In this document: in pieces, positions 1 through 64,000 of the stretch
How positions within the stretch are numbered: the stretch's first letter is position 1
How the letters are laid out: each line of letters begins with the position of its first letter
Made by a program: the position numbers and the translations under genes
Notes under the pieces: model-generated
Databases searched by the model: none
What the model saw: only the letters and a program-made list of their open reading frames with translations
What the model was told of the DNA's origin: nothing
From: Sulfuritalea sp.
GTDB taxonomy: Bacteria > Pseudomonadota > Gammaproteobacteria > Burkholderiales > Rhodocyclaceae
NCBI GenBank assembly: GCA_022842325.1
Contig: JALHPU010000002.1
Coordinates: 1-64,000, forward strand
DNA: 64,000 nt
Reading direction: 5' to 3'

Positions 1-270
1 CGGCAGCAGCGGCATGCGGTGCTCGCGAGCCAGGGCCAGCGTTGCCGCGGCGGGCAGCGCCAGCGGCGGTAGCGCTTGCAGCGCCGCGTGCTGGGCGCGC
101 GTGATGGCCGCCAGAAAGCGCAGCCAGTCGCCAAGGCTGTGACCCGGGGCAAGTTGCTCGAAACGTTGCGCACGCGTGGCGAAGATGGTCGCGGCAGCGG
201 GCGCGATGACGTGCGGCGGTTCGCTGCTCGACTTGATCGGGATGATGGGGGTTTGGATTGTGGCGGTCAT
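1..270 (-). CDS. fdhE: Formate dehydrogenase accessory protein FdhE, N-terminal part, cut by window edge
   Basis: The minus strand from an ATG at 270 reads 90 codons without a stop and runs off the window. The protein begins MTATIQTPIIPIKSSSEP and continues with RAQRFEQLAPGHSLGDWLRFLAAI. This corresponds to the N-terminal part of FdhE, where E. coli has [20 protein letters not shown]. FdhE is a cytoplasmic rubredoxin-like protein needed to activate exported respiratory formate dehydrogenases. Its place just downstream of fdoGHI supports the call. A strong terminator lies between it and fdoI, so it needs read-through or its own promoter. The zinc or iron-binding C-terminal half is not in view. 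Confidence 0.8.
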   Translation of the reverse strand, partial: MTATIQTPIIPIKSSSEPPHVIAPAAATIFATRAQRFEQLAPGHSLGDWLRFLAAITRAQHAALQALPPLALPAAATLALAREHRMPLLP

Positions 271-296
271 GGTTGGACGAGTGTATTACATGGCTG

Positions 297-328
297 CAAA
301 AAACCCGCGGGCCGGAGCCCGCGGGTTT
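297..328 (-). terminator. Rho-independent terminator after fdoGHI
   Basis: A perfect 12-bp stem (AAACCCGCGGGC at 301-312 with its complement at 317-328) with a 4-nt loop is followed on the minus strand by six T. It lies 23 bases past the fdoI stop codon and separates the structural operon from fdhE. Confidence 0.85.
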
Positions 329-350
329 GGTTCGACGATCAAACAGCCGG

Positions 351-974
351 TCAGGACTTGCCGGTGACCTGGCGATACCACGCCCGGTGATGCTGCTTGG
401 CCCAGGCGCGGGTGACCGTGCCGTACACCATGGCGCGTACCGTACCCCTGACCCAGAGCGCGGCATAGACGTGCACGAAGATCATCGCGATCATGATCGC
501 GGCGATCGCGGCATGGACCACGGCGCCGAAGCGCACCATGTCCACCGGGACGGTGATGTAGGTCCGCCACATCATCAGGCCGGAAACCAGCAGCAGCAGC
601 ATGCACAGCGCCATGGCCCAGAACATCGCCTTCTGACCGCCGTTGTACTTGCCCTGTTCCGGCATGTTGTGGTCGTCGCCATTCATCATCTCGCCGGCTC
701 GTGAGAGCCATTCCTTGTCCGCCGAAGTCATGACGTTGAGCGACCTGAAGCGGAAGAACATGACGATGAACGCCACTGCCATGATCACGCCGAGGTAGGG
801 ATGCAGGATGCGCGCCCAGACCCCGCCGCCGAACAACTGCGTCAGCGGATAGAACGCCGGGTGGAAGAAGGCCAGTCCCGACAGCGCGAGCAGGATGAAG
901 CAGATGCCCACCAGCCAGTGATTGGCCCGCTCCTGCGCGTCGTAGCGCGTGAGGTCTTTCGGATTGCGGATCAT
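351..974 (-). CDS. fdoI: Formate dehydrogenase cytochrome b556 (gamma) subunit
   Basis: A 207-residue integral membrane protein of the FdnI/FdoI family. It carries electrons from the Fe-S subunit to quinone through two b hemes. Four hydrophobic segments are visible (about residues 20-40, 55-75, 115-135 and 150-175). Conserved histidines are in [15 protein letters not shown] and FVHVYAAL. The ATG overlaps the fdoH stop codon in an ATGA, so the two are translationally coupled. A terminator follows. Length and order (alpha-beta-gamma) match the E. coli Fdn/Fdo complexes. Confidence 0.93.
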
Positions 975-1858
975 TTTGCGTCCTCCTTCTCCAGTTCGTC
1001 CTCAAGCTCCTTGCTGACCTCGTTCGGACCCTTCATCACATAGTGGAACAGGCTGCCCAATGCCACGGCAGCCATGGCCACGCTGGCCAACGGCTTGGCG
1101 AAGCCTTTCCACAGCGACACCAGCGGACTGATGCTGGGGTCTGCGGGCAGGCCCTTGTAGAGCTCCGGCCGGTCGGCGTGGTGCAGCACGTACATGACGT
1201 GCGTACCGCCCACACCGGCTGGATCGTAGAGCCCCGCCTTGTCGTAGCCGCGCGACTTGAGGTCGACGATGCGCTTGGCCGCGTAATCCTTCATCTGCTC
1301 CTTCGAGCCGAACTGGATCGCGCCGGTCGGGCACACCTTGGCGCAGGCCGGCGCCTGGCCGACGGCGACCCGGTCGGAACACAAGGTGCATTTGTAGGCC
1401 TTGTTGTCCGCCTCGGAAATGCGCGGAATGTTGAAGGGACAGCCGGTGATGCAGTAGCCGCAGCCGATGCAGTTTTCCTGGTGGAAATCGACGATGCCGT
1501 TGGCGTACTGGATGATGGCGCCGGGGGCCGGGCAGGCCTTGAGGCAGCCCGGATCGGCGCAATGCATGCAGCCGTCCTTGCGGATCAGCCATTCCAGCTT
1601 GCCCTTCTCTTCGACTTCGGCGAAGCGCATCACGGTCCATGACTTGGCGGTGAGGTCGGCCGGATTGTCGTAGAAACCCTGGTTGCTGCCGACTTCGTCG
1701 CGAATGTCGTTCCATTCCATGCACGCCGCCTGGCAGGCCTTGCAGCCGATGCAGGTGGAAACGTCGATCAGCTTGGCCAGTTTCTCGGTTTCGCGCACCG
1801 TCGGAGGCGGCGTGGTCGTCGCCGAGCGGCGGGCGATATCTAAGCTTTGTAGTGCCAT
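971..1858 (-). CDS. fdoH: Formate dehydrogenase iron-sulfur (beta) subunit
   Basis: A 295-residue ferredoxin-like subunit that passes electrons from FdoG to FdoI on the periplasmic face of the membrane. Sixteen cysteines in four clusters fit four [4Fe-4S] centres: [35 protein letters not shown] and the CTLC...CAKVC group. A single C-terminal transmembrane helix (about residues 250-272, [19 protein letters not shown]) anchors it, as in E. coli FdnH. AAGGAG precedes the ATG. There is no signal peptide, consistent with export as a passenger of the Tat signal on FdoG. Confidence 0.95.
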
Positions 1859-1870
1859 TTAGCTATCTCC

Positions 1871-4800
1871 TTATGCCTTCTCGATGTTGACCAGGAACGC
1901 CTTGAACTCCGGCGTCTGCGAATTGGCGTCACCCACGAACGGCGTCAGCGTGTTGGTGATGTAGCCCGGCTTGGCGACTCCCTTGAAGCCCCAGTGCAGC
2001 GGGATGCCGACGGTGTGCACCTTCTTGCCGTCGACATCGAGGGTCGGAATGCGCTTGGTCACCACCGCCACTGCCTTGATGAAGCCGCGGTTGCTGCGCA
2101 CCTTGACCTTGTCGCCATTGGCGATGCCCTTTTCCTTCGCCAAAGTCTCGCTGATCTCGACGAACTGCTCTGGCTGTAGCACGGCGTTGATCCTGGCGTG
2201 CTTGGTCCAGAAGTGGAAGTGCTCGACCAGGCGGTAGGTGGTGGCCACATAGGGGAAGTCCTTGGCCTTGCCGAACACCTCCATGTCGCCCTTGTATACC
2301 CGCGCCGCCGGATTGCTGATGGCTTTCGGGTTGTTGGGGTGGAATGGGTTCTTGTCCAGCGGCGTTTCGAACGGCTCGTAGTGCTCGGGGAAAGGACCGT
2401 CGGCCATGGCCGGCGCGAACAGCCGCGCCACGCCTTCCGGCGCCATGATGAAGGGCATCACCCCTTCGTCGGGCGCGGCGTCGGGCCGCATGTCGGGCAC
2501 GTCGTTGCCGCCCCAGGCGGTGCCGCTCCAGCGAATCACCGCACGCTTCGGATCCCATGGCTTGCCGGCCAGGTCGCAGGAGGCGCGGTTATAGAGGATG
2601 CGCCGGTTGGCCGGCCAGGCGAAGCCCCAGTTCAGCGTCTGCCCCAGCCCCGAAGGATCGGAGTTGTCGCGCCGTGCCGTGAGGTTGCCCGCCTGCGACC
2701 ACGAACCGCCATAGATCCAGTTCCCGCACTGCGTGGAGCCGTCATCGCGCAGTTGCGCGAAGCCGGCCACCTGCTCGCCGGCCTTGACGATGACCTTGGT
2801 CTTGTCCTTGGGATCGAAGACATCGCCCAGCGCCTTGCCGGAGATCTCCATGAGGAGTTCCGCCGGCGAGGGCTTGTCGGGAATGCGGTGCGGCCAGGTC
2901 AGGTTGAGAATCGGCTCGGGCAGCTTGCCGCCGTCCTTGGCATACATCGCCTTGAGCTTGAGGTAGAGCGCCGCGATGATCTCGACGTCGCTCTTCGACT
3001 CGCCCGGAGCGTCGGCTGCCTTCCAGTGCCACTGGATGACGCGCCCCGAACTGGTGAAGGAGCCGGTGTCCTCGGCGAAGAGGTTGGCCGGCAGGCGGAA
3101 CACCTCGGTCTGGATCTTCGCCGGATCGGCTTCGTTGAACTCGCCGTGCGGCTTCCAGAACTCGGAAGTGTCGGTCACCAGCGGATCCATGATCACCAGG
3201 TATTTGAGCTTGGCCAGGCCCTCGCCGACCTTCTTCTTGTTGGATACCGAGGCCAGCGGATTGAAGCCCTGGCAGAAGAAGCCGTTCATCTTGCCCTGGT
3301 GCATGCGCTCGAAGATCGCCAGCACGTCGTAGGCGGCATCCTTCTTCGGCAACCAGTCGTAGCCGTAGTCGTTCTTGTCGGTCGCCGCAGCCCCGTACCA
3401 GGCCTTCTGCAGGCTGGTGAACCATTTCGGGAAGTTCTGCGGGAAGTTCATCTGGTTCGGCCGCAGCGCCTTCGGCGTGCGCTTTTCCAGATAAGTCTTG
3501 CGATCGACATCGGCATCGGTCGGCGCCGACAGGTAGCCGGGCAGCACTTCCGAGTAGAGGCACATGTCGGTGATGCCCTGCACATTGGCGTGGCCGCGCA
3601 GTGCGTTGATGCCGCCACCGGCCATGCCCATGTTGCCGAGCAGCAGCTGGATCATGGCCATGGTGCGGATGTTCTGCGACCCGACCGAGTGCTGCGTCCA
3701 GCCCAGCGCATAGCAGATCGTCATGGTCTTGTCGGGCGCCGAGGTTTCGGCGATCATCTCGCAGACCTTGAGGAACTGATCCTTCGGCGTACCGCTGACC
3801 TTGCTCACCAGTTCCGGCGTGTAGCGGCTGTAGTGCTTCTTCATCAGCTGGAACACGCAGTTCGGGCTTTCCAGGGTCGGATCGACCATCGCAAACCCGT
3901 CCTTGCCCATCTGGTATTTCCAGGTGTCCTTGCCGTAGCTGCGCTTTTCCGGGTTGTAGCCGGAGAAGAAGCCGTCGTCGAACTTGAAGCCTTCGTCGAT
4001 CAGGAAAGCTGCATTGGTGTAGGCCTTGACGTAGTCGAGATGGATCTTGTTGTTGGAGAGCAGATAATTGACGACGCCGCCGAGGAAGGCGATGTCGGCA
4101 CCGGCGCGAATCGGCGCGTAGTAGTCGGCAACCGCGGCGGAACGCGTGAAGCGCGGATCGACCACGACCAGCTTGGCCTTGCGATCCTTCTTTGCTTCGA
4201 TCACCCACTTGAAACCGCAGGGATGCGCTTCGGCGGCATTGCCGCCCATGATTATCACGAGGTCGGCATTCTTGATGTCGACCCAGTGGTTGGTCATTGC
4301 ACCACGCCCAAATGTCGGACCCAGACTGGATACCGTGGGGGCGTGTCAAATACGTGCTTGCGTGTCGAGTGCGACGACTCCGAGGTTGCGCAGAACCTTG
4401 ACCGTGATGTAACCGGCTTCGTTGCCGGCGGCAGAGGAGGCCAGGAAGCCGGTGGTGGTCCAGCGATTGACGGTGACGCCGTCGGCATTCTTCTCGATCA
4501 GGTTGGCATCGCGATCCTTCTTCATGTGCGTGGCGATGCGGCTGATCGCGTCATCCCAGGAGATGCGCTTCCATTCGTTGCTGCCGGCTTCGCGCACTTC
4601 GGGGTACTTGAGCCGGTTCGGGCTCTTGACCATGTCCATCAGGCCCGCACCTTTCGGACACAGGGTGCCGCGATTCACGGGATTGTCCGGATCGCCCTCG
4701 ATGTGGATGATGTCCGCTTTCGCGTTCTTGGACTTGTCGCCCGTGGTGTAGATCAGGACCCCGCAACTGACCGAGCAGTAGGGGCACATGTTGCGGGTTT

Positions 4801-4933
4801 CCGTGGCGTGGGCCAGCTTGTAGCTGCGCACCTCCGCCAGGGCCGATGTGGGTGAGAATCCCATCAGTGCGATGGAAGACCCGCTCATACCGGCGCCGCA
4901 GACCTTGAAGAACTGCCGCCGTGAGACTTGCAT
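1871..4933 (-). CDS. fdoG: Formate dehydrogenase catalytic (alpha) subunit, selenocysteine-containing, Tat-exported
   Basis: This reads as one 1020-residue protein only if the in-frame TGA at 4346-4348 is translated as selenocysteine. That codon is number 196, the same position as Sec196 of E. coli FdnG. The flanking residues (ARI-U-HAPTVSSLGPTFGRGAM) also align, and no sequence is missing across the TGA. The start chosen is ATG at 4933, preceded by AAGGAGGAG; it gives a twin-arginine signal, SRRQFFK, at residues 4-10. An upstream in-frame ATG (4975) lies before the ribosome site and the sigma-54 start and is rejected. A [4Fe-4S] motif (CPYCSVSC) and molybdopterin oxidoreductase domains follow. 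The enzyme oxidises formate in the periplasm. SelA, SelB and tRNA-Sec genes are not in the window. Confidence 0.95.
4303..4348 (-). promoter_or_regulatory. Bacterial SECIS element for Sec196 of fdoG
   Basis: Directly after the TGA the mRNA can form a base stem of 7 bp (CACGCCC at 4345-4339 with GGGCGTG at 4309-4303). Above it is an upper helix CGG-U-AUCC / GGGU-CCG closed by the loop AGUCU. A single bulged U and a GU in the apical loop are the features SelB recognises in the E. coli fdhF hairpin. This explains why the TGA is read as Sec rather than as a stop. Confidence 0.85.
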
Positions 4934-4970
4934 TTTTGCTCCTCCTTTTTGTATGCCAGCGGACAAACAA

Positions 4971-4987
4971 TGCAATTAATGCGCCAA
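4971..4987 (-). promoter_or_regulatory. Sigma-54 (-24/-12) promoter of fdoGHI
   Basis: The minus strand reads TTGGCGCATTAATTGCA. The invariant GG and GC dinucleotides have exactly the RpoN spacing of the consensus YTGGCACGRNNNTTGCW. Transcription would start near 4960, giving a leader of about 27 nt that holds the strong ribosome site. A divergent NtrC-family activator gene begins about 180 bp away. Confidence 0.8.
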
Positions 4988-5039
4988 TTCATCACTGCTA
5001 GAAAGCTCAAACACTTACCGCGTTGCAGCATTCACGACT

Positions 5040-5094
5040 GGACAAAATGTCCACGCCATATCGGGACAAGTGGGACAATTTGTCGCGCGGACAA
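5040..5094. promoter_or_regulatory. Cluster of GGACAA repeats: probable activator binding sites for fdoGHI
   Basis: The half-site GGACAA occurs at 5040, 5064, 5073/5074 and 5089. Two copies are built into dyads: GGACA-AAA-TGTCC (5040-5052) and GGGACAATTTGTC (5072-5084). A further copy is at 4961. The cluster is roughly 55-110 bp upstream of the sigma-54 promoter, the usual distance for an enhancer bound by an NtrC-type activator. Binding by the adjacent response regulator is inferred. Confidence 0.6.
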
Positions 5095-5169
5095 AGCTTG
5101 ATTGCCAAGCCCCGTCGAATTGACGATGATTGGCGACGTACAAGAATTAGCACCAGCGAGGAGACGCAT

Positions 5170-6594
5170 TTGAGTTCCGTACCTGCAGTCACGCCGGTCG
5201 AGATCTCGCCCTGGCACCATCAGTCGGTGCTGGTGGTCGATGACGAACCGGGCATGGTCAGCTTCCTGCAGCGTTCGCTGGCATTGCGCTGCGGCTGGGT
5301 GGCCACCGCCGGCAGTGTCGACGAAGCCGCAGAGCTGCTCAATCGCCGCCACTTCGACCTGATCGTGCTCGATATCGCGCTGCCGGGCCGGTCCGGTGTC
5401 GAATGGCTGCACCAGTTGCGCGACCAGGGTTTTGCCGGCGACGTGGTGCTGATGACGGCCTACGCCGATCTCGAAACCGCAATCGATGCGCTGCGCGCCG
5501 GCGCCGCCGATTTCCTGCTCAAGCCGTTCTCCGTGGCGCAGATGCTGAATGCCGTGAAGCGCTGTTTCGAACGCTCCTCGCTGCGGCGCGAGAATTTTGT
5601 GCTGCGCCGCGAACTGGACCAGCGCGACGACAGCGTCGAGGGCATGGTCGGCAACTCGGCCATGATTCGCGATGTCTGCGCCCGCATCAAGCGCATCGCC
5701 CCGACGCCCTCCACGGTACTGATCCATGGCGAATCGGGCACCGGCAAGGAACTCGCGGCGCGCGCCCTGCATCGCATGAGCTCGCGCGCCGACGGTCCCT
5801 TCGTGCCGATCAACTGCGCCGCGATTGCCCAGGACCTGATCGAGTCCGAGCTGTTCGGCCACGTCAAGGGCGCCTTCACCGGCGCCGCATCGGGCCGCGA
5901 AGGCCTGTTCTATTACGCCCGCGGCGGCACGCTGTTTCTCGACGAAATCTCGGAACTGCCGCTGCTGCTGCAGGCCAAGCTGCTGCGCGTACTGGAGGAA
6001 CACAAGGTGCGCCCGGTGGGCTCGGAACAGGAGGTGCCGGTCGATGTGCGAGTCATCGTCGCCACCAATCGCACGCTGGTCGAGGAAGTCGCGGCGGGGC
6101 GCTTCCGCCGCGACCTTTACTATCGCCTGCAGGTGGTCGAAGTGCTGATGCCGCCCCTGCGCGAGCGTCTCGAGGACCTGCCCGACCTGGTGCATTATTT
6201 CATCGGCCAGCTCTCGGCGCGCCTCGGCGTAGCCGAATTCGCCTGCGACGCCGCGGTGCTGGCGCGCCTGACGCGTTACAACTGGCCGGGCAATGTGCGC
6301 GAACTGAAGAACCTGGTCGAGCGCTCACTGATACTGGGCTACTGCGCCGACGATTTTGTACCCGATGAAGAGGCAGCCGCCGCGTCGCCAGCGCCGTCCG
6401 CAGGGGATACCGCCTCCGGCTACGCCGAAGGCATAACTCCTGATGCCGGCGGCGAGGACTCGCTGGCAGCCATCGAACGCCGCCACATCCTCGGCGTGCT
6501 GGAAACCTGCAAGGGCAACAAGTCCGAGGCCGCACGGCGCCTCGGGGTTTCGCGCAAGACGCTCGAGCGCAAGTGCGCGGCGTGGGGAGTCTAG
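5170..6594 (+). CDS. NtrC-family sigma-54-dependent response regulator, likely activator of fdoGHI
   Basis: A 474-residue protein from the TTG at 5170, which has GAGGAG six bases upstream. An in-frame ATG at 5023 would make the enhancer repeats coding and is less likely. Domains: receiver (about 18-135, phospho-acceptor Asp68), AAA+ (about 157-390) with Walker A GESGTGKE (187-194), the sigma-54 contact loop GAFTGA (234-239) and Walker B GGTLFLDE (252-259), and a Fis-type helix-turn-helix (about 446-472). All residues for ATPase and sigma-54 activation are present. The linker (406-425) contains an in-frame palindromic repeat also found in priA. The gene overlaps its histidine kinase and diverges from fdoGHI. 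Confidence 0.92.
6391..6440 (+). repeat. Palindromic repeat inserted in frame in the response regulator linker
   Basis: These 50 bp match the intergenic unit at 46535-46584 in the flanks (GCGCCGTCCGCA, GGGATACCG, CATAACT). The central hairpin differs (GCCTCCGGC-TAC-GCCGAAGGC, one mismatch). Read in the gene frame it encodes [16 protein letters not shown], the same frame and peptide type as the priA copy. Confidence 0.85.
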
Positions 6595-8645
6595 GAATTC
6601 TCGCCGGGCTGGGCGCGCGTTTTCGCGGCTCGCTGCGTTTCAAGCTGCTGGCATTGGCGCTCGGGCCGCTGCTGGTGGCCGTGCCGATCCTGATCGGCAT
6701 CCTCGCCGGCTGGGGCGCGGTGTATTACGACCGCCTGCTGATCACCAAGGTGCAGAGCGACCTGGCGGTCGCGCACGGCTATTTCGACCAGGTCAAGGAG
6801 GGCGTCGGCCGCCGCGTCGAAACCCTGGCCGGCTCGGAACGCCTGGCGCGCGCGCTGCGCGAACGGCCGGGCGCAGTTGCGCTGGGCGAACTATTGCGCG
6901 AAATGCAGCAGCAATTGAAGATCGACTTCCTGATCCTGCTCGACGGCAATGGACAGGTACGCGCCGCCAGCAGCGGCCCGGCCCCGGGCCGCGACTACAG
7001 TACCTGGCCGGTCGCGCGTCGCGCGCTGGCCGGGCACGCCGAAACCGAGGTCGATATCCTCGATGCGGCGCAGCTCGCAGCGATTGATCCGGCACTCGGC
7101 GAACGGGCGCGCACGCCGCTGATCGCCACGCGCAATGCGCAGGCCACACAACGCAAGGAGGAAACCAGCGGCATGGTGATGCACGCCGCGGCACCGATCG
7201 ACTCCAGCTTGCGCGAGGGCGGCGCCAGCGCCGGCGTGCTGGTGGGCGGCCTGCTGCTCAACAAGAACCTCGACTTTGTCGATCGCATCAACGACATCGT
7301 GTACCCGGACGGTGCGCTGCCGCTGGGCAGCCTGGGTACCGCGACGCTGTTTCTCGATGACGTTCGAATCGCCACCAATGTGCGCCTGTTCGAGAACGTG
7401 CGCGCCATCGGCACCCGCGTTTCGGCTGCCGTACGGCATACCGTGCTCGACCTGGGCCACACCTGGCTCGATCGCGCCTTCGTGGTCAATGACTGGTACG
7501 TCTCGGCCTATGAGCCGATCATCGACAGCCGCGGCAAACGCGTCGGCATGCTGTATGTGGGTTATCTCGAGGCGCCGTTCCAGCATGCGCGACAGCTGGC
7601 GCTGGGCGCGGTCGCGCTGCTCTTCGTGCTGACGGTGATAGCCGCCGCGTTTGTCTCGCTGCGCCTGGCGCGGCATGTTTCGCAGCCGGTGGCGCGCATG
7701 CACGGCACCATGAACGCCATCGAGTCCGGCCAGATCGAGGCTCGGGTCGGCGCCGAACCGGCGGATCCGGCCGATGCCGATGAACTGGCGGAACTGGCGG
7801 CCCACTTCGATCGCCTGCTGGACCGCCTGGCCGAGCAGACCGAAGCACTGCAACGCTGGGGCCGCGAGCTCGACAGCAAAGTGGCCGAGCGTACTGAGGA
7901 ACTCGCCGCCGCCAACCAGACTCTGCGCTCGGCGCAACAGCGCTTGGTCATGTCGGAAAAGCTCGCCGCGATCGGCCAGCTCGCCGCCGGAGTGGCACAT
8001 GAAATCAACAACCCGGTGGCGGTGATCCAGGGCAACCTCGACGTGCTGCGCGAAACCCTGGGCGCCGCCGCCGAACCGGCGATGGGCGAGATACGCCTGA
8101 TCCAGGACCAGGTGTTCCGCATCCGCCTGATCGTCACCAAGCTGCTGCAGTTCGCCCGGCCCGCGGAATATGCAGGCTACCTGGAACCGGTGAGCCTCGA
8201 TCAGGTGGTGCAGGACAGCCTGGTGCTGGTCGCGCACCAGATGAAGAAGAGCAGCGTCGAGGTGCTGCAGGAGATGCGCGCGACGCGGCCGGTGACCATC
8301 AATCGCAACGAATTGCAGCAGGTGCTGATCAATCTCATGGTCAATGCCCTGCAGGCCATGCCGGAGGGCGGCACGCTGCTGCTGGTCAGCGGCGACCGCG
8401 AGGAGAATGGCGTCAGCGGCGGTTTCGTCGCCGTCACCGACAGTGGCCCCGGTATCGCGCCGCAAGACCGCGAACGGCTGTTCGATCCCTTCTTTACCAC
8501 CAAGACCAGCGACGGCACCGGGCTCGGTTTGTGGGTCAGCCTCGGCCTGGTGCAGCGCTACGGCGGCCGCATCGACGTTGCATGCCCGCCGTCAGGCGGC
8601 TCGGTGTTTACGGTCTGGTTGCCGAACGACGCCGCGGCGGCCTGA
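6573..8645 (+). CDS. Membrane sensor histidine kinase, partner of the NtrC-family regulator
   Basis: About 690 residues from a GTG at 6573 that overlaps the regulator gene by 22 bp; a second GTG at 6582 is possible. Order: TM1 (about 24-46), a large periplasmic sensor region of about 290 residues that looks Cache-like, TM2 (about 342-366), HAMP and coiled coil (367-460), HisKA with the phospho-acceptor His476 (AAGVAHEINNP), and HATPase with N box (NLMVNALQ), G1 (DSGPGI), F box (DPFFTTK) and G2 (GTGLGL). All catalytic boxes are intact. Overlap with the regulator gene implies one signalling unit. The ligand cannot be read from sequence; formate or a carboxylate is plausible because the pair faces fdoGHI. 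Confidence 0.9.
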   Translation: MRGVGSLGILAGLGARFRGSLRFKLLALALGPLLVAVPILIGILAGWGAVYYDRLLITKVQSDLAVAHGYFDQVKEGVGRRVETLAGSERLARALRERPGAVALGELLREMQQQLKIDFLILLDGNGQVRAASSGPAPGRDYSTWPVARRALAGHAETEVDILDAAQLAAIDPALGERARTPLIATRNAQATQRKEETSGMVMHAAAPIDSSLREGGASAGVLVGGLLLNKNLDFVDRINDIVYPDGALPLGSLGTATLFLDDVRIATNVRLFENVRAIGTRVSAAVRHTVLDLGHTWLDRAFVVNDWYVSAYEPIIDSRGKRVGMLYVGYLEAPFQHARQLALGAVALLFVLTVIAAAFVSLRLARHVSQPVARMHGTMNAIESGQIEARVGAEPADPADADELAELAAHFDRLLDRLAEQTEALQRWGRELDSKVAERTEELAAANQTLRSAQQRLVMSEKLAAIGQLAAGVAHEINNPVAVIQGNLDVLRETLGAAAEPAMGEIRLIQDQVFRIRLIVTKLLQFARPAEYAGYLEPVSLDQVVQDSLVLVAHQMKKSSVEVLQEMRATRPVTINRNELQQVLINLMVNALQAMPEGGTLLLVSGDREENGVSGGFVAVTDSGPGIAPQDRERLFDPFFTTKTSDGTGLGLWVSLGLVQRYGGRIDVACPPSGGSVFTVWLPNDAAAA

Positions 8646-8797
8646 TGCAGTTCAGAGCTTGTGAAGAAATCGTAGCGAGCGGGCCGCAGCGGGGCGCGGC
8701 CGGAGCGCAGCTACCGGAATGTACGCGTTGTACATGAGGATAGCGAGCACCGCCCAAGCCCCGATCCGGCACGCGCAGTAGATTTATTTACAACCTC
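8646..8797. repeat. Convergent intergenic region with hairpin-rich, repeat-like sequence
   Basis: This region lies between the 3' ends of the kinase gene and dsbC and has no plausible gene. It contains GGCCGC...GCGGCC (8682-8701), a dyad TGTAC-GCGTT-GTACA (8720-8734) and two copies of TAGCGAGC (8673-8680, 8741-8748) around them. The arrangement suggests a dispersed extragenic element, but no second copy is in the window. Confidence 0.4.
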
Positions 8798-9475
8798 TCA
8801 GCTGCCGGGGCTGAAGCGCTTCTCTATTTCCGCCGCCGGAATATAACCGCCGACCCGTTCGCCGCCGGCGAAGAAGATCGCCGGGGTGCCGTTGATCCGC
8901 AGCTTGCCGCCCAGTTGCGCCGACTTGTTGAGGCCGCTGATATCGCACTTGGCCGGTGCGGCGGGCGGCGCCTTGCCGGCCGTCATCCAGTCGATCCAGG
9001 CTTTCGACTTGTCGGGCGCGCACCAGATCGCCTTCGACTTCTCGTAGGAGTCGTCGCCCAGCACCGGCAGCAGGAAGGTGTAGACCGTCACATCCTTCAG
9101 CGTCAGGATGTCTTTTGCCAGCTTCTTGCAATAGCCGCAGTTCGGATCCTCGAAGGTGACCATCACGTTCTTGCCCGAACCGCGCACCTGCTTGACCGCG
9201 AGTTCCAGCGGCAGCGAGTTGAACTGGCGCTCTGCCGTGAGGTTCTTGCCGGTCTTCATGTCCAGCAGATTGCCGAATATCAGGTAGTTGGCCTTGTCGT
9301 CGGCATAGAAGATCTGGCCATCCACGGTGACTTCCCAGATTCCCGGCATCGGCGCCCTGGCGATCTTTTCGACCTTGCCCAGCCTGGCTTCGACGGCTTT
9401 CTTCACTTCGGCCTCGTCGGCGACGGCAACGAGGGACACACAGGCCAAAGCGGCCGCAAGCAGGGGCAGTTTCAT
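8798..9475 (-). CDS. dsbC: Thiol:disulfide interchange protein DsbC
   Basis: A 225-residue periplasmic disulfide isomerase. A Sec signal peptide (about residues 1-19, cleaved near VAVA/DE) precedes a DsbC N-terminal dimerisation domain (about 20-80) and a thioredoxin fold with the active site CGYC (Cys113, Cys116). The cis-proline loop GTPAIFF follows near residue 205. The family works as a V-shaped homodimer kept reduced by DsbD. The gene is followed upstream by a UbiH-family gene on the same strand, 16 bp away. Confidence 0.93.
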   Translation of the reverse strand: MKLPLLAAALACVSLVAVADEAEVKKAVEARLGKVEKIARAPMPGIWEVTVDGQIFYADDKANYLIFGNLLDMKTGKNLTAERQFNSLPLELAVKQVRGSGKNVMVTFEDPNCGYCKKLAKDILTLKDVTVYTFLLPVLGDDSYEKSKAIWCAPDKSKAWIDWMTAGKAPPAAPAKCDISGLNKSAQLGGKLRINGTPAIFFAGGERVGGYIPAAEIEKRFSPGS

Positions 9476-9491
9476 GAGTTCTCCAGAAAAT

Positions 9492-10652
9492 TCAGGACGT
9501 CAGGGCGTAACGAACCAACAAGTCCTTTACGACCGGCAAGTGGTTAGTGAGGTTCAATCCGATATTGCGAATTCTGGCCAGAGGGCCGGCCGCCGGCCCG
9601 AAAAGGTCGTGCAGGGTGTCGGTCATGGTCTGCAGGGCCACCACATCCTCCTTGCGCGCCCGCTCGTAGCCGCGCAGCAGGGCCAGATCGCCGCAGTCGA
9701 TGTGCGCCGGCTTGTCGCAAAGCATGGCGCCCAGCACCCGTGCGTCCTGAAAGCCCAGGTTGATGCCGTGGCCGGACAGCGGATGGATGGTATGTGCGGC
9801 GTCGCCGATCAGCGCCAGGCGCGGCGCCACCGCGCGCGGCGCGCGCATCAGGCGCAGCGGGAAGCCCACCGGTGCCGTGATCAGTTCCATTGCGCCAAGC
9901 TTGTGCTCGCCGGCGGCGGCAACCCGCGCGCAGAGCGCGGTTGGGTCGAGCGCCAGCAGTTCGCGACCGTGGTATTCCGGCGCGGACCAGACCATCGATA
10001 TGCGATTGCCGGGCAGCGGCAGCCAGGCCAGCACCCCTTCGGCGCAGCGGAACCACTGGAAAGCCGTGCCTCGGTGCGGCAGTTCGGTGGCGAAATTGGC
10101 CACCACGCCCAACTGGTCGTAGGGGTCGAAGCGCACCTCGATGCCGGCCGCGGCACGCGTCCATGACTCGGCACCGTCGGCGGCGACGATCAGGCGCGCC
10201 TCCAGGCTGCGGCCGTCGTCCAGCGTCAGCCGTGCCGCTTCGGGAGCGATCGACAACGCCTGCGGCCGCGCGGGACAGAACAGGGTCAGGTTGCCCTGGC
10301 GCTTGACCGTCTCCCACAATTCGCGCTGCATCAGCGAGGATTCGAGGATCCAGGCCAGTTCCGACACGCCGCTGCCATAGGCGGTGAAATCCAGGCGGCC
10401 ACCGGCATCGCCATGGACCTCCATGGCCCGTACCGGCTCCGTTCGCGCGGCGTCCATGTGGCGCCAGGCGCCCACCTCGTCGAGGAAGCTCGCGTTGGCC
10501 GGACTGATGGCGTAGATGCGCGTATCCCAGTTTTCCGAGAAAACCGGCGCCCGGCCCTCGACCAGCGCCACCGACAGGCTGGAGCGGCGCAAGGCCGCCG
10601 CCAGCGCCAGCCCCGCCAGCCCTCCACCTACGATCACGATATCGAAATTCAT
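9492..10652 (-). CDS. UbiH/UbiF/Coq6-family FAD monooxygenase (ubiquinone ring hydroxylase)
   Basis: A 386-residue flavoprotein. The N-terminal dinucleotide fold is DIVIVGGGLAGLALA (4-18). The second FAD motif GDAAHTIHPLSGHGINLGF is typical of the ubiquinone-biosynthesis hydroxylases. These enzymes use O2 to hydroxylate the quinone ring, so this is the aerobic counterpart of the UbiU/UbiV proteins encoded at 47.4-49.3 kb. Which ring carbon is hydroxylated (UbiH, UbiF, UbiI or UbiM activity) cannot be decided from sequence alone. Confidence 0.88.
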   Translation of the reverse strand: MNFDIVIVGGGLAGLALAAALRRSSLSVALVEGRAPVFSENWDTRIYAISPANASFLDEVGAWRHMDAARTEPVRAMEVHGDAGGRLDFTAYGSGVSELAWILESSLMQRELWETVKRQGNLTLFCPARPQALSIAPEAARLTLDDGRSLEARLIVAADGAESWTRAAAGIEVRFDPYDQLGVVANFATELPHRGTAFQWFRCAEGVLAWLPLPGNRISMVWSAPEYHGRELLALDPTALCARVAAAGEHKLGAMELITAPVGFPLRLMRAPRAVAPRLALIGDAAHTIHPLSGHGINLGFQDARVLGAMLCDKPAHIDCGDLALLRGYERARKEDVVALQTMTDTLHDLFGPAAGPLARIRNIGLNLTNHLPVVKDLLVRYALTS

Positions 10653-10681
10653 GATGCAATTGTCGCCTACCGGCGCTCACC

Positions 10682-10711
10682 TTGACAAGGCAAGCGTGCG
10701 GCGAGGATAAT
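10682..10711 (+). promoter_or_regulatory. Sigma-70 promoter of the tRNA-Met gene
   Basis: TTGACA at 10682-10687 and GATAAT at 10706-10711 are separated by 18 bp, 15 bp before the mature tRNA. This is one of the best sigma-70 matches in the window, as expected for a stable RNA gene. Confidence 0.8.
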
Positions 10712-10726
10712 TCCGCCCCTTTGCAT

Positions 10727-10803
10727 GGTGATGTAGCTCAGTCGGTTAGAGCATCGGATTCATAATCCGGGGGTCGGTGGTTCAAGTCCACTCATCACCA
10801 CCA
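10727..10803 (+). tRNA. tRNA-Met (anticodon CAT)
   Basis: A complete 77-nt cloverleaf with encoded CCA. The acceptor stem GGTGATG pairs with CATCACC, the D arm is GCTC/GAGC, and the anticodon loop is TTCATAA (anticodon CAT). The T arm carries TTCAAGT and the discriminator base is A. The first acceptor pair is G-C and the D loop is short, so it is not an initiator. A CAT anticodon could also mark lysidine-modified tRNA-Ile; the G2-C71, A5-U68 and A73 identities favour methionine. It has its own promoter and terminator. Confidence 0.9.
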
Positions 10804-10811
10804 GTCATACC

Positions 10812-10838
10812 AAGGCCCGCAGCGATGCGGGCCTTTTT
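10812..10838 (+). terminator. Rho-independent terminator of tRNA-Met
   Basis: A 9-bp stem (AAGGCCCGC / GCGGGCCTT) with loop AGCGAT is followed by a T run, 8 bp after the CCA end of the tRNA. Confidence 0.88.
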
Positions 10839-10866
10839 CTTGTTGCCCTGAGCCTTTACGCCCGGC

Positions 10867-11115
10867 CTATTTCCTGCGGCGCGACTCGACGATGCCCATG
10901 CTGGGTGCCAGGTCGCCGGCGCCGCCGGCCAGCACCGCCCGGCGCTGCTCGCAGCGCTGCAACACCTCCCTTTGCTGCGCGTCGCTGTAGGCGACCCACC
11001 AGTCGCGCTCATCCTGCGTCCGGTAACAGCCGCGGCAAAGCGCGGTCGCCGGATCAAGCTCGCAGACCTTGACACAAGGCGAGCGTACCGGCGTCGGCGT
11101 GTGGCTGTTGTGCAT
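10867..11115 (-). CDS. DUF1289 family protein
   Basis: An 82-residue protein with the family signature SPCVKVCELD...LCRGCYRTQDERDWW. Four cysteines (in PCVKVC and LCRGC) probably bind a metal. The function of DUF1289 is unknown; homologues are often encoded near metabolic or redox genes. Here the gene is alone between a tRNA and a secreted-protein gene, and the C-terminal 30 residues look unstructured. Confidence 0.85.
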   Translation of the reverse strand: MHNSHTPTPVRSPCVKVCELDPATALCRGCYRTQDERDWWVAYSDAQQREVLQRCEQRRAVLAGGAGDLAPSMGIVESRRRK

Positions 11116-11178
11116 TGGATTCCTTCAGGTCAACGCCCGCAGTTGCGTGGCGAGCGTCATGGTTATGCAGGGAATGGG

Positions 11179-11210
11179 AAAAGGCACGGCGCCGGGTTCC
11201 GGCGCCGTGC
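11179..11210 (-). terminator. Rho-independent terminator after the 11.2-11.8 kb secreted-protein gene
   Basis: A perfect 12-bp stem (GCACGGCGCCGG at 11184-11195 with its complement at 11199-11210) with a 3-nt loop is followed on the minus strand by C and four T, just after the stop codon. Confidence 0.75.
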
Positions 11211-11216
11211 GCACGC

Positions 11217-11795
11217 TTACTTCTTCTGCGCCTTCAGCTTGCGGCAACCCAGCTGCCTGGCCTTGTCGTTGTGGAAATACTCGAGGCCGGTCGCGCAGGC
11301 CAGTGGCTGCGCCGGCACCATCGCGCCTTTGCCGCCCTTGCAGGAAAAGTCGCCGGCCTTGCCGGCCTTGCCGACCATCTTGTACCCCTCCGGACAGGCC
11401 GCAGCCTTGGCCACTGGCGCTACAGCCGCCGGCGCGGCCTCGACCACCAGCTTGGCCGTGGCCGTCCCCATGCAGGGGAAGTGCGTGGTGATCTTCTTGC
11501 CCTCGGCCTTGACGCTGTAGCTGCCGGCCTTGGCATAGGTCTTGGCGATGGTGACGGGGAACTTGCCCTCCTTGCCGTCGATCTTGATGTTGCGCGATTC
11601 GCTGCCGTCGTCGAAGTGCACCACCATGCCGCAAAAACCCGGAGCCTCACCGTCGGCCGAGATGGTGATCCTGACTTCCTGTCCGGCGCGCACCGTACCC
11701 GGCTCGAACTTTATGGCGCCGATACCGCTCTGCTGGGCCTGGGCCATGGCCAGGGTGGACGCCAGCATCAGGGCGAAACTCAGTTGGTATTTCAT
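11217..11795 (-). CDS. Secreted protein with a PKD-like beta-sandwich domain, function unknown
   Basis: A 192-residue protein with a clear signal peptide (about 1-20, ending AMAQA). The first domain (about 21-118) has the look of a PKD/Ig-like fold: FEPGTVRAGQEVRITISADG, then VVHFDDGSE and TIAKTYAKAGSYSVKAEG. Two cysteines (CGM and PCMG) may form a disulfide. An Ala/Pro/Val linker leads to a cysteine-containing C-terminal region (ACPEGYKMVGK...FSCKGG...ACATGLEYF). It is not recognisable beyond this. A terminator follows, so it is probably transcribed alone. Confidence 0.7.
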   Translation of the reverse strand: MKYQLSFALMLASTLAMAQAQQSGIGAIKFEPGTVRAGQEVRITISADGEAPGFCGMVVHFDDGSESRNIKIDGKEGKFPVTIAKTYAKAGSYSVKAEGKKITTHFPCMGTATAKLVVEAAPAAVAPVAKAAACPEGYKMVGKAGKAGDFSCKGGKGAMVPAQPLACATGLEYFHNDKARQLGCRKLKAQKK

Positions 11796-11859
11796 GTGGC
11801 GGCTCCTTGGTCTGATAATCTCGCCAATCTATCCCATTTTCCGGCAACCGGACAACATC

Positions 11860-13923
11860 GTGAAACCACTGCGCATACTCGGCATCGCACTCGGCATTGT
11901 TCTGGTGCTGCTTGCGGCGGGGATCGGCCTGCTCTACGCACTGTTCGACGGCGAAAGGCTCAAGGGCGAGATCAGCCGCGTCGTGCTCGAGCAGAAGCAG
12001 CGCAAGCTGGATATCGCCGGCAAGCTCGAACTTTCGGTCTGGCCGGACGTCGGCATCAAACTCGGGCGCACCACCCTGTCGGAGCCCGGCGGAGAGGAGG
12101 AATTCCTCACGCTCGATTCGGCGCGGGTGGCGGTGGCGGTGATGCCGTTGCTGTCGAAGCAGGTGCAGGTGCGGCGAATCGAGGTCGATGGCCTCAAGGC
12201 GACGCTGATCAAACGCAAGGACGGCACGCTGAACATCGCCGACCTTCTGGGCGGCGGTGCCTCCGCCGAGAAGCCGGGAGTTCCCGCAGGGACGCACAGC
12301 GCTGGCGCTGGCGCCACGCCGAGCCAGCCGGTGCAGATCGACATTGCCGGCATCAAGGTGGCAAAGGCGCAATTCACCTGGCGCGACGAGAAGAGTGGCA
12401 GCACCACGACCCTGTCCAACCTCGATCTCGGCACCGGACGCGTGCAGGCCGACAGCGGCAGGCAGACCCTGTCGGTCGATGCACTGGCGCTGGCCGCCAA
12501 AGGCAAGAGCGGAAGCGATACCTTTGAACTGAAACTCGATGCGCCGAGGCTTGCGCTGTCGCCCGACAAGGCTGGCGGCGAAACCCTGAACCTCAGTGCG
12601 ACGCTGGCCGGCAGCGGCCGCAGCGTCGCGGCGAAGCTGGTGCTGTCGGGCGTCGAAGGCAATGCCAAGGCGCTTAAGATCGGCAAGCTGACGCTCGATC
12701 TCGATGCGAAATCGGGCGAGACCACGGTCAAGGCCCACCTAGATTCCCCGGTGGCCGCTAACGTGGCGGCGCAGACCGTGGCGCTGGAAAAGCTCGGCGG
12801 CAGCATCGACCTGGCCAATCCGCAGATGCCGATGAAGCAGCTCAAGCTGCCGCTGTCGGGCAGCCTGCGCGCCGATCTGGCAAAGCAGAACGCCGCGCTC
12901 GATCTGGGTACCCGCTTTGACGAATCGAAAATCGCGCTGAAGCTCAACGTGGTGAAATTCGCGCCGCTGGCCATCGTCTTCGACCTCGACATCGACCAGC
13001 TCAACGTGGACCAGTACCTGCCACCCAAGGCCGCCGAGGACAACACGGCCAAGGAAGCCAAGCTGGATTTCTCAGCGCTCAAGGGCCACGACGTCAAGGG
13101 CAGCATCCGCATCGGCGCATTGCAGGTGTCGAAGCTGAAGCTGGCGAAGCTGAACGCGAAACTCAATCTCGCCGGCGGGCGTCTCGACGTCGCGCCGCTG
13201 ACGATGAATCTCTATGAAGGCAGCGCCAACGGCAGCCTGTCGCTGAATGCCGCGGGCAATCAGGTCGGCCTCAAACAGCATCTGGCAGGCGTCAGCATCA
13301 ACCCGCTGATGAAGGATCTGGCCGACAAGGACCTGCTGGAAGGCCGCGGCAACGTCGCGCTCGACGTCGCCAGCCGCGGCGACAGCGTCACCGCGGTGAA
13401 GAAGGCGCTGAGCGGCACCGCTTCGGTTAACCTCAGGGACGGCGCGATCAAGGGCATCAACCTGGCGCAGACCCTGCGCGAGCTAAAGGGCAAGCTTGGT
13501 GCCAAGCAAGACGCGACGCAGCAGGCAAAGGCCGGCGACAAGACCGACTTCTCGGAATTGAGCGCCTCGCTGAAAATCGCCAACGGCGTCGCCCACAACG
13601 AGGACCTGGCCATGAAGTCGCCCTTCCTGCGGCTCTCCGGCGCGGGCGACATCGACATCGGCGGCGGTCAGATGAACTACGTGGCCAAGGCCAGCGTGGT
13701 CGCCAGCGCCGCCGGGCAGGGCGGGCAGGGCCTCGAGCAGTTGAAGGGGCTCACCGTGCCGGTGCGCGTCACCGGCCCCTTCGAGAAGCTCTCCTACACG
13801 CTCGAATTCGGCAGCCTGGTGGCCGACGTGGCCAAGGCCAAGGTCGAAGAAAAGAAGGAAGAAATCAAGGCCAAGGTCGAGGACAAGGTGAAGGACAAGC
13901 TCAAGGGATTGTTCGGCAGATGA
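11860..13923 (+). CDS. AsmA family protein (envelope biogenesis / phospholipid transport type)
   Basis: A 687-residue protein from the GTG at 11860. An N-terminal membrane anchor (about 4-24, LRILGIALGIVLVLLAAGIG) precedes a long periplasmic repeat-rich region typical of AsmA/TamB-like bridge proteins, with an AsmA_2 domain near the C terminus (about 430-620). The tail is rich in Lys/Glu (KAKVEEKKEEIKAKVEDK). In E. coli such proteins affect outer-membrane assembly and lipid traffic. A Gly/Ala/Pro linker near residues 131-155 contains a 13-base match to part of the palindromic repeat, too short to count as a copy. A ROK kinase gene follows 16 bp downstream. Confidence 0.85.
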   Translation: MKPLRILGIALGIVLVLLAAGIGLLYALFDGERLKGEISRVVLEQKQRKLDIAGKLELSVWPDVGIKLGRTTLSEPGGEEEFLTLDSARVAVAVMPLLSKQVQVRRIEVDGLKATLIKRKDGTLNIADLLGGGASAEKPGVPAGTHSAGAGATPSQPVQIDIAGIKVAKAQFTWRDEKSGSTTTLSNLDLGTGRVQADSGRQTLSVDALALAAKGKSGSDTFELKLDAPRLALSPDKAGGETLNLSATLAGSGRSVAAKLVLSGVEGNAKALKIGKLTLDLDAKSGETTVKAHLDSPVAANVAAQTVALEKLGGSIDLANPQMPMKQLKLPLSGSLRADLAKQNAALDLGTRFDESKIALKLNVVKFAPLAIVFDLDIDQLNVDQYLPPKAAEDNTAKEAKLDFSALKGHDVKGSIRIGALQVSKLKLAKLNAKLNLAGGRLDVAPLTMNLYEGSANGSLSLNAAGNQVGLKQHLAGVSINPLMKDLADKDLLEGRGNVALDVASRGDSVTAVKKALSGTASVNLRDGAIKGINLAQTLRELKGKLGAKQDATQQAKAGDKTDFSELSASLKIANGVAHNEDLAMKSPFLRLSGAGDIDIGGGQMNYVAKASVVASAAGQGGQGLEQLKGLTVPVRVTGPFEKLSYTLEFGSLVADVAKAKVEEKKEEIKAKVEDKVKDKLKGLFGR

Positions 13924-13939
13924 GCGGAGCGACGGCCTG

Positions 13940-14866
13940 ATGCGCATCGGCGTCGACCTTGGCGGCACCAAGATCGAACTCATCGCCCTCGGCGAGTGCG
14001 GCGAGGTGTTGTTGCGCGAGCGCGTAGCGACGCCGCAGGGCGACTACCCGGCGACGCTGCGGGCGGTGGCGGACCTGGTCGCGGCGGCGGAACGAACAGT
14101 CGGCGCCGGCTCGCTCTGCGTACCTGGAATTCCGCTTCGCGGGCAGGTAACGGTGGCCAGCGTAGGTATCGGCATCCCGGGTGCGGAATCGCGCGCCGGC
14201 GGCCTGATCAAGAACGCCAACTCGACCTGCCTGATCGGCCAGCCGCTGCGCCAGGATCTGCAGCAACTGCTGCAGCGCGAAGTGCGCATCGCCAACGACG
14301 CCAATTGCTTCGCGCTCTCGGAAGCCGTCGATGGCGCCGGCGTCGGAGCGCAGGTGGTATTCGGCGTGATCCTCGGCACGGGCGTCGGCGGCGGCATCGT
14401 GGTCGACGGCAAGGTGCTCGCCGGCGCCAATGCCATCGCCGGCGAATGGGGCCACAACCCGCTGCCCGGGGAACACCACAAGGAAAACTGTTATTGCGGA
14501 CGGCGCGGCTGCATCGAGCTTTACCTCTCCGGCCCCGGCCTCGCCGCCGATCATCGGCGTACCGCCAGCGCCGACTGTTCTCCGCAGCTCATTGCCGAAC
14601 AAGCAGCCGCGGGGGACGCCGACTGCGAAGCCACGCTGCAGCGCTATGAAGCGCGCCTGGCGAAGGCCCTGGCAGGGGTGATCAACATCCTCGATCCGGA
14701 TGTCATCGTGCTGGGCGGCGGCCTGTCGAACATCGACCGGCTCTACACCAACGTGCCGCGGCTGTGGGGCGAGCACGTGTTCTCAGACCAAGTGGCGACC
14801 AGGTTGCTCAAACATCGCCACGGCGATTCCTCCGGCGTGCGCGGCGCGGCCTGGCTATGGCCCTGA
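13940..14866 (+). CDS. ROK family sugar kinase (fructokinase/Mak-like) with an in-frame repeat insertion
   Basis: A 308-residue kinase. It has the ATP-binding DLGGTK motif (6-11), the catalytic NDANCFALSEA and EWGHNPLP sequences, a zinc-binding CYCGRRGCIELY motif and a C-terminal HGDSSGVRGAAWLWP almost identical to E. coli Mak. It phosphorylates a hexose, probably fructose, in the cytoplasm. Compared with Mak, about 15 extra residues (55-71, GAGSLCVPGIPLRGQVT) interrupt the strand before GIGIPG. They are encoded by a copy of a dispersed repeat. The stop overlaps the MOSC start by 10 bp. Whether the enzyme tolerates the insertion is not known. Confidence 0.9.
   Translation: MRIGVDLGGTKIELIALGECGEVLLRERVATPQGDYPATLRAVADLVAAAERTVGAGSLCVPGIPLRGQVTVASVGIGIPGAESRAGGLIKNANSTCLIGQPLRQDLQQLLQREVRIANDANCFALSEAVDGAGVGAQVVFGVILGTGVGGGIVVDGKVLAGANAIAGEWGHNPLPGEHHKENCYCGRRGCIELYLSGPGLAADHRRTASADCSPQLIAEQAAAGDADCEATLQRYEARLAKALAGVINILDPDVIVLGGGLSNIDRLYTNVPRLWGEHVFSDQVATRLLKHRHGDSSGVRGAAWLWP
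14101..14137 (+). repeat. Dispersed repeat module inside the ROK kinase gene
   Basis: These 37 bases match the reverse complement of 46504-46540 at 35 positions; the first 21 are identical. The two differences fall in GT[G/A]CCTG[A/G]AATT. The module adds in-frame codons to a conserved kinase, which points to insertion in this lineage rather than an ancestral segment. Confidence 0.85.
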
Positions 14867-15534
14867 ATCCGCCCGTCCTGATCGACGCCCTGTATGCCGG
14901 CCGGGTCGCCCTTCTGGCGGGCGACAGCCGCAGCAGCGCGATCGTCAAGACCGCCGTGGCCGGCCGCTGCCGGCTGACAGCGGAAGGCCTGGCCGGCGAT
15001 ACCCAGGCCGATCGCCGGGCGCATGGCGGCGGCGGCAAGGCCCTGCACCAGTTTCCCGCCGAGCACTACGTGCGGCTGGCAGCGGCTTTCCCCGCGGCGC
15101 AGAACCTGGCGCCGGGCGGCCTCGGCGAAAACATTTCGACGCACGGTCTGACCGAGCATGATGTCTGCATCGGCGACATCTTCCGCCTCGGCAACGCCCG
15201 CATCCAGGTGTCGCAGCCGCGCACGCCCTGCTGGAAGATCGACCACCGCACCGCCTGCGACGGCGTCGCGGCCTTCATTGCCGAGCATGGCCTGGCGGGC
15301 TGGTACTACCGCGTGCTGGAAGCCGGCGAAGCCGGTGCCGGCGACCGGCTGGAGCACCTCGAGCGACCGCCCGATGCCGTCACGCTGGCCGAATTCTGGC
15401 GCGTGCTGCGCGAACCGCGACCGCCGCTCGCCGCCCTGTTGCGCCTCGCCTATGCCAGCGGACTGGATGCGCAGTGGACCGGAAAACTCACCCAGCGCGC
15501 CGAATGGCTGCGCAACAACGAAAGCAAGACATGA
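14857..15534 (+). CDS. MOSC domain protein, YiiM-like
   Basis: A 225-residue protein of the molybdenum-cofactor sulfurase C-terminal (MOSC) superfamily. Characteristic stretches are GDTQADRRAHGG, the conserved GGLGENIST and cysteine-containing QPRTPCWKID. YiiM-type proteins bind Mo cofactor and reduce N-hydroxylated compounds. The exact substrate cannot be assigned. The start ATG overlaps the ROK gene stop, and its own stop overlaps the MFS start in ATGA, so the three are translationally coupled. Confidence 0.88.
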   Translation: MALNPPVLIDALYAGRVALLAGDSRSSAIVKTAVAGRCRLTAEGLAGDTQADRRAHGGGGKALHQFPAEHYVRLAAAFPAAQNLAPGGLGENISTHGLTEHDVCIGDIFRLGNARIQVSQPRTPCWKIDHRTACDGVAAFIAEHGLAGWYYRVLEAGEAGAGDRLEHLERPPDAVTLAEFWRVLREPRPPLAALLRLAYASGLDAQWTGKLTQRAEWLRNNESKT

Positions 15535-16711
15535 ATCTCTGGCTGCGCATCTTCCTGCCCTTCGCCGCGGGCTATTACTTTTCCTACTTCCTGCGCAACG
15601 TCAATGCCGTGATCGCGCCGGAGCTGACGCGCGAGCTGGGCGTTTCGGCCGCCGACCTGGGCCTGCTGACCAGCGCCTACCTGCTCGCCTTCGGTGCCGT
15701 GCAACTGCCGCTTGGCCTGGCGCTGGACCGCTACGGCGCGCGCCGTGTCGAATCCTTGCTGCTGCTGATCGCCGCCGCCGGCTGCGCATTGTTCGCCGCC
15801 GGCAGCTCGCTGACCGAACTGGCGCTGGCGCGGGCGCTGATTGGGCTCGGCGTCTCGGCCTGCCTGATGGCTTCCTTCAAGGCCTTCAGCCAGTGGTTCG
15901 GGCTCGAACGCCAGGCCTCGCTCAATGCCGCCATCATGGCTGCCGGCGGCCTCGGCGCGCTGACCGCATCGACACCGCTGTCCTGGGCAATTCCGCACTT
16001 CGGCTGGCGCGCGGTGTTCGTCGTGCTTGCGGTGGCCGGCCTGGTCGCCGCCGCCGGGATTTTCAGCACGCCGGACAAGACGGCCGGCACCGCACCCGAG
16101 CCGCTGCGCAAGCAGGTCGCCGGCCTCGGCGAGGTGCTGGCCAGCCGCGCCTTCTGGCGCTACGCACCGCAATCGACACTGATCATCGGCGGCTTCCTGG
16201 CCCTGCAGGGACTCTGGGCCGTGCCCTGGCTGATGAACTTCGCCGGCCTGCCGCGCGAGGCGGCGGCCCATCACCTGCTGCTGATGGGCAGCGGCATGCT
16301 GGTCGGCTTCCTCGGCATCGCCTTCGGCGTCGCGCCGCTCGCCGCCCGCGGCTTCGGCCCGCTACTGCTGCTGAAAGGCGGCATGGGCGTCGGGCTGCTC
16401 GCCACCTTGCTGATCGTGCTGGGTGCCACGCCGGGCGAACCGCTGTGGTTCATTTTCGGCCTGGTGTTTTCGGTCGGCAACCTCGCCTACGCGCTGCTGC
16501 AGGCCCATTTCAGCCCGGCGCTGGCCGGACGCGTCAACACCGCGCTGAACCTGACGGTGTTCGTCGGCGCCTTCTGCATCCAGTGGGGCTTCGGCGCCAT
16601 GGTGGATGTGCTGCAGGCCGCCGGCCACGCGACGCGCGCGGCCTATCAGATGACTTTCGGCGGGCTGCTGGCGCTGCAGGTGGCCAGCTGGCTGTGGTTC
16701 CTCAAGAAGAA

Positions 16712-16715
<4 letters not shown>
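15531..16715 (+). CDS. MFS transporter
   Basis: A 394-residue inner-membrane protein with about 12 hydrophobic helices. The loop 2-3 motif of the major facilitator superfamily is present as LGLALDRYGARR. The sequence resembles the nitrate/nitrite porter and sugar-phosphate branches near the N terminus (YYFSYFLRNVNAVIAPEL). The substrate is not inferable. The start at 15531 overlaps the MOSC stop (ATGA), which decides it over an upstream ATG at 15474. Its stop overlaps the convergent priA stop by 4 bp. Confidence 0.85.
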
Positions 16716-18739
<2,024 letters not shown>

Positions 18740-19124
18740 TGTCGGTCAGTTGCTTGCCTGCCAATGCTCGAGACTTTCTTGGCATAAGGCCTCAAGCCGT
18801 TGCTGGAAAAGAGAAAATGGCTTACCCACAAATTCTGTGGATAACTTTGTGAGTAAGCGCCGGGGAAACCGTCTAAGTGACCGTCCGGCAAGGGCCTTTT
18901 CATCTCTGTGCAATATTTGAACAAAATAACATTGTGTAAAAACATGCAGTTACATGCATGCCTGACGAAAAGCCAAGTAGCTGGGCGGTTTTGTCGTGCT
19001 CTACGTATTTCTGTGAATAAGTCAACCGGCCGAGGGGGTTTTTGCGCACTGCGACAAGCCTTGATGGGCGGCCTTTTCCAAGGCGGGGGGCGGCGCAAAC
19101 CGCACCCCCGCTGCTTGTGACAAA
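18740..19124. other. 385-bp intergenic region between hemE and priA
   Basis: No gene is supported here. It is clearly less GC-rich than the surroundings. It holds paired DnaA-box-like sequences (18822-18844) inside a larger inverted repeat (GCTTAC 18820-18825 / GTAAGC 18853-18858), repeated CATGCA words near 18950, and a G-rich hairpin-prone stretch near 19080-19110. The priA promoter should lie here on the minus strand, but I see no convincing -35/-10 pair. Confidence 0.6.
18822..18844. promoter_or_regulatory. Two DnaA-box-like sequences in inverted orientation
   Basis: TTACCCACA (18822-18830, one mismatch to TTATCCACA) and TGTGGATAA (18836-18844, perfect on the minus strand) are separated by AATTC. 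They lie upstream of priA in an AT-rich patch. Control by DnaA is possible; an origin is not claimed. Confidence 0.5.
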
Positions 19125-20231
19125 TCAGCCGCGCGCAGACCCGCGCCGGCTGTGGCTGTGCACGGTGTCAACCAGTACTTTGACATTTTCCGGTGGCGTA
19201 AATTGGGAAATGCCGTGGCCGAGATTGAAGACATGGCCACCCGATTTCCTGGCCTCACCGGCGTCGCCGGCGAAGCTGTCGAGCACGCGCCGCGCCTCTG
19301 CCGCCACCTTGTCGGGAGACGCGAACAAGGCCATCGGGTCGAGGTTGCCTTGCAGTGCAACACGGTCGCCGACGCGTCGTCGCGCCTCGCCCAGATCGGA
19401 AGTCCAGTCGAGGCCGACCGCGTCGCAGCCGATGCCGGCAATCGCCTCGATCCATTGCCCGCCGCCCTTGGTAAACACGATGCAGGGCACCCGCTCGCCG
19501 TCGTGCTCGCGCTTGAGGCCGGCGACGATGCGCTGCATGTAGGCCAGCGAGAATTCGCGGTAGGCGGCGTGGGACAGCGCACCTCCCCAGGAATCGAAAA
19601 TCATCACCGCCTGCGCGCCGGACTCGATCTGGGCATTGAGGTAGTCGGTCACCGCAGTGGCCGTCACGTCGAGAATGTGGTGCATCAGGTCGGGACGGTC
19701 GTAAAGCATGGTCTTGACCGTGCGGTAGTCGGTTGCGGAACCCGAGCCGCCTTCCACCATGTAGCAGGCCAGAGTCCACGGGCTGCCGGAAAACCCGATC
19801 AGCGGCACCGAGTTGCCCAGCGCGCGGCGAATCTCGGCCACCGCATCCATCACGTAGCGCAGGTGCACATTGGGATCGGGCGCGGTCAGGTCGCGAATCG
19901 CCCATTCCTCGCGCAGCGGACGCTCGAACTTGGGGCCCTCGCCATCGGCGAAATACAGGCCCAGGCCCATCGCATCGGGCACGGTGAGAATGTCGGAGAA
20001 CAGGATGGCCGCGTCGAGCTCGAAGCGCGACAGGGGCTGCAGCGTCACTTCACAGGCCAGCTGCGGGTTCTTGCACAGGCTGAGGAAACTGCCGGCGCGG
20101 CGCCGCGTTTCGTTGTACTCAGGCAGGTAGCGCCCGGCCTGGCGCATCAGCCAGACGGGGGTGTACTCGACGGGTTCGCGCAACAGCGCACGCAAAAAGA
20201 CATCGTTCTTGGGGCGGGCCGAGGGTGACAT
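19125..20231 (-). CDS. hemE: Uroporphyrinogen decarboxylase HemE
   Basis: A 368-residue cytoplasmic enzyme that decarboxylates the four acetate groups of uroporphyrinogen III to give coproporphyrinogen III. The signature regions [15 protein letters not shown] (25-39) and [18 protein letters not shown] are complete, as is the C-terminal FNLGHGI motif. Length is normal (E. coli 354). A GATAAT -10-like hexamer lies at 20261-20266 on the minus strand. The C-terminal 15 residues ([11 protein letters not shown]) are a short basic extension. Confidence 0.96.
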
Positions 20232-20291
20232 GAGAGGCGATCCAGCGAGACAAAGAACGAATTATCGCACTGTCCGCCCCGCCTCCGGGCA

Positions 20292-21746
20292 TCAGCGCCG
20301 CCAGAAGGCCGGCGTCAGCACCACCAGCAGGGTGAAGATCTCCAGCCGGCCCAGCAGCATGGCGAAGGTGCAGACCCAAGTCTGGAAATCCGTCAGCACA
20401 GCATAGGTGGTCGCCGGCCCGACCTGGTTCAGCCCGGGCCCGGTATTGTTGATGCTGGCGACCACGGCCGAGAAAGCAGTGACGATATCGAGGCCGGTGA
20501 AGGACATCAGCAAGGTCAGCGTGGCAATGCTGGTCATGTACATGAAGCCGAAGGCCAGCACCGCAAACAGGATGTTGTGCGACACCGGATGGCCGCCGAC
20601 GCGCACCGGCCAGGCAATGTTCGGATGCATCGCGCGCATCAGTTCGCGATACACCTGCTTGTAGAGGATGATGGCGCGGATCATCTTGATGCCGCCGCCG
20701 GTGGAACCGGCGCTGGTCACGAAGCTGCAAAGGAACAGCATCCAGAGCGGCGCAAAAAAGGGCCACAGGCTGTAATCGACGCTGGCATAGCCGGTGGTGG
20801 TGGCAATAGAAACGACGTTGAAGGCGGAGTGGCGCAAGGCGGTCGAATAATCGGCATAGGTGCCCTGCAACCACAGATAAAACGCGATACCGAGCACGCT
20901 GGCCAGCGTTACGCCAAGAAACCAGCGCACCTCGGGATCGCGCAGATAGGGCTGCAACGAACGGCCGTAGAGGGCGAGGAACATGGTGGCGAAGTTCATT
21001 CCGGCGAGCAGCATGAAAACAATGGTGACTGCTTCGATGGCGGGCGAATTCCAGTAGCCGTAACTCGCGTCGTGGCTGGAAAATCCGCCCAGGCCCATGG
21101 TGGTGAACGCATGCATTACGGCATCGAACCAGCTCATGCCGGCCCAATGCAGAGCGAGAATGCACAGCCCGGTGACAACGGCATAGACACCCCAGAGCCC
21201 CTTGGCCGTCTGCGTCATGCGCGGCGTCAGTTGCGATTCCTTCATCGGCCCCGGCGTCTCGGCCTTGAACATCTGCCGCCCGCCAATGCCCAGCAGCGGC
21301 AGGATCGCCACCGCCAGCACGATCAGGCCCATGCCGCCCAGCCAGACCAGCATGCCGCGCCACAGATTGATCGACGGCGGCAGTACATCGAGATTCGACA
21401 GCACCGTCGAACCCGTGGTGGTGAGTCCCGACATTGCCTCGAAATAGGCATCGGTAAACGACATGCCAAGCTGGAACATCAGCGGCATTCCGGCGAACAG
21501 CGGAAGCAGGGTCCACACCAGCACCACGATCAGGAAGCCGTCGCGCACTTTCAGTTCCTCATCGTGCCGACGCGCCGACCACCAGAGGCCTAGACCGACT
21601 GCCAGGGATAGGGCAAAGGCTTCGTCGTAGGCCCATTCCGCGCCATCGTGCCAATACCAGGAGAAGCCGAGGGGAACCAGCATGGTCAGCGAAAAGCTGA
21701 TCAGCAGCAGGCCGAACACCCTTACCACCGGATAGTAGCTTTTCAT
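20292..21746 (-). CDS. trkH: Trk potassium uptake membrane subunit TrkH (copy 2)
   Basis: A 484-residue polytopic protein with the four MPM repeats of the SKT superfamily. Filter regions with the conserved glycine are visible, for example MSGLTTTGSTVL, MGLGGFSSHD, TTTGYASVDY and INNTGPGLNQVG. It forms a K+ channel gated by TrkA. It lies 7 bp downstream of a close paralogue of identical length. The 3' ends of the two genes are nearly identical at the DNA level. Two TrkH types also occur in E. coli (TrkH, TrkG), but tandem arrangement is unusual. Confidence 0.93.
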   Translation of the reverse strand: MKSYYPVVRVFGLLLISFSLTMLVPLGFSWYWHDGAEWAYDEAFALSLAVGLGLWWSARRHDEELKVRDGFLIVVLVWTLLPLFAGMPLMFQLGMSFTDAYFEAMSGLTTTGSTVLSNLDVLPPSINLWRGMLVWLGGMGLIVLAVAILPLLGIGGRQMFKAETPGPMKESQLTPRMTQTAKGLWGVYAVVTGLCILALHWAGMSWFDAVMHAFTTMGLGGFSSHDASYGYWNSPAIEAVTIVFMLLAGMNFATMFLALYGRSLQPYLRDPEVRWFLGVTLASVLGIAFYLWLQGTYADYSTALRHSAFNVVSIATTTGYASVDYSLWPFFAPLWMLFLCSFVTSAGSTGGGIKMIRAIILYKQVYRELMRAMHPNIAWPVRVGGHPVSHNILFAVLAFGFMYMTSIATLTLLMSFTGLDIVTAFSAVVASINNTGPGLNQVGPATTYAVLTDFQTWVCTFAMLLGRLEIFTLLVVLTPAFWRR

Positions 21747-21753
21747 CGAGCAG

Positions 21754-23208
21754 TCAGCGCCGCCAGAAGGCCGGGGTCAGCACCACCAGCAGAGTGAAAA
21801 TCTCCAGCCGGCCCAGCAGCATGGCGAAGGCGCAGATCCAGATCTGGAAATCGTTGAGCACGGCAAAGGTCGAGGCGGGCCCGACTTCACTCAGGCCAGG
21901 TCCGGTATTGTTGATGCTGGCGACCACGGCCGAAAAGGCGGTGACGATTTCAAGGCCGGAAAGCGACATCAACAGGGTCATCGAAACAATGCTGGTCATG
22001 TACACAAAGCCGAAGGCCAGCACCGCAAACAGGATGTTCTGCGGCACCGGACTGCTGCCGATGCGCACCGGCCAGACCACGTTCGGATGCATCGCGCGCA
22101 ACAGTTCGCGATACACCTGCTTGTAGAGGATCATGGCGCGGATCATCTTGATGCCGCCGCCGGTCGAGCCGGAGCAGGCGATGAAACTGCCGAGGAACAG
22201 CATCCACAGCTGGGCGAAAAACGGCCACTGGCCATAGTCGGTGGTCGCCAGACCGAGCGAGGTGGCGAGCGAAATGGAGTGGAAGGCAACGTAGCGCAGC
22301 GCCTCGCCGAAATGCGCAAAGGTGCCCACCGCCAGCAGGTAGAACGTCAGGGCCAGGATGCTCGCCGCCAGCAGGCCAAGAAAATACGGCGCCTCGGGAT
22401 CGTTGCGGTAGGGCTTGAGCGAACGTCCGTGCAAGGCCAGAAAATGCGTGGCGTAGTTGAGGCCCGAGAGCAGGGCGAAGAACATCACCGTCAGCTCGAT
22501 CGGCAGGCTGTTGAAATGACCGAGGCTGGCATCCTTGGTCGAAAAGCCGCCGAGGCCCATGACGCTGAAGGCGTGCATCAGCGCATCCCACGGTTCCATG
22601 CCGAAATACCAGAGCATCAGGCCGCAGGCCACCGTCAGCAACAGATAGACGCGCCACAGGCCCTTGGCCGTCTCGGCAATGCGCGGTGTAAGGCTGTTCT
22701 CCTTCATCGGCCCCGGCGTTTCCGCGCGCAGCATCTGGCGGCCGCCGATGCCGAGCAGCGGCAGGATCGCGACCGCCAGCACCACCACGCCCATGCCGCC
22801 GATCCAGTGCATGAAGGTGCGCCAGAAGTTGATCGACAACGGCATCTGGTCGAGCCCGGCGAGCACGGTGGCGCCGGACGCCGTCAGGCCCGATACTGCC
22901 TCGAAGTAGGCATCGGTGAAGGAAAGCTTCAGGTGCAGCAGCAGCGGCAGGCAGGCAAACAGCGGCAGCAGCGTCCACACCAGGACCACCAGCAGGAAGC
23001 CGTCGCGTACCTTCAGGTCGGTGCGGGCGCGCCGCGCCGGCCACCACAGCATCGCTCCGGTCGCCAGCGTCAGCAAAAAGGCCTCGTCATAGGCGGAATG
23101 GGCGCCATCGTCCAGCCCCCAGGAAATCGCCAGCGGTATCAGCATGGTCAGCGCAAAGCAGATCAGCAGCAGGCCGAAGGCGCGCACCACCGGGTAATAG
23201 CGTCTCAT
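21754..23208 (-). CDS. trkH: Trk potassium uptake membrane subunit TrkH (copy 1)
   Basis: A 484-residue TrkH with the same repeat layout as its neighbour. Filter segments are VSGLTASGATVL, MGLGGFSTKD, SLGLATTDYG and INNTGPGLSEVG. One filter (GLATTDYG) differs from the usual TTTGY-type sequence kept in copy 2, so conductance may differ. It sits 16 bp downstream of trkA and is probably co-transcribed with it and with ntrYX. Confidence 0.93.
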   Translation of the reverse strand: MRRYYPVVRAFGLLLICFALTMLIPLAISWGLDDGAHSAYDEAFLLTLATGAMLWWPARRARTDLKVRDGFLLVVLVWTLLPLFACLPLLLHLKLSFTDAYFEAVSGLTASGATVLAGLDQMPLSINFWRTFMHWIGGMGVVVLAVAILPLLGIGGRQMLRAETPGPMKENSLTPRIAETAKGLWRVYLLLTVACGLMLWYFGMEPWDALMHAFSVMGLGGFSTKDASLGHFNSLPIELTVMFFALLSGLNYATHFLALHGRSLKPYRNDPEAPYFLGLLAASILALTFYLLAVGTFAHFGEALRYVAFHSISLATSLGLATTDYGQWPFFAQLWMLFLGSFIACSGSTGGGIKMIRAMILYKQVYRELLRAMHPNVVWPVRIGSSPVPQNILFAVLAFGFVYMTSIVSMTLLMSLSGLEIVTAFSAVVASINNTGPGLSEVGPASTFAVLNDFQIWICAFAMLLGRLEIFTLLVVLTPAFWRR

Positions 23209-23224
23209 TGCGGGGGCGGTCCGC

Positions 23225-24652
23225 TCAGAAGAAGCCGACGCCGACCTGGAACAGTTTCTCGACCTGCGGAATCTGCGCCTTGCGGGTGCAGAACACCACG
23301 ACGTGGTCAGCCGTCTCGATCACCGTGTCGTGGTGGGGAATGATGATGTGATCCCCCGACACCGTGACCGGAAACCCATCCCGCATGGCGGTCTTCGGCG
23401 CGCCCTTGCGCAGGATGGCGCCGATATGCGCGCCCTTGATCACCGGCAGTTCATCGATGCGACGGCCGACCACTTTCGAGTTGGCCCGGTCGCCGTGCAC
23501 GATCAGTTCCAGCGCCTCGGCAGCGCCTCGCCGCAGGCTATGCACCCGCGCCACGTCGCCATGGCGAACGAAGGTGAGCAGCGAGCCGATCGACACCTGG
23601 GCCGGCGACAGGCCGATGTCGATCGGCCCGCCCTGCACCATGTCGGCATAGGCGCGGCGGTTGATCAGCGCCAGCACGCGCTTGCAGCCGAGGCGTTTGG
23701 CCAGCGACGCGGCCATGATGTTGTCCTCGTCGTCGTTGGTCAGGGCGAGAAACATGTCCATTTCGTCGATGTTTTCCTGCGCCAGCACGTTCTCGTCGGT
23801 CGCTTCGCCGCACAGCACCAGGGTGTTCCTGAAGCGCGTGGCGATCAGCTCGGCGCGGGTCGGGTTGCATTCGATCACCTTGACCCGGTGCTGGGCCTCC
23901 AGCGCCGCGGCGACCCGCGCGCCGATGTTGCCGCCGCCGGCGATCATGATCCGCTTCACCGGCTCCTGCATGCGTCGCAATTCGCGCAGCACATGGCGAA
24001 TATGTCCGCTGGCGGCCAGCAGGAATACCTCGTCGCCAACCTCGATCACCGTTTTGCCGGTCGGGTCGACCGGCCCGTGCTCGCGGAATATGGCGACGAT
24101 GCGGGCATCGACGCCCGGCGGCAGGTGTTCGCGCATGGACTGGATCTGTTTGCCGACCAGCAGGCCGCCCTCGTAGGCGCGCACGCAGACCAGCGTCGCC
24201 CTGCCGTCGGCGAATTCGAGCACCTGCAGCGCCTCGGGAAAGGCCACCAGACGCGCGATGTAGTCGGTGACGTCCTGCTCCGGGCACATGGCGTGGCTGA
24301 CCGCGAACATGTCATCCGAAAGCAGCGCCTGATCGGCAATGAAATCGACGCCGCGCAGGCGGGCGATGCGGGTCGGCACGTTGAACATGCGGCGGGCGAT
24401 CTTGCAGGCGACCAGGTTGGTCTGGTCGGATTGCGTCACCGCCACCAGCATTTCGGCATCCTCGATGCCGGCGCTGCGCAACACCGAGGGCAGCGCCGCA
24501 TTGCCGGTCACCGTGCGCACGTCGAGGCGATCCGCGAGTTGCGCGAGGCTCAGGCTGTTCTGGTCGACGACCGTGACGTCGTTGGTTTCCGAGGCCAGCG
24601 CCTCGGCCACGGAAGCGCCGACCTGTCCGGCGCCGAGGATGATGATTCGCAT
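23225..24652 (-). CDS. trkA: Trk system regulatory subunit TrkA
   Basis: A 475-residue peripheral membrane protein made of two RCK halves. Each has a Rossmann NAD(H) site (IILGAGQVGASVAEAL at 3-18 and MIAGGGNIGARVAAAL near 235) followed by a TrkA-C domain. It binds nucleotides and gates the TrkH channels encoded directly downstream. Length is close to E. coli TrkA (458). It begins 10 bp after the ntrX stop, within the same unit. Confidence 0.95.
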   Translation of the reverse strand: MRIIILGAGQVGASVAEALASETNDVTVVDQNSLSLAQLADRLDVRTVTGNAALPSVLRSAGIEDAEMLVAVTQSDQTNLVACKIARRMFNVPTRIARLRGVDFIADQALLSDDMFAVSHAMCPEQDVTDYIARLVAFPEALQVLEFADGRATLVCVRAYEGGLLVGKQIQSMREHLPPGVDARIVAIFREHGPVDPTGKTVIEVGDEVFLLAASGHIRHVLRELRRMQEPVKRIMIAGGGNIGARVAAALEAQHRVKVIECNPTRAELIATRFRNTLVLCGEATDENVLAQENIDEMDMFLALTNDDEDNIMAASLAKRLGCKRVLALINRRAYADMVQGGPIDIGLSPAQVSIGSLLTFVRHGDVARVHSLRRGAAEALELIVHGDRANSKVVGRRIDELPVIKGAHIGAILRKGAPKTAMRDGFPVTVSGDHIIIPHHDTVIETADHVVVFCTRKAQIPQVEKLFQVGVGFF

Positions 24653-24662
24653 GGTGTCTGGC

Positions 24663-25898
24663 CTAACGCAGTCCGAGGTCTTTCAGTTTGCGATACAGGT
24701 GGGTGCGTTCGAGTCCGGTCTTCTCCGCCAGACGCGTCATGTTGCCGCCGTCCCGACCCAGGTGATATTCGAAATACATGCGCTCGAAAGCTTCGCGCGC
24801 CTCGCGCAAGGGCAATTCGATGACTTCCGGTGCCAGACCAGCCGGCGCCAGGCCGGGTTCACCGGCGGGCGCCAGCAGCTGCAGCGCTTCTTCTTCACCG
24901 ATTTCCTCGCCCAGACTGGCCAGCGCCAGCGATTTCACCGCCGCCTTGAGCTCGGCATAGCCGCCGCCCCACGCATGCTGGCGCAAGGCATTGAGCGCCG
25001 CGCTGGAAAAGCGCCGCAGGGGAATCTCGTCGCTTTCCATCAACTGCGTCAGCAGGTGCGCGGCGATATCGGGGACCTCGTCCTTCAGTTCGGCCAGGCT
25101 CGGCACGCCCAGCCCGGTCTCGAACACGCGCTGCAGGCCGGCGTCCTCCCAGCCCAGCGCCACCAGCTCGGCGCGGCTGTGGGTGGTGGCCGCCACCAGG
25201 CGCAGGCTGTAGCGGTCGAGGCGCTCCGCCGCGAACAGCAGGTTCTTCTGCTGCAGGCGGGTCAGGCTCGCCAGTTCCTCGCACCACAGCACGCCGCCGG
25301 TGGCACGCTGCAGCATCTCCGTGCTCAGCGGGTTGGACTCGTGCGCCAGGTCGAGCCACGGCTTGCCCGCCACCTGTGCCGTGCGCGCCACCAGTTCGAC
25401 GATGCCGCCGGGCGCCGCGCGCAGCAGCAGCAGGGGACTCTTGGCCAGCACCTGGTCGAGCCGGCGCTTGAGGTCGCGCAAGGGGCCGGGGCGGGCGAAC
25501 GCGCCCAGCGAAAGGCCGCCGCCGGCGTGCCGGGCGCCGCGCTCGAGCGCCTTCTTCACCGCCGCCAGCAGCTTCTGCATGCCGATCGGCTTTTCGAGGA
25601 AATCCAGCGCGCCGATGCGCGTCGCCTCGACCGCGGTGTCGATCGTGGCGTGGCCCGACATCATCACCACCGGCATGTTGAGCTGGCCGTTGCCGGACCA
25701 CTCCTTCAGCAGCGTAATGCCATCGGTATCGGGCATCCAGATGTCGAGCAGGACCATGTCGGGCCGTCCGCTTTCGCGCGCGACCCGCGCCGCCGCCGCG
25801 TTTTCCGCCAGCTGAACGTCATGGCCCTCGTCGCGCAGGATCTCGAACAGCAGTTCGCGGATTCCGACTTCGTCATCCACCACCAGTATCTTCGGCAT
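24663..25898 (-). CDS. ntrX: NtrX-like response regulator with a degenerate AAA+ domain
   Basis: A 411-residue regulator. The receiver (1-120) keeps Asp8/Asp9, the phospho-acceptor Asp52 and the conserved Lys of EKPIG. The central region (about 135-330) has the length and outline of an NtrC AAA+ domain. The Walker A loop is lost (LLLLRAAPGGIVELV where GESGTGKE is expected), and no GAFTGA loop is present. A C-terminal Fis-type helix-turn-helix (NMTRLAEKTGLERTHLYRKLKDLGLR region) is intact. It therefore probably binds DNA without activating sigma-54. It pairs with ntrY, whose stop is 3 bp upstream. Confidence 0.88.
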   Translation of the reverse strand: MPKILVVDDEVGIRELLFEILRDEGHDVQLAENAAAARVARESGRPDMVLLDIWMPDTDGITLLKEWSGNGQLNMPVVMMSGHATIDTAVEATRIGALDFLEKPIGMQKLLAAVKKALERGARHAGGGLSLGAFARPGPLRDLKRRLDQVLAKSPLLLLRAAPGGIVELVARTAQVAGKPWLDLAHESNPLSTEMLQRATGGVLWCEELASLTRLQQKNLLFAAERLDRYSLRLVAATTHSRAELVALGWEDAGLQRVFETGLGVPSLAELKDEVPDIAAHLLTQLMESDEIPLRRFSSAALNALRQHAWGGGYAELKAAVKSLALASLGEEIGEEEALQLLAPAGEPGLAPAGLAPEVIELPLREAREAFERMYFEYHLGRDGGNMTRLAEKTGLERTHLYRKLKDLGLR

Positions 25899-25901
25899 TT
25901 C

Positions 25902-28016
25902 CTAAACTCCCTTTGCCGCCAGCGGCAGCCAGATGCTTACCTCTCCACCATGATCGTTGGCGAGACGAATCTCGCCGCCGTGGTCATCCACGATTTTTTT
26001 CACAATCGCCAGACCCAGCCCGGTGCCCTTGGACTTGGTCGTGACGTAGGGCTCGAAGGCGCGCGAAAGGATCTGCGGCGGAAAGCCCGGCCCGTTATCC
26101 CGGATGGTCAGTCGCGCACGCCCCGACTCCTGCGCCGTAACGATCGTTATCTGCGCGTCGGCCACGTCGCAAAGTGCGTCCTGTGCGTTGGTCAGGACAT
26201 TATGCAGTACCTGGCGCAACTGGTTGGCATCGGCCAGTACCGGCGGCAGGATGCCGGGAGTCGGCGCCGGTGTGACGGCGATCGCCGGCCGCGAGTTCTC
26301 GTAGAGGCTCAGTACTTCGTTGAGCAGGGCCGTCAGATCGACCGACGCCAGCTGCGGCAGCGGCGTGCGCGCGTAGTCGCGGAAATCATTGACCATGTTC
26401 TTCATCGCCTCGACCTGGTTGACGATGGTCTGCGTGGCGCGATCGAGCAATTCCCGCGACGGACCCGTAAGCTGGTCGGCGAGCTTCAATTGCAGCCGCT
26501 CCGCCGACAACTGGATCGGTGTCAGCGGATTCTTGATCTCATGCGCCAGGCGCTGCGCCACCTCGCCCCAGGCGGCGGAGCGTTGCGCGGCGATCAGCCG
26601 GGTGATGTCGTCGAACACCACCACGTAGCCGCCGCCGCCGGCCGCCGGCAAGGCCGTGCCGCGCACCAGCAGCGCCTGCGTCATGCCGTCCGGGCGTGCC
26701 AGCTCGAGCTGTTCCTGCCACTCGTCGCCGCGCCGGGCGAAGCCGCCGAGAATCGCCCCGGCCAGGGTTTCGTGGCGCGGCCAGTCCTGCAGCCGCGTCT
26801 GCTCGAAGCCGGCCAGGTCGTCGCCGAGAATCGCCAGCGCACCGCGATTGGCGGCACGCAGGCGGAAACGCAAATCGAAGGCCAGCACCCCGGCCGAGAG
26901 GTTGGCCAGCACGGATTCGAGGTAGGCCTGCGCCGCCTCCATCTCATGACGATGGTGTTCGGCCTGGGCCCGCGCCTCGCTCAACTGATGGGTCATGCTG
27001 TTGAAGGAATGCGTCAGCACGCCGAGTTCGTCGGAGGCCTCCACCGTGGCGCGCGGCGTGAAGTCGCCGGCCGCCACCGCCTGCGTTCCTTCGGCGAGGA
27101 TCAGCAGCGGTCGCGCCAGACGCTCGGCGAGGAAAAAGGCCAGGGCGACTGCCGCGAACAGCGCCAGCAGCAGGGCCAGCGTCAGGGTCAGGGTATAGAT
27201 GCGCTTGAGGCCGACGCGGCCGAGTTGCAGCTCCTGGTAATCGCGATGCGCCGCTTCGACGCTTTCCGCGCTGCTGGCGATCGACGCCGGCACCGGCTGC
27301 GTCAATTGCAGGATGCGCGGATCGATGTTGAGGCCGCTGCCGGCGACCGGCGCCAGGGCGCGGACGATCAGGCCGCCGCCCTCGGCCTCACCCACCGAGA
27401 CCAGGCCGCGCCCACTGCGCGCACTGCGCAGCTGACTCGGCGCCGGCACCGAAGGCATCAGGCTGCCCATTTGCGCCGAACTGCTGCCCAGCACCTGGCC
27501 GGAGAGCGTAAGCAGCGTCGCGCTCTGCGCACCGGCCTGTTCGCGCAGCCGGTTCAGCCGGCTCGGAGTGACCAAAGTGTCGTCGCCCAGGTCCAGCGCC
27601 GCGCCGCGGGCTTTCGCCAGCAGCTCGGCCTGCAGCGTATCGAGGACGCTGCGGCCGAGATTGAGGCCGCCTTCGAGTGCAGCGTCGACGCGCACGTCGA
27701 ACCAGGAATCGATGCTCTTCACCGCAAATTGCATCGACACGCCATACACCAGCGCGCCGGGCAGCACGGCCATCAGCGAAAGCATCAGCAGCAGGCGGGA
27801 TTTCAGGCGCGAGCCGAACACGCCGCCGCGATAGTCGCGCCGCAGTTGCCGCAACTGGAGGCCGACCAGCACCAGCAAGGCCACGGCGGCAGCGCCATTG
27901 ATCGCCAGCAGCCAGGGATAGTGTTCGGCGAACAAGGCCGTGTTGGCCGACGCCGAGGCCAGCAGGAACAGCAGGATGGCGCCCAGCGCGGCGATCACCG
28001 CCAGCGCAATTTTCAC
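25902..28016 (-). CDS. ntrY: NtrY-like membrane sensor histidine kinase
   Basis: A 704-residue kinase from the GTG at 28016; the reading frame upstream is repeat DNA. Order: three N-terminal transmembrane segments, a periplasmic region (about 105-270), a further membrane segment (about 280-300), HAMP, PAS (about 365-460), HisKA (RLAHEIKNPLTPIQLSAERL) and HATPase with DNGPGFP and GTGLGLAIV. This is the standard NtrY layout. It is linked to nitrogen, redox or envelope signalling in other proteobacteria. The neighbouring trk genes suggest that here it may influence ion or envelope balance, which is inference. Confidence 0.9.
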   Translation of the reverse strand: MKIALAVIAALGAILLFLLASASANTALFAEHYPWLLAINGAAAVALLVLVGLQLRQLRRDYRGGVFGSRLKSRLLLMLSLMAVLPGALVYGVSMQFAVKSIDSWFDVRVDAALEGGLNLGRSVLDTLQAELLAKARGAALDLGDDTLVTPSRLNRLREQAGAQSATLLTLSGQVLGSSSAQMGSLMPSVPAPSQLRSARSGRGLVSVGEAEGGGLIVRALAPVAGSGLNIDPRILQLTQPVPASIASSAESVEAAHRDYQELQLGRVGLKRIYTLTLTLALLLALFAAVALAFFLAERLARPLLILAEGTQAVAAGDFTPRATVEASDELGVLTHSFNSMTHQLSEARAQAEHHRHEMEAAQAYLESVLANLSAGVLAFDLRFRLRAANRGALAILGDDLAGFEQTRLQDWPRHETLAGAILGGFARRGDEWQEQLELARPDGMTQALLVRGTALPAAGGGGYVVVFDDITRLIAAQRSAAWGEVAQRLAHEIKNPLTPIQLSAERLQLKLADQLTGPSRELLDRATQTIVNQVEAMKNMVNDFRDYARTPLPQLASVDLTALLNEVLSLYENSRPAIAVTPAPTPGILPPVLADANQLRQVLHNVLTNAQDALCDVADAQITIVTAQESGRARLTIRDNGPGFPPQILSRAFEPYVTTKSKGTGLGLAIVKKIVDDHGGEIRLANDHGGEVSIWLPLAAKGV

Positions 28017-28022
28017 AGGACT

Positions 28023-28126
28023 ACCCTCCCCCCGGCCCCGGCCCCACGGCCGGCCCTGCATGGCCGGCCGGCTGCGGCAGCGCGGAGCACTGCTCCGCGA
28101 AACCCTGCCTTCGCCGCAAGGCAGGG
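28023..28126. repeat. Three-hairpin repeat, copy A
   Basis: Three near-perfect hairpins follow one another: CGGCCGGCC/GGCCGGCCG (28047-28070), CGCGGAGCA/TGCTCCGCG (28081-28099) and CCCTGCCTT/AAGGCAGGG (28103-28126). The joints (CCACGGC, GGCTGCGGC, CGCGAA) recur in the 35.2 kb copy while the stem sequences differ. It lies between the ntrY start and the DUF4390 gene. Confidence 0.65.
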
Positions 28127-28129
28127 GGT

Positions 28130-28162
28130 GATATGTCCCTCCGCAGGAGGGACGGTATCCCC
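28130..28162. repeat. Palindromic repeat, core copy upstream of ntrY
   Basis: On the minus strand this reads GGGATACC, the hairpin GTCCCTCC-TGC-GGAGGGAC, then ATATC. The flanks match the repeat at 6.4, 18.3 and 46.5 kb, with a different 8-bp stem. More hairpins follow to 28260 (for example CCCCTTG/CAAGGGG). Confidence 0.7.
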
Positions 28163-28269
28163 CGGTGGGACGGTGGTTCGCCGCTGCGCGGCTCCGTAGG
28201 TTGACTGCGCTCCCCTTGGGATCCCACAAGGGGACTTCCTTCGGGGCGCGGCCCAACGGCGGGGAGCGC

Positions 28270-28854
28270 TCATTGCGTCGCCACCGGCGCAACGAATTGC
28301 CAGCGCAGCACGGTGGTCTCCACCTGCAAATCGCGGTCGGTGATGGCATCGACCTGGAACGGCTTGGGCAGCTGGCTGCGGTCGAGTGCGAGGCGCACCG
28401 CGGCCTGATAGGACTCGCCGGCACGGATGGCGTCCTTGTCCGTCACCGGCAGGGCCGCGATACGGCCTACCACGCGCATCGCCTCCGCCAGGCTGCCGAA
28501 ATTCTGGTGCAGGTTGCCGGTGGTCAGCCGGTACTGCCGCGTCAGGCTGCTGTAGGCCAGGCGATAGCCCAGGCTGCGGGTGACGATATGTTCATTGACC
28601 CAGTACTTTCGGCTGCGCTCGAGCACGAATTCGAGGTTGAAGTACAGCGGCACTCCGCGCGCCACCGCATCCTCCAGCCGGTTGCCGAGATCCACGGTGA
28701 ACTCCGCGGACAGCACATAGCCGTCCTCGCCCAGGGTCAGCGCGGCGCGCTTCGGCTCGATGCTGCCGGCATGGGCCGCCAGGGCCAGCAGCAGCAGCGC
28801 CGCCAGCAGCCCGGCTTCAATCCTTCTGCAGCAGCGCGTAGTAAAAGCCGTCAT
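28270..28854 (-). CDS. DUF4390 family secreted or membrane-anchored protein
   Basis: About 194 residues from the ATG at 28854 (an ATG at 28863 is also possible). An N-terminal hydrophobic signal (AGLLAALLLLALAAHA) is followed by a beta-rich domain. The family stretch LERSRKYWVNEHIVTRSLGYRLAYSSLTRQYRL is clear. DUF4390 genes regularly lie between rsmB and ntrY in betaproteobacteria, as here; the function is unknown. The start lies inside the end of rsmB (overlap 38 bp). The 250 bp between this gene and ntrY are filled with repeats. Confidence 0.85.
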   Translation of the reverse strand: MTAFTTRCCRRIEAGLLAALLLLALAAHAGSIEPKRAALTLGEDGYVLSAEFTVDLGNRLEDAVARGVPLYFNLEFVLERSRKYWVNEHIVTRSLGYRLAYSSLTRQYRLTTGNLHQNFGSLAEAMRVVGRIAALPVTDKDAIRAGESYQAAVRLALDRSQLPKPFQVDAITDRDLQVETTVLRWQFVAPVATQ

Positions 28855-30097
28855 GTTCGGCATCGGGCAGTTCTGGCAGTTGTGCATCGCCGCGTGTTGC
28901 GCCTACGGTCGGCAGATGCCGGGCATCGGCATGACGGCCGACGAAGGCATTGATCTGCTCGGCATTTTCTTGCGCGAATACCGAGCAGGTTGCATAAAGC
29001 ATTTTGCCACCGGGGGCGAGAGTTCGCCACAAGGCATCGACAATCGCCCTTTGCGTAGCGGCAAAGCCGGCGATGTCGGCTTCGCGGCGCAACCACTTGG
29101 CGTCGGGATGACGGCGTACCACTCCCGAGGCCGAACACGGCACATCGGCCAGGATGCGGTCATAGGGGCGGCCGTCCCACCAGGCGTCGACGGTGCGCGC
29201 ATCGCCGACCTTGACCGTCGCCGCCAGCCCCAGTCGCTGCAGATTTTCGCTGATGCGGGCGGCGCGCAGGGCATCCGCATCGAGCGCGTCGAGATCGATT
29301 TGCGCGGTTTCCAGCAGGTGCGCCGCCTTGCCGCCGGGCGCGGCGCAGGCATCCAGCACGCGCATGCCGTCCGCCACGTCGAGCAGGCCCGCCGCGGTCT
29401 GTGCGCCCCAGTCCTGCACCGAGCACAAGCCGGCGCCGAAGCCGGGGATGCGCTCCACCGGCAGCGGCTTGTCGATCAGTATCGCCGCGGCGTCGAGTGC
29501 CCGCGCCGCGATCCCGGCGTCCGCGAGCTGCACGAGAAAGTCGGCGCTGGTGCTACGGCGCAGATTGACCCGCAGGCACAGCGGCGGATGGCTGTTGCCG
29601 GCGGCGAGGATGCTTTCCCAGTACGCCGGATGATCCTGCTGCAGCCGTGCGATCCACCACGCCGGATGCTGCCGGCGTGCCACCGGGTCGGCATCGGCAC
29701 GGGCCAGCAGGTCGGCGCGGCGGCGCAGGAAATTGCGCAGCACGCCGTTGACCAGGCCCTTGAACTGCCCGCGAGCGATCCGCGCCGCTGCCGTCACCGC
29801 CTGGTCGACGATGGTGTGGGCTTCGTCCGGCCGTACTTCGAGCCGTGCCAGCGCGACCAGCAGCAGGCCGCGCGCGGTCTGGTCCGACACCGGCCGCGCC
29901 AGCAACTGGCCGAGCAGAAAGTCGCCGCGGCCAAAGGCACGCAGGGTGGAATAGGCCAGATCCATGGTCGCGGCACGCAGCGGACCGGCAAGCCTGGCGT
30001 GCGCCAGTGCGACATCGAAATTGCGGCCGGCGAGCACGGCGGCGACCAGGCCGGCTGCCGCGTGCATGGCGTCGGCAAGGGGAGGGAGCATCAGCAT
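28817..30097 (-). CDS. rsmB: 16S rRNA m5C967 methyltransferase RsmB
   Basis: A 426-residue enzyme. An N-terminal NusB-like RNA-binding domain (about 1-140) precedes a SAM-dependent methyltransferase with VLDACAAPGGKAAHLLE (motif I), ADVPCSASGVVRRHPD (catalytic Cys and substrate loop) and YATCSV (second Cys). It methylates C967 of 16S rRNA. In relatives it follows fmt directly; here a radical SAM gene is inserted between them. Length is typical (E. coli 429). Confidence 0.95.
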   Translation of the reverse strand: MLMLPPLADAMHAAAGLVAAVLAGRNFDVALAHARLAGPLRAATMDLAYSTLRAFGRGDFLLGQLLARPVSDQTARGLLLVALARLEVRPDEAHTIVDQAVTAAARIARGQFKGLVNGVLRNFLRRRADLLARADADPVARRQHPAWWIARLQQDHPAYWESILAAGNSHPPLCLRVNLRRSTSADFLVQLADAGIAARALDAAAILIDKPLPVERIPGFGAGLCSVQDWGAQTAAGLLDVADGMRVLDACAAPGGKAAHLLETAQIDLDALDADALRAARISENLQRLGLAATVKVGDARTVDAWWDGRPYDRILADVPCSASGVVRRHPDAKWLRREADIAGFAATQRAIVDALWRTLAPGGKMLYATCSVFAQENAEQINAFVGRHADARHLPTVGATRGDAQLPELPDAEHDGFYYALLQKD

Positions 30098-30198
30098 CGA
30101 CCAAGAATACCAGCCCGGCTGCGCCGGAATCGAATGACTCGGGAACTATCGCCGCCACCGGCAGACATCCGGGACACCTCCGGTCGCGCCGCCTTGCG

Positions 30199-31371
30199 TC
30201 AGGGCATGACTTCCACGTACTCGTACACCTCGGCATCCAGCAGGCGCCGGCGCTCTGGCAAGGGCAGGCGGGCGAACCAGGCCTGCGGGTCGTGGCGGTC
30301 GATTTCACGGCCCATGAAACGCAGCAGGTCGCAGATCGGCTCGACCACGTTGCGGCGATAGCGTTCGTCCTTTTTCACGTAGCCCAGGTGCAGGTTCTTC
30401 ATGCAGTTGCGTCGGCACCAGGCAAATGCCTCGCAGTCCGCGCAAGGCATGTCCGCATGCGGCTGGAGGGGGCTGGGCTGCAGCCAGTTGCCCTGGATCT
30501 CGCCCATCTGCATTTCCGGCACGTACATCATGTCGGGGCAGGGAAAGATCTGGCCGTTGGGCATGACATTCAGCAGATGGGTCGAGACCCGGCACTGGGT
30601 CTGCCCGGCATACAGCTCGACGGCGCGATTGGGCAGCAGCTTGTTCCTGACGATGCCCATCAGCGGCAGCAGCGGATAGAGTACGTCGCCGCTGGCGAAG
30701 AATTTGGCGATCAGCCGTTCCAGCACCGCCTTGCGCCGCGCCACCGAATCATCGGCATACATCTCGTCGGCGACGAACTGCCAGTAGAGGTAGTCGAAGC
30801 TCGCGGCGAGGCCGTCGAGCTCTTCGAAACTGGTCGCCGGATTGCCCCAGGTCACGCGCGCCGTCAGCGTGCCGCCGACCCGCCCGCGGATGCTTTCGAC
30901 ATTGCGCATGACGCTGCTCCAGATGCCGCGTCCGCGATAGGCGTCGGTGATTTCCTCGCCGCCGTCGATCGACACCAGGACGTTCGACAGCCGCGCCAGC
31001 ACCCAGTCCGGCAGCTTGTCGAGCAGCGTGCCGTTGGTCTGCAACTGGTAGCGGAACTGCGGAAAGCGCTGCATCACCTCCAGCATCAGGCCCTTGTTGA
31101 GGGTCGGCTCGCCGCCGTAGAAGGTCACATAAACCTCCTTTTCGGCCAGATGGCGGTCCACGAAGGCGGCCAGCTGCTCGATGTCGTACTTCATTTCTGT
31201 CTGCGAACCGAGCACTTCGCCGACGCCGAGCGAGCAATAAGTGCATTTCAGGTTGCACTTCAACGTCGTCAGCAATTGCAGTTCGACGCGGCCGCCGACG
31301 ATCGGCGAGACGGCCGACAGCAAGCCGGCGGGCGCCGTGCGCGACGGCGCGAGAGGGGTGATGGTGTGCAT
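30199..31371 (-). CDS. Radical SAM/SPASM-type enzyme, substrate unknown
   Basis: A 390-residue protein. The radical SAM cluster motif is CNLKCTYC (Cys39, Cys43, Cys46), followed by the SAM-binding YGGEPTLN. A C-terminal cysteine-rich region (CRVST, FPCPD, PCADC, WCRRNC) looks like a SPASM domain holding auxiliary Fe-S clusters. This architecture is common in peptide-modifying maturases and sulfatase activators. No short precursor peptide or sulfatase is visible nearby. The gene sits 9 bp after fmt and before rsmB, so it is probably co-transcribed with translation genes. Confidence 0.85.
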   Translation of the reverse strand: MHTITPLAPSRTAPAGLLSAVSPIVGGRVELQLLTTLKCNLKCTYCSLGVGEVLGSQTEMKYDIEQLAAFVDRHLAEKEVYVTFYGGEPTLNKGLMLEVMQRFPQFRYQLQTNGTLLDKLPDWVLARLSNVLVSIDGGEEITDAYRGRGIWSSVMRNVESIRGRVGGTLTARVTWGNPATSFEELDGLAASFDYLYWQFVADEMYADDSVARRKAVLERLIAKFFASGDVLYPLLPLMGIVRNKLLPNRAVELYAGQTQCRVSTHLLNVMPNGQIFPCPDMMYVPEMQMGEIQGNWLQPSPLQPHADMPCADCEAFAWCRRNCMKNLHLGYVKKDERYRRNVVEPICDLLRFMGREIDRHDPQAWFARLPLPERRRLLDAEVYEYVEVMP

Positions 31372-31380
31372 GGGAAGCGC

Positions 31381-32298
31381 TCAGTCGGGACGCAGGGAAC
31401 TGCCGTTGAGGAAGTCGGCGCTGGTGACACGGCGACCGCCGGGCTTCTGCAGTTCGGTGAGGCGCAAGGCGCCTTCGGCGCAGGCCACCACGATGCCGTT
31501 CGCATCGGCGGCGAGCACCTGGCCGGGGCGGCCGCCGGCGGCAACCGCCTCGCCGCGCCAGGCCTTGACCGGCTCGCCGGCCAGGGTCACCACCGCGCCG
31601 GGGAAGGGATTGAAGGCGCGCACTTTGCGCGCGATTTCCGCGGCCGGCCGGTTCCAGTCCAGGCGTGCCTCGGTCTTGTCGATCTTGTTGGCGTAAGTCA
31701 CGCCGGTTTCGGGCTGGGCTGCGGGCGACAGCTGATCGAAGCGCGCCAGCGCCTCGACCACCAGCCTGCCGCCCAGCACGGCGAGCCGATCGTGCAGGCT
31801 GCCGGTGGTTTCCTGCGGGTCGATGTCGAGCGCGGCGGAACGCAGCATCGGCCCGGTATCGAGCCCGGCCTCCATCTGCATGAGGGTGATGCCGGTTTGC
31901 GCGTCGCCGGCCTCGATCGCGCGATGGATTGGCGCCGCACCGCGCCAGCGCGGCAGCAGCGAGGCATGGATGTTGATGCAGCCACGGCGCGGCAGGTCGA
32001 GCACGGCCTGCGGCAGGATCAGGCCATAGGCAGCCACCACCATCAGTTCCGCGCCTTGTTCGCTGCAGGCAGTGCGGATCGGTTCGTGCGTCGCCGGGTC
32101 CTTGAGTCGCTCGGGCTGGAACAGCGGAATGCCGTGGGCCAGCGCCACCTTTTTGACCGCGGAGGCCTGCAGGATCATGCCGCGCCCCGCGGGGCGGTCG
32201 GGCTGGGTCAGTACCAGCACGACCTGATGCCCGGCGGCCAGCAGGGCTTGCAATGCCGTAGCGGCAAACTCGGGCGTGCCGGCGAAAATGAGTTTCAT
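31381..32298 (-). CDS. fmt: Methionyl-tRNA formyltransferase
   Basis: A 305-residue enzyme that formylates initiator Met-tRNA using 10-formyl-THF. The start at 32298 gives the canonical [13 protein letters not shown]. The catalytic region contains the [20 protein letters not shown] motif with the conserved Asn, His and later Asp. It follows def by 10 bp on the same strand, the usual def-fmt pair. The C-terminal domain is complete. Confidence 0.96.
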
Positions 32299-32308
32299 CG
32301 ACGGGCGC

Positions 32309-32812
32309 TCAAAACGTCTCGCGCGCCTGCTTGAGCAGCTTGCTCTTGATCCGGGTCTGCTTGAGCCGCGACAGATATTCGACGAAGACCTTGCCTTCGA
32401 GGTGATCCATTTCGTGCTGGATGCAAACTGCAAGCAGGTCGTCGGCCTCCAGCTCGAAGGCTTTGCCATCGAGCCCGAGCGCGCGCACCCGGACATGGCT
32501 GGCGCGCTGCACCGTCTCGTAGATGCCGGGTACCGACAGGCAGCCTTCCTCGCCCTCGCATTCGCCGGACTTTTCCAGCAGTTCGGGATTGATCAGGGTC
32601 AGCAGCTGCGACCTGTCTTCCGAGACGTCGATCACGATCAGGCGTACATGCTGGTCCACCTGCGAGGCGGCCAGGCCGATACCCGGCGCGGCATACATGG
32701 TCTCGGCCATGTCGGCGGCAAGCTGGCGGATACGCGCATCGACCTGGGTAACGGGAGCGGCCTTCTTGTGCAGCCGGGGGTCGGGATATCGCAAAATGGG
32801 CAATAGGGCCAT
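32309..32812 (-). CDS. def: Peptide deformylase
   Basis: A 167-residue Fe2+/Zn2+ enzyme that removes the N-formyl group from new proteins. All three family motifs are present: [17 protein letters not shown] and QHEMDHLEG. The start at 32812 gives [18 protein letters not shown], the normal N terminus; an upstream in-frame ATG adds 29 residues unlike the family. It opens the long minus-strand unit and is divergent from the LysM gene. Confidence 0.96.
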
Positions 32813-32918
32813 GAAACCGTTCTTTAAAGAATTGATGCAGGGGGAATTGTCGGGCAGAATCGGACGACTACCCGGGTGGTTCGCCATCCACACAGACACT
32901 CGGCCAGGAGATCAAGCC

Positions 32919-33944
32919 ATGCGTCGCATTATATCTGCGCTGCTCATCAGCATTTCAAGCACTCTGGCACTCGGCCAGGGAACGGCACCCCTGCAACTGG
33001 CCGACGGCGCACCGGACCGACATATCGTCGTGCGCGGCGACACCCTGTGGGGAATCTCCGCCAAATTTCTCAAGGATCCCTACCGCTGGGGCGAGTTGTG
33101 GAAGTTGAACGCAGAGGATGTGCGCAACCCGCATCGCATCTATCCGGGGCAGATCCTGGTGCTCGACAGGAGCGGCGGCCAGGCGCGTCTCAGACTGGGC
33201 ACGGTGAAGCAGCCACAACGCGAATATGTCGAATCCCTGCACCAAGGCATTCCTACCATCGAGCCGCGCGACATTGAACCCTTCCTCAGCGAGCCGCGAG
33301 TGCTCGACGCCGCTGGTCTCGATGCCGCGCCGCGCGTGGTGGCGCTGCAAAGCGACCGGGTGATCGCCGGCGCCGGCGACACCATCTTTACCACCGAGGC
33401 CACCCCGGCTACCGGCTCGCAGAAGAACTGGCAGTTGTTCCGCCCGAGTGGCGCGCTGGTCGACCCCGACACCAAGGAAATACTCGGCTACGAAGCCCTG
33501 TATCTTGGCACTGCGCGCCAGACCCAGACCGGCGTGCCGTCGAGCTTCCTGATCCTCACCTCGAAACAGGAGATCGTCAAGGACGACCGCCTGCTGGTCG
33601 CGCCGCGCGAGGATGTGATGAATTACGTTCCGCGTCCGCCGGGCAAGCAGATCCACGCCAGGGTGCTCGGCATCTACGGCGGCGTCAAGTTCGGCGGTCC
33701 GCAGTCGGTGATCACGCTCAATCGCGGCAAGACCGACGGTCTCGAACCCGGGCACGTACTTGCCGCGGATGTGGCCGGTGCAATCGTGAGCAATCGCTAC
33801 AAGGGTGAAAGGACCGATTACCAGTTGCCGGACGCCCGTAATGGGCTGGTGTTCGTGTTCCGCGTCTTCGATCGCGTTTCCTACGCCCTGGTGATGAACG
33901 CCACGCATCCCCTGGTGGTCGGCGATCACGTGCGTACCCCCTGA
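32919..33944 (+). CDS. LysM peptidoglycan-binding periplasmic protein
   Basis: A 341-residue protein with AGGAG eight bases before its ATG. A signal peptide (about 1-20) is followed by a LysM domain (about 35-82, IVVRGDTLWGISAKFLKD...NPHRIYPGQIL). A long C-terminal region of unknown fold follows. Genes of this type stand next to dprA-smg-topB in many betaproteobacteria. It probably binds septal or lateral peptidoglycan. The 106 bp upstream are shared with the divergent def promoter. Confidence 0.85.
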   Translation: MRRIISALLISISSTLALGQGTAPLQLADGAPDRHIVVRGDTLWGISAKFLKDPYRWGELWKLNAEDVRNPHRIYPGQILVLDRSGGQARLRLGTVKQPQREYVESLHQGIPTIEPRDIEPFLSEPRVLDAAGLDAAPRVVALQSDRVIAGAGDTIFTTEATPATGSQKNWQLFRPSGALVDPDTKEILGYEALYLGTARQTQTGVPSSFLILTSKQEIVKDDRLLVAPREDVMNYVPRPPGKQIHARVLGIYGGVKFGGPQSVITLNRGKTDGLEPGHVLAADVAGAIVSNRYKGERTDYQLPDARNGLVFVFRVFDRVSYALVMNATHPLVVGDHVRTP

Positions 33945-33993
33945 CGCCGGTCCGCGAAGCAGAATTCCCGGCGCGCAACGCGGCTGGGCAACC

Positions 33994-35088
33994 ATGACGG
34001 ATCGCGCAGAACTCGCTTCCTGGCTGCGCCTGACGCTGACCCCCGGTGTCGGCGGCGAGGCGCGCCGCGCCTTGCTCAAGGCCTGCGGACTGCCGCAGGC
34101 GATTTTCGAGGCGAGTCAGCGCGCACTGGCAGCATTCGTCGATCCGGCCGTGGCCGAGCGCCTGCTGCACCACCAGTGCGCTGCCGGGATCGAGGCAGCG
34201 CTGGACTGGGCGGAACAACCGGGCAACCGGCTGCTGACCCTGGTCGATGCCGACTATCCGCAAAGCCTGCTGACTTCCGCCGACCCGCCGCTGTTGCTCT
34301 ACGCCAAAGGCAACTGTGGAATGCTCAATCGCCCGATGCTGGCCATCGTCGGCAGCCGCAATGCCACCGCCCAGGGCCTGCGTGATGCGGAGGCCTTTGC
34401 CCAAGCCCTGGGCAATGTCGGCCTGACCACGGTCAGCGGCCTGGCACTGGGCATCGATGCCGCGGCCCATCGCGGTGCGCTGGCGACTCCGGCGAGCACT
34501 GTGGCGGTGATCGGAACCGGCGCCGACCGCCTCTACCCGGCGCGAAACGAGGCCCTGGCGCGCCAGATTGCCGAACAGGGTGTGGTGCTCAGCGAGTTCC
34601 CTCTCGGCACACCGGCGCTGGCTTCCAACTTTCCGCGCCGCAACCGGATCATTGCCGGCCTGGGTCTGGGCTGCCTGGTGGTCGAAGCCGCACTGCGCAG
34701 CGGTTCGCTGATCACGGCCCGGCTCGCCGCAGACAGCGGACGCGAGGTATTCGCGATTCCCGGCTCGATCCACTCGCCACTGTCGCGCGGCTGCCATCAA
34801 CTGATTCGGCAGGGCGCAAAACTGGTTGAATCGGCGCAGGACATTCTCGAAGAATTGCGCTGGGGAAACCTTCCCGCCATGGCCAGCACCGCCAACCCAG
34901 CCCATTCAGAACAGGGCGATAACGTGGAGCAAGTGCTCGCTTTCATGGGTGATGCCCCCTGCCAGCTCGATACCCTGGCCTTGCGCAGTGGCTTGACGCC
35001 CGCCGACCTTCTTGCCATGCTCCTGCCCATGGAACTCGCCGGGCGTATCGCGCAGTTACCCGGCGGCCTCTACCAAAGGCTCCACTAA
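33994..35088 (+). CDS. dprA: DNA-processing protein DprA
   Basis: A 364-residue protein that loads RecA on incoming single-stranded DNA during transformation. The Rossmann core holds AIVGSRNAT, SGLALGIDAAAHRGAL and EFPLGTPALASNFPRRNRIIAGL, which are family signatures. A winged-helix-like C-terminal domain (about 305-364) is present. Its presence suggests, but does not prove, natural competence. It lies between lysM and smg on the same strand. Confidence 0.95.
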   Translation: MTDRAELASWLRLTLTPGVGGEARRALLKACGLPQAIFEASQRALAAFVDPAVAERLLHHQCAAGIEAALDWAEQPGNRLLTLVDADYPQSLLTSADPPLLLYAKGNCGMLNRPMLAIVGSRNATAQGLRDAEAFAQALGNVGLTTVSGLALGIDAAAHRGALATPASTVAVIGTGADRLYPARNEALARQIAEQGVVLSEFPLGTPALASNFPRRNRIIAGLGLGCLVVEAALRSGSLITARLAADSGREVFAIPGSIHSPLSRGCHQLIRQGAKLVESAQDILEELRWGNLPAMASTANPAHSEQGDNVEQVLAFMGDAPCQLDTLALRSGLTPADLLAMLLPMELAGRIAQLPGGLYQRLH

Positions 35089-35164
35089 CGCTCATGGCTT
35101 CGATGAACCACCCCGCATCATGAAATACCTTTGCGTCGCAATGCCTCAAGCTGGCAAATGGGCC

Positions 35165-35273
35165 CGCCCCTCCCTTCCGCTGCGCGGCCCACGGCTGGCT
35201 TTGCACAGCCAGCCGGCTGCGGCGGCGCGACGCATGCGTCGCGAATTCCCGCCTCGCCCCCTCACGGGGAGGC
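35165..35273. repeat. Three-hairpin repeat, copy B
   Basis: This occupies most of the 270 bp between dprA and smg. Hairpins: CGGCTGGCT/AGCCAGCCG (35192-35215), an 18-bp perfect palindrome CGCGACGCATGCGTCGCG (35226-35243) and an imperfect CCTC-CCCC/GGGGAGG stem (35252-35272). The joints CCACGGC, GGCTGCGGC and CGCGAA agree with copy A at 28.0 kb, while stems differ in both arms. Confidence 0.65.
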
Positions 35274-35358
35274 TACTGATTAGCTCGCTACGCTCGAAAA
35301 TTGGCATGCGCACTAGCCAACGTATTTCACGTTAATAGAGTCCTTTTCAGCAAACATC

Positions 35359-35847
35359 ATGATCGACATCCTGGTTTATCTGTTCGAAAACTATCTGCCC
35401 GATGCCTGCCCGGAGCCGGCGGTGCTGGCCAAGAAGCTTTCGGCAGCCGGTTTCGGCAGCGACGACATCACCGCAGCCCTTTCCTGGCTGGACGGCCTTG
35501 CCGGCGAAGCCGGCGGTGCTTGCCGCAGTCCGGCGCTGGCCGACGCCATAAGAATTTACGACGAGGAAGAACAGGAAAGGCTGCCCACCGTTTGCCGCGG
35601 CTTCATCGCCTTTCTCGAGCAGCACGATGCGGTCGACGCGCCCCTGCGCGAAGCCATCATCGAACGCGCGCTGGCCCTGCCCGACGCCGAAGTCAGCCTC
35701 GACCGGCTCAAGGTCATCGTGCTGGCCGTGATCTGGCGCTACCGCCATGAAGTCGACGCCCTGATCCTAGAAGAGCTCCTCGCCGAAGAAAGCGGGGACG
35801 AGGATTTCGGCCCCGGCGACGACGTCACCCGCGTCCTGCTCAATTAA
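35359..35847 (+). CDS. smg: Smg family protein (DUF494)
   Basis: A 162-residue protein beginning MIDILVYLFENYLPDACPEP, typical of Smg, with an acidic C terminus (EELLAEESGDEDFGPGDD). The biochemical function is unknown. The conserved position between dprA and a topoisomerase gene supports the identification. Confidence 0.92.
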   Translation: MIDILVYLFENYLPDACPEPAVLAKKLSAAGFGSDDITAALSWLDGLAGEAGGACRSPALADAIRIYDEEEQERLPTVCRGFIAFLEQHDAVDAPLREAIIERALALPDAEVSLDRLKVIVLAVIWRYRHEVDALILEELLAEESGDEDFGPGDDVTRVLLN

Positions 35848-35894
35848 GTAGCGGCTTGCTTAATTGTGAGCGGCGCGCTTATGATGCGCCGCTC
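35841..35894. promoter_or_regulatory. Two consecutive hairpins between smg and topB
   Basis: CAATTAAG/CTTAATTG (35841-35866) spans the smg stop codon. GAGCGGCGC/GCGCCGCTC (35868-35894) follows at once. Neither ends in a T run. They may protect or attenuate the transcript between the two genes. Confidence 0.45.
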
Positions 35895-35931
35895 CTGACC
35901 CTGTATTGCGTCCGAATCACTCGAACAGACA

Positions 35932-38592
35932 ATGTCAAAGCAACTCATCATCGCCGAGAAACCTTCCGTCGCCCAGGATATCGCCAAGGTGCTGGGCGGC
36001 TTCACCAAGACCGGCGACTACTTCGAGAGCGACGATTACGTGTTGTCCTCGGCCATCGGCCATCTGCTGGAACTGGCCGTGCCGGAGGAATACGACGTCA
36101 AGCGCGGCAAGTGGAGCTTCACCCATCTGCCGATGATCCCGCCGCATTTCACGCTGAACCCGATCGAGCGGACCCAGGAACGCCTGCGCCTCTTGACGCG
36201 CCTGATCAAGCGCAAGGATGTCACCGGCCTGGTCAATGCCTGCGACGCGGGGCGCGAAGGCGAACTGATTTTCCGCTACGTCGCGCAGCACGCGCTGGGC
36301 GCCAAGCAGAAACCCATTCGCCGCCTCTGGCTGCAGTCGATGACGGCCACCGCGATCCGCGACGGCTTCGCCCACCTGCGCACCGACCACGAAATGCTGC
36401 CGCTGGCCGACGCTGCACGCTGCCGCTCGGAAGCCGACTGGCTGATCGGCATCAACGGCACGCGCGCCATGACCGCCTTCAATTCGAAGGAAGGCGGCTT
36501 CTACAAGACTCCCGTGGGCCGCGTGCAGACGCCGACCCTGGCGATCATGGTCGAACGCGAAAGCCGCATCCGCGCCTTCGTTTCACGCGACTACTGGGAA
36601 GTCGAAGGCGAATTCCAGTGCGTCGCCGGCACCTACCGCGGCCGCTGGTTCGACGAGAAGTTCAAAAAAGCTGACGATGAGCATGCCCGCGCCGAACGCC
36701 TGTGGGACAAGGCCAGGGCCGATGCGCTACGCAAGAAATGTCTGGGCCAGCACGGCACGGTCGAAGAGGACAGCAAGCCCAAGACCGAGGCCTGCCCGAT
36801 GCTCTACGACCTCACCTCGCTGCAGCGCGAGGCCAACGGCCGCTTCGGATTCAGTGCCAAGAACACGCTGGGACTGGCCCAGGCCCTGTACGAAAAACAC
36901 AAGGCGCTGACCTATCCGCGGACCGACAGCCGTCACCTGCCGGAGGACTACATCGGCACGGTCAAGGAAACCCTCGCGGCGATGGCAGGCACGCCCTACG
37001 CGACCTTCGCCGGCGCCATCATCAAGAACGGCTGGGTGCACCCGAACAAGCGCATTTTCAACAACGCCAAGGTGAGCGACCACTTCGCCATCATCCCGAC
37101 GGGCACTGCGCCGAAGAGCCTCTCCGAGCCGGAACAGAAGATCTACGACCTGGTCACCAAGCGCTTCCTCGCCATCTTCTACCCGTCGGCCGAGTACAAC
37201 ATCACGACGCGCATCACGCGCATCGAGCAGGAAGCCTTCAAGACCGAAGGCAAGGTGCTGGTGACGCCGGGCTGGCTCGCCGTGTATGGCAAGGAATCGC
37301 AGGAAACCCGCGAAGAGGCCGGCGAGAACCTGACCCTGCCGCCGCTGGAAAAGAACGAACGGGTCTGGGCCAAGGATGTCGAGGTCAAGGCCAAGGCCAC
37401 CCAGCCGCCGCCGCGCTTTACGGAAGCCACGCTGCTGACCGCCATGGAAGGCGCCGGCAAGCTGATCGAGGACGAGGAACTGCGCGAGGCCATGTCCGAG
37501 CGCGGCCTGGGCACACCGGCCACGCGCGCGGCGACCATCGAAGGCCTGCTGGCCGAGGAATACCTGCACCGCAACGGCCGCGAACTGCAGCCGACAGCCA
37601 AGGCCTTCTCGCTACTGTTCGCGCTGGAAAACCTTGGTGTGGACGAAATTCGTTCGCCCGAGTTGACCGGCGAATGGGAATACAAGCTCCGCGAGATGGA
37701 GCATGGACGGCTGGCGCGCGACGAGTTCATGAACCATATCGTGGACAGAACGCGCGATATGGTCGAACGCATCAAGACCGGCGAACTGCCCGAGGCCGCC
37801 TTCTCGACGCTGAAGACGCCCTGCCCGCGCTGCGGCGGCGTGATCCAGGAAAACTACAAGAAATTCCAGTGCAAGTCCTGCGACTACAGCCTGTGGAAGG
37901 TGGTCGCCAGCCGGCAATGGGAACCCGAGGAAATGGATGAACTGCTTTCGCAGCGCGTGATCGGTCCGCTGCAGGGCTTCCGCAGCAAGATGGGGCGGCC
38001 CTTCGCCGCCATGATCAAGCTCAAGGAAGACCACATGCCGGAATTCGATTTCGGCCAGTCCGACGCCGACGCCGATGCCGAGGAGGTGGATTTCTCGACC
38101 CAGGAAACCCTGGGCGCCTGCCCCAAATGCGGCGGCCGCGTTTTCGAGCACGGCATGGCCTATGTTTGCGAAAAGGCCGTGGGCGCCGGCAAGACCTGCG
38201 ACTTCCGTTCCGGCAAGGTGATCCTGCAGCAGGAAGTCGCGCGCGGCGACATGCAGAAGCTGCTGGCCACCGGCCGCACCGACCTGCTCAAGGGCTTCAT
38301 CTCGAACAAGACGCGGCGCAAGTTCTCCGCCTACCTGGTGCGCGACCCGGCCAGCGGCAAGGTCGGCTTCGAGTTCGAACCGCGGGCGCCGAAAGCCGGG
38401 GCGAAACCGACGGCCAAGACCGCCGAGGCAAAACCGGCGAAAACCGCCGCCACCAAAGTCGGATCAACAGTCGGCGCTGGCGAGACGGCGAAGAAGCCCG
38501 CAGTGAAGAAGGCGGCAGCCAAAAAGCCGACAGTCAAGAAGCCCGCAGCGAAGCCGGCAACGAAGAAGCCGGCGGCCAAGAAAGCCGCTTGA
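35932..38592 (+). CDS. topB: DNA topoisomerase III with a Lys/Ala-rich tail
   Basis: An 886-residue type IA topoisomerase. The Toprim domain starts MSKQLIIAEKPSVAQDIAKV, with NACDAGREGELIFR as its acidic motif. The active-site tyrosine lies in ALTYPRTDSRHLPEDY. Two C-terminal zinc-ribbon-like units (CPRCGGV...CKSC and CPKCGGRV) follow. The last 70 residues are a low-complexity Ala/Lys/Pro tail (KKPAVKKAAAKK-type repeats), like the tails of histone H1-like proteins, likely a nonspecific DNA clamp. The enzyme relaxes negative supercoils and decatenates. Confidence 0.93.
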   Translation: MSKQLIIAEKPSVAQDIAKVLGGFTKTGDYFESDDYVLSSAIGHLLELAVPEEYDVKRGKWSFTHLPMIPPHFTLNPIERTQERLRLLTRLIKRKDVTGLVNACDAGREGELIFRYVAQHALGAKQKPIRRLWLQSMTATAIRDGFAHLRTDHEMLPLADAARCRSEADWLIGINGTRAMTAFNSKEGGFYKTPVGRVQTPTLAIMVERESRIRAFVSRDYWEVEGEFQCVAGTYRGRWFDEKFKKADDEHARAERLWDKARADALRKKCLGQHGTVEEDSKPKTEACPMLYDLTSLQREANGRFGFSAKNTLGLAQALYEKHKALTYPRTDSRHLPEDYIGTVKETLAAMAGTPYATFAGAIIKNGWVHPNKRIFNNAKVSDHFAIIPTGTAPKSLSEPEQKIYDLVTKRFLAIFYPSAEYNITTRITRIEQEAFKTEGKVLVTPGWLAVYGKESQETREEAGENLTLPPLEKNERVWAKDVEVKAKATQPPPRFTEATLLTAMEGAGKLIEDEELREAMSERGLGTPATRAATIEGLLAEEYLHRNGRELQPTAKAFSLLFALENLGVDEIRSPELTGEWEYKLREMEHGRLARDEFMNHIVDRTRDMVERIKTGELPEAAFSTLKTPCPRCGGVIQENYKKFQCKSCDYSLWKVVASRQWEPEEMDELLSQRVIGPLQGFRSKMGRPFAAMIKLKEDHMPEFDFGQSDADADAEEVDFSTQETLGACPKCGGRVFEHGMAYVCEKAVGAGKTCDFRSGKVILQQEVARGDMQKLLATGRTDLLKGFISNKTRRKFSAYLVRDPASGKVGFEFEPRAPKAGAKPTAKTAEAKPAKTAATKVGSTVGAGETAKKPAVKKAAAKKPTVKKPAAKPATKKPAAKKAA

Positions 38593-38602
38593 GCGCTGCG
38601 CG

Positions 38603-39187
38603 GTGAACGCCGAAACCGCGCGCGCCATTCTCGATTTCTGGTTCCTGCCGCCGGACCATCCCGGCCACGGGGCTTACCGCCCGGAATGGTTCCGCAAGGA
38701 CGCGGCCTTCGATGCCGCGATCCGCGCGCGCTTCGGTGCCGACATCGAACTTGCCCTGAACGGCGAGCCCGCCGAGGCAACAGATGAAGCACTGCTGGCG
38801 CGCCTGCTGCTGCTCGACCAATTCACCCGCAACATTTTTCGCGACACGCCGCGCGCCTTTGCCGGCGACGCGCAAGCCTTGAGCCTGGCCACAATGCTGG
38901 TCAGTTCCGGGCGCGACAAGAACCTGTCGCCCTGGCAACGCTGGTTCGCCTACCTGCCCTTCGAACACAGCGAATCCCTGCTCGACCAGGAACGCGCCGT
39001 GGCGCTGTTCGCCGCAATGCGCCGCGAGATGCAGCACGAGGCCTTCGACAGCGCCTACGACTATGCCGTGCGCCATCGCGAGGTGATCGCCCGCTTCGGC
39101 CGCTTTCCCCACCGCAATACCATCCTCGGCCGCGCCTCGACGGCTGAGGAGATCGAGTTTCTCAAGCAGCCCGGCTCGTCGTTCTGA
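38603..39187 (+). CDS. DUF924 family protein
   Basis: A 194-residue all-helical protein from the GTG at 38603. The start ILDFWFLP and the LLLLDQFTRNIFRDTPRAFAGD stretch define the family. Later come WFAYLPFEHSE and GRFPHRNTILGR. Helical repeats resemble TPR-like folds. The function is unknown; homologues occur widely in bacteria and fungi. It follows topB by 10 bp and precedes the pqi operon by 6 bp. Confidence 0.9.
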   Translation: MNAETARAILDFWFLPPDHPGHGAYRPEWFRKDAAFDAAIRARFGADIELALNGEPAEATDEALLARLLLLDQFTRNIFRDTPRAFAGDAQALSLATMLVSSGRDKNLSPWQRWFAYLPFEHSESLLDQERAVALFAAMRREMQHEAFDSAYDYAVRHREVIARFGRFPHRNTILGRASTAEEIEFLKQPGSSF

Positions 39188-39193
39188 GCAACC

Positions 39194-39853
39194 ATGATGA
39201 CGTCGCCATCGGTGCAGCAAAGTCCCCCGGTGCCTGGCATAGCAGTTGCCGTGCCGGATGTGGTGGCCTGCCACACTTGCGACATGCTGCAGCGGAGCAT
39301 CCCGCTCGCCACCGGCGGCGCTGCGCTGTGCGCGCGCTGCGGTGCGCCGCTGTTTCGCCGCGGACACCCGGAGCGGGCGCTGGCGCTGACCGTCACGGCC
39401 CTGATGGTGTTCGTCATCGCCAGCGCCTTCCCGATTGCCACCATCGAAACCCAGGGGCGCTACAACGCCGCATCGCTGCCGGGCGCCGTCGGCCTGCTGT
39501 GGGACGCGGAAATGCATCTGCTGGCGCTGCTGGTGTTCGTCACCACGCTGCTGGTGCCATTGCTCGAACTGACCCTGCTGACGGTGATTCTGGGTGCCTT
39601 GCTGGCGGGTCGCCCGTCGCGGCCGATCCGGCTGATGCTGCGCTTCATCTCGGGCACCCGGCCCTGGGGCATGGTCGAAGTATTCATGCTTGGCGTGCTG
39701 GTATCGCTGGTCAAGCTGGCCCACCTCGCCCACGTCGTGCCGGGCGTCGCGCTCTGGTCGTATGCCGCCCTGATGCTCCTGCTGGCGGCCATCTGGAGCA
39801 ACATCGACGGCCGCGAGTTGTGGGCCATCGCGGTGCGCAGTGAGGCGGCATGA
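39194..39853 (+). CDS. pqiA: PqiA-type membrane protein, first half
   Basis: A 219-residue protein equal to half of a canonical PqiA (E. coli 417 residues). An N-terminal rubredoxin-like zinc ribbon (CHTC...CARC, residues 27-52) precedes four transmembrane helices. PqiA is the inner-membrane partner of the PqiB lipid tunnel. The stop overlaps the next pqiA-type gene in ATGA. The two genes together supply what is usually one polypeptide. Confidence 0.9.
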   Translation: MMTSPSVQQSPPVPGIAVAVPDVVACHTCDMLQRSIPLATGGAALCARCGAPLFRRGHPERALALTVTALMVFVIASAFPIATIETQGRYNAASLPGAVGLLWDAEMHLLALLVFVTTLLVPLLELTLLTVILGALLAGRPSRPIRLMLRFISGTRPWGMVEVFMLGVLVSLVKLAHLAHVVPGVALWSYAALMLLLAAIWSNIDGRELWAIAVRSEAA

Positions 39854-40488
39854 CGGCGACGGTAACGGCGCTGGAGCTTGGCCTCACCGCCTGCCACTGC
39901 TGCGGTCTGGTCAGCCGCGCGCCGGACCCTGCCGCAAGCAGGGCGCTCTGTCCGCGCTGCGAGACGCCGCTGCATGCGCGCAAGCCGCACAGCATTGCCC
40001 GGACCTGGGCGCTGCTGCTTGCCGCCGGCATGCTCTACATTCCGGCCAATCTGTTGCCGATCATGGAATCGGGCTCGCTGTTCGGATCGCAGCGGGACAC
40101 GATCATGAGCGGTGTGGTTTTTTTGGCAACATCCGGATCCTGGTATCTCGCCGCCCTGGTGTTTTTTGCCAGCATCGTCGTGCCGTCGGCGAAACTGCTT
40201 GCCTTGGCCTTTCTGCTGGTCTCCGTGCAGCGCTCGGTGCCCGGCTCGGCTCGGTCGCGAAGCCGCATGTATCGGGTGCTGGAATTCTTCGGCCGCTGGT
40301 CGATGCTGGATATATATGTCGTGACGCTGCTGGCCGCCCTGGTTCAGATCGAGTCGATCGCCACCATCCGTCCCGGGCCGGGAGCGCTTTTTTTTGGCGT
40401 CGTGGTGGTGCTGACCATGCTTGCCGCAATGAGTTTCGATCCGCGTCTGATCTGGGATAAACCGAAAGAACGAACCCGCCATGACTGA
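39850..40488 (+). CDS. pqiA: PqiA-type membrane protein, second half
   Basis: A 212-residue protein with the same layout as its neighbour: a zinc ribbon (CHCC...CPRC, residues 16-40) and four transmembrane helices, including the conserved NLLPIMESGSLFGSQRDTI region. Coupled starts and stops on both sides (39850-39853 and 40481-40488) imply equal production with PqiB. A split PqiA is seen in several betaproteobacteria. Confidence 0.9.
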   Translation: MTATVTALELGLTACHCCGLVSRAPDPAASRALCPRCETPLHARKPHSIARTWALLLAAGMLYIPANLLPIMESGSLFGSQRDTIMSGVVFLATSGSWYLAALVFFASIVVPSAKLLALAFLLVSVQRSVPGSARSRSRMYRVLEFFGRWSMLDIYVVTLLAALVQIESIATIRPGPGALFFGVVVVLTMLAAMSFDPRLIWDKPKERTRHD

Positions 40489-42094
40489 AATTCCTGAACT
40501 TCCCCCGGCGCGGTTGGCACCGCGGCGAGCTTATCGGTTCCAGTGGATCTGGCTGATCCCAGCCATTGCCGTGCTGGTCGGCGGCTGGCTCGCATTGCGG
40601 GCGATCATGGAGCGCGGCCCGACGGTGACCATCAGCTTTGCCACGGCCGAGGGACTCGAACCGGGAAAGACCCGCATCCGCTACAAGGACGTCGACATCG
40701 GCATGGTCAACGCAGTTTCGCTATCGCCGGACCGCAGCCGTGTGCTGGTGACGGCGCAGTTCCTCAAACAGGCCGAGAAGCTGCTGGTCGAGGACACGCG
40801 TTTCTGGGTGGTGCGTCCGCGCTTTGCCGGCGGGCAACTGACCGGTATCGGCACGCTGCTGGCGGGAGCGCACATCGGGGTCGATGTCGGCACGTCCGGG
40901 GACTCGGCGCGCGAATTCACCGGCCTGGAGGTGGCGCCCATCATCACCACCGGCCTGCCCGGAAGGCAATACCGCATCCATGCGCCGGACCTCGGCTCGA
41001 TCGACATCGGTTCGCCCGTCTTCTACCGGCGACTGAAGGTCGGCGAGGTCGAAGCGTATTCGCTGGACAAGGATGGCAAAGGCGTCAGCCTCAAGATATT
41101 CATCAAGGCCCCCTATGACCGGTACGTGACGCCGACCACCCGCTTCTGGAATGCCAGCGGCATCGACGTGACGCTGGATGCCGGCGGACTGCGAGTGCAG
41201 ACGCAGTCAGCAATGGCGATCCTGGTCGGCGGCATGGCGTTTGAAAACCTGCCTGGCGAACCCGACCTCGCCCAGGCGCCAGCCGACTCGAGCTTCAGCA
41301 TGCGTCGTGACCGGGCCGAAGCGATGAAGGCCCCGGACGGACAGATGCAGGTCTATGTCATGAACTTCAGGGAGTCGCTGCGCGGGCTGGCGCCCGGGGC
41401 GCCGGTCGACTTCCGCGGCGTGGTGGTCGGCGAGGTGCTTTCGCTCGGCGTCGAGTACGAGCCGGCGCGCGAGTGGTTCCACTTCCCGGTCTATGTCGCC
41501 ATCTATCCGGAGCGCATCGCCATGCGGCGTCCGCCGGGGGAGGCGCCGGCCGATGCCGACGCCGATGCGCGGCGGGTGAAAAAGGGCCTGCTCAAGGCCA
41601 TCGTCGAACGTGGCTTCCGCGCCCAGTTGCGGACCGGCAATCTCCTCACCGGGCAGCTCTACGTGGCGCTGGATTTTTTCAAGGATGCAAAAAAGGTGGT
41701 GATCAACCCGGCGACGGTTCCGCAGGAATTCCCCACGGTATACGCCAGCCTCGAGGATTTGCAGGCATCGCTGGGACGCATCCTGAAAAACCTGGAACAG
41801 GTGCCCTTTGCCGAAGTCGCGGCGGATGCGCGGCAGACCTTGCAAGGACTGGACAAGCTGGCGCGCCGGCTCGACGCCGAGACGGCGCCGGAGGCGCAGG
41901 CCGCCCTGGCCAGCCTGCGCCTGACGCTGGGCAACCTGGACCGCACGCTGGCCGCCGACGCACCGCTGCTGTCGGATGTACGCGACGCGACACGCGAGAT
42001 TTCGCGCGCCGCCCAGGCCCTGCGTTCCCTTGCCGACACCCTTGACCGACAACCCGAAGCCCTGCTCAAGGGCAAACGGGAGGAGCAGCCATGA
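40481..42094 (+). CDS. pqiB: PqiB, MCE-domain lipid transport protein
   Basis: A 537-residue inner-membrane-anchored periplasmic protein. One N-terminal helix (about 21-40) is followed by three MCE domains (about 44-150, 160-265 and 285-400) and a long helical C terminus (about 420-530). In E. coli PqiB forms a hexameric tube spanning the periplasm for lipid movement. Start and stop both overlap neighbouring genes (pqiA, pqiC). Confidence 0.92.
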   Translation: MTEIPELPPARLAPRRAYRFQWIWLIPAIAVLVGGWLALRAIMERGPTVTISFATAEGLEPGKTRIRYKDVDIGMVNAVSLSPDRSRVLVTAQFLKQAEKLLVEDTRFWVVRPRFAGGQLTGIGTLLAGAHIGVDVGTSGDSAREFTGLEVAPIITTGLPGRQYRIHAPDLGSIDIGSPVFYRRLKVGEVEAYSLDKDGKGVSLKIFIKAPYDRYVTPTTRFWNASGIDVTLDAGGLRVQTQSAMAILVGGMAFENLPGEPDLAQAPADSSFSMRRDRAEAMKAPDGQMQVYVMNFRESLRGLAPGAPVDFRGVVVGEVLSLGVEYEPAREWFHFPVYVAIYPERIAMRRPPGEAPADADADARRVKKGLLKAIVERGFRAQLRTGNLLTGQLYVALDFFKDAKKVVINPATVPQEFPTVYASLEDLQASLGRILKNLEQVPFAEVAADARQTLQGLDKLARRLDAETAPEAQAALASLRLTLGNLDRTLAADAPLLSDVRDATREISRAAQALRSLADTLDRQPEALLKGKREEQP

Positions 42095-42690
42095 CCACCT
42101 CGCGTTCGATGCTTTGTTGTTTTGCCGTGGTGCTGGCACTGGTCGGCGCCGGCTGCGGCAGTTCGCCAAAGACCCAGCTGTACAGCTTGCAGGCGGCTGC
42201 GGCAACGCCAAAATCCGATGAGCATTGCGCCGAATCGCGTCTGCATATCGTGATTGGTCCGGTGGCGCTGCCCGAGCGCGTCGATCGTCCGCAGATCGTG
42301 ACCCTGACCGGCGAGCACAGCGTGCACGCCAGCGACTTCAATCGCTGGGCGGAACCCCTGAAAGTGGCATTCCCGCGCCAATTGGCGGCCGATCTGGGTC
42401 GCGAACTCGGCTCGACGCGGGTGCGCATCCAGGGCCAGGAGAGCGCGGCCGAGGCGGATCTGCGGATCGAGGTGGATGTGCTCCGCTTCGAGGCTGCCCT
42501 TGGGGAATTTGCCGTGGTCGAAGCGATATGGACCCTGAAGCGCAAGGGCGAAGCGCCGCGCAGCGGGAGAAGCTTTTTCCGCGAGCGGCTGACGGCGGAC
42601 GGTTATGCAGCCCTGGTGGCCGGGCTGGGACGCGCCACGTCGGGAGTGGGCCGCGATCTGGCCGCCGCGATTCGCGAATTACGCCAGTAG
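42091..42690 (+). CDS. pqiC: PqiC, outer-membrane lipoprotein (ABC transport auxiliary type)
   Basis: A 199-residue lipoprotein. The signal ends in a lipobox (VGAGC, Cys at about residue 17), then SSPKTQLYSLQ, the usual start of this family (DUF330). The body has LHIVIGPVALPERVDRPQIV, typical of PqiC/YmbA. It anchors the PqiB tube at the outer membrane. It is the last gene of the unit; the next gene is convergent. Confidence 0.9.
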   Translation: MTTSRSMLCCFAVVLALVGAGCGSSPKTQLYSLQAAAATPKSDEHCAESRLHIVIGPVALPERVDRPQIVTLTGEHSVHASDFNRWAEPLKVAFPRQLAADLGRELGSTRVRIQGQESAAEADLRIEVDVLRFEAALGEFAVVEAIWTLKRKGEAPRSGRSFFRERLTADGYAALVAGLGRATSGVGRDLAAAIRELRQ

Positions 42691-42702
42691 CGGTACCCCA
42701 GC

Positions 42703-43467
42703 TCAGCCGCCACGGCCAAAAAACCCCTGCAACCCGGTATAGGCGGACAGCGCCGCGGTGCTCAGCGCCGTCAGCGTGCCGCGTATCTCCTGCACCTTCT
42801 TGACGGTCGCCTGCAACTGACCCGCGCGCACCTTGCCGGTCGACAACAGATTGACGACCTTCATCGTCAGCCCCCTGGCGCCCTGCGGCGCTACCGCGTC
42901 CTGCCGTTGTCGCAGCATACGGCCGAGCACCAGGCCGGTGGCGTAGGAGAAACCGATACTGGCGGCATATTCGGCGAACTCGCGCCATTCGCGCGCGTCC
43001 CGGGGCAACACGGGAACCTGATCGACCAGGCTGATGACGCCGCTCATGCCCAGCACGGCCAGCGCGGCCAGCGCGAATCCGGCACCCAACCAGAATGGAA
43101 ACAGGCGCTCGCGACGCATCAGCAGCAAAGCGAAGGGCAGCGGGATCAGCAGCGAAACGAGGCGCAGATAGAGCGTGTTCAGGTCGAGAATCACCGTGAT
43201 CGTGGCGTGGGCCGCCAGCAGCAACAGCAGCGGTGCAAGCCACAACAGCACCCAGTCGGCACGGGTGCCGTACGGCACCGGCTGCGGTGCCGGCACTGCC
43301 GCTTCATCGCCCGCCGCGGCGGCGGCGCTCCCCGCCAGTTCCTGCAGCTGCCGTTCGAGGGCCTCGATCTTTTCCAGCAGCGGCTTGATCAGGTACAGGT
43401 CGCGGGTGCAGTGGGGACAGGCCAGCGCCTGGTCACTGACCTCACTGAGGCAATACGGGCATTTCAC
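42703..43467 (-). CDS. Zinc-ribbon membrane protein of unknown function
   Basis: A 254-residue protein. The N terminus is a zinc ribbon (CPYC...CPHC, residues 3-20), followed by a short coiled coil (LLEKIEALERQLQEL) and an Ala/Pro linker. About five hydrophobic segments (75-185) follow, then a soluble C terminus. It resembles prokaryotic zinc-ribbon membrane proteins with no defined role. Its ATG directly abuts the stop of the upstream secreted-protein gene. Confidence 0.75.
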   Translation of the reverse strand: MKCPYCLSEVSDQALACPHCTRDLYLIKPLLEKIEALERQLQELAGSAAAAAGDEAAVPAPQPVPYGTRADWVLLWLAPLLLLLAAHATITVILDLNTLYLRLVSLLIPLPFALLLMRRERLFPFWLGAGFALAALAVLGMSGVISLVDQVPVLPRDAREWREFAEYAASIGFSYATGLVLGRMLRQRQDAVAPQGARGLTMKVVNLLSTGKVRAGQLQATVKKVQEIRGTLTALSTAALSAYTGLQGFFGRGG

Positions 43468-43896
43468 CTACTTGACCACACTAAGCTTGATCACGGTCGT
43501 CGTGCGGCGACCTTCGGAGTCTTCCACGCTCATCTGGATCTGGTGCTCGCCGGGAGGAACCTCGGCGCCGGCGAGGTCAATGCCCTGTTCGGAGATTCCC
43601 GGCCGGATGCGATCCAGCAGATCAACCGCCGGCACCTTGAGATAGCTCACGCTGACGCTCTCCGGAACGATTTTCGCGCCGCCGCGGGCTTCAAAGACCA
43701 GTTTGAGATTGAACGGCGACCGGGTTGCCGTTGCCGGATCGGGCGAAATCACCCGTATCGCAGGGCCGCGCGTGATGCTGCGGGCCCTTGCTGCAGACGC
43801 CTCCGGCAGCCTGGCCTCGGATTCGGTGATCAGCGATGCGGCGCCGGCGTTCAACGACAGCAGCATGGCGAGGACGGCCAAACGAAAATGCTTCAT
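43468..43896 (-). CDS. Small secreted protein, function unknown
   Basis: A 142-residue protein with a signal peptide (about 1-19, ending NAGA). The mature part is predicted beta-rich, with an Ig-like pattern (IRVISPDPATATRSPFNLKLVFEA, then GEHQIQMSVEDSEGRRTTT). No family is recognised with confidence. It lies directly upstream of the zinc-ribbon gene with no spacer and 53 bp after the next secreted-protein gene. Confidence 0.65.
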   Translation of the reverse strand: MKHFRLAVLAMLLSLNAGAASLITESEARLPEASAARARSITRGPAIRVISPDPATATRSPFNLKLVFEARGGAKIVPESVSVSYLKVPAVDLLDRIRPGISEQGIDLAGAEVPPGEHQIQMSVEDSEGRRTTTVIKLSVVK

Positions 43897-43949
43897 GCAC
43901 TACCCTTCTTTCTGAATCGGGAGAAGAAAACCGGGTCGAGCATAACTGA

Positions 43950-44783
43950 TCAGCGCGCCTCGGCAAACCTGCGCAGGACATTGTCGTCCGGCTTTTCCCT
44001 GGCCAATTCCTGCCACAGCGTCCTGGCCTCCTCTTTTGCACCGACCTCGGTCAACAGCGCCGCATAAAGTACGCGCCGCGAAAACGGCGAGCGCGCGTCG
44101 GCCTTGAGGGCCGATAGCTGCTTGAGGGTTGCCGCCGGCGCTACCGAAAATTCCGCCGCGGCGCCGGACGCGGGACCGCTCGCGGAAAAATGCTCGATGC
44201 GCCAGGTGTATTTCGCGCCGGGCGCCAGGCGATGCGTTGCCGGCAGCGGCAACTGGGTGTCCTCGGTGCGGGCTTCCCAGTGGAGCGCGCCGTCCGGCTT
44301 CAGGACGGAGAGCCGATAGCCGGCGGACGCCTCGACCGCGGTCCAGCGGAATAGCGGCGCATCCGAGACGACGATGGTCTTGACCGGCGAAATCGGACTC
44401 AGCGCGTTCAGCTTGCTGCTCCTGCTGCGCGTCGCCGGCAACGGCTGGGCCGCCATGCCCGGCGTGATGTGTATATCGGCCACGCCTTTGGCCGGCAAGG
44501 CCGTCTCACTGACGCCGCTGCCTTGCGGCCCCTGCGGCGTAACGCGGTAGTCCTTACCGCCTTTGAGCACGTATTCCTTGCCGCTGACAAGATCGACCGC
44601 AATCAGGGTGGCATCCGCCTGCAGCGACAAGTGCGCGCCATCGGGAATTTCAGCCAGGGTCGCCACCGGCGCCTTGCCGTCGATCTCGACGATTCCCGTG
44701 ACTTCGGTGACCAGCAGCCCGGCCATTGCATCCGTCATGCAGAGGATCATTGCGGCAATGGAAAGAATCGCACTTGATTTCAC
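43950..44783 (-). CDS. Secreted protein with FecR-like and helical repeat-like parts
   Basis: A 277-residue protein with a signal peptide (about 1-21). Residues 22-100 have the flavour of a FecR-like domain (EVTGIVEIDGKAPVATLAEIPDGAHL, then LVSGKEYVLKG). A fibronectin-like stretch (APLFRWTAVEASAGYRLSVLKPDG) follows. The C terminus looks like a short helical repeat (RRVLYAALLTEVGAKEEARTLWQELA). It opens a three-gene unit of envelope proteins. The function is unknown; a scaffold or sensor for the envelope is possible. Confidence 0.65.
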   Translation of the reverse strand: MKSSAILSIAAMILCMTDAMAGLLVTEVTGIVEIDGKAPVATLAEIPDGAHLSLQADATLIAVDLVSGKEYVLKGGKDYRVTPQGPQGSGVSETALPAKGVADIHITPGMAAQPLPATRSRSSKLNALSPISPVKTIVVSDAPLFRWTAVEASAGYRLSVLKPDGALHWEARTEDTQLPLPATHRLAPGAKYTWRIEHFSASGPASGAAAEFSVAPAATLKQLSALKADARSPFSRRVLYAALLTEVGAKEEARTLWQELAREKPDDNVLRRFAEAR

Positions 44784-44893
44784 GGGTATGTCCTTTACTG
44801 GCGATGATTGACAACCGTTGCCAACAGAACGACAGGGTCCCTATGTAACACGTGTGGCGGAGGTGGGCAACACATGGAACTGCCTGGAGAATC

Positions 44894-44921
44894 AAAACAA
44901 AAAGGCCCCTCGCGGAGCCTT
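44894..44921 (-). terminator. Rho-independent terminator of rhlE
   Basis: The stem AAGGCTCC/GGGGCCTT (one mismatch) with loop GCGA is followed on the minus strand by TTTGTTTT, 29 bases past the rhlE stop. Confidence 0.8.
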
Positions 44922-44949
44922 GTTGTTTGCAGCAGGTCGCCGGCAACTC

Positions 44950-46266
44950 TCAGCGATGCCGCTGTCCGCTGTGGTGGCTGGCCGGCTTGGCGCCACCCGT
45001 TCCCGTTCGAGCGGGGCGTGGTGCGCCGCTGCGATCGCCGGTGCCGCTGCGGGTACGCGCCTGGGCCGGCTTGTGCGCCGGCGGGCGGCCGGCGGCGGGA
45101 CGCGGCACCGAGTTGGTGTGCTGGGGCTCGAAGCCGGGCAGGATCGAGGTGGTGATTTCACGCTTGAGCAGGCGTTCGATGTCGCGCAACTGGATGCGCT
45201 CGTCGCTGCTGACCAGCGACAGGGCTTCGCCGCTGGCGCCGGCACGACCGGTGCGGCCGATGCGGTGGATGTAGTCTTCCGGCACATTGGGCAGCTCGAA
45301 ATTCACCACGCGCGGCAGGGAATCGATATCAAGGCCGCGAGCCGCGATGTCGGTCGCCACCAGCGCCGCCAGCTTGCCTGACTTGAAGTCGGCCAGGGCG
45401 CGGGTACGGGCATTCTGCGACTTGTTGCCGTGCAGCGCGGCAGTGCGCACGCCAGCCTGCTCCAGCTTCTTGGCCAGCGCGTCGGAGCCATGCTTGGTGC
45501 GGCAGAACACCAGCACCTGGTGCCAGCCGTGGGCGGCGAACAGATGCAGCAGCAGGTCGCGTTTCTTGTCCTGGTCGACCTTGATCACGGTGTGCGTCAC
45601 CAGTTCGGCTGGCGCGTTGCGACGCGCGACCTCGACCATTGCCGGGTCCTTGAGCACAGTGTGGGCCAGTTCGCGCACTTCGGCGGCGAAGGTGGCGGAG
45701 AACATCAGGTTCTGGCGGACCTTCGGCAACTTCTCGATGATGCGGCGGATGTCGCGGATGAAGCCCATGTCAAACATGCGGTCGGCTTCGTCGAGGACCA
45801 GGGTCTGGACCTTCGACAGATCGACGGTGCGCTGGCCGAGGTGGTCGAGCAGGCGACCGGGGGTAGCGACCAGGATGTCGATGCCGCGGCGCATGGTCTG
45901 GATCTGCGGATTGATGCCGACGCCGCCGAACACGGCGAGGCTGCGCAGACCGGTATGCGCGCCGTAGGTGCGGACGCTTTCCAGCACCTGCGCGGCGAGT
46001 TCGCGCGTCGGCACCAGCACCAGCACGCGCGGCGCGGTGTGGGTGACCTTTTGCAACGGACTGGTGAGGGGGTTGGTCAGGCGCTGCAGAATCGGCAGCA
46101 CGAAGGCCGCGGTCTTGCCGGTGCCGGTTTGGGCCAGGGCCTCGAGATCGCGGCCGGCCAGAATGTGGGGAATGGCCTGCTGTTGCACAGGGGTGGGCGT
46201 GGTGTAGCCCTGCTCGCCAATGGCGCGCAGGAGCTCGGCCGACAGGCCGAGTTCGGTGAACTGCAT
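44950..46266 (-). CDS. rhlE: DEAD-box RNA helicase RhlE
   Basis: A 438-residue helicase; the start at 46266 gives [16 protein letters not shown]. Motifs: Q motif ([11 protein letters not shown]), I ([11 protein letters not shown]), II ([13 protein letters not shown]), III (SATF) and VI ([12 protein letters not shown]). A basic, Gly/Arg/Pro-rich C-terminal tail (about 375-438) is typical of RhlE and aids RNA binding. It acts in ribosome maturation and RNA turnover. It is followed by a terminator and preceded by a repeat-rich leader. Confidence 0.93.
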
Positions 46267-46480
46267 GTTGAATACCTCTGAAGCCGACCCCCGCAATGTT
46301 GCAGGCCAATCTGGGCGGAACTTCTATGGGGTGTAACCTTCGATGCGACTTTGTGTCGCCATTCAGGCACGACCGGCAGACTGGGGCGCGGTCGCTGAGG
46401 AGGTGAAGCGGGGCGGACTGTAACACAGCCCGCCGCCAAGCCCGGGGATTTCTTTCGCCGTTGCCTGCCCGCGTCCGAGT
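46267..46480. other. Intergenic leader region upstream of rhlE
   Basis: No gene is supported. Short dyads are present (for example GCAATGTTGC and GCGACTTTGTGTCGC), and the rhlE promoter must lie here. The part from about 46441 may belong to the same repeat element that follows, but no second copy allows its edge to be fixed. Confidence 0.5.
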
Positions 46481-46584
46481 GGATACCGTCCCTGCGGGAC
46501 ATAAAGCGGAATTTCAGGCACGCAGAGCGAGCCGGCGCCGTCCGCAAGGGATACCGTCTCCGGCTTTGCCGGAGACATAACTTC
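46481..46584. repeat. Palindromic repeat array, the longest copy of the family
   Basis: Two units of the form GGATACC-hairpin-ATAA occur in tandem: stem GTCCC/GGGAC (46488-46500) and stem GTCTCCGGC/GCCGGAGAC (46556-46576). They are joined by a linker (46504-46540), which is the segment found in the ROK kinase. The second unit with its left flank (46535-46584) is the segment found in the regulator and priA. The array ends exactly at the rubredoxin stop codon. Confidence 0.85.
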
Positions 46585-46749
46585 TCAGACTTCCATCATG
46601 ACGAAGTCATGCTTCGCCACCCCGCACTCGGGGCAGACGAAGCTGTCGGGAACGTCAGCCCAGCGGGTGCCGGGAGCGAGATCATGGTCGGCGTCACCAA
46701 CGGCTTCGTCATAGACCCAGCCGCAAACAACACATTGCCACGTCTTCAT
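46585..46749 (-). CDS. Rubredoxin
   Basis: A 54-residue iron protein; the start at 46749 gives MKTWQCVVCGWVYDEA. The Fe(Cys)4 site is CVVCG and CPECG, spaced as in standard rubredoxins. It is a small one-electron carrier, plausibly the donor for rubrerythrin-based peroxide reduction (rbr at 51.5 kb). A strict ribosome site is not obvious (CAGAG nine bases upstream). An in-frame ATG at 46782 would add 11 residues. Confidence 0.93.
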   Translation of the reverse strand: MKTWQCVVCGWVYDEAVGDADHDLAPGTRWADVPDSFVCPECGVAKHDFVMMEV

Positions 46750-46866
46750 TTTTTCTCTGATTGGGGTTAGGGGAAGCACCATACTAGGTGCTTCCGGCCC
46801 GCCGATCCAATGAGATATTGCAATCCAGTCGATAGCGACGGGCTATTGCGCCCCGCTGCGCGGGTT

Positions 46867-47340
46867 TCAGCTCTTGAGAAAGGTCGGACGCAGGCCCTGC
46901 CAGGACAGGCGCGGCCAATCCAGAGCGTCGAGCATGTTCTTGACCCGCAGGCCGAGTTCGGTGTCGCCCTCGATGCTCAGGCTGCGATTGAAGAACAGGG
47001 TATCGGGATCCTCCTGCCGGCTCACCATCTGCAGAAAGGCCGAAAGCCGCGCCGTGAAGTGCAGATCGGGCTGGCCGGACGCCATCAAAATCGGCCGGAA
47101 GCTGCCCCGGCTGTAGGTGAAGTCGGCCACCATGCCGGTGTCCAGCACCGTCACGCGGAAACTGCGGCCTTCGATCTGCTGCAGCGTGTCTTCCGGCAGT
47201 ACGCCCAGCTTGCGCGCCGCATTCAAGGCCAGCGCCAGGTTCACCGAGTGCGGCCATTGTGGCAGACGCGCGCCCAGCCGGGCCACCAGGGACGGCAGGA
47301 CGAAAGGCGGAATCGTCGGAAGTTTCAAAGCATTGGCCAT
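46867..47340 (-). CDS. ubiT: UbiT, SCP2-domain accessory lipid carrier for anaerobic ubiquinone synthesis
   Basis: A 157-residue SCP2 domain protein. It ends the ubiU-ubiV-ubiT unit, the gene set that makes ubiquinone without O2. UbiT replaces UbiJ, holding the greasy quinone precursors for the UbiUV hydroxylase. The lipid-binding strands (RSFRVTVLDTGMVADFTY, PDLHFTARLSAFLQM) are recognisable. The gene starts 21 bp after the ubiV stop. Confidence 0.9.
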   Translation of the reverse strand: MANALKLPTIPPFVLPSLVARLGARLPQWPHSVNLALALNAARKLGVLPEDTLQQIEGRSFRVTVLDTGMVADFTYSRGSFRPILMASGQPDLHFTARLSAFLQMVSRQEDPDTLFFNRSLSIEGDTELGLRVKNMLDALDWPRLSWQGLRPTFLKS

Positions 47341-47361
47341 CGGGACTCCGTTGAATTCTGT

Positions 47362-48243
47362 TCAGGCTGCCTGATGCGCAGTGCCGGCGCGGCCGAACCA
47401 GAAACCATTGACCAGACCCGCCGGCGCCCAGCTTGCCTGATCGGCGGCCGGCTGGCCACGTCGCGCACGATCGAAGGCATCGAGAATATCAAAAGTATGC
47501 GCCGGCTGCGGGCTGATGCGCACCGCATCGATGCCCAGCGCCAGCAGTTCGGGCATCTGCTCCAAGAGGCTTTCGGTCTGCGCCGACATGGTCTGGATGC
47601 CGTTCAGGGTCAGGAAGTGCTGCCCTTCGCGGGTATCCACCAGCATGCCTTCGGGATGGTCGAGGCACTTGAACTGGCAGTCGTCCTTGTTCAGGCCGTA
47701 ATGCCGCGCCGTGAAGCAGCGCGCCGAGAAGGCCAGCGGCAGCTTGCCGAAGGCGAACACCTCGGTTTCCATGCCCGCCGGGCGGGACTTGTGCAGGGTC
47801 TCGACCACGCTGCCGGACACCTCCAGCGGCGGCAGCCAGCGCTTCGCGCCCTGGGCCGCAAAGAAGGCCAAGGTATGCTCGTTGTAGATGTTGAGATGCG
47901 GGCCGGCGACGAAGCCCAGCCCCGCGTCGCAGGCCACCTTGACCGCACCCAGGTCGTTGGCCTCGATCATGCCGCCGGCATCGGCGATCAGGCGCCGCAG
48001 CGCCTTGAGGTCGCTCTCCGATTCGAGCAGGGCCTGCGCCGTGAGCACGACTTCCTTGCCGGCATCGCGCAGGTCCTTCGCCAGGCCGATCCAGTCCGCC
48101 GTGCGCAATTGCTGACGGCGCGAACAGACCGCTTCGCCGATGTAAATGCGGTCGATCGCCGGATGCTGCGCCGCCTGGGCATAGAACTCCATGACCTCGG
48201 CTTTGGGCCAGAAGAACAGCAGGGGACCGAGGGTGATCTGCAT
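47362..48243 (-). CDS. ubiV: UbiV, O2-independent ubiquinone hydroxylase subunit
   Basis: A 293-residue U32-family protein; the start at 48243 ([14 protein letters not shown]) matches the family. Four cysteines, Cys40, Cys176, Cys189 and Cys193, have the spacing of the [4Fe-4S] ligands of E. coli UbiV (13 and 4 between the last three). With UbiU it hydroxylates the ring without oxygen, using prephenate as oxygen donor. It begins 5 bp after the ubiU stop. Confidence 0.93.
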
Positions 48244-48248
48244 CCGAT

Positions 48249-49253
48249 TTAACGCCAAGGGCGGTTGTAGGCGCCGAGAGTGATTTGCGAGCCTTCCGCG
48301 ACCTTGCCCAACTCGGCCGCCCAGGCCGGCTTGACGGCGAACTTTTCCGGCGCGGCGAACGCGGCATCGAGCGCCTGGCGCAGGTTGCGCGTGACTTGCG
48401 CGACATAGGTCGGACTGCGCTGGCGGCCTTCGACCTTGATCGCGGCGACGCCGATACGGATGATCTCCGGCAGCATTTCCAGCACGTTGAGGCTGGCCGG
48501 TTCTTCCATCGCGTAATAGGTTTCGCCTGCGACTTCGAAGCGGCCCTTGCAGATGGTCGGATAGCCGGCGTTCTCGTAGTTGCCGTAGCGGTCGATGAGG
48601 ATGCCGTTGAGGCGCACGTCCATCTCGTTGGGCTTCTTTTCCCACTGCACGAATTTCGCCGGCGAACAGGCGCCGACCGTGTTGGGCGACTCGCCGGTGG
48701 CGTAGGACGACAGCCAGCAGCGGCCCTCGTTCATCACGCACAGGCTGCCGAAGCCGAACACCTCGATCTCGACCTCGGTGTTGCGGATCACGTTCTCGAC
48801 CTGGGCCAGGGTCAGCACGCGCGGCAGCACGGCGCGCTGGATGCCGAATTTCTCGCGGCAGAAATTGATGGCTTCGTAGCTGGTGGCCGAGGCCTGCACC
48901 GAGAGGTGGCGGCGCATCTCCGGATACTTTTTTGCGGCGTAGTCGAGCACCGCCGGATCGGCGATGATCACCGCATCGATGCCCAGCGCCGCGGCCTTGT
49001 CCACCGAGGCGGTCCAGTCGGCGAAGCGCCCGGCCTGGGCGTAGGTATTGATCGCCGCCAGCACCTTGCGGCCGCGCTGATGGGCGTAACGGATGCCTTC
49101 GGCCAGGCTCTTCTCGTCGAAGTTCAGCCCGGCGAAGTTGCGCGCGTTGGTGTCGTTGCGGAAGCCGAGATAGACGTCGTCGGCGCCGTTATCGACCGCC
49201 GCCTTGAGCGCCGCCAGACTGCCGGCCGGACATACGAGTTGAGGTTTGGTCAT
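48249..49253 (-). CDS. ubiU: UbiU, O2-independent ubiquinone hydroxylase subunit
   Basis: A 334-residue U32-family protein, first of the anaerobic ubiquinone unit. Cysteines 172, 179, 196 and 235 have exactly the spacing (7, 17, 39) of the [4Fe-4S] ligands of E. coli UbiU. The start at 49253 gives [17 protein letters not shown]; an in-frame ATG three codons earlier is possible. An FNR-type promoter lies just upstream, as expected for an enzyme needed when O2-dependent hydroxylases fail. Confidence 0.95.
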
Positions 49254-49279
49254 TCCTGCCATCCCTAAAAGAGGGCGCA

Positions 49280-49321
49280 AGTGTAGACGAAAACCCTGAA
49301 AAATCAGTTGATCGGTGTCAA
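49280..49321 (-). promoter_or_regulatory. FNR/ANR-type class II promoter of ubiUVT
   Basis: The site TTGAC-ACCG-ATCAA (minus strand, 49321-49308) matches TTGAT-N4-ATCAA in nine of ten positions. A -10-like TACACT lies at 49285-49280. With the start near 49273 the site is centred at -41.5, the standard place for FNR activation. The ubiU ATG is about 20 bases further on. Confidence 0.75.
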
Positions 49322-49413
49322 CGGACGCGGAATCCAGGCGTCGGCCCGACAAAGCGGCGTGGCAGATCTCCCGTGGGGACAGGCCCCAGTCGCCGTCCCG
49401 CCAGCGCCGACTT

Positions 49414-50007
49414 TCAGCGCAGGTCGGAGACCAGCGAGGCCCGCACCGCTTCCGGCAGCGCGCCGGTATTCGCGCTGTAGGCCGGGTGGTCGACGCCCAC
49501 CGAGAGCGCGGCGCCGCCCTTGGCTGCCGCCACCATGCCGGCGGACAGCTCGAAGCGCAGGAAATGCACGGCCGAGGTCTTTTTTTCGTTCTCGCGCTCG
49601 AGGTCCTCGTCGGCGATGGCAAACACCGGGTCGAAGCCTTCGACACGGACCCAGACGCGATCCTCGACGCCTTTCAGCAAAGCCAGCATGCGGTGGCGCT
49701 CGGCCTCGTCGGCGTACTCGATCTGCATCGTGACCTTGAAGTTGCTGCCGGTCGGCAGCAGCGGCACATAGGTTTCCAGTTCGTGGCGAATGCCGTCTTC
49801 CTCGAATATCTTTTCGACGCGCAGCATTTCCTGAATCTGGTAACGAATCAGCAATTCGTTCTCGAAAATGAGCAGGATGTGCTCGCCGAGCGCGATGCGG
49901 CGCAGCTTTTTCTGGGCCATGACTTGCTCGCGCATGGCGCTACGCGCCTTGGCATAGGCTTCGAGGGTCATTAACGAGTCGCGGGTGATGGTCATTGCGG
50001 TTTCCAT
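49414..50007 (-). CDS. DUF3501 family protein
   Basis: A 197-residue cytoplasmic protein typical of DUF3501: ITRDSLMTLEAYAKAR, then LGEHILLIFENELLIRYQIQEMLRVEKI and a C-terminal VHFLRFEL. The function is unknown. Genes of this family regularly follow a CCG-domain Fe-S protein and rubrerythrin, as here, and overlap or abut them. The start at 50007 touches the stop of the Fe-S gene; an ATG at 49995 is an alternative. Confidence 0.88.
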   Translation of the reverse strand: METAMTITRDSLMTLEAYAKARSAMREQVMAQKKLRRIALGEHILLIFENELLIRYQIQEMLRVEKIFEEDGIRHELETYVPLLPTGSNFKVTMQIEYADEAERHRMLALLKGVEDRVWVRVEGFDPVFAIADEDLERENEKKTSAVHFLRFELSAGMVAAAKGGAALSVGVDHPAYSANTGALPEAVRASLVSDLR

Positions 50008-51342
50008 TTAGTCCAGTCCGTAAGCGATGCGCAGCAGGGTCAGCGGATGCTGCTTTTCCTTGCGCCCGGCCGCGCCGGCTTCGTTCATGCCCTGCAGGAT
50101 GTGGCGGCCGGCGATGGCGCAGTCGGAACTGACGTAGTCAGGCTCGTCCTTGGCCATGGCCTTGAACACCGGCGTGCCGATTTTCATCGACAGTTCGTAA
50201 TACTCCTGCTTGACGCCCCAGGTGCCGTCGTGGCCAGAGCAGCGCTCCACGGTGTTCACCGTGGCCCCCGTCAGCTTGAGCATTTCCTCGGTCTTGCGGC
50301 CGACGTTCTGCACGCGGGAATGGCATGGAATGTGATACGACACCTTGCCCAGCGGTACCTTGAAGTCGGTCTTGAGCAGACCGTCCTTGTTGCGCAGCAC
50401 GAAATATTCGAAGGGGTCGTACATCGCGGCCGACACATCCTTGCAGCGCGCATCCCCGGGGAACATCAGCGGAATCTCGCTCTTGAACATCAGCGTACAG
50501 GAAGGCACCGGCGTCACGATGGCGTAGCCGGCCTGGGCCAGGTCATGCATCAGCGGGATGTTGCGTTCCTTATACTTCTCGACCGTCTGCAGGTCGCCCA
50601 GTTCCAGCTTGGGCATGCCACAGCAGGTTTCGCCCTGCACCACGACATAGGGAATCTCGTTGTGGTCGAGCAGCTTGAGCAGGTCGTGGCCCAGCCCCGG
50701 CTCGTTGTAATTGACGTAGCAGGTCGAGAACACCGCGACCTTGCCGGGGCTCTTGGCGCCGTCGCGAACCGGGTAGTTGTAGCTGGACGTGGCGGTGGCG
50801 CGGAAGTTTGCGCTGTCGTAGTCGGGCAATTCGCGGGATGGATGGACACCCAGCACCTTTTGCAGCACGGCACGCGCCGGGCCGTTCTTGGTGGCGGCAT
50901 TCACCGCATGCACCACCACCGGAATCGAGGACAGGGTGCCGACCAGCTCGGTCGAGGTCAGCAGCTTGTCGCGGAATTTCATCTTGCCCGTCTTGTACTG
51001 GATCGCCTTGGCGCGCAGCATGGTGTGCGGAAAATCAAGATTCCAGGCGTGCGGCGGCACATACGGGCACTTGGTCATGTAGCAGACGTCGCACAGGTAG
51101 CACTGGTCGACGACTTTCCAGAATTTCTGCTTCGGCACGCCGGCGGTCTCGGCATCGCCCGCCTCGTCGATCAGGTCGAACAGGGTCGGAAAGGCGTTGC
51201 ACAGCGAAACGCAGCGGCGACAGCCGTGGCAGATGTCGAAGATGCGTTCGAGTTCCTTCTCGCAGGCGGCTTCGTCGTAGAACTCGGGATTCTTCCAGTC
51301 GATCGGATGGCGGGTCGGAGCTTCGAGATTGCCTTCGCGCAT
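50008..51342 (-). CDS. Heterodisulfide-reductase-like Fe-S protein (CCG domains)
   Basis: A 444-residue soluble protein. Two [4Fe-4S] ferredoxin motifs (CHGCRRCVSLC, Cys38-48, and CYLCDVCYMTKC) are followed by two CCG-type domains, with CCGMPKLELG and CSGHDGTWG. The layout is that of GlpC/HdrD-like electron-transfer proteins. Its partner set (rubrerythrin upstream, DUF3501 downstream) is recurrent, and a role in peroxide or redox defence is inferred. The true electron donor and acceptor are unknown. Confidence 0.88.
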   Translation of the reverse strand: MREGNLEAPTRHPIDWKNPEFYDEAACEKELERIFDICHGCRRCVSLCNAFPTLFDLIDEAGDAETAGVPKQKFWKVVDQCYLCDVCYMTKCPYVPPHAWNLDFPHTMLRAKAIQYKTGKMKFRDKLLTSTELVGTLSSIPVVVHAVNAATKNGPARAVLQKVLGVHPSRELPDYDSANFRATATSSYNYPVRDGAKSPGKVAVFSTCYVNYNEPGLGHDLLKLLDHNEIPYVVVQGETCCGMPKLELGDLQTVEKYKERNIPLMHDLAQAGYAIVTPVPSCTLMFKSEIPLMFPGDARCKDVSAAMYDPFEYFVLRNKDGLLKTDFKVPLGKVSYHIPCHSRVQNVGRKTEEMLKLTGATVNTVERCSGHDGTWGVKQEYYELSMKIGTPVFKAMAKDEPDYVSSDCAIAGRHILQGMNEAGAAGRKEKQHPLTLLRIAYGLD

Positions 51343-51409
51343 GGCGTCCTTCCTTAGGGTTGCATTGAAACGGGGCAGGGCGTCGGGGTCAGGGGTCGGC
51401 GCTGGCGGT

Positions 51410-51436
51410 ACGGCGCGCGGGCTAGCCGCGCGCCGT
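51410..51436. terminator. Strong GC hairpin between rubrerythrin and the Fe-S protein gene
   Basis: An 11-bp stem (ACGGCGCGCGG / CCGCGCGCCGT) with loop GCTAG lies 13 bp past the rubrerythrin stop. It lacks a T run, so it may be a processing or partial termination site that lowers downstream expression. Confidence 0.5.
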
Positions 51437-51449
51437 CCGCTGGCCTTTG

Positions 51450-51869
51450 TCAGCCGTTGAGGCTGTCCAGGGTTCTCTGGAATTTGTTGGCATGCGAGCG
51501 CTCGGCCTTGGCCAGCGTCTCGAACCAGTCGGCGATCTCGCCGAAGCCTTCGTCGCGCGCGGTCTTGGCCATGCCCGGGTACATGTCGGTGTACTCGTGC
51601 GTTTCGCCGGCGATCGCGGTCTTCAGGTTGGCGGCAGTTTCGCCGAAGGGCAGGCCGGTGGCCGGATCGCCGCAGGTTTCGAGATATTCGAGGTGGCCAT
51701 GGGCATGGCCGGTCTCACCTTCGGCGGTGGAGCGGAACACGGCGGAAACGTCGTTGAAGCCTTCGATGTCGGCCTTGTTCGCGAAATACAAATAGCGGCG
51801 ATTGGCCTGGGATTCGCCGGCAAATGCGGCCTTCAGGTTGCCTTCGGTTTTGGATCCCTTGAGTTCCAT
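51450..51869 (-). CDS. rbr: Rubrerythrin
   Basis: A 139-residue ferritin-like di-iron protein; GGAGC precedes the ATG at 51869. It has [24 protein letters not shown], then [14 protein letters not shown] and [22 protein letters not shown] with the iron-binding Glu/His residues. The rubredoxin domain present in classical rubrerythrins is absent, so an external rubredoxin (46.6 kb) may supply electrons. It reduces hydrogen peroxide in the cytoplasm. OxyR is encoded directly upstream. Confidence 0.93.
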
Positions 51870-51985
51870 GGTTTTGCTCCTCTGGGTTGGATGGAAAGGC
51901 GCCGTGGCGGACACGACGCCAAGTCACTGAGCATAACGGCTCGCGGACCTGCTTCAACTTTAGCGAAACATCCCTGCAAGTACTA

Positions 51986-52022
51986 ATTGTATTTTTTCAC
52001 CGATCCGATAGAGACCGGCTAT
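51986..52022 (-). promoter_or_regulatory. Putative rubrerythrin promoter with an OxyR half-site
   Basis: TACAAT (51991-51986, minus strand) could be the -10. At the -35 position lies ATAG-N7-CTAT (52008-52022), one dimer unit of the OxyR consensus. The second unit is not visible. Overlap with -35 is the usual place for OxyR activation. Confidence 0.45.
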
Positions 52023-52026
52023 TGCC

Positions 52027-52938
52027 TCAAGCGGCGATCCGGGTCCCGGGCAGGTGGCAATCGAGAATCGCCTGACGAATCACGTCGATCGCCTTGTGGC
52101 GCGGAAAACTGGAGCGCCAGACGAGGCCGACGCGACGCGACGGCGTCGGCTCGACGAAGGGCTTCACCCGCAACAGGGCATCGTCGGCCGGGATGCCATC
52201 GACGCTGCTGGCGGGCATCACGGTGACGCCGACGCCCGACGACACCATGTGGCGGATGGTTTCCAATGAACTGCCTTCCAGCACCTGCGGCGATTCGCCG
52301 CGGCTGGCGCGGGTGCACAAGTCCAGTACCTGGTCGCGGAAGCAGTTGCCGGCGCCCAGCATCAGCAGCGGCTCGTCGAGCAGTTGTTGCGGACGCAGCG
52401 ATTTGAGGCTCGCCCAGGGATGGGCCACCGGCACCAGGGTGCGGAAGGCCTCGTCATAGACCGGCTGCACGACGAGTCCGGGTTCCTCGATCGGCAAGGC
52501 CAGTACCAGCACGTCTAGTTCGGAAGACTTGAGCCGTTCCAGCAGGTTTTCGGTATAGCCCTCGGCGATATACAGCGGCATCTGCGGTGCGCGCGCCTTG
52601 ACGCGCGGCACCAGTGCCGGCAACAGCCAGGGGCCGATGGTGTAGATCACGCCGAGGCGCAGCGGGCCGCTCAGCGGGTCCTTGCCGGCCGCGGCAATCT
52701 CGGCCACGCGAACCGCCTCGGCTAGCGTGCGCTCGGCCTGCGCCACCACCTGGGCGCCGATCGGTGTCACCCGTACGTCGCCCGAACTGCGCTCGAACAG
52801 TGCGACGCCGAGCTCGTCTTCGAGCTTTTTGACGGCAACCGACAGTGTCGGCTGCGACACATTGCATTTGTCGGCCGCGCGGCCGAAGTGATGCTCACGA
52901 GCCAGGGCGACGATATAGCGGAGTTCGGTCAGGGTCAT
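52027..52938 (-). CDS. oxyR: LysR-type peroxide sensor OxyR
   Basis: A 303-residue regulator. The N-terminal winged helix-turn-helix (1-60, HHFGRAADKCNVSQPTLS) is followed by the effector domain. The redox cysteines Cys199 and Cys208 (GAGNCFRDQVLDLC) sit at exactly the E. coli positions. Oxidation by H2O2 forms a disulfide and activates transcription. The start overlaps the GNAT gene by 44 bp. Rubrerythrin is the next gene. Confidence 0.96.
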   Translation of the reverse strand: MTLTELRYIVALAREHHFGRAADKCNVSQPTLSVAVKKLEDELGVALFERSSGDVRVTPIGAQVVAQAERTLAEAVRVAEIAAAGKDPLSGPLRLGVIYTIGPWLLPALVPRVKARAPQMPLYIAEGYTENLLERLKSSELDVLVLALPIEEPGLVVQPVYDEAFRTLVPVAHPWASLKSLRPQQLLDEPLLMLGAGNCFRDQVLDLCTRASRGESPQVLEGSSLETIRHMVSSGVGVTVMPASSVDGIPADDALLRVKPFVEPTPSRRVGLVWRSSFPRHKAIDVIRQAILDCHLPGTRIAA

Positions 52939-53500
52939 GAAGGGCGAGCGGCAGCGGATCGGGTTCGGCGCCTCTGCGATCCTCGACAGTTGCTACGGGA
53001 CGCGCTGGCTCCAAGTCTCGCGAGACTATCACGGTCGTCCGATCAGCGCCGGGAACGACGCGAAAGCCCAGCTTCAATGCAAGCTGTATGGCCGGCGTGT
53101 TTCCGGCCTGAATCATACCGTGCAGCCGCCGCTGGCCTGCTGCCGTTGCATGTTCCTGCAAGGCGACGAGCAGGCGGCGGCCGAGACCGATACCGCGCAA
53201 TTCCGGCAATACCATCAGGGCATATTCCGCGCCGTCGTCGGTCGCGACGTATTCTGCGTGGGCCAGCACCTCGCCGGCGTGATTCAGCGCGATCACGGCG
53301 ACGCGGTCGATTCCGTCGGCCGCGGCGAGACGCGCAAGCAGAGCTAGGTTGGGACCTTCGCCGTGGGCAAAGTGGCGCTGATACAGGCCTTCGCGGTCCA
53401 TGGCGTCAAGAAAATACGTGACGCGCTCATGATCCTCTGCTCCGGCCGTGCGCAGACGGATCGGCATGAGTTGGTCGGTCCACTGCTGGCGCGCACTCAT
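52895..53500 (-). CDS. GNAT family N-acetyltransferase
   Basis: A 201-residue protein with an acetyl-CoA fold. The pyrophosphate-binding loop is LPELRGIGLGRRLL (QxxGxG/A type). The substrate is unknown. The start overlaps the hydrolase stop in ATGA, which favours the ATG at 53500 over one at 53467. The C-terminal 40 residues, rich in Pro/Arg, extend over the oxyR start. Confidence 0.85.
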   Translation of the reverse strand: MSARQQWTDQLMPIRLRTAGAEDHERVTYFLDAMDREGLYQRHFAHGEGPNLALLARLAAADGIDRVAVIALNHAGEVLAHAEYVATDDGAEYALMVLPELRGIGLGRRLLVALQEHATAAGQRRLHGMIQAGNTPAIQLALKLGFRVVPGADRTTVIVSRDLEPARPVATVEDRRGAEPDPLPLALHDPDRTPLYRRPGS

Positions 53501-54396
53501 GGCCGCTCTCCGGCGATGAAGTCGACAGTTGCGGCAATCACGGCCGGGTCCTCGAGCACACGGCGATGGCCCAGCCCGCTGGTTTCCATCAGCCGCGCCT
53601 GCGGCCAGCGGCGCAGATAGCGCAGGCCTTCGCCAAACGGCACTTCGCGATCCTGCCGATCGTGGATCACCAGCAGCGGCTGCTCACCGCCGGCGCGCTC
53701 GGCCTCGAAGTCGCTCCAGCTGACGCCGTAGCGCTGCTCGATGCGACGTTGCACGGCCGCGCGCAGGGCTTCCGGCCACTGCAAGGCGGCAGCGATACGG
53801 CGCGAGGAATCCGCGAGGCTGGCCGGCGGCGCGATCAGCACCGCACGACCCAGCACCGGACGCCGCGCCAGGGCCATCGCCGTCACCGCAGCGCCGACCG
53901 AGTGACCGACGATCGCACGCACCGCACCGAGACGGTCGAGCACTGCGTTCAGCCCCTGCACGAAATGCGGCAGCGAGGATTCGTCACCGCCGGTCATGCC
54001 ATGCCCCGGCGCATCGAAGGCCACCACCGAGAAGCCGCGCGCCAGCAGCGGATCGATGAAGGCCTTGAGCTGCGTACCGCGCCCACCCCAGCCATGCACC
54101 AGCACCACCACCGGGTCACGGGCGCGACCCCAGCGCCAGCCGATCAGGCGCCCAGGGACCATGGCCACCGGCAGCAGGCTGGCCTCTTCCATCGCCTCCA
54201 GTTCGGCATCGGGAAAGGCGTGGCGCGGCGGCGTCAGCATTGCCCGCATCGCGCGCTCGATGGCCAGGCGCGGGGCGGTACGCCACAGGACGCGAAACAG
54301 CGTGCGCTGCCAGGCAAGACCGGCCGAGAACTTAAACGAACGAACGCTCGTGCTATTAATGGGCCAAAAAAAAGCGGGCTTGAGATTCAGTTCCAT
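53497..54396 (-). CDS. Alpha/beta hydrolase
   Basis: A 299-residue esterase-like enzyme. Oxyanion region HGWGGRG, nucleophile elbow GHSVG, an Asp in LLVIHDRQDREVPF and the final His in GLGHRR form the expected triad. An AGGAG lies six bases before the ATG at 54396. The substrate is unknown. It is translationally coupled to the GNAT gene and follows tetR by 12 bp, so it is a likely target of that repressor. Confidence 0.9.
   Translation of the reverse strand: MELNLKPAFFWPINSTSVRSFKFSAGLAWQRTLFRVLWRTAPRLAIERAMRAMLTPPRHAFPDAELEAMEEASLLPVAMVPGRLIGWRWGRARDPVVVLVHGWGGRGTQLKAFIDPLLARGFSVVAFDAPGHGMTGGDESSLPHFVQGLNAVLDRLGAVRAIVGHSVGAAVTAMALARRPVLGRAVLIAPPASLADSSRRIAAALQWPEALRAAVQRRIEQRYGVSWSDFEAERAGGEQPLLVIHDRQDREVPFGEGLRYLRRWPQARLMETSGLGHRRVLEDPAVIAATVDFIAGERP
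54334..54351 (-). promoter_or_regulatory. Second TetR operator-like sequence, inside the hydrolase gene
   Basis: The minus strand ACGAGCGTTCGTTCGT agrees with the tetR promoter operator (ACGATCGTTCGTTTGT) at 14 of 16 positions. It lies about 45 bp inside the coding region, codons NSTSVRSF. It may act as an intragenic roadblock, or may be chance. Confidence 0.4.
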
Positions 54397-54408
54397 GATC
54401 AGCTCCTA

Positions 54409-55005
54409 TCAGTGATTGACTGCAGAGTCGCGGACCAGTCGGTCGAAGGCAGCCAGCGCCCGGCGGTCCGCGTCCGGGTCGTTAAAGAGGCGGCGGTTTT
54501 GCTGCGTCGCCTGGTAAATCCCGTTCAATTCGAAGACGAACTGCTCGATGTCGGTATCCGGGCGCAATTCGCCGGTTTCGATGGCTTTGGCGACAATTTC
54601 GCCAAGCGAGCGGCGCAGCGCCAGCAGCGCATTCCTCACCTCGTCGCGCAAGGCGCCCGGCTGGTCGTCGAACTCGGCCGCCGCGGCGTTGATCACGCAA
54701 CCGCCGGGCAGATCGACGGCCCGCGTCCAGTCCAGCCAGTTCACCAGCATGGCGCGCAGGCGCGCCAGACCGCGCGGCTGGCGCAGGGCGGGACGCAGCA
54801 CCACGTCGGCAAAGCGGCGCTGCGATTCGCGCAGCACGGCCAGTTGCAGCTCTTCCTTGGAACCGAAGTGGGCGAACAGGCCGCTCTTGGACATGTTCGT
54901 CCGCTCCGCCAATACGCCGATGCTCAAGCCGCCGACGCCAATGCAGCTCGCCAGCGAGAACGCCTCGTCGAGGATGGCCTGTCGTGTCTGTTCGCCTTTG
55001 CCCAT
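54409..55005 (-). CDS. TetR family repressor
   Basis: A 198-residue regulator. The N-terminal helix-turn-helix (about 8-54, GVGGLSIGVLAERTNMSKSGLFAHFGSKEEL) is typical of the AcrR/YcdC type. The C-terminal domain resembles the TetR_C family found in regulators of xenobiotic or fatty-acid genes. The first tetR codon coincides with the predicted transcription start, so its mRNA may be leaderless. It heads a unit with a hydrolase and a GNAT enzyme. Confidence 0.9.
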   Translation of the reverse strand: MGKGEQTRQAILDEAFSLASCIGVGGLSIGVLAERTNMSKSGLFAHFGSKEELQLAVLRESQRRFADVVLRPALRQPRGLARLRAMLVNWLDWTRAVDLPGGCVINAAAAEFDDQPGALRDEVRNALLALRRSLGEIVAKAIETGELRPDTDIEQFVFELNGIYQATQQNRRLFNDPDADRRALAAFDRLVRDSAVNH

Positions 55006-55011
55006 GGATGC

Positions 55012-55040
55012 TTTATAGAACGATCGTTCGTTTGTGTCAA
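55012..55040 (-). promoter_or_regulatory. tetR promoter with operator filling the spacer
   Basis: On the minus strand TTGACA (55040-55035), 17 bp, TATAAA (55017-55012). The spacer holds the palindrome GAACGATCGTTC, an ideal TetR operator (wider ACGATCGTTCGTTTGT on the plus strand, 55020-55035). Autorepression is predicted. The start point would be near 55005. Confidence 0.75.
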
Positions 55041-55516
55041 CCCCCTGCCGCACATTTTTCAGTGCGCAGGTATCGACCCGTCAGTGGCGCGAAATATGCG
55101 TACATGGCGCTCATGGACGCGCTCACTTTCTGCCCGACCATCCTGGCCCAAACCTGGCGTAGCCGCCAACACATTGCCGCTACGAACCCGAGCGCCATGC
55201 CGGAACACGGTGCGTGTTCCGCTTATCGCAATGACCATCGCATTGATATCCATCAAGGTAATTCAATTCTCGCGGACCAGAATGGCGCTTTGGGGCAGAG
55301 AGACCCTGTTGTGACTAGCGCCTTTCCTGAAACTGCTTTAAACTTCAATGGAATATTCACAGGCCCGGGAGTTTTTCGCCTGGCGCGAGGGCTTTGGGCA
55401 GCCAGAGCCGACGCCGCAGCAGGCTTCCAATGTACGCCACAACCCGGGACTGAATCTGGCTTGACGCCAGCCATCGAAAGGCATTGCACGGCAAGCACCG
55501 CGCCGCCCCCTGAACC
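55041..55516. other. 476-bp intergenic region between tetR and the sensor-kinase-like gene
   Basis: It holds a hairpin CGGAACAC/GTGTTCCG (55201-55221) and a perfect FNR box (55243-55256). A reading frame 55311-55520 (GTG start, 69 codons) ends in an ATGA overlap with the next gene, but its composition and lack of similarity make it doubtful. No rRNA- or tRNA-like structure is seen. Confidence 0.5.
55243..55256 (+). promoter_or_regulatory. Perfect FNR/ANR/DNR box upstream of the sensor-kinase-like gene
   Basis: TTGAT-ATCC-ATCAA, a full match to the consensus. The next gene on the plus strand starts 260 bp downstream. A -10-like AGAATG at 55279 is at class II distance but weak. Either a long leader or an unseen small transcript lies in between. 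Confidence 0.65.
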
Positions 55517-57178
55517 ATGAGCCTTATTGCCAAGCAGGCCACGACACCACCGCGCACGCCGTATGCCACGCGCCGCACCACATTCCGGCTGCTGCGCTAT
55601 TTCACGGTCGCGGCACTGGTTTCCCTGCTGACCGTCAGCCTGGCCCTGTACTTCCTCGAAGAACGGGAAGTGGCTTTTTTCCAGGACGTGCAGAAAGCCC
55701 AGTCGGCCTTTTTCAAGGAAGCCCAGGCCGAACTTGCGGTCGAGACCGAACAGACGGCCAGGCGAAGCCTGATTGCGGCGCAGGAGGCGGCCAACGTCAA
55801 CCTGACCCAGTTCTTCGCCAATACCTTGTGGGACAGCCATTTCGCGCCATTTACCGCGCTCACCCGGACGATTTCGCTCGACCGCTGCCGCGCCATTGCG
55901 AGCGGCAGCAATTCGCCGCCGGCCGCCGCCGCGAACCCACGCCAGGAGTGCTTCGCCGAGATCGGCCTGAAAATCAAATCGCTGCCCGGCTTTGCCGCCC
56001 TCGACCAGCGCGCCACGGCATCCATGCGTACCAGCAACGTGTTCAAGATCAAGGTGTACGACCTGCGCGGCCTCACGGTGTATTCCTCGGATCACCGCAA
56101 CATCGGCGAAGACAAGATCGACAACGCCGGCTGGCGGGCCGCCGCGGCAGGCAGGGCGGCCAGCGAGCTGACCCATCGCGACCACTTCAGCGCCTTCGAG
56201 GGCATCGTCGAGAACCGCGACCTGATTTCCAGCTATATCCCGGTGCGCCGCGGCGGCGCCAAGGAGGTGGTCGGCGTTTTCGAAATCTATGCAGACGTCA
56301 CACCCTTGCTGGAACAGATCAAGACCAGCTCGACGCTGCTTGCCGGCCTGGTGGCCGGCAATCAGGGAAAAATCGAGCGGACCTCGCAGCAAAACCTGGA
56401 GAAAGTCGCGGCGAATTCCGACACCCTGCTGAAAGTTGTTGCCGCGCTGTTTGTGGTGCTGTTCGCGGCACTGCTGTATATCGTCCAGCGCGGTCAGAAC
56501 ATCATCGATCAGCAAATTCTCGCCCTGGAGCAGACTGCGGCGCGCGAGCGGCTCTGGCATCAGGAAAAAATGTCGGCCATGTCGGCCATGGCCGCCAATG
56601 TGTCACATGAAACCGGCAATGCGCTGAGCGTCATCTCCGCCACGGCACAGGAACTGGCGGCGATCCAGGAAGGTAACGACGGCGCCGCGGATGCCGCAGC
56701 AAAAATCATGGACCAGTGCCGGAGAGTGTTCCAGATGACCCGCCAGATTTCCGCCTTCGCCACGGCCAGCGATCACATCGAGTTCACCAACGTCAACCCG
56801 CTGATCGAGGCCGTCTGCTATTTCTTCAGCTTCGACCGCCGCTTCCGCAACCCGATCGAATTCCGGCCGGCCGAGAACCTGCCCTGGTGCGATCTGATCC
56901 CGGATTTCCTGAAGGAGGTTCTGATGAGTCTCCTGCCCACGCTGAACGGACACATCGTGGTGTCCACCGCCCCCTGCAGCTTGGGCGTGCGCATCCGGAT
57001 CCATTCCGAAGCCGCCGACGGCGAGCCTGCGCACGAAGGCGACGCCCTGTTCGACAGCCGCGTGGAAATCGCCAGCCGTCGCATCGAGGACATGGGTGGC
57101 ACCCTGTCGATCGGCGAGTCGGGCAAGCTGATTGACATCGAACTCCCGGCCTGCATGCGCGAAGACAGTCCGCACTGA
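55517..57178 (+). CDS. Sensor histidine kinase-like membrane protein with degenerate catalytic domain
   Basis: A 553-residue protein. TM1 (about 23-45), a periplasmic sensor domain (46-300) and TM2 (about 305-323) are clear. The dimerisation helix has NVSHETGNALSVISATAQEL with His364 in an H-box position, but Glu-Thr-Gly replaces the usual Glu-Ile/Leu-Asn. The ATPase part lacks recognisable N, G1 and G2 boxes. It may bind or sense without phosphorylating. No response regulator is adjacent. An FNR box upstream suggests anaerobic expression. Confidence 0.8.
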   Translation: MSLIAKQATTPPRTPYATRRTTFRLLRYFTVAALVSLLTVSLALYFLEEREVAFFQDVQKAQSAFFKEAQAELAVETEQTARRSLIAAQEAANVNLTQFFANTLWDSHFAPFTALTRTISLDRCRAIASGSNSPPAAAANPRQECFAEIGLKIKSLPGFAALDQRATASMRTSNVFKIKVYDLRGLTVYSSDHRNIGEDKIDNAGWRAAAAGRAASELTHRDHFSAFEGIVENRDLISSYIPVRRGGAKEVVGVFEIYADVTPLLEQIKTSSTLLAGLVAGNQGKIERTSQQNLEKVAANSDTLLKVVAALFVVLFAALLYIVQRGQNIIDQQILALEQTAARERLWHQEKMSAMSAMAANVSHETGNALSVISATAQELAAIQEGNDGAADAAAKIMDQCRRVFQMTRQISAFATASDHIEFTNVNPLIEAVCYFFSFDRRFRNPIEFRPAENLPWCDLIPDFLKEVLMSLLPTLNGHIVVSTAPCSLGVRIRIHSEAADGEPAHEGDALFDSRVEIASRRIEDMGGTLSIGESGKLIDIELPACMREDSPH

Positions 57179-57194
57179 CAGCGCCCCGGCGATA

Positions 57195-58712
57195 ATGCCG
57201 GGCATGTCCGCCGCCCTGCCGCCCCTGATCGCCGCCCTGCTCGCAACGGACCGGTATCCGCATCCGGCCGGCCGCGTGGAACTGGTCGAGACCCATGCCT
57301 CCTGGCTGCTGCTGGCCGGTGATTTCGCCTACAAGATAAAGAAGCCGGTGACGCTGCCCTTTCTCGACTACGGCACGCTCACCTTGCGCGAAGCCTGTTG
57401 CCGCGCCGAGCTGGTGCTGAACCGCCGACTGGCGCCGGACCTGTACCTTGACGTGGTGCCGATCGGCGGCAGCCCGGAACAGCCGCAGCTCGGTGCGGCG
57501 CCTGCAATCGAATGGGCGGTGCGCATGCGGCGCTTCGACGAGAGCGGCCGCCTCGACCGCGTCGCGGCACGCGGCGATCTGCTGCCGCAGCAGCTATCCC
57601 AGCTGGCGGCGACGTTGGTCGCCTTCCATCAGGCCGCGGCCGTCGCGGCGCCCGGCACGCGCTTTGGTGCGCCCGAACCGGTGTTGGAGGCCGCGCGCGA
57701 GAATTTCACCGAGCTGCGCCAGCTGCTGCCGATCCACGACCAGGAACGGGTCGAGTTCCTGGCGCACTGGACCGAGGCCGAGTTCAAGGCGCGCGCCGCA
57801 GACTTTGCCGCGCGCAAGCAGGGCGGTTTCATCCGCGAAGGCCACGGCGACCTGCACCTGGGCAACCTGGCGCTGATCGATGGCCGCGTGACGCCCTTCG
57901 ACTGCATCGAGTTCAACGAGGATTTCCGCTGGAACGATCCGATCAGCGAAATTGCCTTCGTCTGGATTGACCTGCTCGACCATGGCCGGCCGGGCCTGGC
58001 GGCCTGGCTGCTGAATGCCTGGCTGGAGGCTGGCGGCGATTTTGCGGCGCTCAGGTTGCTGCACTTCTACGCCGTGTATCGCGCCGTGGTGCGCGCCAAG
58101 ATCGCCGCCCTGCGCGGACGCCAGGAAGACAGTGTCCACGCGCTGGCGGAACTCGATGCGGCGCGCAGCTACCTGCATCTGGCGCGGGAGATCGCCGTAC
58201 CGCCGACGCCGACTCTGCTGATCACCTGCGGCCTCTCGGGTTCGGGCAAGACCACGGCGAGTTCGGCGCGCCTGCTGGACGACGCCGGTCCGGCGACCGG
58301 CAGCGTCATCCGTCTGCGCTCGGACATCGAACGCAAGCGCCTGTTCGGCCTGACTGCACTGGAACGCAGCGATTCGCCGCAGGACGGCGGCATCTACACG
58401 GCCGAGGCCAACACGCGCACCTACGCGCGACTGCACGAACTGGCGCGCGAGCTGCTGGCCGCCGGCTGGCCGGTGATCGTCGATGCCGCCTTCCTGCGCC
58501 GCGCCGAGCGCGCCGAGTTTGCCGCACTGGCGGCCGAATTCGGCGTCGACTTCGGCATCCTCGCCGCCGAAGCGCCGCCGGAAGAATTGCGCCGCCGCCT
58601 GCGGGCACGTAGCGGCGATGCTTCGGAAGCGACCGTGGCGGTGCTCGACCGGCAGCTCAAGTGGTTCGAACCGCTCGTCGCGGAAGAGCGCTCGTGCCTG
58701 AACAGTCCTTGA
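57195..58712 (+). CDS. Two-domain kinase: aminoglycoside phosphotransferase-like plus P-loop ATPase
   Basis: About 505 residues from the ATG at 57195 (57204 is also possible). The N-terminal half (about 1-330) resembles the COG2187 APH-like kinases: VELVETHASWLLLAGDFAYKIKKPV, catalytic HGDLHLGNL and FDCIEFNEDFRWND. The C-terminal half (about 335-505) is a P-loop kinase with CGLSGSGKTT. The pair of domains is found as a fused protein in many proteobacteria; the substrate is unknown. It starts 16 bp after the kinase-like gene. Confidence 0.88.
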   Translation: MPGMSAALPPLIAALLATDRYPHPAGRVELVETHASWLLLAGDFAYKIKKPVTLPFLDYGTLTLREACCRAELVLNRRLAPDLYLDVVPIGGSPEQPQLGAAPAIEWAVRMRRFDESGRLDRVAARGDLLPQQLSQLAATLVAFHQAAAVAAPGTRFGAPEPVLEAARENFTELRQLLPIHDQERVEFLAHWTEAEFKARAADFAARKQGGFIREGHGDLHLGNLALIDGRVTPFDCIEFNEDFRWNDPISEIAFVWIDLLDHGRPGLAAWLLNAWLEAGGDFAALRLLHFYAVYRAVVRAKIAALRGRQEDSVHALAELDAARSYLHLAREIAVPPTPTLLITCGLSGSGKTTASSARLLDDAGPATGSVIRLRSDIERKRLFGLTALERSDSPQDGGIYTAEANTRTYARLHELARELLAAGWPVIVDAAFLRRAERAEFAALAAEFGVDFGILAAEAPPEELRRRLRARSGDASEATVAVLDRQLKWFEPLVAEERSCLNSP

Positions 58713-58720
58713 GCCGCACA

Positions 58721-59110
58721 TCACGGCAGCGCTAGATCGAGCAGGCGGCTCAGTTCGACACCGAGCACGATGAACCAGACGAAGATCGCAATGCCGACGC
58801 CGGCGGCGGCGATGTCCTTGATGACCTTGATCTTCTCGTTGTGGCGCGTCTCGACGAAGTCGCATAGGGCCTCGATTGCGCTGTTGAAGATTTCGGAGAC
58901 CAGTACGAATGCGGTCACCACCAGGATCAGCAGAAAATCCACCCAGGCGCGCGCGCCGAAAGCCACCGCCAGCACCACGACCGACACGATCAGTTTGTAG
59001 GTCACCGACCAGTCGTAGAGCACGGCGTAGCGCAGCCCCGAAATGACGGTGCGGATCTTGCGCAAGGGATGGTAGCCGGCCTCGCCGGTACCCAGGAACT
59101 TGTGCCTCAT
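58721..59110 (-). CDS. dgkA: Diacylglycerol kinase DgkA
   Basis: A 129-residue inner-membrane enzyme with three transmembrane helices. The active-site motif EIFNSAIEALCDFVE is present, as is the amphipathic N-terminal region. It converts diacylglycerol from envelope glycan synthesis to phosphatidate. The overall length matches E. coli DgkA (122). It is convergent with the two-domain kinase. Confidence 0.93.
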   Translation of the reverse strand: MRHKFLGTGEAGYHPLRKIRTVISGLRYAVLYDWSVTYKLIVSVVVLAVAFGARAWVDFLLILVVTAFVLVSEIFNSAIEALCDFVETRHNEKIKVIKDIAAAGVGIAIFVWFIVLGVELSRLLDLALP

Positions 59111-59198
59111 TCAGGACTGCCCCGCCGGCGAACCGGGCCGGATCACGGCGGCGTAGTACCGCAAGAAATCATTTGCGCGGCTTCTCATGGCGGCATCC

Positions 59199-60173
59199 CT
59201 AAGCTTTCCCGGCGCCAGCCGCAGCGCGTTCCAGCTTTTCCTTGCGCAGCGAGAGCCAGACCGAGATGCCGATGAAAGTGGCGACCACCGCCAGCGAGAA
59301 GCCGATCGGAATCTGGTAGAGGTCGATCAGCAGCATCTTGACGCCGATGAACACCAGCACCGCCGCCAGGCCGTACTTGAGCAGCGAAAATCTGTCGGCC
59401 ATGTCGGCCAGCAGGAAGTACATCGCACGCAAGCCGAGGATGGCGAAGACATTCGAGGTCAGCACGATGAAGGGGTCCGCGGTGATGGCGAAGATGGCCG
59501 GGATCGAATCGACGGCGAAGATCAGGTCCGAAATCTCGACCAGGATCAGCGTCAGCAACAGGGGTGTCGCGTAGCGCACGCCGTCCTTCCAGACGAAGAA
59601 CTTCTCGCCGTGGAGTTCGTCGCTGATCTTCATGTGGCCGCGCAGCCAGCGGATCAGCGGGTTGTTCGCCATGTCGGGCTTTTCTTCGGCGAACCACCAC
59701 ATCTTGATGCCGGTGACCAGCAGGAAGGCGCCGAAGAGGTAGAGCATCCAGTGGAACTGGGTGATCAGCCAGGCGCCGGCGAAGATCATCACCGTGCGCA
59801 TGACGATGGCGCCGAGCACGCCGAGCACCAGCACGCGCTTCTGCAATTCAAGCGGGATGCCGAAAAACGCGAACAGCATCAACCAGACGAAGACGTTGTC
59901 GATCGCCAGCGATTTTTCGATCAGGTAGCCGGTGACGAACTCGAGCGATTTCTGGTTGGCCACTTCGCGCCCGACGCTACCATCGAGATGCCACCAGAGC
60001 GCCGCCGCAAACAGGAAGGAGACCGAGACCCAGACCAGCGACCAGGTCGCGGCCTCGCGGAAGGACACCTTGTGCTGCTTGCCGCCGCCGACCACGAACA
60101 GGTCGATCGCCAGCATCACCAGGACGATGGCGACGAATGCCGCCCACATCCACCATGTACCGATTGTTTCCAT
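59199..60173 (-). CDS. TerC/Alx family membrane protein, probable Mn2+ exporter
   Basis: A 324-residue protein with about nine transmembrane helices. Acidic metal-binding motifs are visible in [13 protein letters not shown] and [15 protein letters not shown], the TerC signatures. AAGGAG lies ten bases before the ATG. The yybP-ykoY riboswitch upstream supports manganese export or homeostasis, as shown for E. coli Alx and other TerC proteins. A substrate beyond Mn2+ cannot be excluded. Confidence 0.93.
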
Positions 60174-60201
60174 TGCATGCTCTCCTTGTCAGACCCGGTT
60201 C

Positions 60202-60267
60202 GCCGTTCCGTCGGCAGCGCAGGCTGCAAACGGAACGGCCCTTTATCCAGCGAGGACGAAGGGCCGT
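60202..60267 (-). promoter_or_regulatory. Riboswitch expression platform: two mutually exclusive hairpins
   Basis: Hairpin 1 pairs 60259-60267 with 60235-60243 (9 bp, ACGGCCCTT/AAGGGCCGT). Hairpin 2 pairs 60230-60239 with 60202-60211 (10 bp, GCCGTTCCGT/ACGGAACGGC). They share 60235-60239, so only one can form. This is the expected on/off switch between aptamer and the terC ribosome site at 60183-60190. Confidence 0.65.
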
Positions 60268-60296
60268 GTCTTTGACAAGGGAACCTCCGCCATCGC

Positions 60297-60414
60297 GGCA
60301 AAGGTCTTGCTCGTGCCTGCCATGCGACAAGCACCCGCGGCGCCGGGGAACCCTGCTGCTGCCAGGATTTCCGTATTGACGACACCGCGGCGGAGAGCTA
60401 CTCCCCCTTGGGAT
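60297..60414 (-). ncRNA. yybP-ykoY manganese riboswitch upstream of terC
   Basis: The minus strand carries the class signatures in order: AAGGGGGAGTAGC (60410-60398) at the 5' end, then GTCGTCAATACGG, and GCAAGACCTTTGCC (60310-60297) at the 3' end. AAGG and CCTT can close P1. The aptamer starts at the first transcribed bases. In this class Mn2+ bridges the two L1/L3 loops and raises expression of exporter genes such as alx and mntP. The gene downstream is a TerC protein. Confidence 0.88.
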
Positions 60415-60420
60415 GAACGA

Positions 60421-60449
60421 AATTTACTTAACCTGATTAAATTGGTCAA
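60421..60449 (-). promoter_or_regulatory. Promoter of the riboswitch-terC transcript
   Basis: On the minus strand TTGACC (60449-60444), 17 bp, TAAATT (60426-60421). The start falls near 60414, directly before the aptamer. The region is AT-rich compared with its surroundings. Confidence 0.7.
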
Positions 60450-60473
60450 CTACTTTCCGGCGCAGCCCGCAAG

Positions 60474-61418
60474 CTAGTGCTTGCTGCGCTCGGGATGCGT
60501 GGCGTGCCAGTCGGCCAGTGCCGGTGCGACATCTCGCAGCTCCCCGATGATGCGCACGCCGTCGATGCTGCGACCGCGCCCCGACAGCCCGGCGCCACCG
60601 GCCCACAGCTTGGTGCGTTCGGGCAGCGCGGCGCGCAATTCGATCAGGGCGTCGCGCGACTTGCGCCAGGGGTAGGCGCCGGAGAACGACAGCGCCACGA
60701 CGTCGGCCGTCGTCGCCTGCGCCGCACCGACGATATCGGCGATCGGGGTTTGCGCGCCGAGCGAAAGAGCGAAAGCGCCGTTGGCCGCCAGCAGGGCCTC
60801 GACCATCAACAGGCCGAGCACGTGCTCTTCGTCCTTGACCGTGGTCAGCAGCACCTGGGGCCGCGTGCCGCGTCCGCCCAAGGCATAAATCGAAGCGCGC
60901 AGCTGGTTCTGGATCAGTTCCGTGTACAGGTGTTCCTCGAAGATGGCGATTTCGCCGCTCATCCAGCCGTCGCCGATACGCCGGTTGAGCGCCGGCACGG
61001 TGTCCATGACGAAACGCTCGAGCCCGTCGCGCGCCAGGCGCTGGGCCAGTTCGGCGCGCAGCGGATCGATGTCGCGCGCCTTGAGCATGGGCACGATCCA
61101 GTCCGCCGTGTCGTCAGCGCCGACTATTGCCGGGCTGGCGGCCAGGCGCTCGCCGAGTTCGGCGATCGACTGGCGCAACAGCGCCCCCGGGCGCTGGCCC
61201 TGGTCCATCAGGCGCTTGATCAGGCGCAGATGCTCGACCTGTTCGGCCGGATAGACGCGTTCGCCGCAGGCATCGCGCAGGGGTTGCGGAAAACCGTAGC
61301 GGCGCTCCCAGACACGCAGGGTGTCCTTGCCCAGACCGGTATCGCGCTCAACAGCGGCAATGCCGATACCGGCGCCGGTGGCCGGAGCACTGTCGATTGC
61401 GGGGGTGCTGTTTTCCAT
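60474..61418 (-). CDS. MerR-type regulator with B12-binding domain (LitR/CarH-like light sensor)
   Basis: A 314-residue protein. The N-terminal MerR helix-turn-helix (18-85) has RVWERRYGFPQPLR. A helical domain contains W152-x9-E162-H163, the tryptophan and Glu-His signature that caps adenosylcobalamin in CarH. The Rossmann-like domain has E197-x-H199-x-x-G202, the lower-ligand histidine motif. In light the cobalamin photolyses and the repressor leaves DNA. Start at 61418. It faces a glutathione peroxidase gene with shared promoter sites. Confidence 0.9.
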   Translation of the reverse strand: MENSTPAIDSAPATGAGIGIAAVERDTGLGKDTLRVWERRYGFPQPLRDACGERVYPAEQVEHLRLIKRLMDQGQRPGALLRQSIAELGERLAASPAIVGADDTADWIVPMLKARDIDPLRAELAQRLARDGLERFVMDTVPALNRRIGDGWMSGEIAIFEEHLYTELIQNQLRASIYALGGRGTRPQVLLTTVKDEEHVLGLLMVEALLAANGAFALSLGAQTPIADIVGAAQATTADVVALSFSGAYPWRKSRDALIELRAALPERTKLWAGGAGLSGRGRSIDGVRIIGELRDVAPALADWHATHPERSKH

Positions 61419-61424
61419 CTGAGA

Positions 61425-61506
61425 ATTATATGTCCAAGACAAAGTCGTTGACAACCTGAAATCTGATGGGTATCTTACGAACATCGTATCGATTTGTCCA
61501 GGACAA
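61425..61506. promoter_or_regulatory. Divergent promoters and operators of the MerR gene and glutathione peroxidase
   Basis: Minus: TTGTCA (61454-61449), 18 bp, TATAAT (61430-61425). Plus: TTGACA (61448-61453), 17 bp, TATCTT (61471-61476). The -35 boxes overlap. Operator O1 (TGTC-CAA-GACA, 61431-61441) lies in the minus spacer. Operator O2 (TTGTCC-A-GGACAA, 61494-61506) lies just after the plus start. Both are ready sites for the MerR-type repressor. Confidence 0.75.
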
Positions 61507-61510
61507 TATT

Positions 61511-62074
61511 ATGAAATCTCCACAGTTGGCAAGCTTGCTGCTGATCGCCGCCGGCCTTTCCCTGGCCTTGCCGGCAAGGGCCGCCAGTTGCCCGTCTCTG
61601 CTCGACCACAGCTTCCCGCGCCTGCAGGATGGCGCGCCGCAGTCGCTCTGCCAGTACCAGGGCAAGGTGATTCTGGTGGTCAATACGGCGAGCTTCTGCG
61701 GCTTTTCCGGCCAGTACGAAGGTCTCGAAGCTGTCTACGACAAATACAAGAATCGTGGCCTGGTCGTCATCGGCTTTCCGTCCAACGATTTCGGTGAACA
61801 GGAACCTGGCAGCAACAAGGAAATCGCCGATTTCTGCCGCACTACCTACGGCATCAAATTCCCGCTGATGGCCAAGACCGACATCGCCGCGCCGAAAACC
61901 CACGCCTTGTACAAGCAACTGATTGCCAAGAGCGGCGCCGCGCCGAAGTGGAATTTCCACAAATACCTGATCGACCGCAGCGGCACCAGGGTCGAGAGCT
62001 TCAACACCATGACCGCGCCCGACAGCCGCAGCCTGATCGCGCAGATCGAGCGCCGGCTGGCCGAAAAACCCTGA
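61511..62074 (+). CDS. Exported glutathione peroxidase-like thiol peroxidase
   Basis: A 187-residue protein from the ATG at 61511, right after O2. A signal peptide (about 1-25) puts it in the periplasm. The catalytic residues are Cys63 (NTASFCGFS; cysteine, not selenocysteine), Gln97, Trp147 and Asn148. It reduces organic or hydrogen peroxide. Regulation by the adjacent B12-type sensor would link it to light-driven oxidative stress. Confidence 0.9.
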   Translation: MKSPQLASLLLIAAGLSLALPARAASCPSLLDHSFPRLQDGAPQSLCQYQGKVILVVNTASFCGFSGQYEGLEAVYDKYKNRGLVVIGFPSNDFGEQEPGSNKEIADFCRTTYGIKFPLMAKTDIAAPKTHALYKQLIAKSGAAPKWNFHKYLIDRSGTRVESFNTMTAPDSRSLIAQIERRLAEKP

Positions 62075-62106
62075 ATCCGTCAGCAAGTCTTTCCAAGGAG
62101 AACGCC

Positions 62107-62907
62107 GTGAATGCACCCGAACGCTTTTTCATGCCCGACATCCAGTCCAGTCCAGACCACCGCCGGCTGGCGATCCAGCAGGTTGGCGTCAAGGGCCTGC
62201 GCTATCCGCTGGCCCTGATCGATGCCGCCGGCGAAGCCCATGCCACGGTGGCGACGCTGGCGATGACCGTCGGCCTGCCGCCCGAGGTCAAGGGCACCCA
62301 CATGTCGCGCTTCGTCGAAATGCTCGAACGCGAACGCCCAGCCTTGACGCTACGCGACCTGCGCCAGATGTTCGCCGAAATGCTGGTGCACCTGCAGGCC
62401 AATTCCGGCCGCATCGAACTGCGCTTTCCCTATTTCATCCGCAAGACGGCTCCCGTTTCCGGGGTCGCCAGCCTGCTCGACATCGATGCCGGCATCGACA
62501 TCTGGGCCGAGCCCGGCGGCGCGGTGGACATGGCGCTTGCCGTCACCGTGCCGGTGACCAGCCTGTGCCCCTGCTCGAAGGAGATTTCGGCCTACGGCGC
62601 CCACAACCAGCGTTCGCACCTGAGCCTGCGCGTCGAACTGCGCGCCGACATGATGCTGGAAGAACTGGTGCGCATCGCCGAAGAACAGGCCTCCTGCGAA
62701 GTGTTCGGCCTGCTCAAGCGCCCCGATGAAAAATGGGTCACCGAGCGCGCTTACGACAACCCGAAATTCGTCGAGGACCTGGTGCGCGACATCGCCCTGC
62801 GCCTGCAGGATGAGGCTCGCATCGGCGTCTGGTCGGTGGCTTCGGAAAACTTCGAGTCGATCCACAACCATTCCGCCTACGCGCTGATCGAGGGTCGCAA
62901 TGCTTGA
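62107..62907 (+). CDS. folE2: GTP cyclohydrolase FolE2 (type IB)
   Basis: A 266-residue enzyme from a GTG at 62107 with AAGGAG upstream. The motif VTSLCPCSKEIS holds the metal-ligand cysteine of the type IB enzymes. It makes dihydroneopterin triphosphate for folate and related pterins, and can work with metals other than zinc. In other bacteria folE genes are part of LitR/CarH light-regulated sets; here it follows the peroxidase by 32 bp. Confidence 0.93.
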   Translation: MNAPERFFMPDIQSSPDHRRLAIQQVGVKGLRYPLALIDAAGEAHATVATLAMTVGLPPEVKGTHMSRFVEMLERERPALTLRDLRQMFAEMLVHLQANSGRIELRFPYFIRKTAPVSGVASLLDIDAGIDIWAEPGGAVDMALAVTVPVTSLCPCSKEISAYGAHNQRSHLSLRVELRADMMLEELVRIAEEQASCEVFGLLKRPDEKWVTERAYDNPKFVEDLVRDIALRLQDEARIGVWSVASENFESIHNHSAYALIEGRNA

Positions 62908-63019
62908 TCTGCTGATCGGCCTCGCCCTCACCGCCCTGCTGCTGCGCTGGTCAGAACGCCTGCCCGAGCGCGCGCGCGCGCCCAATGCTGAAGTCATTCG
63001 ACGCAGGAGCAAACCATGA
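62900..63019 (+). CDS. Small membrane protein (39 residues), possible
   Basis: An ATG-initiated reading frame overlaps the folE2 stop by 8 bp and ends in an ATGA overlap with the next gene. It encodes MLDLLIGLALTALLLRW followed by a basic tail (RRRSKP), so one membrane helix with a positive end. Coupling on both sides supports translation. No similarity is recognised. Confidence 0.45.
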   Translation: MLDLLIGLALTALLLRWSERLPERARAPNAEVIRRRSKP

Positions 63020-64000
63020 AGATCGCCGTTATCGGCGCCGGCATCTCCGGCCTGGCCAGCGCCTGGCTGCTCAATCAGCACCATGCAGTCACCCTGTTCG
63101 AAGCGGGCGATTACATCGGCGGCCACACCCATACCGTCGATGTCGCGCTGGACGGCAGCACTTTCCCGGTGGACACCGGCTTCCTGGTGTTCAACCACCG
63201 CACCTATCCGAACCTGACCGCGCTGTTCCGCGAACTGAAGGTCGACACCGTCGCCAGCGACATGTCCTTCGCCGTGAGCATGGCGGAACCGGACCTCGAA
63301 TGGGCCGGCTCCAGCCTGGCGACGCTGTTCGCGCAAAAGCGCAACCTGTCGCGGCCGGGCTTCTGGCGCATGCTGCAGGACACGCTGCGCTTCAACCGCG
63401 AGACCGCCACTGCGCTGCCCGCGCTGTTATCTGAATTGACCCTGGGCGACTACCTGACACGCGAGCGCTACAGCGCCGAATTCCGCGACTGGTATTTGCT
63501 GCCGATGGCGGCGGCAATCTGGTCCTGCCCGACGCAGGCCATGCTCGACTATCCGCTGACCACCTTCGTCCGCTTCGCCCGCAACCACGGCCTGCTGCAG
63601 ATTTTCGACCGGCCGCAATGGCAGACGGTCAAGGGCGGCGGCCGCCAGTATGTCCAACGCATCGTTGCGGAACTCGAAGACGTGCGCCTGGCGACGCCGG
63701 TGAAATCGGTGCTGCGCGACGCCGACGGCGTCTGGCTGGGCCTGCCCGGCGGCGACTGCGAACGCTTCGACGAAGTCGTGCTGGCCTGCCACAGCGACCA
63801 GGCGCTGGGCCTGCTCGGCGCGGCAGCGAGCGCCGCCGAACGCCGCATCCTCGGCGCCATCCGCTACCAGTCCAACCGCGCGGTGCTGCATACCGACCGC
63901 CGCCTGTTGCCGCGCGACCCGCGCACCTGGTCGGCGTGGAACTACATGGCCGGCGCCCACAACGAGGGCGAGCGGCCGGTCAGCGTCTCCTACCTGATCA
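63016..64000 (+). CDS. FAD-dependent oxidoreductase (COG2907), N-terminal part, cut by window edge
   Basis: The first 328 residues of a flavoprotein; no stop before the window end. The FAD-binding motif is VIGAGISGLASAW (5-17) with FEAGDYIGGHTHTV and DTGFLVFNHRTYPN. Such proteins are related to amine oxidases and protoporphyrinogen oxidases, and their genes usually stand next to DUF1365 and cyclopropane-fatty-acid-synthase-like genes involved in lipid modification. Its location behind the B12-sensor gene fits a light-induced lipid-protection set. Confidence 0.88.
   Translation, partial: MKIAVIGAGISGLASAWLLNQHHAVTLFEAGDYIGGHTHTVDVALDGSTFPVDTGFLVFNHRTYPNLTALFRELKVDTVASDMSFAVSMAEPDLEWAGSSLATLFAQKRNLSRPGFWRMLQDTLRFNRETATALPALLSELTLGDYLTRERYSAEFRDWYLLPMAAAIWSCPTQAMLDYPLTTFVRFARNHGLLQIFDRPQWQTVKGGGRQYVQRIVAELEDVRLATPVKSVLRDADGVWLGLPGGDCERFDEVVLACHSDQALGLLGAAASAAERRILGAIRYQSNRAVLHTDRRLLPRDPRTWSAWNYMAGAHNEGERPVSVSYLI

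Follow-up and report, generated by a model that had tools for sequence, protein, structure and literature searches.

Hairpin cassettes inside a dispersed 24-nt motif at a sugar kinase gene and other loci of Sulfuritalea sp.

A sugar kinase gene with an in-frame insert

The stretch of DNA analyzed here, further referred to as the window, comprises bases 1-64000 of contig C2 of the 4.89 Mb draft genome of Sulfuritalea sp. (G000). Its forward-strand gene at 13940-14866 encodes a mak-like ROK sugar kinase of 308 amino acids, which is 53% identical to E. coli Mak and scores 251 bits against the Pfam family PF00480 (ROK) and 384 bits against the NCBIfam fructokinase PRK09557, the latter value being under the cut-off of 443. 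The named orthologues matching it best come from Sulfuritalea MAGs. The alignment to E. coli Mak bears out what an earlier note on this DNA had read from the sequence, namely that 15 additional residues are inserted in frame before the GIGIPG segment and that without them the protein is Mak-like end to end, apart from one 7-residue gap in the opposite direction. Sharing of the insert residues by distant orthologues, the outcome which the same note had set against its own reading, was not what we found: the short form of the site occurs in 76 of 110 orthologue readings (the window is counted in, and some genomes are present in both sets).

In the AlphaFold model of the kinase (51 aligned sequences, mean pLDDT 91.9, pTM 0.89), residues 56-73 are placed between a helix (36-55) and a strand (74-79), and the sole runs of at least three residues with pLDDT below 50 are 57-60 and 65-69. 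The insert is probably a disordered loop within a confident fold. By sequence it lies inside the kinase domain, yet according to the model it should be a tolerated loop by which the domain is hardly disrupted, and it is therefore ill suited to show how much disruption a domain tolerates, the use that had been suggested for it. One more variable insertion place of the kinase gene was observed before the CYCGRRGC segment, in the orthologues L054 and L055 as well as in the genomes G003, G016, G021, and G025 (near residue 178).

A dispersed motif and hairpin cassettes

The segment 14101-14137 matches the reverse complement of 46504-46540 in 35 of 37 nt (95%) and heads the list of inverted repeats of the window. 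The repeat is real and dispersed, as a 76-nt query around the kinase segment retrieved 20 places in the same genome at E<=0.001, 12 of which (including the kinase site) match over 52-76 nt at 82-100%; at least 46 nt of the query match at 12 further places. A chance match as the source of the repeat is ruled out by these copies and by the motif counts in the genome and in the window (see below). The notion that the kinase carries a piece of one and the same repeat system survives as regards the dispersed repeat, but not as regards a single one, since what is repeated is a hairpin cassette within a separate 24-nt motif, and the 37 nt belong to a longer unit. This unit, of 60 nt, occupies 14096-14155 of the forward strand. 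Its outer parts, the left one (ACAGTCGGCGCCGGC, 14096-14110) and the right one (ACGGTG, 14150-14155), form the motif AAAGTCGGCGCYGGYGNYACGGCG, and the 39 nt between them (14111-14149) are cassette A, with a covarying hairpin of two 4-bp stems at 14123-14147. The orthologue of G028 forms a clean pair with this site: it has the bare motif, relative to which the window has a net +36 nt.

At up to three mismatches, the motif occurs 730 times in the genome (323 forward and 407 reverse), while the control, the same pattern read backwards, gives 0 forward and 1 reverse matches; the window has 9 copies against 0.02 expected. Within a 464-kb sample of the genome the number of matches levels off as the threshold is relaxed (82, 94, and 106 with up to three, four, and five mismatches; 0, 1, and 12 for the control), and the conserved block is sharply delimited. 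According to a purpose-made gene finder, 53 of the 82 copies in the sample are wholly within called genes, 3 at gene edges and 26 outside; since a fraction of 0.833 of the sample is coding, this is somewhat fewer in genes than expected (p=4e-5). The in-gene copies use the six frames unequally (21, 3, 6, 10, 1, and 12; p=1.6e-5). Openness in all six frames is not special, being found in 2211 of 5000 random 24-mers, and the units with A and B are open in five and four frames out of six, respectively.

Unfilled motifs of the window lie on the forward strand at 26257-26280 (3 mismatches), 31411-31434, 38467-38490, in the rsmB/Sun-like gene at 29537-29560, and between genes at 51392-51415 (3 mismatches), and on the reverse strand at 58193-58216, 61104-61127, and, at a gene edge, 49391-49414. 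The kinase gene itself has a second motif, also unfilled, at 14555-14578 on the reverse strand, which is read as HRRTASAD. It is aligned without gaps to E. coli Mak, and its length is kept in most rows of the genus alignment; in G009 it houses cassette B.

Outside this genome, the motif was found in all 31 genomes of the genus, with 58 copies in G017 and 175-750 in the other 30. The motif-poor G017 nevertheless has 17 A hairpins. Among 199 genomes drawn evenly from the family, most had 0-7 copies (0-3 for the control) and some had 8-37, while the genera g32, g62, g43, g70, and g88 were motif-rich with 242-753 copies, g69 had 103 and one genome of g47 had 63. In the g69 genome (G098) 19 of the 20 copies listed, out of 103, carry the change of GTCGGC to GTCGAC, a dialect-like variant. 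An exact 22-nt form of the motif occurs in at least 120 stretches of viral contigs (IMG/VR). The 80 viral loci kept (L356-L435, 745 kb), each of them selected for holding one motif, contain 111 matches, i.e., 31 beyond one each, and none of the control. Some near-exact motifs lie in phage genes, for instance in that of an antirepressor and at the end of one for a portal protein. On one viral contig (L391:883-2239), five motifs follow in a row with spacings of 316 nt (three times) and 385 nt (once), the motif being part of a tandem array. To our knowledge, no function of this motif has been described.

With cassette A, 36 nt are gained after GGCGCYGGY. The inserts after AAAGT add 21-42 nt (36-42 for B proper and 24 for a short form). 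The length of the insert is divisible by three in 25 of 28 readings of split motifs, many of which are in genes. In the window genome, A is found in frame in the genes of the kinase, trpC, glmU, waaA, a LysR regulator, an acyl-CoA dehydrogenase, ubiH, an RND adaptor, tex, and a Memo/AMMECR1 protein, and B in moaE, grpE, priA, and the genes of a DPBB/SPOR protein, an acyl-CoA carboxylase subunit, and an NtrC-type regulator, as well as in RNase E/G, where the coding score is weak. The assignment of one host gene to cysB was rejected, its profile matches being those of the LysR family (CynR-like). The cassettes occupy linkers or tails in priA, the NtrC-type regulator, and tex, and the inside of domains in trpC, glmU, waaA, and Memo. 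With the same cassette inside conserved domains of these and other proteins, the kinase copy is not the special case, as opposed to linker copies, for which it had been taken. Two of the B copies are in the window, with boundaries set by eye. The motif at 6378-6441 (forward strand) contains 39 nt of B (6397-6435) in the linker before HTH_8 of the NtrC-type response regulator, and that at 18326-18386 (forward strand, the priA gene being on the reverse one) contains 36 nt of B (18332-18367) between the 3'BD and DEAD domains.

The intergenic partner of the kinase repeat (46504-46540) is outside called genes, and its best frame scores below 0. Read by eye, its locus is a composite one: a single motif (46457-46584, reverse strand) contains A, broken by a 30-nt B-type hairpin (46474-46503), and, on the other side, 39 nt of B (46541-46579).

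The A pattern was matched at 22 places in the window genome, and 29 of the 31 genus genomes have one match or more; the B half-pattern is present in all 31, several of them being near the control level. Among 67 distinct 25-mers from the matches listed, found with up to three mismatches, which limits what they can show, the stems of A pair in 96.5% of cells (89.6 when shuffled) and have 25 double-changed cells against a shuffled mean of 4.5 (0 of 500 shuffles); B was not counted. One pair of the stem is U-A in 45 cases, G-C in 12, A-U in 3, C-G in 1, and unpaired in 6. The folding energies of single A copies are ordinary (z of -0.55 and +0.54), and no Rfam family covers the element at the gathering score. 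The hairpins prefer the motif as their target. Of 30 loci retrieved by the hairpin alone, one gave no match; of the other 29, 14 have both motif halves beside it, 7 the right half, and 8 neither; 20,000 random positions had both halves in 170 cases and the right half in 2,093.

Content of the kinase site in the genus and origin of the motif

The site occupied by cassette A in the kinase of the window is filled differently across the genus. In G017 it has neither insert nor motif, and in G008 and G019 it has a motif-like sequence without any change of length relative to G017. The bare motif, with +9 nt, is present in G010, G011 (decayed), G020, G027, G028, and G029. Cassette A is found in the window genome and G005, cassette B in G009, G012, and G024, B with a second hairpin in G002, G007, and G013 (in G007 with a third hairpin inside the second), and another insert in G015; the content of the site is ambiguous in G006, G018, G022, and G030. 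The filled or unfilled state requires at least 7 changes on 22 rows, with the four ambiguous rows left out, and the full state 14 on 26; these counts are rough, as 10 of 23 inner branches of the kinase tree are open.

The A cassettes of G000 and G005 share 56 of 57 nt, while the other 855 columns of the kinase alignment are 81.2% identical. When the insert columns were excluded from the kinase tree, the window clustered with G027 (96/98) and G005 with G028 (90/89), both of these partners having the bare motif, and a clade of the window and G005 is rejected (p-AU of 0.0012 for this pair, which was picked after the tree had been seen). As A is nearly identical in the two genomes and the clade is rejected, A reached the kinase site twice or was moved by recombination. 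The latter, i.e., short-tract recombination between species instead of two insertions, is rather doubtful in our opinion. It would explain why the cassettes agree so much better than the rest of the gene, and an uptake-type motif would accompany frequent transformation; however, the codons adjoining the insert lack near-identity, so that the recombined tract would have to stop at the insert. That the cassette was ancestral and was excised precisely in many lineages appears decidedly less probable. Precise excision would leave bare motifs such as those observed, but it does not agree with a nearly identical A in genes that are 19% apart, nor with the motif-like sites of G008 and G019, which do not differ in length from that of G017. 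As for the insert being an adaptive part of the kinase, we give this hardly any credence: it is in frame and present in two lineages, but related species differ in its content, the model shows it as disordered, and its peptide is also found in proteins unrelated to the kinase.

Outside the kinase gene, G005 and the window form another clean pair, in which the bare motif of the former corresponds to the motif with B at 6397-6435 of the latter; the 39 nt are added without duplication. G000 and G005 share little order. From their 144 and 71 motifs, with overlapping loci counted in, we obtained only 9 comparisons of motif sites (7 present, 2 absent), some of them reciprocal.

Several conserved proteins contain the motif without a gap relative to solved structures, namely those aligned to BirA (8f8u), an ABC exporter (7pqx), a quinone oxidoreductase (4dup), and Sun/RsmB (1sqf, the window copy at 29537-29560); they are no random sample, since the proteins were chosen after their motif peptides had been seen. 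Of two further motif proteins, one had no match among solved structures and the displayed alignment of the other stops short of the motif. When eight motif sites of the window genome were compared with G017, four were equal in length, and the one at C2:94069 differed by 24 nt. Among 607 aligned pairs from 50 sites, equal length was found in 20 of 184 pairs in which one member lacks the motif (at least 7 mismatches) and in 198 of 333 motif-sharing pairs, compared with 1274 of 1398 at random positions; exactly 24 nt separated the members in 4 of the 184 motif-lacking pairs. Phage relatives were also compared in search of empty sites, but there the motif was located in variable regions. We read these data as suggesting that the motif would have originated by substitution at least at some sites, with insertions added later.

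The whole 60-nt unit could alternatively be one mobile element similar to the Rickettsia palindromic elements, with the bare motifs being deletion scars or short forms that are likewise able to insert. The richness of motif sites in indels, the few pairs that differ by exactly 24 nt together with C2:94069, the +9 nt of the unfilled kinase site, and the near-exact motifs within phage genes are in favor of this explanation. It is at odds with the five gap-free sites in conserved proteins (the BirA-, ABC-, quinone reductase-, and RsmB-like ones and the second site of the kinase) and with the four sites equal in length to those of G017, and we consider it unlikely.

Interpretation and comparison with known systems

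The explanation which we consider probable is a two-layer system. The first layer would be the 24-nt motif, present in hundreds of copies and arising by substitution at some sites at least; the second would be made up of A, B, and further short hairpins, whose length is in most cases divisible by three and which would dock inside the motif at two fixed points, and sometimes inside one another, without target duplication, as one clear pair suggests. In the kinase of the window genome, A would have entered the motif directly before the GIGIPG strand, and A and the motif together would make up the 15-residue loop, tolerated and probably disordered. The cassettes may travel as folded single strands, moved by a HUH/Y1-type or other recombinase. 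Movement of folded single strands is a feature of REP and IS200/IS605 systems.

No mobilizing enzyme was found for the hairpins, and no transposase could be linked to them. Y1_Tnp genes are present in 26 of the 31 genus genomes. At the one locus read by eye, a Y1 transposase gene of the window genome (G000:C5:11494-11820) is bounded by GGGGTCAGAGTCA inverted repeats, and, these ends being unrelated to the cassettes, we rejected, for this locus, the idea that the latter are REPs of the resident Y1 transposase. In the set of Y1 transposase loci (L236-L254), 16 of the 18 scanned, each of 1.7-3 kb, contain the 24-nt motif (up to four mismatches).

As to REP/REPIN elements with RAYTs (GTAG- and CGTC-tagged), they resemble our cassettes in being short many-copy hairpins, and the pairing of the A stem is conserved here. 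However, the target in our case is a 24-nt motif without a palindrome evident to the eye; REPs are mainly extragenic, whereas A and B are within conserved genes; and the Y1 transposase gene of the G000 locus that was read is not flanked by the same repeat, as would be typical of REP/RAYT systems. CGTC adjoins the B stem as read by eye. MITEs differ by their target-site duplication, which is absent here in one filled/empty pair.

Palindromic repeats in frame within genes are recorded for Rickettsia, O. terrae, Thauera, and others in PMC3733652, where REPs inside genes, those of Thauera among them, are described as well. The Rickettsia elements, which we compared by description, share with our cassettes this in-frame position, while here the hairpin adds 36-42 nt within a separate and mostly empty 24-nt motif and the host is a betaproteobacterium. 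According to the same source, GTAG-23 of T. roseum is located within small palindromes that are also found empty in hundreds of copies (PMC3733652). A search by sequence string and title in one open library, with few subscription journals and without bioRxiv, gave no literature match for the motif or the hairpins. In-frame palindromic repeats are known, but the docking motif and the recurrent filling of the same site look new.

The uptake sequences of Neisseriaceae and Pasteurellaceae (DUS and USS) are similar to the motif in that both strands carry short copies by the hundreds, nearly identical to one another and to about two thirds located in genes (53 of 82 here), as well as in the preferred frames, the gap-free position at some conserved sites, and the shared variant in G098. 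Here, however, the 24 nt are long and hairpins insert into the motif. With considerable reserve, we suggest that Rhodocyclaceae-like bacteria could have in this motif a DNA-uptake-type sequence which exceeds the known ones in length, has dialects, and has been driven to hundreds of copies, and in which a guild of hairpin elements docks in a frame-tolerant manner, so that proteins throughout the genus would be edited repeatedly at the same codons by cassette exchange.

Judging from the different fillings of the kinase site, bacterial proteins seem to be altered time after time by tiny mobile repeats. The kinases of related species represent a natural series of one enzyme with 0 to 41 extra residues at a single loop, and hairpin elements have a genome-wide motif as their preferred target, present in hundreds of copies in several genera and also in phage contigs. 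Two questions thereby become accessible to testing, namely by what means REP-like hairpins that have no known transposase move and pick their sites, and how selfish DNA inserted in frame into housekeeping genes is tolerated by bacteria.

Some other features of the window may be mentioned. On the reverse strand at 1871-4975, where two ORFs were listed and the start of the translation is presumably formate-dehydrogenase-like, the Rfam family SECIS_3 is matched at 4293-4351 with 77.5 bits at an in-frame TGA, and the translation with TGA read as U gives ...DTQARIUHAPTV...; the two ORFs are therefore probably one selenoprotein gene. At 20292-23208 (reverse strand), two paralogous genes lie in tandem, both of 484 aa and with 71-85% identity over the stretches reported, and 8660-8735 (reverse strand) matches an sX9-like RNA (49 bits; gathering score, 44).
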